35,695 nucleotides of DNA from the NCBI GenBank assembly GCA_016860685.1, contig BOJX01000026.1, forward strand, positions 1-35,695, in the 5' to 3' direction. Positions 1-35,695 of the stretch are shown here, piece after piece (position 1 is the stretch's first letter; each line of letters starts with the position of its first letter). This DNA is from Planctomycetota bacterium. GTDB lineage: Bacteria; Planctomycetota; Phycisphaerae; UBA1845. The translations under genes were made by a program, and so were the position numbers. Under the pieces are notes generated by a model. It ran no database searches, was not told the origin of the DNA, and saw only the letters and a program-made list of their open reading frames with translations.

Positions 1-318
1 TTTCTGCGGATGCCGGCGCTGGCGATGCGGGCGGGGCTTTCGCGCGAGGCGGCGCTGCGCTCGGTGACGCTTTCGGGTGCGGAGATGCTCGACCTCGGCG
101 ACCGGATCGGGTCGCTGTCGCCGGGGAAGGACGCGGACTTCGTCCTCCTCAGCGGCGACCCTTTCAGCGTTTACACCGACGTTCTGGAGACCTGGGTCGA
201 GGGACGGAAGGTCTTCGATCGCTCCGATCCGGAGGACCACCTGCACGCCGTCGGCGGATACGGCGCGGGGCGGGATCAGGCGCCGTACCTTTGCTGCGTG
301 GAGGAGGCCGGGAAGTGA
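1..318 (+). CDS. Amidohydrolase, C-terminal fragment (cut by window edge)
   Basis: This is the last 105 codons of a gene that begins before the window, so its frame is open from base 1. The visible part is the C-terminal end typical of the imidazolonepropionase-like/dihydroorotase amidohydrolase superfamily. It has a helix with A-x-R-S-V-T-x-x-G-A-x-x-L-x-L-G-D-R-I-G-S-L, then the P-G-K-D-A-D-F-V-L-L-S-G-D-P-F motif and a terminal W-V-E-G-R-K-V-F strand of the small beta-sandwich domain. The metal-binding barrel lies outside the window, so substrate and activity cannot be read. The stop overlaps the GTG start of the next gene (GTGA), and that gene ends in a similar motif, so the two look like tandem paralogues in one operon. 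In planctomycetes such pairs are usually exported, but the N-terminus is not visible here. Confidence 0.85.
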   Translation, partial: FLRMPALAMRAGLSREAALRSVTLSGAEMLDLGDRIGSLSPGKDADFVLLSGDPFSVYTDVLETWVEGRKVFDRSDPEDHLHAVGGYGAGRDQAPYLCCVEEAGK

Positions 319-1565
319 GCGATGCAGGAAGGAAAGCGGCGGCGCGAGGGCGGAGGATCGTCGCGTGGGCGGGGGTTGTCGCCCTGACCGTCGCGACGGC
401 GGAGGCGCAAGTCGCGGTGCGCGGCAAGGTCGTACACACGATGGCCGGTCCGCCGATCTCCGACGGCGTCATCGTCATCACCGGCGGGAAGATCGCGACG
501 GTGGGTCCGGCGGCGAGCGTGCGCATCCCCGAGGGATATCGCGTGCTCGAGGCCGCCGTCGTGACGCCGGGACTGATCGACGCGCATGCGACCGCGGGCC
601 TGACCGGGATCCTCAACATCCCGCACGATCAGGATCAGCTCGAGCGCTCCGAACCGATGCAGCCGCAGCTTCGGGCGCTGGACGCCTACAACACGTTCGA
701 CGAGTTGGTCGCTTACGTGCGCAGTTTCGGCGTGACCACGCTGCACACCGGGCACGCGCCGGGCGAACTGATTCCGGGGCAGACGATGATCGTCAAGACG
801 GCCGGGCGGACCGTCGAAGACGCGGTCGTCGTGCCGACGGCGTGCGTGGCGGTGTGCCTGTCCACCGCGGCGCAGAAAGAGGAGCGGGGGCAGTCTCCCG
901 GGACGCGCGGGAAGATGATGTCGATGCTGCGGGCGGAGCTGGTGCGGGCGCAGGAGTATCTCGCGCGGCGTGAGAAGGTGAGCGATCTCGACAAACGCCC
1001 GACGCGCGATCTGAAGCTGGAAGTGCTGGCGGAGGTGCTGGCGGGCAGGCTGCCGCTGCTGGTGACGGCGCACCGCGCGCAGGATATCGCGGGGGCGCTG
1101 CGCCTCGCGAAGGAGTTCAAGCTGCGGATCATCCTGGACGGCGCGGCGGAGGCGTATGTCCTGCTGGACGAGATCAAGGCCGCGGGCGTGCCGGTCATCG
1201 TGCATCCGCTGATGCAGCGCGCCGTGGGCGAGGCGGAGAACCTCAGCTTCGAGACCCCCGCGAAGCTGCGCGACGCGGGCATTCCCTTTGCGTTCCAGAG
1301 CGGCTACGAAAGTTACGTGCCGAAGACGCGGGTGGTGCTGCTGGAGGCGGCGATCGCCGCGGGAAACGGACTGTCGTTCGAGGAGACGCTGCGAGGCCTG
1401 ACGATCGATGCGGCGCGGATGCTCGGCGTCGCGGACCGCGTCGGCTCGCTGCAACCGGGCAAAGACGGAGACCTCGCCCTTTTCGACGCCGATCCCTTCG
1501 AGTACACGTCGCACTGCATCGGCGTGATCATCGAAGGCGAGATCGTCAGCGACCTGAAGCGATGA
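315..1565 (+). CDS. Exported amidohydrolase-like protein with degenerate metal site
   Basis: The 416-residue protein is translated from GTG at 315. This start is preferred over TTG at 291 because GGAGG lies about 10 bases upstream, it gives a GTGA overlap with the previous stop, and it yields a clean signal peptide (basic residues, V-A-W-A-G-V-V-A-L-T-V-A-T, cleavage near AEA-Q at residues 30-32). The N-terminal beta-sandwich strands, the V-V-T-P-G-L-I-D-A-H entry to the barrel (residues 82-91) and the C-terminal S-L-Q-P-G-K-D-G-D-L motif place it in the amidohydrolase superfamily. The usual H-x-H metal pair reads H91-A-T93. Later histidines in V-T-A-H-R and V-I-V-H-P-L remain, but the usual C-terminal Asp region reads G-Y-E-S. 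It may bind metal differently or be non-catalytic. The substrate is unknown. Confidence 0.88.
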   Translation: MSDAGRKAAARGRRIVAWAGVVALTVATAEAQVAVRGKVVHTMAGPPISDGVIVITGGKIATVGPAASVRIPEGYRVLEAAVVTPGLIDAHATAGLTGILNIPHDQDQLERSEPMQPQLRALDAYNTFDELVAYVRSFGVTTLHTGHAPGELIPGQTMIVKTAGRTVEDAVVVPTACVAVCLSTAAQKEERGQSPGTRGKMMSMLRAELVRAQEYLARREKVSDLDKRPTRDLKLEVLAEVLAGRLPLLVTAHRAQDIAGALRLAKEFKLRIILDGAAEAYVLLDEIKAAGVPVIVHPLMQRAVGEAENLSFETPAKLRDAGIPFAFQSGYESYVPKTRVVLLEAAIAAGNGLSFEETLRGLTIDAARMLGVADRVGSLQPGKDGDLALFDADPFEYTSHCIGVIIEGEIVSDLKR

Positions 1566-1631
1566 CGCCGGACGGGCGAGCGGCGCGTCGCGGAGCCTGG
1601 CGGCCCGGCGTCGGAAAGGAATCAGGCGAGG

Positions 1632-2060
1632 ATGAAAACGCGCGAGACGCTCAAGGTCGGCGACGCCGGGTCGTTCAGCAAGACGATCACGGAGCACGAC
1701 GTGTTCGCGTTCGCGGACGCCTCAGGCGACTTCAACCCGTTGCATATTGACGAGGAATACGCCCGCCGCAGCGCCTTCGGACGACGCATCGCGCACGGCA
1801 TCCTCACGGCGGGCATCATTTCGACCGTGCTCGGCAGCGAAATCCCCGGGCTGGGGACGATCTTCGTCCAACTGGAGATCCGCTTCCTGAAGCCCGTCTT
1901 CATCGGCGACACGGTGACGGCGCGGGCCGTCGTGATGGAGATCATCAACCCGAAGCGCGTGCGTCTGCTCGTCTCCTGCACGAACCAGTCGGGCGAGGAC
2001 GTGGCGATCGGCAACGCCGTCGTTGTTCCACCGAAGACGACCGTCGTTCAGACGGATTGA
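1632..2060 (+). CDS. MaoC-family (R)-specific enoyl-CoA hydratase (PhaJ-like)
   Basis: A 142-residue single hot-dog protein. It carries the hydratase-2 motif F-A-D-A-S-G-D-F-N-P-L-H-I-D (residues 27-40), with the catalytic pair expected at Asp33 and His38, followed by A-x-x-x-x-F and the R-I-A-H-G-I-L helix. The length matches PhaJ-type enzymes, which hydrate trans-2-enoyl-CoA to (R)-3-hydroxyacyl-CoA and feed beta-oxidation intermediates into polyhydroxyalkanoate or other acyl pathways. There is no signal peptide, so it is cytoplasmic. The start is ATG with a GCGAGG sequence just upstream. It follows the amidohydrolase by 66 bases on the same strand and precedes a candidate terminator. No PHA synthase is visible, so the acyl substrate is open. 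A FabZ-like or mesaconyl-CoA hydratase role cannot be excluded. Confidence 0.88.
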   Translation: MKTRETLKVGDAGSFSKTITEHDVFAFADASGDFNPLHIDEEYARRSAFGRRIAHGILTAGIISTVLGSEIPGLGTIFVQLEIRFLKPVFIGDTVTARAVVMEIINPKRVRLLVSCTNQSGEDVAIGNAVVVPPKTTVVQTD

Positions 2061-2124
2061 AAAAGCGCCGCGGCGCACGCCCCGGGCGTTGAGCCGGAAC
2101 GGGCGCCGCGTCATACCTTGCTCG

Positions 2125-2165
2125 GCCGGGGGAGCTTGTTGCTCCGGTCGGTCCGGCTGATTTTT
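2125..2165 (+). terminator. Candidate Rho-independent terminator after the hydratase gene
   Basis: An inner stem GGAGC-TTGTT-GCTCC (2131-2145) is flanked by an outer GCCGG (2125-2129) and CCGGC (2153-2157) with an asymmetric internal loop. It is followed within three bases by five T residues (2161-2165). It lies between convergent genes, and its T tract overlaps the stop codon of the tricorn-like gene on the other strand. Confidence 0.45.
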
Positions 2166-5100
2166 ACTTGTCTTCCTCGCGGATGCCCATCCCGCTGCGG
2201 TCCGGGTAGGCCGGGCGCGCGGGTTTGACATAAGGATTGCGCTGAAGCTCCTCCAGCATATGCGCGATCGCCGCGTCGAGCTGCGGATCGCCGCCGTCCA
2301 CCATCTTCGCCGGGTCGTCGATCACCTCGAGGTCCGGATCGACGCCGTGACCTTCGATGCCCCAGGTTCCGTCGCGCTCGTAAAAGGCGAAGGTCGGCGC
2401 GGTGATATTCCCGCCGTCGATCAGTTGCGGATTGCCCGAGATGCCGACAAGCCCGCCCCACGTTCTCATGCCGATCAGCTTGCCCAGCCCCGACTGCCTG
2501 AACAGCGCCGGGAACATGTCGCCGCCCGAACCCGCCAGTCCGTTGATGAGCATGCACTTCGGACCCTGGTGCGAGTCCGGAGGCCACGTCCAGTCATTCC
2601 CGTCGCGTCGCGCCCAGTAATTCGTCACCGGCCGGTTGAGCAGCTCGATGAACCGCGTCGGGATCTGCCCGCCGCCGTTCCAGCGCTCGTCGATGATCAG
2701 CGCGGCCTTGTCGCGCTGTCCGTAGAACTGGCGGAAGAGATCGTTCTGCCCGTCGATCCCGGTGTTGGGCACGTAGATGTACCCGACGCGACCGTCGGTC
2801 TTGTCCGCGACGTATTTCCGGTTGTGTTCGATCCACGCCCGGTAGCGCAGATTCGTGTCACTGGAAAGGAGCGTTACGACGACTTCACGCGCGGAGTCGT
2901 CGAGGCTCGCCTTCTCAGAAACCGTGAGCGTCACGGTCTTGCCCGCCAGCCCCTGAAACGCCGCCCACGGATCCTTTGCGACATCGAGCGGCGCGCCGTT
3001 AACCGCGAGGAGGAAGTCGCCTTCCTTAACGTTGACGCCGGGCTCGCTGAGCGGACCACGGGCGTCCAGATCCCACGGCGCGCCTTCCAGAATGCGGGCG
3101 ATCCGGTATACCGCGCCCGCCTGCGGATCCGTGACGCGCTCGAAGTCGCACCCAAGCATACCCACGGACACGCTCGGCCCCTGCTCGACGTCGCCGCCGC
3201 CGCGGGCGTACGCATGACCGACGTTCAACTCGGAGATCATCTCGCCGATAACGTAAGTCACATCCTCGCGCGACGTGCAATCCTCCAGCATCTTCAGGTA
3301 ACGCTCGCGGACTTCGTTCCAGTCCACGCCGTGCATATGCGGGTCGTAGAAGAAGTCGCGCTGCACGCGCCACGCCTCCGTGAAGATCTGCCGCCACTCC
3401 TCACGCGGTTCGACGGTCATCCGCAGCCCGTCGAGCGGGACGGCTTTCTCCAGCTTCTGATCCGCCGCTGGTTCGACGACGTACATCTGGCGACCGCCGG
3501 GCTTGACGACGAGGAGCTTCTTTCCGTCGGCGGACAGGCCGAACCCGGCGACGCCGTCCGCGATCGTCTTCTCCTTCCGATCATCCTTTTTCTCCGCAAT
3601 CGCGTCGAGGATCTTCAGCGAGATTCCGCCGCCCGGACCGTCGTCCGCGCCGCGGGCACGCGCCCGGCCGTAAACGAGGTGACCTTTCTCTGACACCCTC
3701 AAGCCGAAGAACTGTCCGCGGTCGACGGGCAGCAGGATCGCCCGACGCTCGAAACCGTCGAGGTCGATCGTGACGGGCTTCTTCTCCTCGTCCTTTTTCG
3801 CATCCTTGTCGTCCTTCTTCTCGCCTTTGCCGTCGTCGGACGGCTTGTCGCCCGACTCCTGCGCGTCGCCGTCCGCCGCGTCGCCGGATTCCTCGCCGGG
3901 CTTGTCCGCGTCGGCGGGTTTGTCTCCGTCGTCGCCGCCGTCATCCTTCTTTTCCTCGCCGTCCTTTTTTTCCTCGCCTTCCTTCTTCTCGTCGTTACCC
4001 TTTTCGCCTTCCTTCTTCGGCTCCTCCTCGTCGCTTTTCGCCAGATACGGCGACTTCACGTCCTTGCGGAGCGGGACGAGGATGAGGCGGTCCGTGTCCG
4101 CGTAGATGAACGTCGTGCCGACGTCCTCGTACATCGGACGGGTGAATTCGCGGTTGCTCGCGAAGTAGAGGTAGTCGCCCTTGCGATCGAAGGTCGGCGC
4201 GGAGTCGTTGAACATCCCGCGGGTGACCTGGTGCGTCTCGCCCGTCGCCACGTGGTGCAGGAAGATCGCGCCGTTCGTGTTCGTCTCCGTCCCGCGCGCC
4301 CAGGTGATCCAGCCGCTGTCGTGCGACCAGTTCATGCCCGGCGCGCCCGTCCACGGATCCACGTCGAGCACTTTCGTCTCGCCCGTCTCGACGTTGTGCA
4401 GGCGTGAGACGCCGGCCTTGTCGTTCGTCACGATCCACTTCGAGTCCGGCGACCAGCGCGGGTTGTAGTAGAACGTCCGGCTGTCGCGCGTCAGTTGCCG
4501 CGTCTCCCCCTTGCCGTCCGCACGCGTGACATAAAGCTCATACTCCCCGGTCGCGTCGGAGAAATACGCGATCCAGCGCCCGTCCGGGCTCCAGCTCGGA
4601 TCCCGCTCCGCCGCGCCGCTTGTTCGCGTCAGACTGCGCGTCGACCCCTCCTGCGCCGGGACGGTGAAAAGATCGCCGCGGGCCTCGATCACCACCCGCT
4701 TGCCCGTCGCGGACAGATCCGACCCACCCAGATTGTCCAGCGGATCCACCGCTTTTGCTCGGATCTTCGGACGATCCCCCGGAATGACGACCTCGACGGT
4801 CCGGGTCTTCTCCGTCGCCAGATCGAGCAGCATCAGGTTCGACCCGTGCTGGAAGACGATCTCGCCCTTGCCGTCCGGCCCCGGTCCCATCGCGGGCCAG
4901 CGGCAGTCGAAGGTGTCGAGATTCGTGACCTGCCGGCGCTGACCGTCGGACACGCGGTAGGCCCAGAGGTTAAGCTTGTGATTCTCGCCCGCGTCGCACA
5001 GGTAGTACACGGTGTCGCCGTGCCACATCGGCAACGTGTCCGTGCCCTCCCAGTTCGTGATCTGCCGTGACGACCGGTCTTTCAGATTGAACAACCAGAG

Positions 5101-5703
5101 GTCGGTCGCCATCCCACCCCGGTAGCGCTTCCACGTCCGCATGTCGATCGAGTGCGGCGTGTACGCCAGCCACGTCCCGTCAGCGCTGATCGCGCCGTTC
5201 GCCCCGTAAGGCACGGGGATCTGCGCCGGCAGCCCGCCCGCCGGATCGACCGTGAAAAGCTGGGTCTGTCGGGTGAGTCCTCCCAGTCCGCTCGCGAAGT
5301 AAAGAAGGCGCCCCTCCGCCGTCCAATCCGTGAGCAGTTCCGCCGACGGGTGATGCGTGACGCGCGCCGCCACGCCGCCCGTCACCGGAAGGACGTACAA
5401 GTCGGGATTCCCCTCATAATTGCCGAGAAAGGCGATCTGCCGTCCGTCCGGGCTGAACCGCGGAAAGGCCTCCTGCCCCGGCGGGCTTGCCAGCGGCGCC
5501 GCAACACCCCCTTCACGCGGCACCAGCCAGATATCGTTGGCGTAAACGAACGCAACATGCGTCGCGCTCACGTCCGGGTACCGCAACATCCCCCCGTGAG
5601 GGCGCGTACCCTCCTGCGTCACTGACGACTGCGCCATCGCACAGCCGCACGGCAGAAACGGAAGCAGCCCGGAAAAGATCAACGCCGACCGACGAGTACG
5701 CAT
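2164..5703 (-). CDS. Exported tricorn-like S41 protease with PDZ and KE-rich insert
   Basis: The protein has 1179 residues. The ATG at 5703 has AAGGAG at good spacing and opens a signal peptide (M-R-T-R-R-S-A-L-I-F-S-G-L-L then A-M-A-Q). The N-terminal half holds TolB/tricorn propeller repeats such as F-S-P-D-G-R-Q-I-A-F and W-S-P-D-G-R-W-I-A-Y. A highly charged Lys/Glu/Asp-rich stretch interrupts them at about residues 550-645. Next come a helical tricorn core domain containing N-V-G-H-A-Y (His830), a PDZ domain (G-D-F-L-L-A-V-N-G), and the S41 domain with A-G-S-G-G-D (Ser1059), R-T-W-G-G-L-V-G-I and I-E-G-H-G-V-D-P-D. By homology to archaeal tricorn, His830, Ser1059 and that Glu would be catalytic. 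The tricorn Ser preceding the His is Gly here. It probably degrades oligopeptides in the periplasm. Confidence 0.92.
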   Translation of the reverse strand: MRTRRSALIFSGLLPFLPCGCAMAQSSVTQEGTRPHGGMLRYPDVSATHVAFVYANDIWLVPREGGVAAPLASPPGQEAFPRFSPDGRQIAFLGNYEGNPDLYVLPVTGGVAARVTHHPSAELLTDWTAEGRLLYFASGLGGLTRQTQLFTVDPAGGLPAQIPVPYGANGAISADGTWLAYTPHSIDMRTWKRYRGGMATDLWLFNLKDRSSRQITNWEGTDTLPMWHGDTVYYLCDAGENHKLNLWAYRVSDGQRRQVTNLDTFDCRWPAMGPGPDGKGEIVFQHGSNLMLLDLATEKTRTVEVVIPGDRPKIRAKAVDPLDNLGGSDLSATGKRVVIEARGDLFTVPAQEGSTRSLTRTSGAAERDPSWSPDGRWIAYFSDATGEYELYVTRADGKGETRQLTRDSRTFYYNPRWSPDSKWIVTNDKAGVSRLHNVETGETKVLDVDPWTGAPGMNWSHDSGWITWARGTETNTNGAIFLHHVATGETHQVTRGMFNDSAPTFDRKGDYLYFASNREFTRPMYEDVGTTFIYADTDRLILVPLRKDVKSPYLAKSDEEEPKKEGEKGNDEKKEGEEKKDGEEKKDDGGDDGDKPADADKPGEESGDAADGDAQESGDKPSDDGKGEKKDDKDAKKDEEKKPVTIDLDGFERRAILLPVDRGQFFGLRVSEKGHLVYGRARARGADDGPGGGISLKILDAIAEKKDDRKEKTIADGVAGFGLSADGKKLLVVKPGGRQMYVVEPAADQKLEKAVPLDGLRMTVEPREEWRQIFTEAWRVQRDFFYDPHMHGVDWNEVRERYLKMLEDCTSREDVTYVIGEMISELNVGHAYARGGGDVEQGPSVSVGMLGCDFERVTDPQAGAVYRIARILEGAPWDLDARGPLSEPGVNVKEGDFLLAVNGAPLDVAKDPWAAFQGLAGKTVTLTVSEKASLDDSAREVVVTLLSSDTNLRYRAWIEHNRKYVADKTDGRVGYIYVPNTGIDGQNDLFRQFYGQRDKAALIIDERWNGGGQIPTRFIELLNRPVTNYWARRDGNDWTWPPDSHQGPKCMLINGLAGSGGDMFPALFRQSGLGKLIGMRTWGGLVGISGNPQLIDGGNITAPTFAFYERDGTWGIEGHGVDPDLEVIDDPAKMVDGGDPQLDAAIAHMLEELQRNPYVKPARPAYPDRSGMGIREEDK

Positions 5704-5730
5704 ACCGAGTCTCCTTAAAAACTGGAAGCC

Positions 5731-5742
5731 CGGTATATACCG
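5731..5742 (-). promoter_or_regulatory. Palindrome with TATATA core upstream of the tricorn-like gene
   Basis: CGGTATATACCG is a perfect 12-base palindrome, AT-rich against a GC-rich background, and 27 bases upstream of the tricorn-like ATG. Its TATATA core (5734-5739) would serve as a -10 box with a start near 5727, leaving a short leader that contains the ribosome site. No good -35 is visible. It could instead be an operator, or both. Confidence 0.35.
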
Positions 5743-5806
5743 CCCTCCCGCGGCGTCTTCATCCCCCACGCATGCGTCCCGACAGGTTCTTGCGCTTCGG
5801 GAGGGA

Positions 5807-8800
5807 TCAAAGCTCCGGTCCGCGATCGTCGGTTCCCGTCCCGTCGGCATCCTCGGGTTCCGCGATCTCATCTTCCGCTCCGGTCCCGCCGCGCTCCCAC
5901 GGACGGTAATCCGGGTACTCCGGGTCGGTTTGCACTTCGAGCCGCTCGGTCAGTGTCTTCCCGTCAACTTTCAGCGCGATGACATAACTGCCCGACGGAA
6001 CCAGCGACGCCCCTCCACGAAAACGCCCCTGACCCGGTGCACCTCCGCCCGAAGGCGCTTCCGGCGGCGTCCGACGCAGATCCCACGTCACCCGGTGCAG
6101 ACCGGCCTCTCGCTTCGGCTCCAGCGCGCGGACCAACTCCCCCGAGAGGTCTTGAATCTCAAGACTGACGCGCTGCGCGGGTTCGCGCAGCAGGTAGAAG
6201 ATCTCCGCCTGATCGTTCGGATTCTCTCCGACAAAGCGACGGGCGCCGGAGTCCCCGCGGCTCGGCTCGGGACGCCAGTAAATCCGGTTGTTCGGCTTGA
6301 ACAAATGTGCGTCCGCCGTGATCGTCTTGCGCGTCATCTGCCGGATCGGCGTCACGTCGAGAATCCAGAGGCTTCGCCCGTGCGTCGCCGCGACGACTTC
6401 GCCGGCTGTCGGATGAATTGCGAACTCATGCACCGCCACGGTCGGCAGGTTCGTGTTGAGCCTCGTCCAGCTTCCGCCGCGATCGACGCTGACGTACGCG
6501 CCGAACTCCGTCCCGAGATAAAGGATGTCCTCGTTGACCACGTCCTCACGGATGACGCGCGTCGAACCTGCCGATGTCGGCAGGTTCGCCCGGATCGACG
6601 TCCACGTCTTGCCTTCATCCTCCGACATAAAGACATAAGGCTCGTCATCGTCGGACCGGTGTCCGTCGAATGTGACGTACACGCGCCCGGCTTTGAACCG
6701 CGAAGTCTCGAGGCTGCTGACCCACCGCGGTCCGGGCAGCAACGTGTTCAGGTTGGTCCCGCCTGAAGACGAAGACGAAGTCGTCGGTCCCGTCGTCGCC
6801 CCGCCCGCACTCCCCGCGCCTCCCGCCGCCGCAATTCCTTCCGGGGAGACTGCCGGCGCGACGGTCGCGTTCGGAGCGGCGGGCGACTGCGCCGCAGGGG
6901 CCTGCGCCGCGGCATCCGCGCCGGTTGACGCTGGCGTCGCCTTGCGCGCCGCTTCGAAGTCCATCTCGAACACGCCGCCCTCCGCCACGAACCGCCCGCT
7001 CATGCGCTCGCCCTTGACGTTCGCTTCGAAGTCGAACGACGCTCCCTCGCGCTGCGCCGCGAAGGTCAGCCGTCCGCCGGACGGATCGAACTTGACATCC
7101 AGCATCTCGCTCTCGCCCATCTGCGACGCAACAACCCCTGACAACACGCCCGCTGCGTCGACCTTGAACGTCAGCGTGAACGCCCCGGCACCCGGCGGCA
7201 TCTGGTCGCTGATCAACTGTCCCGACCACGTGCCGACGAGGGCGGCAGCGCCGGCGGCCGTGTCCTTGCCGGCTTGCGGTGGGGCAGCCGGCGTTTCCTG
7301 GGAAGACGGTCCGTGCGAGGCGGGAGGCGCACCCGGCGGTGGATCACCTGAACCTTCGCGCGGCGGAGGTCCGCCGCGCCCCGGAGCGCCGCCCTCGGTG
7401 CGGGCGCGCTCACCGGCTTGCCGTATTTCCTCCTGCGAGATCGCCCCGTCGCGGTCCGCATCAAGGCGCTCGAACATCCCCTGCATCCGCTCCGGAACCT
7501 CGTCCTTCGTGATTTTCCCGTCGCCGTCGGCGTCCATCCGCTGGAGCATTGCGGCGAACCCGCCCCGACCTGGCGCACGTCCGCCCTCGCCCGGGGCGGC
7601 CCCCTCCGCGTGCGACGGACCTGAAGGCGGCTGGGCGGGCGGCGCCGGCGGCGAGTCGGGCTCGCGCTGCCGCGCGGCGGGCGGGTTCTCTGCAATCTGC
7701 GCGGCGGCCTTGAGGATTGCCGATGCCGCGGACGACGCCGACTCGGCAACGTTGCGCGCCGTCGCCTCAAGGACGGAGCGATCCGCCGCCCCCGCTGGCG
7801 TCTGCTCCTTCGGAAAATCCGTCAGAGGCGTCCACTGGTGCCCGCCGTTGGTCGTCACCCACAGCGCCCCGTCGTCCGTCCCGACATACAACACGTCGGG
7901 GTCGAATTTCGACTCGGCTAGCGCCGTCGCGCTGCCCTGATCCGTGCGGGTGATCTCCGGCGAAATGCGCTTCATCGCGTCACCCTTCTTCAGCGACCGG
8001 AAGACGTAATTCCCCGCCGCATAAAGGATCTCCGTGTTGTGATGCGAGAGGATCATCGGCGTCTTCCAGTTCCACCGATATCGCACCCCGCGGTCCGCCG
8101 GCGGCCGGATGAACCCGCGCTCGCCGGTGCGCAAATTGATCCGCCCCATCCCCCCGTTCTGGCTCTCGAAGTACACCTGATCGGCGTCCGTCGGATCCAC
8201 GAGGCACACGAATCCGTCGCCACCCCCGATGTTGATCCAGTCCTGGTTGATCGGACCGCGACCGGAGCGCGACCGGCTCGGCCCGCCCCAACTCCCGTTG
8301 TCCTGCAATCCGCCGTAAACCATGTAATCCCGGTTCGGGCTGGCCGCGACGTGGTAGAACTGACCGATCGCCGTGTTGTTCAGGTGGTCCCAGTGATCCT
8401 GCCGGTCGTAGGTCACGTAGACGCCGCCGTCGTTTCCGAGAATCTGATGCCGTCCGTCGCGCGGGTCGATCCACAAAGCGTGATGATCCGGATGCGCGCC
8501 GTTCCCGCCGTCCGCCGTGAACGTCGATCCGCCGTCCTTCGACCGGTACAGCGAAATTCCCAGCACGTACACGTAATTGCTGTCGCTCGGGTCAACGCGG
8601 ATTTCGCTGAAATACATCGGGCGCGGGTTGACGCTGTTGATGCGCGTCCACGACTCCCCGCCGTCCGTCGAGCGGTACACCCCGCCGAACTCGTGTCCCT
8701 CCGGACCCTGCTGGTCGTGGACGTTCTCACGCTGACCGCCCAGACCCGAACTGAACGGCGCCGTCGCCGACACGCTCTGCGGACCGCGCGGCGCGCCCTC

Positions 8801-10057
8801 CGCCGCCGGCGCCGCGCTCGCACCGGGGCGCTCGCCGAACGTCGCGTCCAGAAAAACGCTTTTGCGCTCCCGCGACACCTCGATCCGTACCTGCTCGCCC
8901 GCCAGCCGCCGCCGGACCGCCCGGTTCAGGTCGTCGTAGCCGTGGATCGTCTCGTCATCCACCGCCACCACCACGTCGCCGACAAGAAGCCCAGCCTGGT
9001 CCGCCGGACCGTCCTTCGTCACTTCCGTCAACCGCGCCCCGACGTTCGCATCCTCCCCGCGAACGCCGAAGTACGCCGCGTTCGCCGGCTCCTTCCCGAT
9101 CTGCTCCGACTCCAGCACCAGGTAAACGATGTTCGGATCCTTCCGGTAGAACTCCACGCCGATGCGCCCCAGGTGGCCCGTCGGCAGTCCCCGCACGACC
9201 TTCACCCAGTTGCGCCCGCCGTCGGTGCTTCGATAAAGCCCGCTTCCGGGCGCGATCTTCACCGCGGGATCGTTCCCGTCGAAGGCGTCTCGCTTCCGCT
9301 CATACGTCGCCGCCAGCAACGTGTCCGGTTCACCGGGCTTGAGCTGAACGTCGATGACCCCCGTCCGCTCGTCGAGGTAAAGCACCTTCTCCCAGGTCTT
9401 GCCGCCATCGACGGTCTTGAACAATCCGCGCTCCTCGTTCGGACCCCACAACCGTCCGAGCGCTCCGACGTACGCCACGTCCGGGTTCGTCGGGTGCAGC
9501 GCGATCTGTCCGATCTGAAAACTCCCCTTCAACCCGCAGTGCGTCCACGTCTTGCCGCCGTCCGTCGAGCGATAAACACCGTCGCCCCAGGAAACGCTGT
9601 TGCGCGGGTTCGCCTCGCCCGTCCCCACCCAGACGAGGTCGGCGTTCCCCTGAAAGACCGCTACATCGCCGATCGACACCGTGTTCTCGTGGTCGAACTG
9701 GTGCTCGAACGTCACGCCGTTGTTCACCGTCTTCAGCAGCCCCCCGCTGGCGGTCGCGACGTACCAAATCGACGGATCGGCCTCGTACACGGCGATCGCG
9801 GTGATGCGCCCGCCCATGTTCGCCGGACCGATGCACCGCCACGACAGCGACTCCACCCACGCCTCGTTCAGGACGGACCCGCCTCCGCCTTCCTGCGCCG
9901 CATGCACCCTCGACAGGCTTGCAATCAGACAGGCGACGACCAACGCTGCAAGACCTCGACGCGGCCTCTGAACCGAGCCGCGCCCGCAAGAAAGCGGGGC
10001 GGTTGAACCTGGCAAGCAGCGTTTGCAGCAGTTCGTCAAGGCAACGATCCGGTTCAT
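5807..10057 (-). CDS. Exported BNR/sortilin-type propeller protein with PDZ, EF-hand and beta-barrel insertions
   Basis: The protein has 1416 residues. The ATG at 10057 has GGGAG eight bases upstream, followed by a long basic n-region, a hydrophobic core near residues 35-48 and V-H-A-A-Q as probable cleavage site. Many Asp-box/BNR motifs of the form S-T-D-G-G-K-T-W occur (V-Y-R-S-T-D-G-G, L-F-K-T-V-D-G-G, M-S-E-D-E-G-K-T-W), as in sortilin/VPS10-like ten-bladed propellers. A PDZ domain is inserted at about residues 330-412 (G-P-A-D-Q-A-G-L-L-V-G-D-V-V). Between two propeller blocks sit Pro/Ala-rich linkers, two EF-hands (D-A-D-G-D-G-K-I-T near residue 836, D-A-D-R-D-G-A-I-S near 872) and a roughly 95-residue beta-rich domain starting G-T-W-S-G. 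The C-terminus resembles a FlgD-like/Ig strand domain. It lies 103 bases upstream of the tricorn-like gene. The ligand is unknown, and catalysis is not evident. Confidence 0.9.
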   Translation of the reverse strand: MNRIVALTNCCKRCLPGSTAPLSCGRGSVQRPRRGLAALVVACLIASLSRVHAAQEGGGGSVLNEAWVESLSWRCIGPANMGGRITAIAVYEADPSIWYVATASGGLLKTVNNGVTFEHQFDHENTVSIGDVAVFQGNADLVWVGTGEANPRNSVSWGDGVYRSTDGGKTWTHCGLKGSFQIGQIALHPTNPDVAYVGALGRLWGPNEERGLFKTVDGGKTWEKVLYLDERTGVIDVQLKPGEPDTLLAATYERKRDAFDGNDPAVKIAPGSGLYRSTDGGRNWVKVVRGLPTGHLGRIGVEFYRKDPNIVYLVLESEQIGKEPANAAYFGVRGEDANVGARLTEVTKDGPADQAGLLVGDVVVAVDDETIHGYDDLNRAVRRRLAGEQVRIEVSRERKSVFLDATFGERPGASAAPAAEGAPRGPQSVSATAPFSSGLGGQRENVHDQQGPEGHEFGGVYRSTDGGESWTRINSVNPRPMYFSEIRVDPSDSNYVYVLGISLYRSKDGGSTFTADGGNGAHPDHHALWIDPRDGRHQILGNDGGVYVTYDRQDHWDHLNNTAIGQFYHVAASPNRDYMVYGGLQDNGSWGGPSRSRSGRGPINQDWINIGGGDGFVCLVDPTDADQVYFESQNGGMGRINLRTGERGFIRPPADRGVRYRWNWKTPMILSHHNTEILYAAGNYVFRSLKKGDAMKRISPEITRTDQGSATALAESKFDPDVLYVGTDDGALWVTTNGGHQWTPLTDFPKEQTPAGAADRSVLEATARNVAESASSAASAILKAAAQIAENPPAARQREPDSPPAPPAQPPSGPSHAEGAAPGEGGRAPGRGGFAAMLQRMDADGDGKITKDEVPERMQGMFERLDADRDGAISQEEIRQAGERARTEGGAPGRGGPPPREGSGDPPPGAPPASHGPSSQETPAAPPQAGKDTAAGAAALVGTWSGQLISDQMPPGAGAFTLTFKVDAAGVLSGVVASQMGESEMLDVKFDPSGGRLTFAAQREGASFDFEANVKGERMSGRFVAEGGVFEMDFEAARKATPASTGADAAAQAPAAQSPAAPNATVAPAVSPEGIAAAGGAGSAGGATTGPTTSSSSSGGTNLNTLLPGPRWVSSLETSRFKAGRVYVTFDGHRSDDDEPYVFMSEDEGKTWTSIRANLPTSAGSTRVIREDVVNEDILYLGTEFGAYVSVDRGGSWTRLNTNLPTVAVHEFAIHPTAGEVVAATHGRSLWILDVTPIRQMTRKTITADAHLFKPNNRIYWRPEPSRGDSGARRFVGENPNDQAEIFYLLREPAQRVSLEIQDLSGELVRALEPKREAGLHRVTWDLRRTPPEAPSGGGAPGQGRFRGGASLVPSGSYVIALKVDGKTLTERLEVQTDPEYPDYRPWERGGTGAEDEIAEPEDADGTGTDDRGPEL

Positions 10058-10175
10058 GTGGATTCTCCCGTTGGAGGCGGGTTTGCGCACCGGGAGCAGA
10101 CCGCACGACGGCGCCGGCGATCGGCGTTCAGCAGACCGAGCCGCGTGCGACGCGAAGCCTCCGCAACCAGGTCGG

Positions 10176-10181
10176 ATTATA
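10176..10181 (-). promoter_or_regulatory. Perfect -10 box (TATAAT) upstream of the BNR propeller gene
   Basis: The minus strand reads TATAAT exactly, within very GC-rich sequence, about 118 bases before the ATG of the propeller gene. There is no recognisable -35 at 16-18 bases. It lies between the dehydrogenase stop (10278) and the propeller start (10057), so it suggests separate transcription of the propeller/tricorn pair. Confidence 0.38.
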
Positions 10182-10277
10182 CCCGAGGCCGCCGCCGGAC
10201 CGACAGGTCTGCACAAGCCCGCCCCGCCGACGCTTAAGGAACCTCACGAATCCCGGTTGCAACGGCCGCCCGATCGC

Positions 10278-11228
10278 CTACGCCTCGATCGGGAACCGCG
10301 GCACCTCGCCGGCAAGGACGCGCACCACGTCATCCACCACGTCGCTCATGCGCGCCTGGGCAGACCGCGTCCGCGCGCCGATATGCGGCGTCAGAAGGAC
10401 ATTCGGGGCGCGCAGCAGCGGGTGATCCGGGGCCGGCGGCTCGGCGTCCAGCACATCCGCGGCGTATCCGGCAAGACTCCCGGATTCAAGGGCCGCGGCT
10501 ACGGCCTCGGGGGCAACGACTTCCCCTCGCGACGTGTTGATGAGCATTGCGGAGGATCGCATCCGCGACAGCGTGCGTTCGTTCATCAGGCGCCGGGTCG
10601 TCGGATTCAGCGGCACGTGCAGCGACACCACGTCTGACTCCGCCAGCAATTGCTCAAGCCCGACCGCCTGCGCCGCAAAGGGCAACCACCCGATCTCACG
10701 GATGTCCGTGAAAAGCACACGCATCCCGAACCCGAGGCGGCAGCGCCGTCCGACGGCCGTCCCCGCGCGGCCCATCCCCACCACCCCCAGCGTCAGTTCG
10801 TGCAACTCACGCCCCAGCGACCGCGAACGCCCCTCCGCATAACGCCCCCGTCGAATCTCCGCGTCGCCTTCGTGAATCCGGCGGAGCAGAGAAATCATGA
10901 GGCCGACGGTCAGGTCCGCGACGGCGTCGGTCGCGGCGTCCGGCGTATTCACGACGAGGATTCCGCGCTCAGCCGCCGCCGCCACGTCGATGTTGTCTAC
11001 GCCCGCGCCCGCGCGGCCGATCACCTTCAGACGCCCGGCGACGGCCAGCGCAGAGCGGGTCAGACGCGTGCGCGTCCGGAGGATCACCGCGTCCACGTCC
11101 GACAGCAGACGATGCAGCTCGTCATCCGACGCCGGGTCCGCACGGACGACCTCGCCCGCGGCGGCTAGGCGCCGCAGCGCATCATCGTCGAGGTGATCGA
11201 GAACCAGAATCCGATGTTCGCGCGACAT
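10278..11228 (-). CDS. D-2-hydroxyacid dehydrogenase (phosphoglycerate dehydrogenase-like, no ACT domain)
   Basis: A 316-residue cytoplasmic NAD-dependent oxidoreductase. The Rossmann fingerprint is G-M-G-R-A-G (151-156). The catalytic triad of the D-isomer-specific 2-hydroxyacid dehydrogenases is visible as Arg234 (N-T-S-R-G), Glu263 (D-A-E-P-P) and His282 (T-P-H-I-G). The substrate-domain motif G-R-A-G-A-G-V-D-N-I-D (71-81) resembles SerA-type phosphoglycerate dehydrogenases. The protein ends after the catalytic region, so the C-terminal ACT/serine-feedback domain of long SerA is absent. A glyoxylate/hydroxypyruvate reductase or similar substrate is equally possible. The start is ATG with weak GGAAG upstream. 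It lies 144 bases downstream of the sulfatase-fold gene on the same strand and may be cotranscribed with it. Confidence 0.9.
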   Translation of the reverse strand: MSREHRILVLDHLDDDALRRLAAAGEVVRADPASDDELHRLLSDVDAVILRTRTRLTRSALAVAGRLKVIGRAGAGVDNIDVAAAAERGILVVNTPDAATDAVADLTVGLMISLLRRIHEGDAEIRRGRYAEGRSRSLGRELHELTLGVVGMGRAGTAVGRRCRLGFGMRVLFTDIREIGWLPFAAQAVGLEQLLAESDVVSLHVPLNPTTRRLMNERTLSRMRSSAMLINTSRGEVVAPEAVAAALESGSLAGYAADVLDAEPPAPDHPLLRAPNVLLTPHIGARTRSAQARMSDVVDDVVRVLAGEVPRFPIEA

Positions 11229-11372
11229 GTGCTTCCGAGCGGCGACGCCCGAAGTCACGCCCCGGAGCGTCGCCCGGCTCGATGAACATCGTCGCGCGCG
11301 GCGCACCGCTCATCAAGCGCGCGAGGAGAGGAGGCGTGCGTGCGAACGTGCTCCGACCCCTCGAAGCACCGC

Positions 11373-13076
11373 CTACTCATCCTTCTTCGGCTTCTTCTTG
11401 GCGTCCGAAGGCTTCGGCTCGCCCTCATCCGGATCGTCCGGATCCTCCGCACCCTTCTTCGCGGGAGCTTTGCCCTTGCCCTTCGCGGGAGCCTCGTCCT
11501 CCTCCTCGTCCGGGTTGTCCATGTAGCCCAGCCCTTCCAGCGCCTTTTTCTGGGCCGGCGTGAGGTTCGGTCGGGCGTCCTCGTCCTCGCTCATGCTGCC
11601 CGTGCCCTTCAGGTCGAACCACTTCTGCACATAAGGCCGGTATTTCTCAACGAGGTCGCTTCGGATCTCGGCGAGATTCTTCGACTCCGTCGGGTCGCGC
11701 GAAAGATCGTAGACCCAGACCTCGCCGGCCTCGACGTGCAGCGGCGGGTGCGTCTTGAACGGCGTGATGCTGTAAATGACCTTGATGTCTCCGTCGCGGA
11801 TGACGATCTGGCGGTTGTTGCCGTGCTCGTGGACGAACACCTGGCGCGAGGACAGCGCCGCGTCTTTCTCCCCCTTCATCGCCGACGCGAGGCTGACGCC
11901 GCGCAGCGGGTTCTTGAACTCGATCCCGTAAAGCTCGGCGATCGTCGGCGCGATGTCGAGTTGCGTGACGCGCTCCGAGACCTTCACCCCCGGTTTCAGT
12001 CCCGGCATGCGCATGATGAAGGGCACGCGCAGCGACGGCTCGAACGTGAAATAATGATTGAAGTACATCTCGTGCTCGCCGAGGTTCTCGCCGTGGTCAC
12101 CGACCAGCACGATGCCCGTCGTCTCCGCCAGCCCTTTCTCGTCGAGGTATTTGAGCAGCCGCCCGATGTGAAGGTCCGTGTAATTGACCTCGGCCTTGTA
12201 CAGCGCCATCGGATACTCGAGGTCCGTCACGCCGGTGAGCCACTTGCTTTTCTGGATGCTCGGGTGCTTGCGGATCTCCTCCTTGCCGGGCGCCTTCGGG
12301 TTGCCCTGGTAATACTTGGACAGAAAGTTCTTCGGCGGCGCATACGGCGCGTGCGGATCCCAGTAATGCACCCAGATGAAGAAAGGCTCGGTCTCGTTCT
12401 TGCCCAGCCACTCCAAGGCGCGATCCGTGACCTCCTCGGCCGAAAGATACGTCTTCGGATCCGGGGCGACGTCGTAAATGTGGTCAAACCCCTTCCACCC
12501 CAGCCACGCGGACACGTGCGACGACGACGGGAACCCGGCCGTGCGATATCCGGCGCGCTTGAACGCCGCCGGAAGCATGTCCACGTCGCGCTCGATCTGC
12601 TGCTCGTTGTCCAGAATCCCGTGTTCGATGCCCATCAGACCAGTCATGACCGTCATGTGGCTGGGGTTGGTCTGGTTCGTCTGACTCATGCCGTTCAGGA
12701 ACAGCGTTCCCGTGGCGGCCAGCTTGTCGATGTGCGGCGTCAGGTCCGGGTGTACGCCGTAAGCGCTGATGTGGTCGGCGCGGGTCGTGTCGAGCGTCAT
12801 GATGATGAGGTTGCGCTTTTTCCCCTCCCAGAAAGGCTTGCCTTCCGGACGCGGTTTTCCGGGGGTCGTCAGGTCCACCGGAAGGTCACCGGCGCTTGCG
12901 CTGAGGGCCGGCGCCGCAACCGACAGGTACCCCAGCCCGCCGAGGCGGGCAGGATTCGGCTCCCGGGCGGCGCCCCGAATCTGAGGCTCCGCCGCCACCG
13001 ATTGAAGCCCCGCAGCAAGGACGCCTGAGAAAGCTGTAATTGCGCCGATTACGCATAACCTTTTAAAAATAAGCAT
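11373..13076 (-). CDS. Exported sulfatase-fold hydrolase with Thr at the nucleophile position
   Basis: The protein has 567 residues, with a signal peptide (M-L-I-F-K-R-L-C-V-I-G, cleavage near V-A-A-E at 27-30). The alkaline-phosphatase/sulfatase superfamily fold is shown by L-D-T-T-R-A-D-H (95-102), W-D-P-H-A-P-Y (239-245), V-G-D-H-G-E (325-330) and L-D-I-A-P-T. The C/S-x-P-S-R signature that formylglycine sulfatases need is replaced by T136-N-P-S-H140, so the nucleophile is probably Thr, as in phosphotransferase or phosphodiesterase relatives, and a formylglycine-dependent sulfatase is unlikely. The last 60 or so residues are Lys/Glu/Asp/Pro-rich and end in K-K-K-P-K-K-D-E. The enzyme probably cleaves a phosphate or sulfate ester, or transfers a phospho-group, outside the cytoplasm. 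The substrate cannot be read. Confidence 0.9.
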   Translation of the reverse strand: MLIFKRLCVIGAITAFSGVLAAGLQSVAAEPQIRGAAREPNPARLGGLGYLSVAAPALSASAGDLPVDLTTPGKPRPEGKPFWEGKKRNLIIMTLDTTRADHISAYGVHPDLTPHIDKLAATGTLFLNGMSQTNQTNPSHMTVMTGLMGIEHGILDNEQQIERDVDMLPAAFKRAGYRTAGFPSSSHVSAWLGWKGFDHIYDVAPDPKTYLSAEEVTDRALEWLGKNETEPFFIWVHYWDPHAPYAPPKNFLSKYYQGNPKAPGKEEIRKHPSIQKSKWLTGVTDLEYPMALYKAEVNYTDLHIGRLLKYLDEKGLAETTGIVLVGDHGENLGEHEMYFNHYFTFEPSLRVPFIMRMPGLKPGVKVSERVTQLDIAPTIAELYGIEFKNPLRGVSLASAMKGEKDAALSSRQVFVHEHGNNRQIVIRDGDIKVIYSITPFKTHPPLHVEAGEVWVYDLSRDPTESKNLAEIRSDLVEKYRPYVQKWFDLKGTGSMSEDEDARPNLTPAQKKALEGLGYMDNPDEEEDEAPAKGKGKAPAKKGAEDPDDPDEGEPKPSDAKKKPKKDE

Positions 13077-13309
13077 CTTAAAACACCTCGCCGTCAGTCC
13101 TTAAGGTCTTTTTGCCCACCTGAGATCGACGCCTGCAAACCTCAGCATTGTGCCCATCGGGCATTTCGCCCTGCCCCTGCACAACGCTGCGACCGGCGGG
13201 ATATTCGTTCCTCAGGGGGCTTGTCGCAACCGCGGTCAAGCCGAATTCGCCTTGCTTCCGATAAGGCACAGGATGCGCGATCGCCCTTCGCGCCTCGCGG
13301 AGTTGTCGA

Positions 13310-13918
13310 ATGAACATGACCACGGAAACCAGCACACGAAAACGCACCGCGCGGACACGCACCGTACCCGTCGAAATCCTCAAACGAACGATCCCCTGGG
13401 GGGGGACGGGACGGATCGAAGAAGGACCGAACGCCGGCCCCGTCGAACTGATCCTCGAAGTGACCGGTCCGGACGGGGATGTCGCAAGCTGGTTTGACGA
13501 TTTCTGGTGGGTCGACGCCCTCACGATGTACAAGGACCGTCCCGTCACCGTGCATATCTCCCCCACGCCGGGCGCGGTGCTCAGCCCCGTCGTGCTCCAT
13601 CAGATGCAGATGCTGCGCCGCGTCGAGCCGCGCTGGACCTCGATCGGGTATCTCCGCGCCGAGGAGCTTTCCGATCCCGAGATTCCGCGGAAATTGCGCG
13701 GCGTGCCGTATCACGAGGTTCGCGTCATCGTTCGCTCGACGCGGAAGTTGTCCGACGTTGCACGCGACGAGGGCGACCGGCGGATCGCCGCGATTCTCGG
13801 CGGCGGAACCGCGAACCCCGAGGGAGCGTCGCCGCCGCGCATCACCTGTGTCAGCGAGCACGATGCGAAAGCGGCCGGGATCCTCACGAGAACAGGCGAA
13901 CCCACCGACGGAGATTGA
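13310..13918 (+). CDS. Conserved-looking hypothetical protein, 202 residues
   Basis: I do not recognise this family. The N-terminus is rich in Thr/Arg/Lys (first about 20 residues). It is followed by a region of strong strand-like hydrophobic alternation (V-E-L-I-L-E-V-T-G-P-D-G-D-V) and a striking aromatic/acidic block S-W-F-D-D-F-W-W-V-D-A-L near residues 61-72. The tail is probably disordered. There is no signal peptide or membrane segment, so it is probably cytoplasmic. ATG at 13316 is an alternative start two codons in, and GCGGAG lies upstream. It is transcribed divergently from the sulfatase-fold gene across 233 bases, and is followed by 244 non-coding bases before the MotA-like gene. 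Natural-looking amino-acid use favours this strand over the long opposite frames. Confidence 0.65.
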   Translation: MNMTTETSTRKRTARTRTVPVEILKRTIPWGGTGRIEEGPNAGPVELILEVTGPDGDVASWFDDFWWVDALTMYKDRPVTVHISPTPGAVLSPVVLHQMQMLRRVEPRWTSIGYLRAEELSDPEIPRKLRGVPYHEVRVIVRSTRKLSDVARDEGDRRIAAILGGGTANPEGASPPRITCVSEHDAKAAGILTRTGEPTDGD

Positions 13919-14162
13919 TCTGATACGTTCCCTCCGCCCCGCGATCCGCGCCCGATCTGCGTAACCGGGTTCTCCTGAAAACCTCCGGTGATGCGCAATT
14001 CCTGCCGCGGTGACGACTTGTCCGCCCGAAGCCTCGGTCCAGGGCGTCGCTTCCGTCTCACTCCTGCCCGCACGGCATCAACCCCGGTCTTCAGCCGGTC
14101 GATGAACCCTTGAGGCATCCGCCCGATGCGGCGGGTTGAAGTCATCCCGAGGAGCCGCCTGC

Positions 14163-14777
14163 ATGACGCCGTTGAGTTCGAGCCTTTCCGGACCCGCGCA
14201 GGGCGACATCCGCGCTCGCCGCCCCCTCGCCACGGTGATTACCCTCGCCGCCGTCTGCTTCCTCTTCCTGAGTCTGGCGATCGGACATCCGTCGATTGAG
14301 ATCCTCTCAGCTCTTTTCGACGTGACGAGCCTGATCATCACGACCGGCGGGACGCTCACGCTGCTGCTGCTGGCGTTCGGCGCGCGCGGATTCATTGATA
14401 CGTGCTCCTGTCTTGCGTCGGGGGAGCGTTCGACGCGGAACGCGGAGTCGGCGCGGGAATTCCTGCGCTTCGCCGCGACGGCGTCACTGATGTGCGGCTT
14501 GTTCGGCACGTTGGCGGGCGCCGTGATGGTGTTGCGCGGCCTGGCGAATCCCGCCGCGCTCGGTCCGGCGGTCGCGCTGGTGCTGCTGTCGCAGATATAC
14601 GGCGTCGTGCAGGCCAGCCTCTGCTGGTGCGCGATGATCCGGGTCGGGCGCAACGTTGCGGACGACGGGCGCCGCGGAGGTCGGGAGTTCGCCGAGGCGT
14701 CGGCGGCGTGCCTCGTCGGCGCGATGAGCATTACGGGCATCTTCGTTCTGGTCTGGCAGGCGCTGGGCGCTGCCTGA
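14163..14777 (+). CDS. MotA/TolQ/ExbB-type proton-channel-like membrane protein
   Basis: The protein has 204 residues. The ATG at 14163 has GAGGAG eight bases upstream, so it is chosen over ATG 14136. Hydrophobic spans lie near residues 23-42, 52-75, 103-125, 128-152 and 183-202. The segment L-I-I-T-T-G-G-T-L-T-L-L-L-L-A-F resembles the start of MotA, and G-L-F-G-T-L-A-G-A-V then L-G-P-A-V-A-L-V-L-L-S-Q-I-Y-G matches the pore-helix region of MotA/TolQ/ExbB proteins. These pair with MotB/TolR/ExbD to couple ion flow to work across the envelope. No such partner is adjacent and the protein is shorter than flagellar MotA, so a flagellar role is unsupported. The next gene, an HDOD protein, follows after 79 bases. 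Confidence 0.75.
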   Translation: MTPLSSSLSGPAQGDIRARRPLATVITLAAVCFLFLSLAIGHPSIEILSALFDVTSLIITTGGTLTLLLLAFGARGFIDTCSCLASGERSTRNAESAREFLRFAATASLMCGLFGTLAGAVMVLRGLANPAALGPAVALVLLSQIYGVVQASLCWCAMIRVGRNVADDGRRGGREFAEASAACLVGAMSITGIFVLVWQALGAA

Positions 14778-14856
14778 CCGGAATCGCCGGTCGCCGTTTC
14801 GGCGGTCGGCGGCGTGCCTCGATCCGGGGCCTATCCCGCGCATCTGGAGAAACGTC

Positions 14857-15885
14857 GTGGCGTTCTGGGACTGGTTTCTGACAGCGCTGGGAGTCGGCGG
14901 CACAAGCCATGCCGGGTCGCCCGAACCCGCGCGCAGCGCGGAAGGCGGCGTCGCCGTCCTGGAACCCGAGTCCCCGGCGGCGTGGTGGTCTCCGGAACCG
15001 CCCGCGTTGACGGCGCCTGTCGCGGCGCGGCGCGAGAACCCCTCGCCCGAGGTCCGGTTCCTCGAAAATATCCTCGCGTCGCATTTCGACGGACATGACC
15101 TGACGCTCCCGGCGATGCCGGCTTCCCCCGATCAAGTGCTCAAGGAGCTGCGTCATCCGCATTGCGACTTCGCGGAGGTGGCCCGGCTGATCTCCGACGA
15201 CCCGGTGCTGACCGCCGCGATCCTGCGGACGATCAACTCGCCGTTTTACCGCGGCGAGTCTGAGATCACCTCGATCCGCACGGCCGTCACGCGCCTCGGT
15301 ACGCGGGCCTTGCGCACGCTGATGATGCATCAGGCGCTTCAGGCGGCGATGTTCGAGTCCCGCGCGGGGAATCCCCGGCGGGCGCAGATGCTCTGGCGTC
15401 GTGCGCAGGCCGGAGCGTGGATCATCCACGGGCTTGCACCCCTCATCGGGCGCGACCCGGACGACGCCTTCCTCGCCGGGCTGCTGCACGACATCGGCAA
15501 CGTCCTCGTCCTGCGCATCGTGTCCGCCGAGGAGGCCAAGATGAAGGTGCGCGTCGCCGATGACGAGTTCGAGCACCTCTGCGAACTTGCGCATCAGGAG
15601 TTGGGCGAGCTGCTCGCTACGGCGTGGAAGCTGCCGAAGAACCTGTCCGCGCTCATCCGCGACCATCATGTCCGCCCCGACGCCGCCGATCCCCTCGCCG
15701 TCGAGCGCCAGGCGCTCCTCCTGACCGACATGATCCTCGCGCTGCTCGAGTTCGCGCCCTATCAGCCTTATGACCTGCTGAACTCCGACGTTGCCTCGGA
15801 CCTCGGGCTGGATACCAACCCGCGCTTCGTGCCGCTGCTGGAGGCGCTTCCCGCGGAACTGGACGAGACGTTGATTGCGCTGTGA
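14857..15885 (+). CDS. HDOD-domain signalling protein
   Basis: A 342-residue cytoplasmic protein starting at GTG 14857, with GGAGA seven bases upstream. Residues 1-80 are a Pro/Glu/Ala-rich leader with an amphipathic start (M-A-F-W-D-W-F-L). Residues about 83-290 form an HDOD domain: L-P-A-M-P-A-S-P, then V-A-R-L-I-S-D-D-P-V-L-T-A-A-I-L-R-T-I-N-S-P-F-Y, then I-R-T-A-V-T-R-L-G. An intact H-D pair sits in G-L-L-H-D-I-G (211-212), although most HDOD proteins are thought not to be phosphohydrolases. HDOD proteins commonly act in regulatory networks controlling motility, type IV pili or cyclic-di-GMP output. The MotA-like gene immediately upstream may be a functional partner, but this is inferred from position only. 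Confidence 0.88.
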   Translation: MAFWDWFLTALGVGGTSHAGSPEPARSAEGGVAVLEPESPAAWWSPEPPALTAPVAARRENPSPEVRFLENILASHFDGHDLTLPAMPASPDQVLKELRHPHCDFAEVARLISDDPVLTAAILRTINSPFYRGESEITSIRTAVTRLGTRALRTLMMHQALQAAMFESRAGNPRRAQMLWRRAQAGAWIIHGLAPLIGRDPDDAFLAGLLHDIGNVLVLRIVSAEEAKMKVRVADDEFEHLCELAHQELGELLATAWKLPKNLSALIRDHHVRPDAADPLAVERQALLLTDMILALLEFAPYQPYDLLNSDVASDLGLDTNPRFVPLLEALPAELDETLIAL

Positions 15886-16005
15886 TCCCGCCCCCGCTTT
15901 CGTGCGTCGCCCCTCCGCTTTGACACGGTCTCGATGTCGCCCGAAGATTCTCCGTCGAGCGGGCTTGACCGCTCCCTCGAACGACGCACTTGCAAGGAGC
16001 CTTGC

Positions 16006-17109
16006 ATGAGCCGAACCCGGATGCCCGCGCACGTCGCGGATCGACTTGACCGCTGTCGGGCGCGGATGCGGCAGGAAGGCGTTTCCGCCCTGCTGGTGAC
16101 CCGTGACGCCGACCTCTTTTATCTTACCGGATACACAGGTGAGGACTCCGCCGCGTTGATTCTTCCCGGTAAGACGCACATTCTCACGGATCGTCGCTTT
16201 GAATCCGAAGCCCGGCGCGAGGTGCGCTGGGCCCGGGTCTGGATGCGCAAGGGGACGCTGAATCAGGAAATCGCCCAGACGTGCGCCGCCCTGCGTCTTC
16301 GCAAGATCTGGTATCAGCCGGACGGTTTGAACGTCGGCGCGCTGGCCGAGCTGAAGAAACTCTGCCGCCCGACCGCGCTGGTGGGCGCGCCGCCGATCGT
16401 CGGTCCGATGCGCTTGCTGAAGGACGCGGAGGATCTGCGCTGCATCAAGCGCGCCGTCTCGATCGCCGAGGAGGCGTTCGCGGCGCTGCGCAAGTCCATC
16501 CGCACAGGGCAGACGGAGCTTGAGCTTGCCGCTCGCCTCGAATACGAGATGAAGCGTCGCGGATCGCGCAAGCCCGCGTTCTCGACCATCATCGCCGAGG
16601 GCCCGAACGCGGCGCTGCCGCACGCCCGCCCCGGGGTCCGGAAAGTGCGCGAGGGCAGCGCGATCCTCGTCGACTGGGGCGCCCGCTGGGAGGGATATTG
16701 CAGCGACTTGACCCGCATGATCTTCATCGGTAGCGTTTCCGCCCGCCTGCGGAAGGTTTACGAGGCCGTGCTGAACGCTCAGATCCGGGCGATCGAGGCG
16801 GTTCGACCGGAGGCGCGGATGTGCGACGTGGACGCGATCGCGCGAAAGCACATTCGGCGCGAGGGATTCGGTCCGCGTTTCACGCACGGCTTGGGGCACG
16901 GTCTGGGACTGGACGTTCACGAACCCCCGTCGGTGAGTTGGCGTTCCGACGCGACGATGCAGGCGGGGATGGTCGTGACGATCGAGCCGGGCGTGTATCT
17001 GCCGGGGGTCGGCGGCGTCCGGATCGAGGACGACGTGCTGGTCACACCGCGCGGGGCGAGGATACTGACGAGTCTGGGCAAGCGGATTGAAGATGCAATG
17101 CTGCGGTGA
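16006..17109 (+). CDS. Xaa-Pro peptidase, M24B family
   Basis: A 367-residue cytoplasmic metallopeptidase that removes N-terminal residues next to proline or splits Xaa-Pro dipeptides. ATG 16006 follows AAGGAG and replaces the longer frame from 15934. The creatinase-like N-domain (1-135) includes F-Y-L-T-G-Y-T-G and ends in a linker. The pita-bread domain carries the full metal set: Asp223 and Asp234 (L-V-D-W-G-x7-Y-C-S-D), His298 (H-G-L-G-H-G), Glu327 (T-I-E-P-G-V-Y) and Glu341 (V-R-I-E-D-D-V), plus His205 and His305. Length fits PepQ/YqhT-type short enzymes rather than PepP with its longer N-domain. It lies directly upstream of accB/accC, a familiar arrangement in which efp often sits between, but efp is absent here. 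Confidence 0.92.
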
Positions 17110-17189
17110 GCAGCGGATGCGCGCCCTCGAGGCGTCCGGCGCATCACCGTCAGACCCGGTCCGCGGGTGACCGAGGGAGGCGCTTTATC

Positions 17190-17654
17190 TTGGACGAGCT
17201 AGAACGGATACGACAACTCGTCGAAATGATGGTGGCCAACGATCTGATGGAGGTCACGATCAAACACGGCGAGGAGGAACTCGTCCTGCGCCGCCCAGGC
17301 CCGGCGTCCGGCGCCCCGGTCGCGGTCCAGCCGGCGATGATGCATGCGGTTCCGATGACGGCGCCTGCTGCGTCGCCTGCTCCGTCCGTCGCTGCGGCCG
17401 CGCATGACGACGCCCTGATCCGCATCACCTCGCCGATGGTGGGGAAGTTCTACGCCTCACCTTCGCCCGGGGCGGCCGCGTTCGTCAAGGTCGGGCAGGA
17501 AATTCACCCGGACACCGTCGTCTGCATCATCGAGGCGATGAAAGTCTTCAACGAAATCAAGGCCGAGACGCACGGCGTCATCGAGAAGATCTACGTCGCC
17601 AACGAGCAGGCCGTCGAATACGGACAACCGCTCTTCGGCGTGCGCCGTCCTTAA
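17190..17654 (+). CDS. accB: Biotin carboxyl carrier protein of acetyl-CoA carboxylase
   Basis: The protein has 154 residues when started at TTG 17190, which has GGGAGG about 10 bases upstream and gives the normal AccB N-terminus ([13 protein letters not shown]). Residues before this TTG in the longer frame are not AccB-like. An Ala/Pro-rich linker (about 38-75) leads to the biotinyl domain starting [10 protein letters not shown]. The E-A-M-K-V-F-N-E-I motif carries the biotinylated Lys118. The protein shuttles carboxyl groups from biotin carboxylase to the carboxyltransferase for malonyl-CoA synthesis. accC follows after 14 bases, so the two are cotranscribed. The carboxyltransferase genes accA and accD are not in the window. 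Confidence 0.95.
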
Positions 17655-17668
17655 CCCCTGGCATCGTC

Positions 17669-19009
17669 ATGTTCAAACGCATCCTCATCGCCAACCGCGG
17701 AGAGATCGCCCTGCGAGTTCTTCGCGCGTGCCGGGAGATGAGCATCGAGACGGTCGCCGTGTTTTCCGAAGCCGACCGCGACGCCGTCTACCTGAATCTC
17801 GCGGATCAGGCGATCTGCATCGGCGGCAACACGCCGCGGGAAAGCTACCTTCGCCCCGACCGTCTGATCGCCGCCGCCGAGGTCAGCGGCGCCGACGCGA
17901 TCCACCCCGGTTACGGCTTCCTCGCCGAGAACGCCCAGTTCGCCGACATGTGCCGCGAGTGCAACATCGCCTTCATCGGCCCCAGCGCCGACGCGATGCG
18001 CATGCTCGGCGACAAGGCCACCGCCCGTGAGATCGCCAAAAAAGCGAAGGTTCCCGTCGTCCCGGGCTCCGAAGGCGTCATCGAATCCGATGAAGACCTC
18101 ACCGCGATGGCGGAGAAGATCGGCTTTCCGATCATGATCAAGGCGTCCGCCGGCGGCGGAGGACGCGGGATGCGCATCGTCCGCGACCGCACGGAACTGC
18201 ACCCGCTGGTCAAGCAGGCCCGTCAGGAGGCGAAGGCCGCCTTCAACAACGACGCGATCTACCTTGAGAAGTTCATCGAGCAGCCGCGGCATGTCGAGGT
18301 GCAGATTCTGGCCGACACGCAGGGACACGTCATTCACCTTTTCGAGCGCGACTGCTCGTCGCAGCGCCGGCATCAGAAGCTGATTGAGGAGTCCCCCTCG
18401 CCGGCGATCGACGCGCGCACCCGGCGGCATTTGTGCGAAGCCGCCGTCCGCCTTGCGAAGACGGCGAAGTATTCGACCGCCTGCACCGTCGAGTTCCTCG
18501 TCGATGCGAAGAAGCAGTTCTACTTCATCGAGGTCAACACGCGCATCCAGGTCGAGCACCCCGTCACCGAGATGCTCACCGACGCCGACCTCATCAAGGA
18601 GCAGATCCGCGTCGCCGCGGGCGAACCGCTCGCCCTGACCCAGCGGACGCTCGTCCCGCACGGACACGTGATCGAGTGCCGCGTCAACGCCGAGGATCCG
18701 TCGTACAACTTCCGCCCCTGCGCGGGGCTGATCGAGAAGTTCCGCCCCCCCGGTGGACACGGCGTCCGGGTCGACACCCACGCCTACCAGGGCTACCGCA
18801 TCTCGCCGTTTTACGACTCGCTGGTCGCCAAGGTCATCGTGCATCAGCCGACGCGCCTGGACGCGATCCGCTGCATGCAGCGCGCTCTGCGCGAGTTCGT
18901 CATCGAGCCGATCAAGACGACGATCCCCTTCCACCTCCGCATCCTCGAGCACGAACGCTTCATCGAGGGCCAGATGGACACCGGCTTCATCGAGCGCATG
19001 ATGCTGTGA
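17669..19009 (+). CDS. accC: Biotin carboxylase subunit of acetyl-CoA carboxylase
   Basis: A 446-residue ATP-grasp enzyme that carboxylates biotin on AccB with ATP and bicarbonate. It begins with the canonical [13 protein letters not shown], followed by [11 protein letters not shown], the glycine-rich ATP loop [24 protein letters not shown], and the catalytic [14 protein letters not shown]. Length and end match free-standing AccC, with no fused carrier domain. No strong ribosome site precedes the ATG, so translation may be coupled to accB 14 bases upstream. Its last 23 bases overlap the end of the convergent membrane-protein gene. Confidence 0.97.
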
Positions 19010-20972
19010 GCGCCGGGACGCTCGCCGCGCGGGCATCGATCGGAAAGGACGGAATGTCCGACAGCCCCAACTCGCGCAGCCGCCGGCGCATCGCGCGCGA
19101 GAACCGGTCCGTCGAAATCACGATCGCGTCCACGTTGAACTCGCGAACCCGCGACGGTTCGACGACAGGCCAGTCCAGAAAGCGCCCCTGAGCATCCGGT
19201 CGCGGCTCATCATCCAGGATGACGCGCACCGGAACCGGCGACGCCCGGTAGACGTCCGCCATCCGGATCGTGAAGCGCCCCGCGCCGTATACGCCGATTC
19301 CGCGACATCCACCCGCCGCCAGCGAAGTCAAAAGTCGGCGCAGTACAACGTGGTCCTCGAAGTCATGTGTTCGTCCGTCTTGCGGACCCGCCGCGCTGTC
19401 TTGGTTCGTCTCGCCAGGCCCGGAACGCGCCCACTCTGATCCGCTCAGCGGCCTCCACGTCCGCACCTTCGCAACGGCCCCACCGGGTTCCTCGCGGCTG
19501 GCAAGCTGATACAGCCTGAATCCGGTCCGCTGTGCTGCAACCTGGTAGCCCAGCCCCAGCCCCACGTGCGCCGCCTCCACGTCAAAGCATCGCCCCGTGT
19601 CAAGGATGAATGCCGGCGGATCGGCGAGCATCTTATCGTTCAACTCGGCTTGCCATCCCGGATGCATGTCGTCCAGGTAATGCTCCGGCGCCACGATCGG
19701 TGTCGGCCATCCCGACCCGATCAGCACGCCCGCCTGATTGTGAGGTCCGTAAACCAGGAGTGAACGCCCGCTGACGATCGTTCTCACTCCCTCGCAAAAC
19801 CCGGCAAGTGCCGCGTTTTCATCGGCACGCACCGGATTCAATGACCCGCTCCAGACCCAGCGGTTCCGCCGCACGGGATTCATGAAAGCGGAGCGCACCG
19901 GCGTTCCGATCAGCCAGACCCCCACCGCGACGACGCTCACTCCGATCCCTGCCGCCCCCTTGTCCACCAGCGCCACCACCGCACCGGCCGCACAGACCGC
20001 AATCGGTGGAAGCACCGGAAGCAGGTAATACCGACAATCCGTATTCTGCGCCGCGTATGCCGCCAGCGCCGCTAGAAAATAAAGGAGAATCAAGGAATCC
20101 GGCGTTGCGTTCAGAAACGCAGACGCCGCCGCCAGCAGCGGAATCACCGGTTGGCGCAGGGCGGTTCGAACGAAGCGGCTGCCTTTCTCGTGCAAACGAT
20201 GCCCGTAACGCACGCCTGAGCCGCGCTTCGCAAAGCTCGCTTCGTGCCCCCGAAGGGGAGCGAACCACTGCATTGGACTTCGCCCGAGATAGACGAGCCA
20301 CCCGGCGAACATCACTGCGGCAGCGCCTCCGCCTGCCAGTACCGGAACCGCGGTCCACGGCGCCAACACGATTCCTGCGCCGAAGAATACGGTCCAGGTT
20401 ACGGCGGCGCTGAGTTTCACAAAACAAGCTTCAAATGCGAACGAGAACGCCGCCAGCGCCACCAGGTCCGGCGCTTCCGACTTCACTCCGATCGCGAAGG
20501 CGACCACGCTGAGAAGCTGAAACGGAACCTCGAAGACTTCGGCGCACTCGAACCCGCCCCCGTAATGCGGCTCGCTGGACAAGAAGGCGTGACAGATCAA
20601 TCCGGCGTAAAAGAGTCGTACATCGAAATCGGCCAGGGTCATCGCCAGAACACCGGTCAGGACGCAGGAAACGTAGTTCACCCCCGACGTCCCCCAGCGC
20701 GACCACGAAAGGTAGCGTCGCGCCGCCGTCCCGGCGTCCGAACCTCGCCGCCCGAGCAGGTAGAGACGGGAGAAGAACGCCTCGGGGATCAGCTTGCTGC
20801 CCCCCGCATAATGCGCGTTCCAGCCGCGCCGGAAATCCCAGCAGCCGGTCGCGAGCGTGGCGTTCGAGACGTAGAAGCCCGTGTCGATGTGAAGCGGAAG
20901 CTTCCGGAAGGGTTCGCGCAGCAGCAGGTAAACCGGGAAGAACGCCGCCGCGAACAATACCGCTGCGATCAT
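18987..20972 (-). CDS. GT-C-like polytopic membrane protein fused to a Rossmann-like domain
   Basis: The protein has 661 residues and roughly ten hydrophobic spans in the first 370. The first periplasmic loop carries an acidic motif ([10 protein letters not shown]), as in GT-C glycosyltransferases that use lipid-linked sugars (GT39/GT83/ArnT-like). A soluble stretch follows. The last 110 residues look like a separate nucleotide-binding domain, with [11 protein letters not shown] near residue 555 and then [15 protein letters not shown] and V-D-A-I-V-I-S-T-D. This resembles the Y-G-A-G/D-D-x-P domain appended to some sugar-modifying enzymes. The ATG overlaps the upstream methyltransferase stop (ATGA), so translation is coupled. 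It is the last gene of the glycan cassette and a candidate to transfer the sugar made by its neighbours. Its glycosyltransferase activity is inferred. Confidence 0.75.
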
Positions 20973-21778
20973 GTCCGCGACTCCTCGTCGCCGATATCCG
21001 GCTCCGCGGCGCCGACCCGTGTTGCGGGGCGCGTGTCCGATGTGGGGGCTAACGCCTCCGGCATCGGAGAATCAGGTATGACCTCAAGCGTGTCGACCCG
21101 TCGTTCGACGAGGACGCTTTCAGACCGGCGTGCAACCGCGCCGATGAAGAACCGCCAGAAATACGTCAACCCGGACTCGACGGTCAGCCCCGCCTGCCGC
21201 AGGAGCACGTCCAGCGCGCGTCGGCGGAACACGGGACCGATCCACGTTCCCCAGTGCGTCCGTCGAATCAGCGGTTGAAAACCCAGCGGTCCGGCGGCAT
21301 AAGGCACGCCGACGAACACGCGGCCCTGTGAGTGACACACGCGCGTCATTTCCTTAAGACCGTCCAGCGGTCGGTCGAGATGCTCGAGCGTGCTGCTGTT
21401 GAAGACCAGGGTGAAGGCGCCGTCGCGGAAAGGCATCGCTCGAAGATCCCCGACCACCGCCAGCACACGCGGATCCCGCGCCCGGGCGGCGCGCAGCGCC
21501 TCCTCATCCGAGTCCAGACAGACGGCCGCGGTCGTCCGGGCATCATCGGCGAAGAGTGACGTCGCAAAGGCCGTTCCGGAACCCGCCTCCATCACGCGCC
21601 AGCCGCGGTCGGCAAACGCCTGCCCCCCACCCTCGTTTTCCGCGGTTTGTCGCTGTTCCAGCGATTGCGTCAGGAACCGCACAAGACGTCGGTTGACCCT
21701 CCGTCGCAGCGCATCAAAGAACCGGTACGGCCAGCCCCCTACGTCGCCCACGAACTGCCACGATCGCGCCAGGCTCAT
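20969..21778 (-). CDS. Class I SAM-dependent methyltransferase (cassette copy 2)
   Basis: The protein has 269 residues. ATG 21778 has AAAGGAGG upstream and overlaps the preceding methyltransferase stop (ATGA). The SAM-binding motif I is V-M-E-A-G-S-G-T (63-70), a Ser-for-Cys variant of the usual E-x-G-x-G-T. D-L-R-A-M-P-F-R-D-G-A-F and N-S-S-T-L-E-H-L-D follow, typical of Methyltransf_11 proteins. There is no membrane segment. The C-terminal 40 residues are Pro/Glu/Asp-rich. Position inside a sugar/lipid-carrier gene set suggests methylation of a sugar or glycolipid, but the substrate cannot be read. Confidence 0.85.
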   Translation of the reverse strand: MSLARSWQFVGDVGGWPYRFFDALRRRVNRRLVRFLTQSLEQRQTAENEGGGQAFADRGWRVMEAGSGTAFATSLFADDARTTAAVCLDSDEEALRAARARDPRVLAVVGDLRAMPFRDGAFTLVFNSSTLEHLDRPLDGLKEMTRVCHSQGRVFVGVPYAAGPLGFQPLIRRTHWGTWIGPVFRRRALDVLLRQAGLTVESGLTYFWRFFIGAVARRSESVLVERRVDTLEVIPDSPMPEALAPTSDTRPATRVGAAEPDIGDEESRT

Positions 21779-22521
21779 CCCGCCTCCTTTCGCGCCACGA
21801 GCAGCACCGTCGATCCGAAGGGCAGCGGAACGCGACGACACAAGCCATGATCCAGCCGACTGACGTTCAGCAGCGCCGTGTTCAGCCAGTTCGGAATCGG
21901 GGCCAGGTCGGACTCGGGCGATCCTCCGCCGACGCGTCGCTTCCGGGCCAGCCGAACCGCCGCAATCACCGGAAAAAACAACGAAAATCGGTATCCCGCC
22001 TTCAGCACGCGGAAACCCGATGCCCGGACCGCCCTCCTCAGGGATTCGACCGTGTATCTTCGTTCGGAGTGGACGGCTTCGTCATGCGCCGAGCGCAACC
22101 ACTGAAACGCAGGCAGCAGCAGCACCAACGTGCCGTCGCGTCTGAGCACCCGCGCCATCTCATTTAAAGCTCGCCCAGGGTCAACCCCTCGGCATCCGAG
22201 CACGTCCACCGAATACACCAGATCGAAAACCTCGTCCGCGTAGGGCAGGTCATTGACGGACGCGACGCACCCGGTTCGCTGAAGCTCCGCTCCCCAGTGC
22301 GACGCCGCCAGCGGCGACACATCCGCTCCGTACCCGCGGACCGGAGCCTCCGACAGCACCGCTTCAAGATTGCCCCCCGTCCCGCATCCGGCGTCGAACA
22401 CCCGCGCTTCCCGGGGCAGACGCAGCTCCCGGATCGCCTCGAGAACATTCTCGCGCTGCGCCAGGTACCACCAGTACCAGGTCTCGAAGCGACGAAGACG
22501 GTTGTACTCGGCCGGTTCCAT
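21775..22521 (-). CDS. Class I SAM-dependent methyltransferase (cassette copy 1)
   Basis: A 248-residue protein starting M-E-P-A-E-Y-N-R-L-R-R-F-E-T-W-Y-W-W-Y. It has a clear motif I V-F-D-A-G-C-G-T-G-G-N-L (41-52), acidic residues in G-A-D-V-S (the adenosine ribose site), D-L-P-Y-A-D-E-V-F-D-L-V and a post-motif V-L-R-R-D-G-T-L-V-L-L-L. The middle helix A-H-D-E-A-V-H-S-E-R-R-Y is common in methyltransferases of surface polysaccharide loci. The start follows the cupin gene by 22 bases without a strong ribosome site. The sugar substrate is not evident. Confidence 0.87.
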   Translation of the reverse strand: MEPAEYNRLRRFETWYWWYLAQRENVLEAIRELRLPREARVFDAGCGTGGNLEAVLSEAPVRGYGADVSPLAASHWGAELQRTGCVASVNDLPYADEVFDLVYSVDVLGCRGVDPGRALNEMARVLRRDGTLVLLLPAFQWLRSAHDEAVHSERRYTVESLRRAVRASGFRVLKAGYRFSLFFPVIAAVRLARKRRVGGGSPESDLAPIPNWLNTALLNVSRLDHGLCRRVPLPFGSTVLLVARKEAG

Positions 22522-22543
22522 CGTGATTCGTCAGTCGGGCCGG

Positions 22544-22957
22544 TCAGGCGGGGTCGTCTTCGACCCGGAACGGAATCGTGTCGGGTCGGGCGGGGTCATA
22601 AGGCTCGGACTTCAGAAGCAGGAACTCCGCGTCGGCCAGAAAGCGGATGGCGTGCGCTTCGTTCGTCTCAAGATACGTCCCCTCACCGGTTTCCAGGTGG
22701 GTGGTCCGGCGATGCCCGTCGGTTACGCGGACAATCCGCACCGTCGCGCGCCCGCGCAGCAGAAAAAAGCACATTCGCGTCCGGCGGTGATAATGATGCC
22801 CCAGCACTGCCCCGGATCGCATATGCCCCGTGATGACGGTGTGCCACGGGCCTTCACGCAGCACTTCCGTGAAGGTGCCCCGCTCGTCACGCCGGGTGAA
22901 CGAGGGGTGAATCACGTCGTACCTGCTGGAGTTCGTTCCGGGGGAAGTCGCGGGCAT
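22544..22957 (-). CDS. Small cupin of the WxcM/QdtA/CapF-C type
   Basis: The 137-residue single cupin has cupin motif 1 as G-H-H-Y-H (53-57) followed by F-F-L-L-R-G-R-A-T-V, and motif 2 His102 in T-N-E-A-H-A-I. The pattern R-G-T-F-T-E-V then H-H-Y-H resembles the cupins acting on nucleotide-sugar intermediates, such as QdtA/FdtA 3,4-ketoisomerases, WxcM and the C-terminal domain of CapF. The Glu usually present in motif 1 is Met62 here, so the metal site or the catalytic role may be altered. Its ATG directly abuts the stop of the upstream GT2 gene (TGAATG). Next to a DegT aminotransferase, a role in making an amino-deoxy sugar is plausible but unproven. Confidence 0.75.
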   Translation of the reverse strand: MPATSPGTNSSRYDVIHPSFTRRDERGTFTEVLREGPWHTVITGHMRSGAVLGHHYHRRTRMCFFLLRGRATVRIVRVTDGHRRTTHLETGEGTYLETNEAHAIRFLADAEFLLLKSEPYDPARPDTIPFRVEDDPA

Positions 22958-23749
22958 TCAGTCGATCCTCCGGAAACGCGCTGTCAGAATACGCGTTACG
23001 TAGCCCATCCCCGCCCAGAAGAAACGAAGCAGGTTCGGCGCCGACTTGGACACCCCCACCGCCCGGTCTCGAAACGCGTACCCCACTTCGGTCACGCGAA
23101 GGCCCTTCCGACGGCACGTGAAAAGAAACTCGATGAAATACGCTCCGTATCCCGTCGGGATGATCGACACACGGTCGAACACACTCCGCCGCAGCACCAC
23201 AAAACCACTGTCGTAGTCACGGATGCCGTAGCCCAGAACCAGGCCCGCGAAACGGTTGATCAGCCGGCTGGCGAAGACCCGCAGGGCGTGGCGGTTGTCG
23301 CTTCCGCCGGGCGCATAACGCGATCCGACGACGACATCCGCGTCCTGAAGGCGGCGGATCATCTCGGGCAGCAGCGAGGGCGGCATGCACATGTCCGCGT
23401 CCATCCAGCCCACCACGTCGCCGCGTGACTCGATGATCCCGCGGTTGAATGCCGACGCCAGCCCCCGAGTCGCCACCCGGCGGATGACTTTGACCCGATC
23501 ATCTCCTATCTCGGCGACTTGCTTCCACGTCTGATCCGGCGAGTCGTCGTCCACCACGATGACCTCAACTTCACCGGTCACGTGCTCAAAGATCCCACGG
23601 ATCGTGTCCGCGATCAGTTCGCGCTCGTTGTAGGTGGCCAGAATGATCGACGTCAGCTTCGGGGAAAACGGCGCAGGTCGATGCGCCGCTGCCTCCGCGG
23701 CGTTCCGCTCGTCGGCGTACCCCGTCAGAACCGGCGTCAACGCTGACAT
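22958..23749 (-). CDS. GT2 glycosyltransferase, polyprenol-phosphate-sugar synthase type
   Basis: A 263-residue GT-A fold enzyme with an approximately 30-residue variable N-terminus. Conserved blocks are T-S-I-I-L-A-T-Y-N-E-R (33-43), V-I-V-V-D-D-D-S-P-D (64-73), the metal-binding D-A-D at 117-119 (G-W-M-D-A-D-M), and R-D-Y-D-S-G-F, all typical of Dpm1-like enzymes that load a sugar onto polyprenol phosphate at the cytoplasmic membrane face. There is no C-terminal membrane pair, as in short Dpm1 proteins. Its start lies 13 bases inside the end of the aminotransferase gene, and the next gene's ATG abuts its stop. Confidence 0.87.
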   Translation of the reverse strand: MSALTPVLTGYADERNAAEAAAHRPAPFSPKLTSIILATYNERELIADTIRGIFEHVTGEVEVIVVDDDSPDQTWKQVAEIGDDRVKVIRRVATRGLASAFNRGIIESRGDVVGWMDADMCMPPSLLPEMIRRLQDADVVVGSRYAPGGSDNRHALRVFASRLINRFAGLVLGYGIRDYDSGFVVLRRSVFDRVSIIPTGYGAYFIEFLFTCRRKGLRVTEVGYAFRDRAVGVSKSAPNLLRFFWAGMGYVTRILTARFRRID

Positions 23750-24891
23750 GCCCGCAACTGCTCCACCACGTAGTCCTGCTCCGCTTCCGTCAGACCTTCG
23801 CCCGACGGCAGGTACAGCCCGCATGCCCCCAGGTGCTCGCTGACCGGGTAGCGCCCGCGGAGGTCCAGCCGATGCGGGTCGCGCCCGTCGAAGACCGGCT
23901 GCTGATTCATCGGAATAAAGAAAGACCGCGTCTCCACGCCGCGCGCCACCAGGCGCGTCATCACCTCGCCGCGCGTCCGGCCGAACGCCTCCTCAAGCAC
24001 CACGCCGTACATCCAGTACACGTTTCGGCAGCCACGAAGCTCGACCGGACGGCGCAGGACTTCGACGTCTTTCAGCAGCGCGTCATACCGCTCGGCAATC
24101 GCGCGCTTTCGGGCGAGTTTCTCCTGAATGCGCTCGACCTGCGCCAGGCCGATCGCCGCCTGAAGATTCGTCAGGCGGTAGTTGAAGCCCACCTCGTCGT
24201 GTACGAAGCGGACCGGTCCGAACGCCTGATTCCGCAGCAGGCGCAGCCGCTCCGCGACGGCGACGTCCTGCACCAGCACCATCCCGCCTTCGCCGCAGGT
24301 GATGATCTTGTTTCCGTAAAAACTGAAGCACGCCGCGTCGCCGAACCCGCCGACGGGACGCCCCTGATACGTGGCGCCGTGGGCCTGCGCCGCATCCTCG
24401 ATAACATAAAGCCCGTGTTCCCGTGCGATGGCGAGGATCGGGTCCATGTCGCACGGGTGTCCGTACATATGCACCGGCATGATCGCCCGCGTTCGCGGCG
24501 TGATCTTCTCCCGGATGCGCCGCGGGTCGATGCACCACGTATCCGGGCGGACGTCCACCAGCACAGGTTTCGCTCCTGCAAGGTGAACCATGTTGGCCGA
24601 GGCGATCAACGTGAACGCCGGAATCAGCACTTCGTCGCCGGGGCCGACGCCCAACGCCTTCAGCGCCAGGTGCAGCGCCGCCGTCCCGTTGCAGCACGCC
24701 ACGCCGTGCGCCGCGCCGCACGCCCGCGCCCACGCCTGCTCGAACCGGTCGATGTACTCGCCTTGCGAGGACACCCAGCCGCTGTCCAGCGCGTCGAGAA
24801 CGTACGCACGCTCGCGTCCGTCCAGAACTGGCGCGCATACCGGAACGCGCCTCACGGGCGACGAAGACCGGCGATCCGTGACCTTGAGCAT
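23737..24891 (-). CDS. DegT/DnrJ/EryC1-family sugar aminotransferase
   Basis: A 384-residue PLP enzyme. The internal aldimine Lys195 sits in F-S-F-Y-G-N-K-I-I-T-C-G-E-G-G-M, Asp166 (V-I-E-D-A-A-Q-A-H-G) binds the PLP pyridine nitrogen, and W-V-S-S-Q-G-E-Y-I marks the N-terminal substrate loop. The overall pattern is closest to perosamine synthase/RfbE-type enzymes that convert 4-keto-6-deoxy-NDP-sugars to 4-amino sugars. The exact product cannot be fixed from motifs. ATG 24891 has GGGGAGAG upstream. The nucleotide-sugar dehydratase that would supply the 4-keto substrate is not in the window. Confidence 0.92.
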   Translation of the reverse strand: MLKVTDRRSSSPVRRVPVCAPVLDGRERAYVLDALDSGWVSSQGEYIDRFEQAWARACGAAHGVACCNGTAALHLALKALGVGPGDEVLIPAFTLIASANMVHLAGAKPVLVDVRPDTWCIDPRRIREKITPRTRAIMPVHMYGHPCDMDPILAIAREHGLYVIEDAAQAHGATYQGRPVGGFGDAACFSFYGNKIITCGEGGMVLVQDVAVAERLRLLRNQAFGPVRFVHDEVGFNYRLTNLQAAIGLAQVERIQEKLARKRAIAERYDALLKDVEVLRRPVELRGCRNVYWMYGVVLEEAFGRTRGEVMTRLVARGVETRSFFIPMNQQPVFDGRDPHRLDLRGRYPVSEHLGACGLYLPSGEGLTEAEQDYVVEQLRACQR

Positions 24892-25005
24892 GACTCTCCC
24901 CGGTTCCGCGCGGATACCGGGCGCGGAACGTCGGTGATTTATCGGATAAAGCGATCGCCGGACTGGAACGGCGGTTGCCCGGAAGGCAGCCGGACCCCGG
25001 GTCGT

Positions 25006-26115
25006 TCAAAGAGGGGCACGACCTTGCACCGCCGCCGTCGGCGCGGTGCGATCCGACACCATCCCGCTCGCGGCGGGGTCAGGGAAGTTGACCGTCCGCG
25101 TAATGCGCCACGGACGGCGTCCGAGGACGTAAAAGTGATTGCGCATCACAAGTTCGCAGCAAAGCCCGATCCCGACCAGCGCCAGGCTCCCGACGCCCAG
25201 AACCGCCGCCAGCAGCACCGGCACATCCAGGATCGGCGCTTTTCCCAGCCCGCGCACCACGCCGTAGCCGCCGACCAGCGCCCCCGCTGCAAAAAGATAT
25301 CCCGCCACTTTCGCAAAAAGATGCGACGGGCGCGTCCGGTACTTGAAGAGCAGGCGGACCAGCGCCAGATCCGCCAGCACGCGCGGGATGCGCGAGAACC
25401 CGTATTTGCTGACGCCGACGACGCGCGGGCGGTGGCGCACGACGATCTCCGCCACCGTCCCGCCCCGCGCCCGCACGTACACCGGAAGAAACCGGTGCAT
25501 CTCGCCGTAAAGCTGGCTCGGATCCAGGGCGCCCCGGCGGTACGCCTTCAGCGTGCATCCGTAGTCGTGCAGCGGAAGGCTCGTCGCCTTCGAGATCAAC
25601 CGGTTGGCGACGCGGGACGCGAAGCTGCGCAGCGCGTCGTCGTGGCGGTCCCGCCGCCACCCGCTGACGCAGGCGTAACCTTCGTCGAGTTTCTCGATCA
25701 GACGGCGCATCTCTGACGGATCGTTCTGACGGTCACCGTCCATCGTGATGATGACGTCGCCCGTCGCCGCCTCCAGCCCCGCCGCCAGCGCCGCCGTCTG
25801 TCCGAAGTTGGCTGCGAAGTGAATGACGCGGATTCTCGCGTCGCCGCGGGCCAGCTCGTCGAGCGCGCGATCCGTCCCGTCGCGGCTCCCGTCATTGACG
25901 ACGACGATCTCGTATGACCGCCCCAGGGCGTCCGCCTCTCGGCGCACTTCCTCCAGCAGCGGACCGACGTTCCCGGCCTCGTCGTATGCCGGAATCACAA
26001 TCGAGAGTGCGGGCGATCTGCTTGACGACGCCCTTCCGCCCGGCGCCTGCGTCTCCGCGCGGAACGCGGAATCCGCGCCGCCGACCTCGTTCCGCGCCTG
26101 GTTCATTCGGGTCAT
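25006..26115 (-). CDS. GT2 glycosyltransferase with two C-terminal membrane helices (ArnC/GtrB type)
   Basis: The 369-residue enzyme carries GT-A blocks L-S-I-V-I-P-A-Y-D-E (37-46), V-V-V-N-D-G-S-R-D-G (71-80), D-G-D at 126-128 and A-N-F-G-Q-T-A-A-L. V-R-H-R-P-R follows, then two hydrophobic helices (near 268-290 and 295-322). This layout is that of undecaprenyl-phosphate sugar transferases such as ArnC and GtrB, which make the lipid-linked donor later used outside the membrane by GT-C enzymes. A 35-residue disordered, Ser/Arg-rich N-terminus precedes the domain. The ATG overlaps the LAB_N gene stop (ATGA), so the two are translated as a pair. 114 bases separate it from the aminotransferase. 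Confidence 0.9.
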   Translation of the reverse strand: MTRMNQARNEVGGADSAFRAETQAPGGRASSSRSPALSIVIPAYDEAGNVGPLLEEVRREADALGRSYEIVVVNDGSRDGTDRALDELARGDARIRVIHFAANFGQTAALAAGLEAATGDVIITMDGDRQNDPSEMRRLIEKLDEGYACVSGWRRDRHDDALRSFASRVANRLISKATSLPLHDYGCTLKAYRRGALDPSQLYGEMHRFLPVYVRARGGTVAEIVVRHRPRVVGVSKYGFSRIPRVLADLALVRLLFKYRTRPSHLFAKVAGYLFAAGALVGGYGVVRGLGKAPILDVPVLLAAVLGVGSLALVGIGLCCELVMRNHFYVLGRRPWRITRTVNFPDPAASGMVSDRTAPTAAVQGRAPL

Positions 26116-26735
26116 CCGCCGGAGACCTCCAACGAAGCGGCGCCGTCGCGCGCCATCGCGTCACCGTCAAGCGACGCGCGTGACCTGACCGCTCGCTCCT
26201 CGACCGCGTCCCGATGCGCCTCCGCCCGCCGCCGGATCAGCAGCAGATTGCGCACGTAAATCACGCACCCCAGCGCCTGTCCGAAAAGAAACACCGGATC
26301 CCGCCGGTGATACGCGTACGTCATCAGGCTGATCCCCCCCGCCAGCGACAGCCACCAGAACGCGATCGGAACATAACTTCGCTTCCGTCGCTCGCTGGCG
26401 ATCCACTGCACGACGAACCGCATCATGAACACGCCCTGCGCCGCGAACCCGAAGATCACCCACGGATTCGACAGCGTCCCCCGGACGCGCTCGACCCACC
26501 CCGTCGGGGCGATCCCCTCGCCGATCAGGCGCTCGACTTCCCGCCGGAACGCCGCGTCATCCACCTCGTCGCGCCCCAACTCAATGATCCGCTGACGCAG
26601 TTCTTCGGGCGGAACTCCGGTCTGCGCCGCGTCGGCGGTGGATATCGCGCCGGTGGCGTCGCTCTGCCCGAAGACGAGGGAACTCGCCGCGGTGAAACCC
26701 AGGGTCAGCGCCGCCCACGCCTGGCACACTCTCAT
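26112..26735 (-). CDS. LAB_N (lipid-A-disaccharide synthase N-terminal domain) membrane protein
   Basis: The protein has 207 residues. ATG 26735 opens a signal peptide-like segment (A-W-A-A-L-T-L-G-F-T-A-A-S-S-L). Residues about 92-168 form the LAB_N domain: W-V-I-F-G-F-A-A-Q-G-V-F-M-M-R-F-V-V-Q-W, then A-F-W-W-L-S-L-A-G-G-I, then G-Q-A-L-G-C-V-I-Y-V-R-N-L. This domain lacks the LpxB catalytic part. It commonly accompanies GT2 polyprenol-phosphate transferases, and its function is not firmly known. No ribosome site precedes the ATG, but a TTGACA lies about 30 bases upstream, so the transcript might be leaderless. It is the first gene of the cassette. Confidence 0.85.
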   Translation of the reverse strand: MRVCQAWAALTLGFTAASSLVFGQSDATGAISTADAAQTGVPPEELRQRIIELGRDEVDDAAFRREVERLIGEGIAPTGWVERVRGTLSNPWVIFGFAAQGVFMMRFVVQWIASERRKRSYVPIAFWWLSLAGGISLMTYAYHRRDPVFLFGQALGCVIYVRNLLLIRRRAEAHRDAVEERAVRSRASLDGDAMARDGAASLEVSGG

Positions 26736-26740
26736 GAAGG

Positions 26741-26771
26741 GGTATCGTTCCGAACCGGATGATCGTGTCAA
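26741..26771 (-). promoter_or_regulatory. Candidate promoter of the glycan cassette (TTGACA -35)
   Basis: The minus strand has an exact TTGACA at 26771-26766, followed after 18-19 bases by a weak -10 (CGATAC/GATACC, 26747-26741). Initiation would then fall at or within a base of the LAB_N ATG (26735), which has no Shine-Dalgarno. The -10 is poor, so the call is tentative. Confidence 0.3.
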
Positions 26772-26858
26772 CCACCTGTCCGCCGGATCCGCAATCCTCC
26801 AGCATGCGCCGCCCGGCAACGACAACACGAAACGCCACCCGGCTGGGCGCCGGCGGAC

Positions 26859-27485
26859 TCACCGCGACCGGGCCTCTTCTCGCGACGGCAACCGGTCGAG
26901 GGACGTTCGGGGAACACAGACCGTCGGTGAACCACGCGGGACGGCGGCGTGTTGCGGACCGGTGTCGAGCATCGGGCCTGATACGTCGCGAAAGCGTTCG
27001 TGGCAGGAGATACACGTGGCGTTGATATGCGTCAGCGTTTCACGCGCCCCGTCCAGGTCGCCCGCGTCGATCCGGGCTCGCAGCATCCCGGCTTGTTCGC
27101 CGAGCGTCGCCGCCAGCGCCTCAAACGCACGGCGATCCGCCTGACTGAAGCGGACATGAGCGACCGCATCGGGCAGTTTTTCCGCCGCCGCCTCCAGACC
27201 GGCCGCCGGTCCCGCCATCCTCGTCAAGGCGGCGGCGCGCTGGGACACGGTCGCGGACAACCCCACGTCCACCTCCTGAGGCCACGCCGTGCGCGCGGCA
27301 TGCTCCACTTCCGTCATGATGGCTCGCAGGCGGTCGCTGAAGACGCCGTGCTCGTGGGGGCTTCGACCGGACGCGGGTTCGGTCTGAACCGGTCCGCGAT
27401 CCGACTTCGCACAGGCGCCCAGACCGGCTGCCGCAGCGACCAACGCAAGCACGGCGCCCCCACGTCTGAATGCGTGACTTCGCAT
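26859..27485 (-). CDS. Cytochrome c'-like lipoprotein
   Basis: A 208-residue exported protein. The signal peptide ends in a lipobox (G-L-G-A-C, lipidated Cys25). A mostly helical body follows, and then one heme-binding motif C158-I-S-C161-H162 followed by E-R-F-R-D, the C-x-x-C-H-x-x-F-R form typical of cytochrome c'/c-556 four-helix proteins, which place the heme near the C-terminus. About 45 residues follow the heme site, longer than usual for the family, with no recognised domain. AGAGGA precedes the ATG. It could act in gas sensing or binding, or in electron transfer. It is divergent from the porin gene and separated from the glycan cassette by 123 bases. Confidence 0.82.
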   Translation of the reverse strand: MRSHAFRRGGAVLALVAAAAGLGACAKSDRGPVQTEPASGRSPHEHGVFSDRLRAIMTEVEHAARTAWPQEVDVGLSATVSQRAAALTRMAGPAAGLEAAAEKLPDAVAHVRFSQADRRAFEALAATLGEQAGMLRARIDAGDLDGARETLTHINATCISCHERFRDVSGPMLDTGPQHAAVPRGSPTVCVPRTSLDRLPSREEARSR

Positions 27486-27700
27486 AAGCGATCCTCTCGA
27501 CCGTCGCACGCTCTGCGACGGTGGAAACGGCTACGTCGTTGTTTCAAGACGTCCACAGTGGCGCGGAACAGGAACGCTTTGTTCTCCTTGACATCGCGGT
27601 GCGACGCCAAGGCCCGGCGGTCGTGGCTCGGACTTGAAACAATATTCGAGTCATCCCGCAGGTCGGGTTGACGCAACACTCCCCGATCTCTAAACAGAAT

Positions 27701-27715
27701 TGGCACTTATCATGC
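27701..27715 (+). promoter_or_regulatory. Candidate sigma-54 promoter upstream of the porin gene
   Basis: TGGCAC-N5-ATGC has the invariant GG-N10-GC spacing of sigma-54 (-24/-12) promoters, with TGGCAC perfect and ATGC against the consensus TTGC. It would start transcription near 27726, giving a leader of about 200 bases. The same bases form an inverted repeat TGGCA-N7-TGCCA, so a repressor operator is an alternative. Confidence 0.4.
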
Positions 27716-27756
27716 CAGAGGATCCTGAGAGTCAAGCGGATTCGCGGTTCGTTGGC

Positions 27757-27769
27757 GGGGGGGGGGGGG
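27757..27769 (+). repeat. Homopolymeric G tract (13 G)
   Basis: Thirteen consecutive G residues lie in the leader of the porin gene, 158 bases before its ATG. Tracts of this length are slippage-prone and can tune expression between cells, but they are also prone to sequencing-length error. Confidence 0.9.
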
Positions 27770-27927
27770 TGCAGCCTCCCTTCCTCCGGATCGGATTGCG
27801 GAGTTCTGCTCCGCGGGGGAACCAAGGCCCGTGATTGCTCTGGCGCGGAACCGGCCGGGGTCCGCGATCCGGGTGTGAGCAACGGGCTTGCTCAGAAGAT
27901 CAATGCGGCGACTGCGCTGCGGCATTT

Positions 27928-29283
27928 ATGATTGGCGCCCGATCCATCCCGATGTGTATTGCCGTGTGTGCCGCTGTCGTTGGGTCGAGTGCTGCGGCGA
28001 ATGTCGTCCGGGCCGTCGAAGCCTGGCCCGGCACGGTTCCTCCCACGCCCGCCCCGCCAAGTGAATCCACGTCAAGCGCCTCGCCTCAGGATCGTCAGGC
28101 GGCGCAGCCCCCGCCTCAGGCGTTCGCCGACCCCGCGGGAGCGACGGCGACCGGAGACTGGGGAGGACGGCGGCGGGATCTCAAGTCCGCAGGGGTGGAT
28201 TTTCAGCTTTATTACAATCAGCAGTTTCAGGCGGTGCTCAAAGGCGGACGCACCACCGGCGGAAGCCCTCGAGGCAGCGCGTCGTTCGACCTGATCCTGA
28301 TCCTCGATCTGGAGAAGCTCGCGGCGATGCCCGAGACCGAGGCGCTCCTCCACGCGCAGCAGAACTGCGGGCTGGGCGTCAACGCGTACGTCGACGGCCT
28401 GACGCAGGTCAACGACGACGCCGACGGGCATGTCGATCTCCACATCGGGCAGGCGTGGGTGCGCAAGCATTTCCTCGACCGCCGCGTCAGTCTGACCGTC
28501 GGATTCCTCGATTTTCAGACGATTGTGGACCGCAACGCCGTCGCCAACAGCGAGGACAAGCAGTTCCTGCACCAGATGCTGGACAACAACCCGCTGATTC
28601 CGCTGAACATCGGGCTTGGCGCGGCGCTTTCGCTCAAGCCGATTCCGCAATACACGCTTACCGCCGGCGCCGGCGACGCCGAGTCCATCCTGTACAAGCC
28701 CGGATTCTCGACCGCGCTGCACGACGATTCCGCGTTCTTCGCCTACCTGGAGCACGAGATCGCGTTGACGTTGCCCTCCCCTCGTGGGTCGTTGCCCGGA
28801 AGCTGGCGCGTCGGGCTGGTCTACGACCCGCGCGACAAGAACGTGCTGCTTGACGAAGACGAGAAGCCGCGCACCCGGACGGACGACTACGGCTACTACG
28901 TCAGCGCCGATCAGCGAGTCTTCCGGGAGCAGGCGGGATCGGAGCAGGGGCTGTCAATATTCGGTCGGTACGGCTACCGCGACTCGCGCCTGAATCGCAC
29001 GAACACGTTCTGGTCCGCGGGCGTCTCATACCGCGGTCTGGTCCCGGGTCGCGACAACGACGTCGCCGCCTTCGGGTTCGCCGCGCAGACGTCGTCCGCA
29101 CAGTATCGGCGCTTCGTCAACGAAACCGCCGGCACGGAGGCCGTGTACGAACTGTACTACGCCATCGAGTTGGCGCCGTGGTGCGTTCTGACGCCGGATG
29201 TCCAGTACGTCCACAACCCCGGCGCCATCGACGGCGTGGGTCATGCCGTCACGGCGGGCGTGCGCCTTCGCCTGTCGTTCTGA
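27928..29283 (+). CDS. OprB-family carbohydrate-selective outer-membrane porin
   Basis: The protein has 451 residues. ATG 27928 gives a signal peptide (M-I-G-A-R-S-I-P-M-C-I-A-V-C-A-A-V-V-G, cleavage near A-A-A), followed by a Pro/Ser/Ala-rich linker to about residue 70. The mature part begins G-D-W-G-G-R-R-R-D-L-K-S-A-G-V-D-F, the standard OprB entry, and continues as alternating beta strands (L-H-I-G-Q-A-W-V-R, L-T-V-G-F-L-D-F-Q, R-V-G-L-V-Y-D, L-S-I-F-G-R-Y-G-Y-R). It ends in aromatic V-R-L-R-L-S-F, the terminal signal for the outer-membrane assembly machinery. These porins admit glucose and other sugars. No clear ribosome site precedes the ATG, and an ATG at 27952 is possible. This gene confirms a diderm cell. 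Confidence 0.88.
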   Translation: MIGARSIPMCIAVCAAVVGSSAAANVVRAVEAWPGTVPPTPAPPSESTSSASPQDRQAAQPPPQAFADPAGATATGDWGGRRRDLKSAGVDFQLYYNQQFQAVLKGGRTTGGSPRGSASFDLILILDLEKLAAMPETEALLHAQQNCGLGVNAYVDGLTQVNDDADGHVDLHIGQAWVRKHFLDRRVSLTVGFLDFQTIVDRNAVANSEDKQFLHQMLDNNPLIPLNIGLGAALSLKPIPQYTLTAGAGDAESILYKPGFSTALHDDSAFFAYLEHEIALTLPSPRGSLPGSWRVGLVYDPRDKNVLLDEDEKPRTRTDDYGYYVSADQRVFREQAGSEQGLSIFGRYGYRDSRLNRTNTFWSAGVSYRGLVPGRDNDVAAFGFAAQTSSAQYRRFVNETAGTEAVYELYYAIELAPWCVLTPDVQYVHNPGAIDGVGHAVTAGVRLRLSF

Positions 29284-29619
29284 GAGCGACTGAGCCGACG
29301 CACATCGGGGGTTATTCTGAGTCTGTCGGAGGAGACGCATTCCCGGGGGAAACGGCAAGGCCGAGCCAAGGCGCGATTTCATAACCGAGCCGCCCCGGTA
29401 AGGTTGTGTTTTTCCTGAAGGTTCGCCGGAAGTTTTCAAACATCGGTTTCGCCTCCGCGCGAATGTGGAAGTTCGCGGTTCGCCCGGATTGGACCTTTGT
29501 TCTGCTGTCATCAAGCCGCTCGTCGCGGCGTGACATTCTCGCCGCCATCGGATGTAATCGCCTGGTCATGCGGACATGTCTTGTGGGCGTCGCTCGGCGT
29601 CGGGGGGTAGCGGGTAGGG
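29284..29619. other. 336-base intergenic region before uvrA
   Basis: I see no supported gene, terminator or SOS/LexA-type box here. Short open frames crossing it continue into uvrA in a non-coding frame and lack natural composition. The last bases (GGGGGGTAG, GGGTAGGG) sit just before the uvrA ATG and may act as a weak ribosome site. Confidence 0.55.
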
Positions 29620-32600
29620 ATGGGGCGGCGGGGAAAGACGGACAAAGCGGAGATCCTCAAGGAAGCCGAACCTGCGTCGCGAGGCGGCGACGCTTCGCGG
29701 GGCGGCGATGCGGCGCAGCGCGCGGGCGGGACCGCGCGACCCTCGGGCGGTGGAAAGCAGGAGGCCGGGAGGACTGCCGCCGGGACATCCGCGACCAAGC
29801 CCGCCGCCGGGAAGGTCGCCGCCCGGCGCGCCGCCACGAAGCGCGTCCCCGCAAAGTTCGCGGCCAAGCCCAGCGCTGCTAAGGCAGGCGAAGCGCCTGT
29901 CGCCCCGAAGCCCGCCGGCCGGGTTGCTGCGAAGCCCGCCGGGGGAAAACCCGCCCCGGGGAAGCCTGGTGTCCGGGAGTCCGTGACCGGTCCGGATGCG
30001 CCGCCTTCGCCCGGCTGGCTGACCGTGGTCGGGGCGACGCAGAACAATCTGAAGGGCGTCACGGTCGGGTTCCCGCTGGGGCGGTTCGTGTGCGTGACGG
30101 GCGTGTCGGGATCGGGCAAGAGTTCGCTGGTCAACGACGTGCTCTGCGAGACGCTGCTGCGCGACCTGAACGGCGCGACGGGCACGACGCCCGGCGCGTG
30201 CCGGCGGATCGACGGAACCGAGCACCTCGACAAGGTCATCGCGATCGACCAGACCCCGATCGGACGCACGCCGCGCTCCAACCCCGCTACGTACATCAAG
30301 CTCTTCGACCTGATCCGTGACCTTTATGCGGCGCTGCCGGATGCGAAGGTGCGCGGGTACACGAAGAGCCGGTTCAGTTTCAACGTCGCGTCCGGGGAGC
30401 GCGGCGGCGGGCGCTGCGAGGCGTGCGAGGGGAACGGGTCGAACCGGCTGGACATGGATTTTCTCGCCGACGTCTGGGTGACGTGTCCGGTGTGCGAGGG
30501 GAAGCGGTTCAGTCGGGAGACGCTGCACGTTCTTTACAAGGGCAGGAGCATCGCGGACGTGCTGGACATGGACGTGCAGCAGGCACTGGAGCATTTCGCG
30601 CACCAGCCGAAGATCGCGGCGATGCTTCAGACATTTCACGACGTGGGGCTGGATTACGTTAAGCTGGGTCAGCCGTCGCCGACGTTGTCGGGCGGAGAGG
30701 CGCAGCGGATCAAGCTGGCCCGGGAGCTGGTGAAGGTGGCGACTGGACGGACGCTTTACATCCTCGATGAGCCGACGACGGGGCTGCATTTCGAGGACGT
30801 GCGCAAGCTGCTGGAAGTGCTGCACCGTCTCGTGGACGCGGGCAACACGGTGGTCGTCGTCGAGCACAATCTCGACGTCGTCAAGACGGCGGACTGGGTG
30901 ATCGATCTCGGTCCCGAGGGAGGCGAGGACGGCGGGAGGGTCGTTGCGGAAGGCACGCCGGAGGAGGTGGCGAAGACCGAGGGGAGTCATACCGGGGAGG
31001 CGTTGCGGGGGGCGTTGAACGTCGAATTGCGAAGCGCGAATAATGAAATGCCGGCGGAAACCGGATCATCGCCGGTCTCGGGCAGGCGGCAGCGCAAGCG
31101 GGCGGCGGCAGGAAAAATCGCAAGCGATGTTCACTCGTCACACGCGATGCGCGGTTCGCAATACGGCGACGCTATCCGGGTCCGGGGCGCGTCGGAGCAC
31201 AATCTGAAGCACGTGAACGTCGACGTTCCGCACCGGGCGATGACGGTGTGCTGCGGGCCGTCGGGCAGCGGGAAGACGAGCTTCGCGATCGACACGCTCT
31301 ACGTCGAGGGTCAGCGGCGGTACATCGAGTCGCTCTCGGCCTACGCAAGGCAGTTCCTCGGGCAGATGCAGAAACCTCGCGTCGAGCACATCGACGGTCT
31401 CGCCCCGGCGATCTGCATTGAGCAGAAGTCCGCGGGGCGTTCGCCGCGCTCGACGGTGGGGACCGTGACGGAGATCTACGACTACCTGCGCGTGTTGTGG
31501 GCGCGGCTGGCGGAGGGATATTGTCCGAACTGCGACGTGCCGGTGGGGACGCAGACCGCGGATCAGATCGTCGAGCGGCTTCTGGCGCTGGGGGACGGAG
31601 CGGCGGTGACGCTGCTGTCTCCGATCGAACCCGAGGGACAGGAGACGTACGCGCAGCTCCTCGAACGCGAGCGCAAGCAGGGTTACGCGCGGGTGCGCCT
31701 CGACGGCAGGATCGTCTCGCTCGACGCTGCGCCGGAAGTGGACGCGCGAGCGGCGCATCGGGTCGAGCTGGTGATCGACCGCCTGACGATCCGTACCGCT
31801 CAGCGCACGCGCCTTGCGGAGAGCGTCGAGCACGCGCTGTCGCGCGGCGAAGGCGTGATGATCGCGTCAACCACTTCGTCGCCGCGTGACGAAAGCGTTT
31901 CGCCGGGAGGCGACGAGGAATCCGGTCCACGTCCCAGAGAACTACGCTTCTCGCAGCATCGCGCGTGCGAGGAGTGCGGCGAGAGTTTTGAGGAGCTGAC
32001 GCCGCATCATTTCTCCTTCAACAGCCGGCTCGGGTGGTGTGAGAATTGCGAGGGGCTGGGCGTGCAGAAGGGGGCGAACCCGTCGGCGATCATCACGAAC
32101 CCCCGACGGTCGATCCTTGACGGCGCGGTAGCGGGCTGGGGACGGATCCCGCGCGGGTCGATGCTGCACCGTCTGGTGTGCGCCGTGGCGAAGACGATCG
32201 GGTTTGATCCGGAGGTCGCGTGGGCGGACCTGGAGGAGGGGCCTCGCCGGACGTTTCTGCACGGCGCCGGCGACCGGTGGATCGAGGTAAACGCCGGTTT
32301 ACGCATCCGATGGCGCGGGTTCTACCCGGCGATCCACCGGGCGACGCTGGCGAACTGGGTCTACCGGCAACGGCTGGGCGAGATGGCGGTGGACGTGCCG
32401 TGCGAGGCATGCGCCGGAAGCCGCCTTCGTCCGGACGCAAGGGCGGCGCGGTTCCGCGGGCGGCGGTTGTCCGAGGTGTGCGCGATGCCGATGTCGGAGG
32501 CGCTGGCGTGGTTCGAGGGGCTGCGGCTGGATGCGCGGGAGAAGCGCGTGGCGGGCGATCTGGTGGACGAGGTGCGGTCGCGGCTTCGCTTTCTGGTGGA

Positions 32601-35139
32601 TGTCGGGCTGGATTACGTGTCGCTGGATCGGTCGGCGCCGACGCTCTCGGGCGGCGAGTCGCAGCGCATCCGGCTGGCGTCTCAACTCGGCACGGGGTTG
32701 ACCGGCGTGTTGTATGTGCTGGACGAGCCGACGATCGGGCTGCACCCGCGGGACAACGTCCGGCTGATCCGCGCGTTGCACAAACTGCGCGACCTGGGCA
32801 ACACCTTGCTGGTCGTCGAGCATGACCGCGAGGTGATCGACGCGGCCGACCGGGTGCTGGACTTCGGTCCCGGCGCGGGCGCGCTCGGAGGCCGCATTGT
32901 CGCCGATGCCCCCCCGAAGCAGCTGCGCGGTCTGGACGACTCGTTGACCGGTCGTTATCTGGCGAACACGTGCTCGATCCCGGCGCCGACGATCCGCCGC
33001 CCGGTGTGCGCCGACGGCGCTGACGCGAAGGATCTGAAGTGGCTCCGGGTTCACGGCGCGCGGGAGAACAACCTCAAAGGGATCGACGTCGCGTTTCCGC
33101 TGGGGCGGTTCACGTGCGTGACGGGAGTGTCGGGAAGCGGAAAAAGCTCCCTGGTCACGGACATCGTGTACCACGCTCTGGCGTCGCGACTGCACGGGGA
33201 GCGCGTCGGCGTCGGCGCGCATGACCGGATTGAGGGGTTGGATCGGGTCGCGAAGGCGGTGAACGTGGATCAGTCGCCGATCGGCGTCACGCCGACGAGC
33301 ACGCCGGCGACGTACACGGGGGTGTTCGACATTATCCGCGAGTTGTTCGCGCGGCTGCCGGACGCGAAAGTGCGCGGGTACACGCCGGGGCGTTTCAGCT
33401 TCAATGCGCCGGGCGGGCGCTGCGAGACGTGCGAAGGGATGGGGCAGCGGCGCATCGAGATGCACTTCCTGCCCGACGTCTGGGTGGAATGCGACAACTG
33501 CCGGGGAACGCGTTATCAGTCGCAGACGCTGGAGGTGAGGTTTCGCGGGCGCAGCATCGCGGACGTTCTGACGATGACCGTGGCGCAGGCGATCGAGTTG
33601 TTCGAGTCCGTGCCGAAGGTTCGGCGGACGCTTCAGATGCTCGACGACGTGGGGCTGGGCTACCTGCCGCTGGGGCAGTCAGCGGCGACGCTGTCGGGCG
33701 GCGAGGCGCAGCGGATCAAGCTGGCGACGGAGCTTGCCCGGCCTTCCACCGGTCAGACGGTTTACGTGCTTGACGAGCCGACGACCGGGCTGCATTTCGA
33801 CGACATTCAGAAGCTGCTGAACGTCCTGCACCGCCTCGTGGACCTGGGCAACACGATCCTGTGCATCGAGCACAACCTGGACGTGATCAAGACCTGTGAC
33901 TGGGTGATCGATCTGGGTCCGGAGGCGGGTGAAGGCGGCGGGCGGATCGTTGTGGAGGGTCCGCCCGAGACGGTCGCCGCCTGCGAGGCGTCGCACACCG
34001 GGCGGGCGCTGAGGCCGGTGCTGGACGCCGGTCCCCGCGCGCCGCGTCCGGTCTGGGACGAGGCGAAACAAAAGCTCGCCGAGTCTGAGCTGCGCAAAGC
34101 CGTCCGCGTGCAGGAGACCGCGCACGCTCCGTGGCAGACGGACGGGCGGAAGTGGCACCTGAAGGACCGGATCGCAGCCTCGCAGAAGAAAGTGCATTGG
34201 GATCCGAGCGTCATAGAGTGGATCGTGGGTGCGATCGAGGATGTCGAGGGGTTTGCGCCGTCGGACTGGAATGACCGGGCGCGGATCGAGATCCGCTCGC
34301 CGCGGAAGGAGGTGACGTGGTTCTGTCACATCCTCACCGGAGGGCAGGATCTGGTTGACGTCAACCTGCGCGTGCCGGACGGGACTTTCCGCGAAGTCGA
34401 GCTGAATCGCCGCCTCGGCTTGAAAACGCTTGACGAGCGGACCGACCTTCCGATCTACGGGCGCTGGCCGCGGGTCAACATCCGCAAAGCGCAGGCCGGC
34501 TGGGAGCATGTGCGGATCCTCCCCTGCGACATGCGCGACATCGACAAACGGACCTGGAAGACGTTTCTTCGCGAGGCGGCGACGGCTTATCTTTCCGCGG
34601 CGGGCGCGGCCGTCGGCAGTGCGAGCGCCTCCGGTGAAAACGGGGGGAGCGTCCCGGCGCGGGCCGCACGGCACGACGAGCCGGCGGATCCGCGTCAGCG
34701 GCATCTGCGCCAGTTGGGCCTGTCGCGCAACACACCGGCGAAGTGGAAGCCGGACACGCTGTTGTGGCTGATCGGGCAGTTTCAGAAGCTGGATCGGGCG
34801 CTGAACGTGGACTGGCGGAAACGCGGGGCGGTGGTGCTGCGGCGGGAGTCGGCTCGCGTCCCCGTGGTGCGGATCGTGACGAATTCGGCGCGCGCGCTGG
34901 TCGTCGAGATGTCCGCGCCGAACGGCGCGTTGACGCCGACGCAGGTCGAGAACCTCGGGCGCATGCCGAAGATTCTCGCGAAAGGCGAAATGAGCCTGCT
35001 GAAGTTCAACGTGTGCCTGCCCGAAGACGTGCCCGTGCGGCGGCTGGGCGCGGTCTGGCAGGCGGCGACGGGGACGGGCGAGTCGCGCAGCGGCGCTCGC
35101 TCGCAGGTCGAATATCAGGAGGAGGATGTATCCGCTTGA
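29620..35139 (+). CDS. uvrA: Giant UvrA: extra NBD-II half + full UvrA + duplicated C-terminal module
   Basis: This 1839-residue damage-recognition ATPase of nucleotide excision repair compares with about 940 residues for typical UvrA. Residues 1-125 are a Lys/Ala/Pro-rich tail. Residues 130-470 are an extra NBD-II: Walker A 161-168, zinc Cys266/269/289/292, L-S-G-G-E at 356 and D383-E384. Residues 515-1110 are NBD-I with Walker A 546-553, the UvrB-binding insert, zinc Cys783/786/807/810, L-S-G-G-E-S at 1009 and D1035-E1036. Residues 1135-1468 are the usual NBD-II with Walker A 1169-1176, zinc Cys1268/1271/1291/1294, signature 1358 and D1385-E1386. Residues 1470-1839 form an extension with two tryptophan-rich repeats (about 1525-1610 and 1707-1800). 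All three ATPase sites look intact. Long UvrA is known from Chlamydia, but this order and extension are unusual. Confidence 0.95.
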   Translation: MGRRGKTDKAEILKEAEPASRGGDASRGGDAAQRAGGTARPSGGGKQEAGRTAAGTSATKPAAGKVAARRAATKRVPAKFAAKPSAAKAGEAPVAPKPAGRVAAKPAGGKPAPGKPGVRESVTGPDAPPSPGWLTVVGATQNNLKGVTVGFPLGRFVCVTGVSGSGKSSLVNDVLCETLLRDLNGATGTTPGACRRIDGTEHLDKVIAIDQTPIGRTPRSNPATYIKLFDLIRDLYAALPDAKVRGYTKSRFSFNVASGERGGGRCEACEGNGSNRLDMDFLADVWVTCPVCEGKRFSRETLHVLYKGRSIADVLDMDVQQALEHFAHQPKIAAMLQTFHDVGLDYVKLGQPSPTLSGGEAQRIKLARELVKVATGRTLYILDEPTTGLHFEDVRKLLEVLHRLVDAGNTVVVVEHNLDVVKTADWVIDLGPEGGEDGGRVVAEGTPEEVAKTEGSHTGEALRGALNVELRSANNEMPAETGSSPVSGRRQRKRAAAGKIASDVHSSHAMRGSQYGDAIRVRGASEHNLKHVNVDVPHRAMTVCCGPSGSGKTSFAIDTLYVEGQRRYIESLSAYARQFLGQMQKPRVEHIDGLAPAICIEQKSAGRSPRSTVGTVTEIYDYLRVLWARLAEGYCPNCDVPVGTQTADQIVERLLALGDGAAVTLLSPIEPEGQETYAQLLERERKQGYARVRLDGRIVSLDAAPEVDARAAHRVELVIDRLTIRTAQRTRLAESVEHALSRGEGVMIASTTSSPRDESVSPGGDEESGPRPRELRFSQHRACEECGESFEELTPHHFSFNSRLGWCENCEGLGVQKGANPSAIITNPRRSILDGAVAGWGRIPRGSMLHRLVCAVAKTIGFDPEVAWADLEEGPRRTFLHGAGDRWIEVNAGLRIRWRGFYPAIHRATLANWVYRQRLGEMAVDVPCEACAGSRLRPDARAARFRGRRLSEVCAMPMSEALAWFEGLRLDAREKRVAGDLVDEVRSRLRFLVDVGLDYVSLDRSAPTLSGGESQRIRLASQLGTGLTGVLYVLDEPTIGLHPRDNVRLIRALHKLRDLGNTLLVVEHDREVIDAADRVLDFGPGAGALGGRIVADAPPKQLRGLDDSLTGRYLANTCSIPAPTIRRPVCADGADAKDLKWLRVHGARENNLKGIDVAFPLGRFTCVTGVSGSGKSSLVTDIVYHALASRLHGERVGVGAHDRIEGLDRVAKAVNVDQSPIGVTPTSTPATYTGVFDIIRELFARLPDAKVRGYTPGRFSFNAPGGRCETCEGMGQRRIEMHFLPDVWVECDNCRGTRYQSQTLEVRFRGRSIADVLTMTVAQAIELFESVPKVRRTLQMLDDVGLGYLPLGQSAATLSGGEAQRIKLATELARPSTGQTVYVLDEPTTGLHFDDIQKLLNVLHRLVDLGNTILCIEHNLDVIKTCDWVIDLGPEAGEGGGRIVVEGPPETVAACEASHTGRALRPVLDAGPRAPRPVWDEAKQKLAESELRKAVRVQETAHAPWQTDGRKWHLKDRIAASQKKVHWDPSVIEWIVGAIEDVEGFAPSDWNDRARIEIRSPRKEVTWFCHILTGGQDLVDVNLRVPDGTFREVELNRRLGLKTLDERTDLPIYGRWPRVNIRKAQAGWEHVRILPCDMRDIDKRTWKTFLREAATAYLSAAGAAVGSASASGENGGSVPARAARHDEPADPRQRHLRQLGLSRNTPAKWKPDTLLWLIGQFQKLDRALNVDWRKRGAVVLRRESARVPVVRIVTNSARALVVEMSAPNGALTPTQVENLGRMPKILAKGEMSLLKFNVCLPEDVPVRRLGAVWQAATGTGESRSGARSQVEYQEEDVSA

Positions 35140-35177
35140 GTCGTGGATCAGTGAACCGGCTTCGCAACGGGGGGTTG

Positions 35178-35695
35178 ATGTGGACACGATCCGGGCTGGA
35201 GCGCTGGCGCGCCGTCGCCGCGCCGGGAGCGCCGCGCGTTGCGCCGTTGCCGGAAGACGGCCGGGGCGCGCGGATTGAGCTTCAGTCCTCGCGGTCGAGC
35301 TGCGGGATCGAGCAGACGACGGCGCTGCGCGGCGGGAAGCCCGTCCGCATCGAAGCGGAAGTGCGATGCGACTTGCAGGGAAGTGCATCCGATTCCGGGG
35401 CGGCGCTTGCGGCGCAGGCGCTGGACGCGCGCGGGCGCGTCATCCGGGAGTGGATAACGGAGCCGATCCTCGTCGCGCGGAGGTCCGTGCGCGTTCGCGC
35501 GTATCTTCAAACGCCGGAGGGGACGGTCGCGCTGCGCGTTCGCGTCGGCGCGGTCCGGTCGCGCGGCGTGCTCGACGTGCTCGGTGCGGCGGTGATTCCG
35601 ATCCTCGAACCCGAGTGGCGCTCGCACGCGCTGGCGATACCGCCCGCCGGACCTCCCTCTGCTTCGTCGGTCCGGCGCGTCGCGCTGTGCGTCAG
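35178..35695 (+). CDS. Unrecognised protein, N-terminal part (cut by window edge)
   Basis: This frame stays open from ATG 35178 to the end of the window (172 complete codons). In-frame TTG 35175 and GTG 35151 are alternative starts, and only a G-rich run precedes the ATG. The protein begins M-W-T-R-S-G-L-E-R-W. It then has alternating strand-like segments (A-R-I-E-L-Q-S, V-R-I-E-A-E-V-R-C-D, V-R-V-R-A-Y-L, V-A-L-R-V-R-V-G) that suggest a beta-sandwich of the carbohydrate-binding or jelly-roll kind. There is no signal peptide. I do not recognise the family and no catalytic motif is visible. It follows uvrA by 38 bases on the same strand. The opposite-strand frame covering the same bases is basic and low in complexity, so this strand is preferred. 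Confidence 0.55.
   Translation, partial: MWTRSGLERWRAVAAPGAPRVAPLPEDGRGARIELQSSRSSCGIEQTTALRGGKPVRIEAEVRCDLQGSASDSGAALAAQALDARGRVIREWITEPILVARRSVRVRAYLQTPEGTVALRVRVGAVRSRGVLDVLGAAVIPILEPEWRSHALAIPPAGPPSASSVRRVALCV

Follow-up and report, generated by a model that had tools for sequence, protein, structure and literature searches.

A predicted GH74-like double propeller from a planctomycete carrying PDZ, EF-hand and unnamed beta modules in its loops

The window, that is the complete stretch of 35,695 nucleotides of planctomycete DNA analyzed here (contig BOJX01000026.1), carries a gene for a 1416-residue Asp-box double propeller furnished with a PDZ domain, a pair of EF-hands and an unnamed beta module (Table 1). 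The protein is probably secreted. Sortilin-Vps10 is its top Pfam match (E 6.7e-32, four stretches), and BNR is likewise matched above its gathering cut-off (1.4e-10). A FlgD_ig match at residues 1286-1326 (E 1.7e-5, 25.2 bits) lies below the cut-off of 27, with strands present there in the model, and the Dockerin family is absent among the 19 Pfam families matched up to E 1. No terminator-like site was found between this gene and the following one for a tricorn-like S41 protease, for which an upstream ATG at 5871 is also listed as a start. A conserved operon of the two genes was considered and rejected: they are adjacent in the window and in its close relatives L009 and L010, and the other 19 loci, several of them short, did not show this arrangement. 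When flanking open reading frames were compared all against all, two small shared groups emerged, of three and four loci, and nothing wider.

Table 1. Features of the double-propeller gene and its downstream neighbor; positions refer to the window.
Feature	Residues	Position	Strand	Basis and remarks
CDS, PDZ/EF-hand/beta-module Asp-box double propeller	1-1416	5807..10057	(-)	1416 aa; start ATG 10057 picked by inspection
N-terminal leader	1-54	9896..10057	(-)	Sec-type, by inspection alone: RPRR / GLAALVVACLIASL / VHA-AQ
First seven-bladed propeller, blades 1-7	about 85-558	8384..9805	(-)	PDZ-interrupted; models and fold matches
PDZ domain	about 325-412	8822..9085	(-)	Strand 2-3 loop of blade 5; Pfam, alignment, models
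Second propeller, blades 8-14	about 567-1234	6356..8359	(-)	Insert-interrupted; inferred from strands and aligned ranges
Insert	about 748-1105	6743..7816	(-)	Loop between blades 11 and 12; alignment and models
EF-hand pair	834-889	7391..7558	(-)	Pfam, alignment, model
EF loop 1	842-853	7499..7534	(-)	DADGDGKITKDE
EF loop 2	866-877	7427..7462	(-)	DADRDGAISQEE
Unnamed eight-stranded beta module	939-1039	6941..7243	(-)	Alignment, model
C-terminal FlgD_ig-like beta domain	about 1280-1370	5948..6220	(-)	Pfam and model strands
Next gene downstream, tricorn-like S41 protease		2164..5703	(-)	103 bases on; Pfam; start by inspection

Judged from its sequence and predicted structure, the protein is a member of the Asp-box (BNR) propeller superfamily: Asp-box-like stretches are visible in the sequence, blade strands appear in the model, and Asp-box hairpins recur in the blades. 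The model of an insert-free relative, L026 (mean pLDDT 83, pTM 0.79), contains 14 blades, and this model, that of the window protein and the family alignment agree in placing blades before and after the insert position. The model of the whole window protein is weak (pTM 0.49, with blocks of pLDDT 32-54 within residues 501-560). In a Foldseek search with the L026 model, GH74 chains occupied ranks 1-25 with TM-scores of just 0.48-0.53 by query length and an rmsd near 8 A, so the relative placement of the two propellers may differ. A VIA fold search with the window model placed GH74 chains at ranks 1-15 (Z 27.2-28.6, 4.2-5.6 A over 494-611 residues; Z 26.8-28.6 for the GH74 chains listed). In another VIA search, single WD40 chains were level with GH74 at Z about 30. 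Of 12 PDB sequences matched by the insert-free profile, nine are likewise GH74. As in GH74, the models indicate two seven-bladed propellers, the 7+7 split being deduced from the order of strands and the ranges aligned, not from coordinates. GH74 enzymes possess a catalytic aspartate pair; HMMER alignments to 2cn3 were fragmented, did not follow the blade order and are too unreliable for placing GH74 catalytic residues. Near-invariant charged or amide positions (identical in at least 32 of 33 sequences; strand ends were set by hand) number 18 of 238 in top loops, six of 186 in bottom loops and eight of 281 in strands; when all near-invariant positions are counted, top loops (18.5%) hardly differ from bottom loops (17.2%). 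The top face is the functional face of known Asp-box propellers, as stated in excerpts of PMC2716378.

With loops assigned in the usual way, both accessory sites fall on this top face. The PDZ domain, which the original prediction had correctly recognized upstream of the insertion, is matched by PDZ_2 at residues 329-401 (Pfam E 3.4e-13, above the gathering cut-off) and by a DegP-like chain (4e-7), and it is modeled with pLDDT blocks of 71-90 inside blade 5. The corresponding slot in L026 falls at model residues 265-286, and relatives carry between zero and three PDZ copies. The second site holds the large insert of about 360 residues, in which the EF-hand pair and the beta domain are set between disordered linkers; Pfam, alignment and models all bear out the predicted insertion of two EF-hands plus a beta domain between propeller blocks. 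Its slot in L026 (model residues 588-598) is located between the fourth and fifth blades of the second propeller. In the window model the inserted domains are flanked by linkers of about 50-85 residues whose pLDDT is mostly below 50.

Two simpler readings of this anatomy fare poorly. The protein had been described as a 'sortilin-like' propeller, and an ordinary sortilin/Vps10-like receptor plus accessory domains would agree with the top Pfam match. Such receptors have ten blades, whereas the model has 14, and the 10CC (Sortilin_C) module is missing from the 19 Pfam families with matches up to E 1. Moreover, the Sortilin-Vps10 and BNR models each match 21 of 21 family members, so the Sortilin-Vps10 match may reflect shared Asp-box repeats. 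We therefore rejected identity as a sortilin/Vps10 receptor, which appears extremely improbable. It is also very improbable that the two blocks are separate complete propellers with the EF-hand and beta region as an inter-domain linker, the outcome that had been named as fatal to the idea of an insertion. The protein does have two propellers, but in the models the slot follows blade 11 of 14, that is, within the second propeller, and hence the insert does not join two complete ones. Single seven-blade chains, which make up 24 of the 50 VIA matches listed, span model residues 19-33 to 491-506 at 2.6-3.0 A, corresponding to blades 1-7.

The content of the insert slot was compared in 30 loci, the window included, that had been picked by propeller similarity only. 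Both modules are present in three loci, the EF-hands alone in nine (one of them cut off downstream), the beta module alone in nine, and a mere linker of 41-109 residues in the remaining nine, so the modules are dispensable to the propeller family. We rejected a single unit of EF-hands and beta domain, as originally envisaged, since the two occur apart at the same slot elsewhere and have separate histories.

The EF-hands themselves are genuine by sequence and model: helix-loop-helix elements with ligands at positions 1, 3, 5 and 12 and glycine at position 6. EF-hand_5 is matched above its gathering cut-off (Pfam 3e-10) in two stretches, the better at residues 835-853, the model gives pLDDT blocks of 57-84, and both loops are canonical in all 11 aligned EF-bearing homologs, the window included. 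NCBIfam matches to Lanmodulin (20.5 of the 135 bits cut-off) and XopAW (32.5 of 120 bits) were dismissed as generic EF similarity. For three sequence pairs, dN/dS amounts to 0.07-0.10 in the EF region versus 0.05-0.70 in the three linkers, values that are noisy for such short regions; linker 2 is as low as 0.05-0.15. In comparisons with L013, many dS values approach saturation and the beta module reaches a dN/dS of 0.42. The conservation of the loops supports local, structural calcium binding. The suggestion that calcium could rigidify the whole insertion is at odds with the low pLDDT of the surrounding linkers.

The beta module of about 100 residues is modeled with eight strands at pLDDT 71-90 and is conserved in the same 11 homologs, counting the window, with 25-99% identity to the window sequence and seven invariant columns. 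Among 44 loci including the window, its hosts are 14 double propellers, 15 tricorn-like S41 proteases, ten amidohydrolases and five other proteins (Pfam was run on eight hosts). By sequence similarity, the module recurs in two unrelated enzyme families of Planctomycetota, the tricorn-like S41 proteases and the amidohydrolases. No convincing family was found for its 43 sequences in Pfam (best InlJ_IG at 0.0023, in one of 43), nor for the module in NCBIfam (best value 0.016), and PDB sequences offered nothing credible (best 0.01, a ribosomal protein). The 43 sequences share an invariant GxW start and a nearly invariant late arginine, features that might hint at an up-and-down eight-stranded barrel of the calycin/lipocalin kind; Lipocalin_4 matches weakly (0.012, in two of 43), and no calycin chain is among the VIA matches listed for the L026 and window models, lists that are filled by propellers.

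Sequence comparisons and models together establish the anatomy, the separate occurrence of EF-hands and beta module at one slot, the conservation of calcium ligands and the reuse of the beta module in other hosts. The interpretation that we prefer, and to which we give an even chance, is that a secreted GH74-like double seven-bladed propeller would serve as a rigid scaffold or putative hydrolase, onto which accessory modules have been grafted via two top-face loops: the PDZ domain in blade 5, and, between blades 11 and 12, the EF-hand pair, the beta module or both, suspended on disordered linkers. Tethered above the functional face of the propellers, these modules could serve in capture or docking. 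Calcium, plentiful outside the cell, would play a structural part by folding the EF pair instead of acting as a switch, and the beta module may bind something common to its several hydrolase hosts, such as an envelope component, a glycan or a substrate class. Extended further, this becomes the notion of a planctomycetal 'address' domain, comparable to dockerins or carbohydrate-binding modules, which sits in loops of unrelated hydrolases and would bring them all to one common surface, matrix or partner. At the propeller slot the EF pair would then act as another docking element, dependent on calcium, that replaces the beta module or adds to it. We regard this extension as unlikely. The slot might instead be a tolerated, mostly neutral insertion hotspot, where low-complexity linkers grow and catch domains without any slot-specific function. 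Linkers alone in nine of 30 loci, their variable length and composition, and relatives with the same core and a loop of just 10-15 residues at the slot speak for such a hotspot, which nevertheless seems rather doubtful to us, given that EF ligands and beta core are kept over deep divergence, linkers 1 and 3 much less so, and that the beta module is present in three unrelated hosts. Extracellular calcium would normally saturate EF sites of this kind, which, together with long, probably disordered flanking linkers that would pass on little force and with the separation of EF-hands and beta module in 17 or 18 of the 30 loci (L121 is cut off), makes it improbable that the protein is calcium-gated by a genuine EF-hand switch that shifts the beta module across an active site or binding site of the propellers. 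A switch had also been proposed originally and finds no support in the sequence comparison or the models; what could be cited for it are the canonical, conserved EF loops, the top-face position of both slots, the ligand binding of inserted metal-dependent domains in integrins (PMC3192720, excerpts) and the importance of calcium binding for the function of the PilY1 propeller (PMC8833165, excerpts).

What emerges is a bacterial double propeller in which a single loop acts as an exchangeable module socket, together with a recurrent unnamed domain common to several planctomycete hydrolase classes. Should the beta module have a common ligand, it would provide a route to how planctomycetes organize extracytoplasmic digestion and would help in assigning function to many unannotated proteins.

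Domains embedded in Asp-box propellers are already known (PMC2716378, excerpts). The closest whole-length fold matches, the GH74 xyloglucanases (6p2m, 5fkq, 2cn3), likewise consist of two Asp-box seven-bladed propellers; among the matches listed, identity is 13-22% and the TM-score about 0.5, and the PDZ domain, the EF pair, the beta module and the FlgD_ig-like tail of the window protein have no counterpart in them. Type 2 interrupted Asp-box propellers such as the Vibrio cholerae sialidase also contain a folded inserted domain, but there a lectin-like insert interrupts one six-bladed propeller, whereas the window protein has two sites in a double propeller and exchangeable modules; the excerpts of that source (PMC2716378) contain no mention of PDZ, EF-hand, dockerin or planctomycetes. 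In integrin alpha-I a seven-bladed propeller similarly holds a metal-dependent domain between two of its blades; the domain is a vWA domain with a MIDAS, the propeller family is another one, and we do not claim homology (PMC3192720, excerpts). PilY1 and other 'calcium blades' are bacterial extracytoplasmic propellers with an EF-hand-like calcium loop, yet their Dx[DN]xDG loop belongs to a blade, while the window protein has a helix-loop-helix pair as a separate inserted domain (PMC3123361, PMC8833165, excerpts). A literature search found, in titles and abstract starts among the matches listed, nothing describing the double-propeller architecture or the beta module, and a PDZ survey (PMC6411480) does not mention BNR, sortilin or EF-hand in its excerpts. 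Some tricorn-like S41 proteases of Planctomycetota, a different enzyme class and architecture, have the same beta module inserted; the one encoded next to the double propeller has an acidic linker where its relatives have the module.

Asp-box propeller stretches were found by Pfam in the product of the gene under study, along with the domains listed in the table, and the original prediction of propeller blocks flanking an insertion with two EF-hands and a beta-rich domain, with a PDZ domain embedded earlier, was therefore correct. By inspection, the N-terminus resembles a Sec signal peptide.

Features of the propeller protein and its domains
Feature	Position	Strand	Source
Propeller/PDZ/EF-hand protein, 1416 residues	5807-10057	-	ORF call
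PDZ_2	residues 329-401	-	Pfam
EF-hands	within residues 835-881	-	Pfam
FlgD_ig, match just under the cut-off	residues 1286-1326	-	Pfam

Two proteins, each with an alignment of its homologs, were folded: residues 60-1254 of the window protein and L026, a natural relative lacking both PDZ and insert. The L026 model is good (pLDDT 83, pTM 0.79) and consists of a single N-terminal strand followed by 14 blades, several of them with short outer strands and the last with three strands. Its whole-length Foldseek matches at ranks 1-25 are GH74 double propellers, although their TM-scores reach only about 0.5 and the rmsd is near 8 Å; in VIA, single WD40 chains equal GH74 (both Z about 30). For the window model, GH74 double propellers occupy VIA ranks 1-15 (Z 27.2-28.6), and 24 of the 50 rows are single-propeller chains spanning residues 19-33 to 491-506, that is, blades 1-7. 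Six further rows (ranks 16, 18, 19, 25, 26 and 44) fit about 289-309 residues between positions 3-7 and 1177-1194, and the single-propeller rows for L026 begin at 1-15 and extend to 719 or beyond. From the aligned ranges, we take such long-range rows to represent the N-terminal strand together with blades 8-14; alternatively, blade 14 could close blades 1-6, so that the second propeller would comprise blades 7-13. Under either split the insert, placed after blade 11, would fall within a propeller, which argues against two complete propellers simply joined by the EF-hand region.

The PDZ domain occupies the strand 2-3 loop of blade 5, and the large insert the loop linking blades 11 and 12. By the usual convention both slots would lie on the top face, described in PMC2716378 as the variable, functional face of known Asp-box propellers. 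Among 33 sequences, with strand ends set by hand and the incomplete rows L015, L016 and L022 left out, nearly invariant charged or amide residues occupy 18 of 238 positions in top loops, 6 of 186 in bottom loops and 8 of 281 in strands. For residues of any type the counts are 44, 32 and 40, respectively, and there is therefore little overall difference between top and bottom.

Within the insert, model confidence is fair for the EF pair (57-84 in 10-residue blocks) and the eight-stranded beta module (71-90) and mostly low for the flanking stretches, with many blocks below 35; thus, the insert probably comprises two small, flexibly tethered domains, and such tethering argues against the earlier suggestion that calcium rigidifies the whole insertion. 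Both EF loops are canonical in all 11 aligned members, and their alignment contains invariant columns. Against the close relatives L009 and L010, dN/dS is 0.08 and 0.07 for the EF region, 0.02 and 0.15 for the beta module and 0.05-0.70 for the linkers, the middle linker being lowest (0.05, 0.13). The comparison with L013, which is more distant, gives 0.10 for the EF region but 0.42 for the beta module, many dS values being near saturation.

A contig scan with six search peptides yielded 21 loci, each assigned to planctomycetes by its title; two of the peptides derive from the insert, which favors loci that carry it. The slot is reached in 19 loci (L016 stops before it and L029 is too short), and in this biased set ten have both EF-hands and beta module and nine have neither, the slot then measuring 10-15 residues in seven cases, 48 in one and a 122-residue linker in another. 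PDZ_2 was matched in 20 of the 21 rows, with copy numbers, counted by eye, from zero (L026) to three (L025). The 61 genomes of the order gave 18 matched places, 14 of them more distant homologs in which no EF or beta match was found; the BLAST spans of ten (L058-L067) leave no room for a PDZ domain, and for L054-L057 the consensus has a short loop at its position. A paralog in the genome from which the window comes matches in three pieces separated by 27 and 93 bases, so it has no room for a PDZ domain or a large insert. In the tree, long-insert members cluster, with low backbone support (0.33-0.66; 0.12 for the corresponding node in another tree).

A search free of that bias, with blades 9-11 alone against 294 genomes of the phylum (E 1e-40), matched 35 places in 34 genomes. 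Slot states were scored in 30 loci including the window, five matched places being left out: three have both domains, nine EF-hands only (L121 is cut off downstream), nine the beta module only and nine a linker only, of 41-109 residues. The best-supported description is a double propeller whose top face offers sockets for modules, and we favor modules that would act as tethered capture or docking domains, with structural calcium. A calcium switch in the insert is possible but weaker, because EF-hands and beta module occur apart in 17 or 18 of the 30 loci. A serious rival is a neutral insertion hotspot, because a linker alone suffices in nine loci. The architecture resembles known cases: integrin alpha-I and the V. 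cholerae sialidase have a domain inserted in a propeller, and PilY1 a calcium site in a bacterial one.

Most interesting is the recurrence of one beta module without a family name across three unrelated hosts. Among the genomes searched with its profile, 15 of 61 from the order (E 0.001) and 41 of 294 from the phylum (1e-5) gave matches. Hosts were counted in 44 loci including the window, leaving out L033 and L035 from the window's genus and 29 matched places of the phylum search. In 14 loci the host is the double propeller described here (four of these also carry the EF pair), in 15 it is a tricorn-like S41 protease (four at only 25-28% identity), in ten an amidohydrolase (one weak), and the other five are short or tandem-repeat ORFs that are none of these. 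Pfam confirmed all four tricorn-like and all four amidohydrolase hosts submitted. In four aligned tricorn-like hosts the module precedes Tricorn_C1; at that place the tricorn-like neighbor downstream (2164-5703, minus strand) has only an acidic linker, a long Lys/Asp/Glu-rich low-complexity stretch (residues ~555-650). An alignment of 43 modules has three invariant residues, G4, W6 and G83, and two almost invariant ones, G36 and R100; the opening GxW and the arginine near the end may be calycin-like features. The module had no convincing match among Pfam families, NCBIfam families or PDB sequences. It occurs twice in L049, twice in the propeller slot of L078, four times in a 468-residue ORF (L092), and as one long plus several partial matches in L094.

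Elsewhere in the genome, one ORF (L031:136-2130, plus strand), another unusual EF-hand fusion, joins a BlaR1-type M56 peptidase to several C-terminal EF-hands. The window also encodes a sulfatase (11373-13076, minus strand) and an OprB-type carbohydrate porin (27835-29283, plus strand). What may be a gene cluster for envelope sugars or lipids lies at 20969-26828, all on the minus strand, with genes for two methyltransferases, two family-2 glycosyltransferases, a DegT/DnrJ aminotransferase and a LAB_N (lipid A) protein. A UvrA-like ORF (29620-35139, plus strand) with ABC_tran, UvrA_inter and UvrA_DNA-bind matches is 1839 residues long, about twice the usual length.
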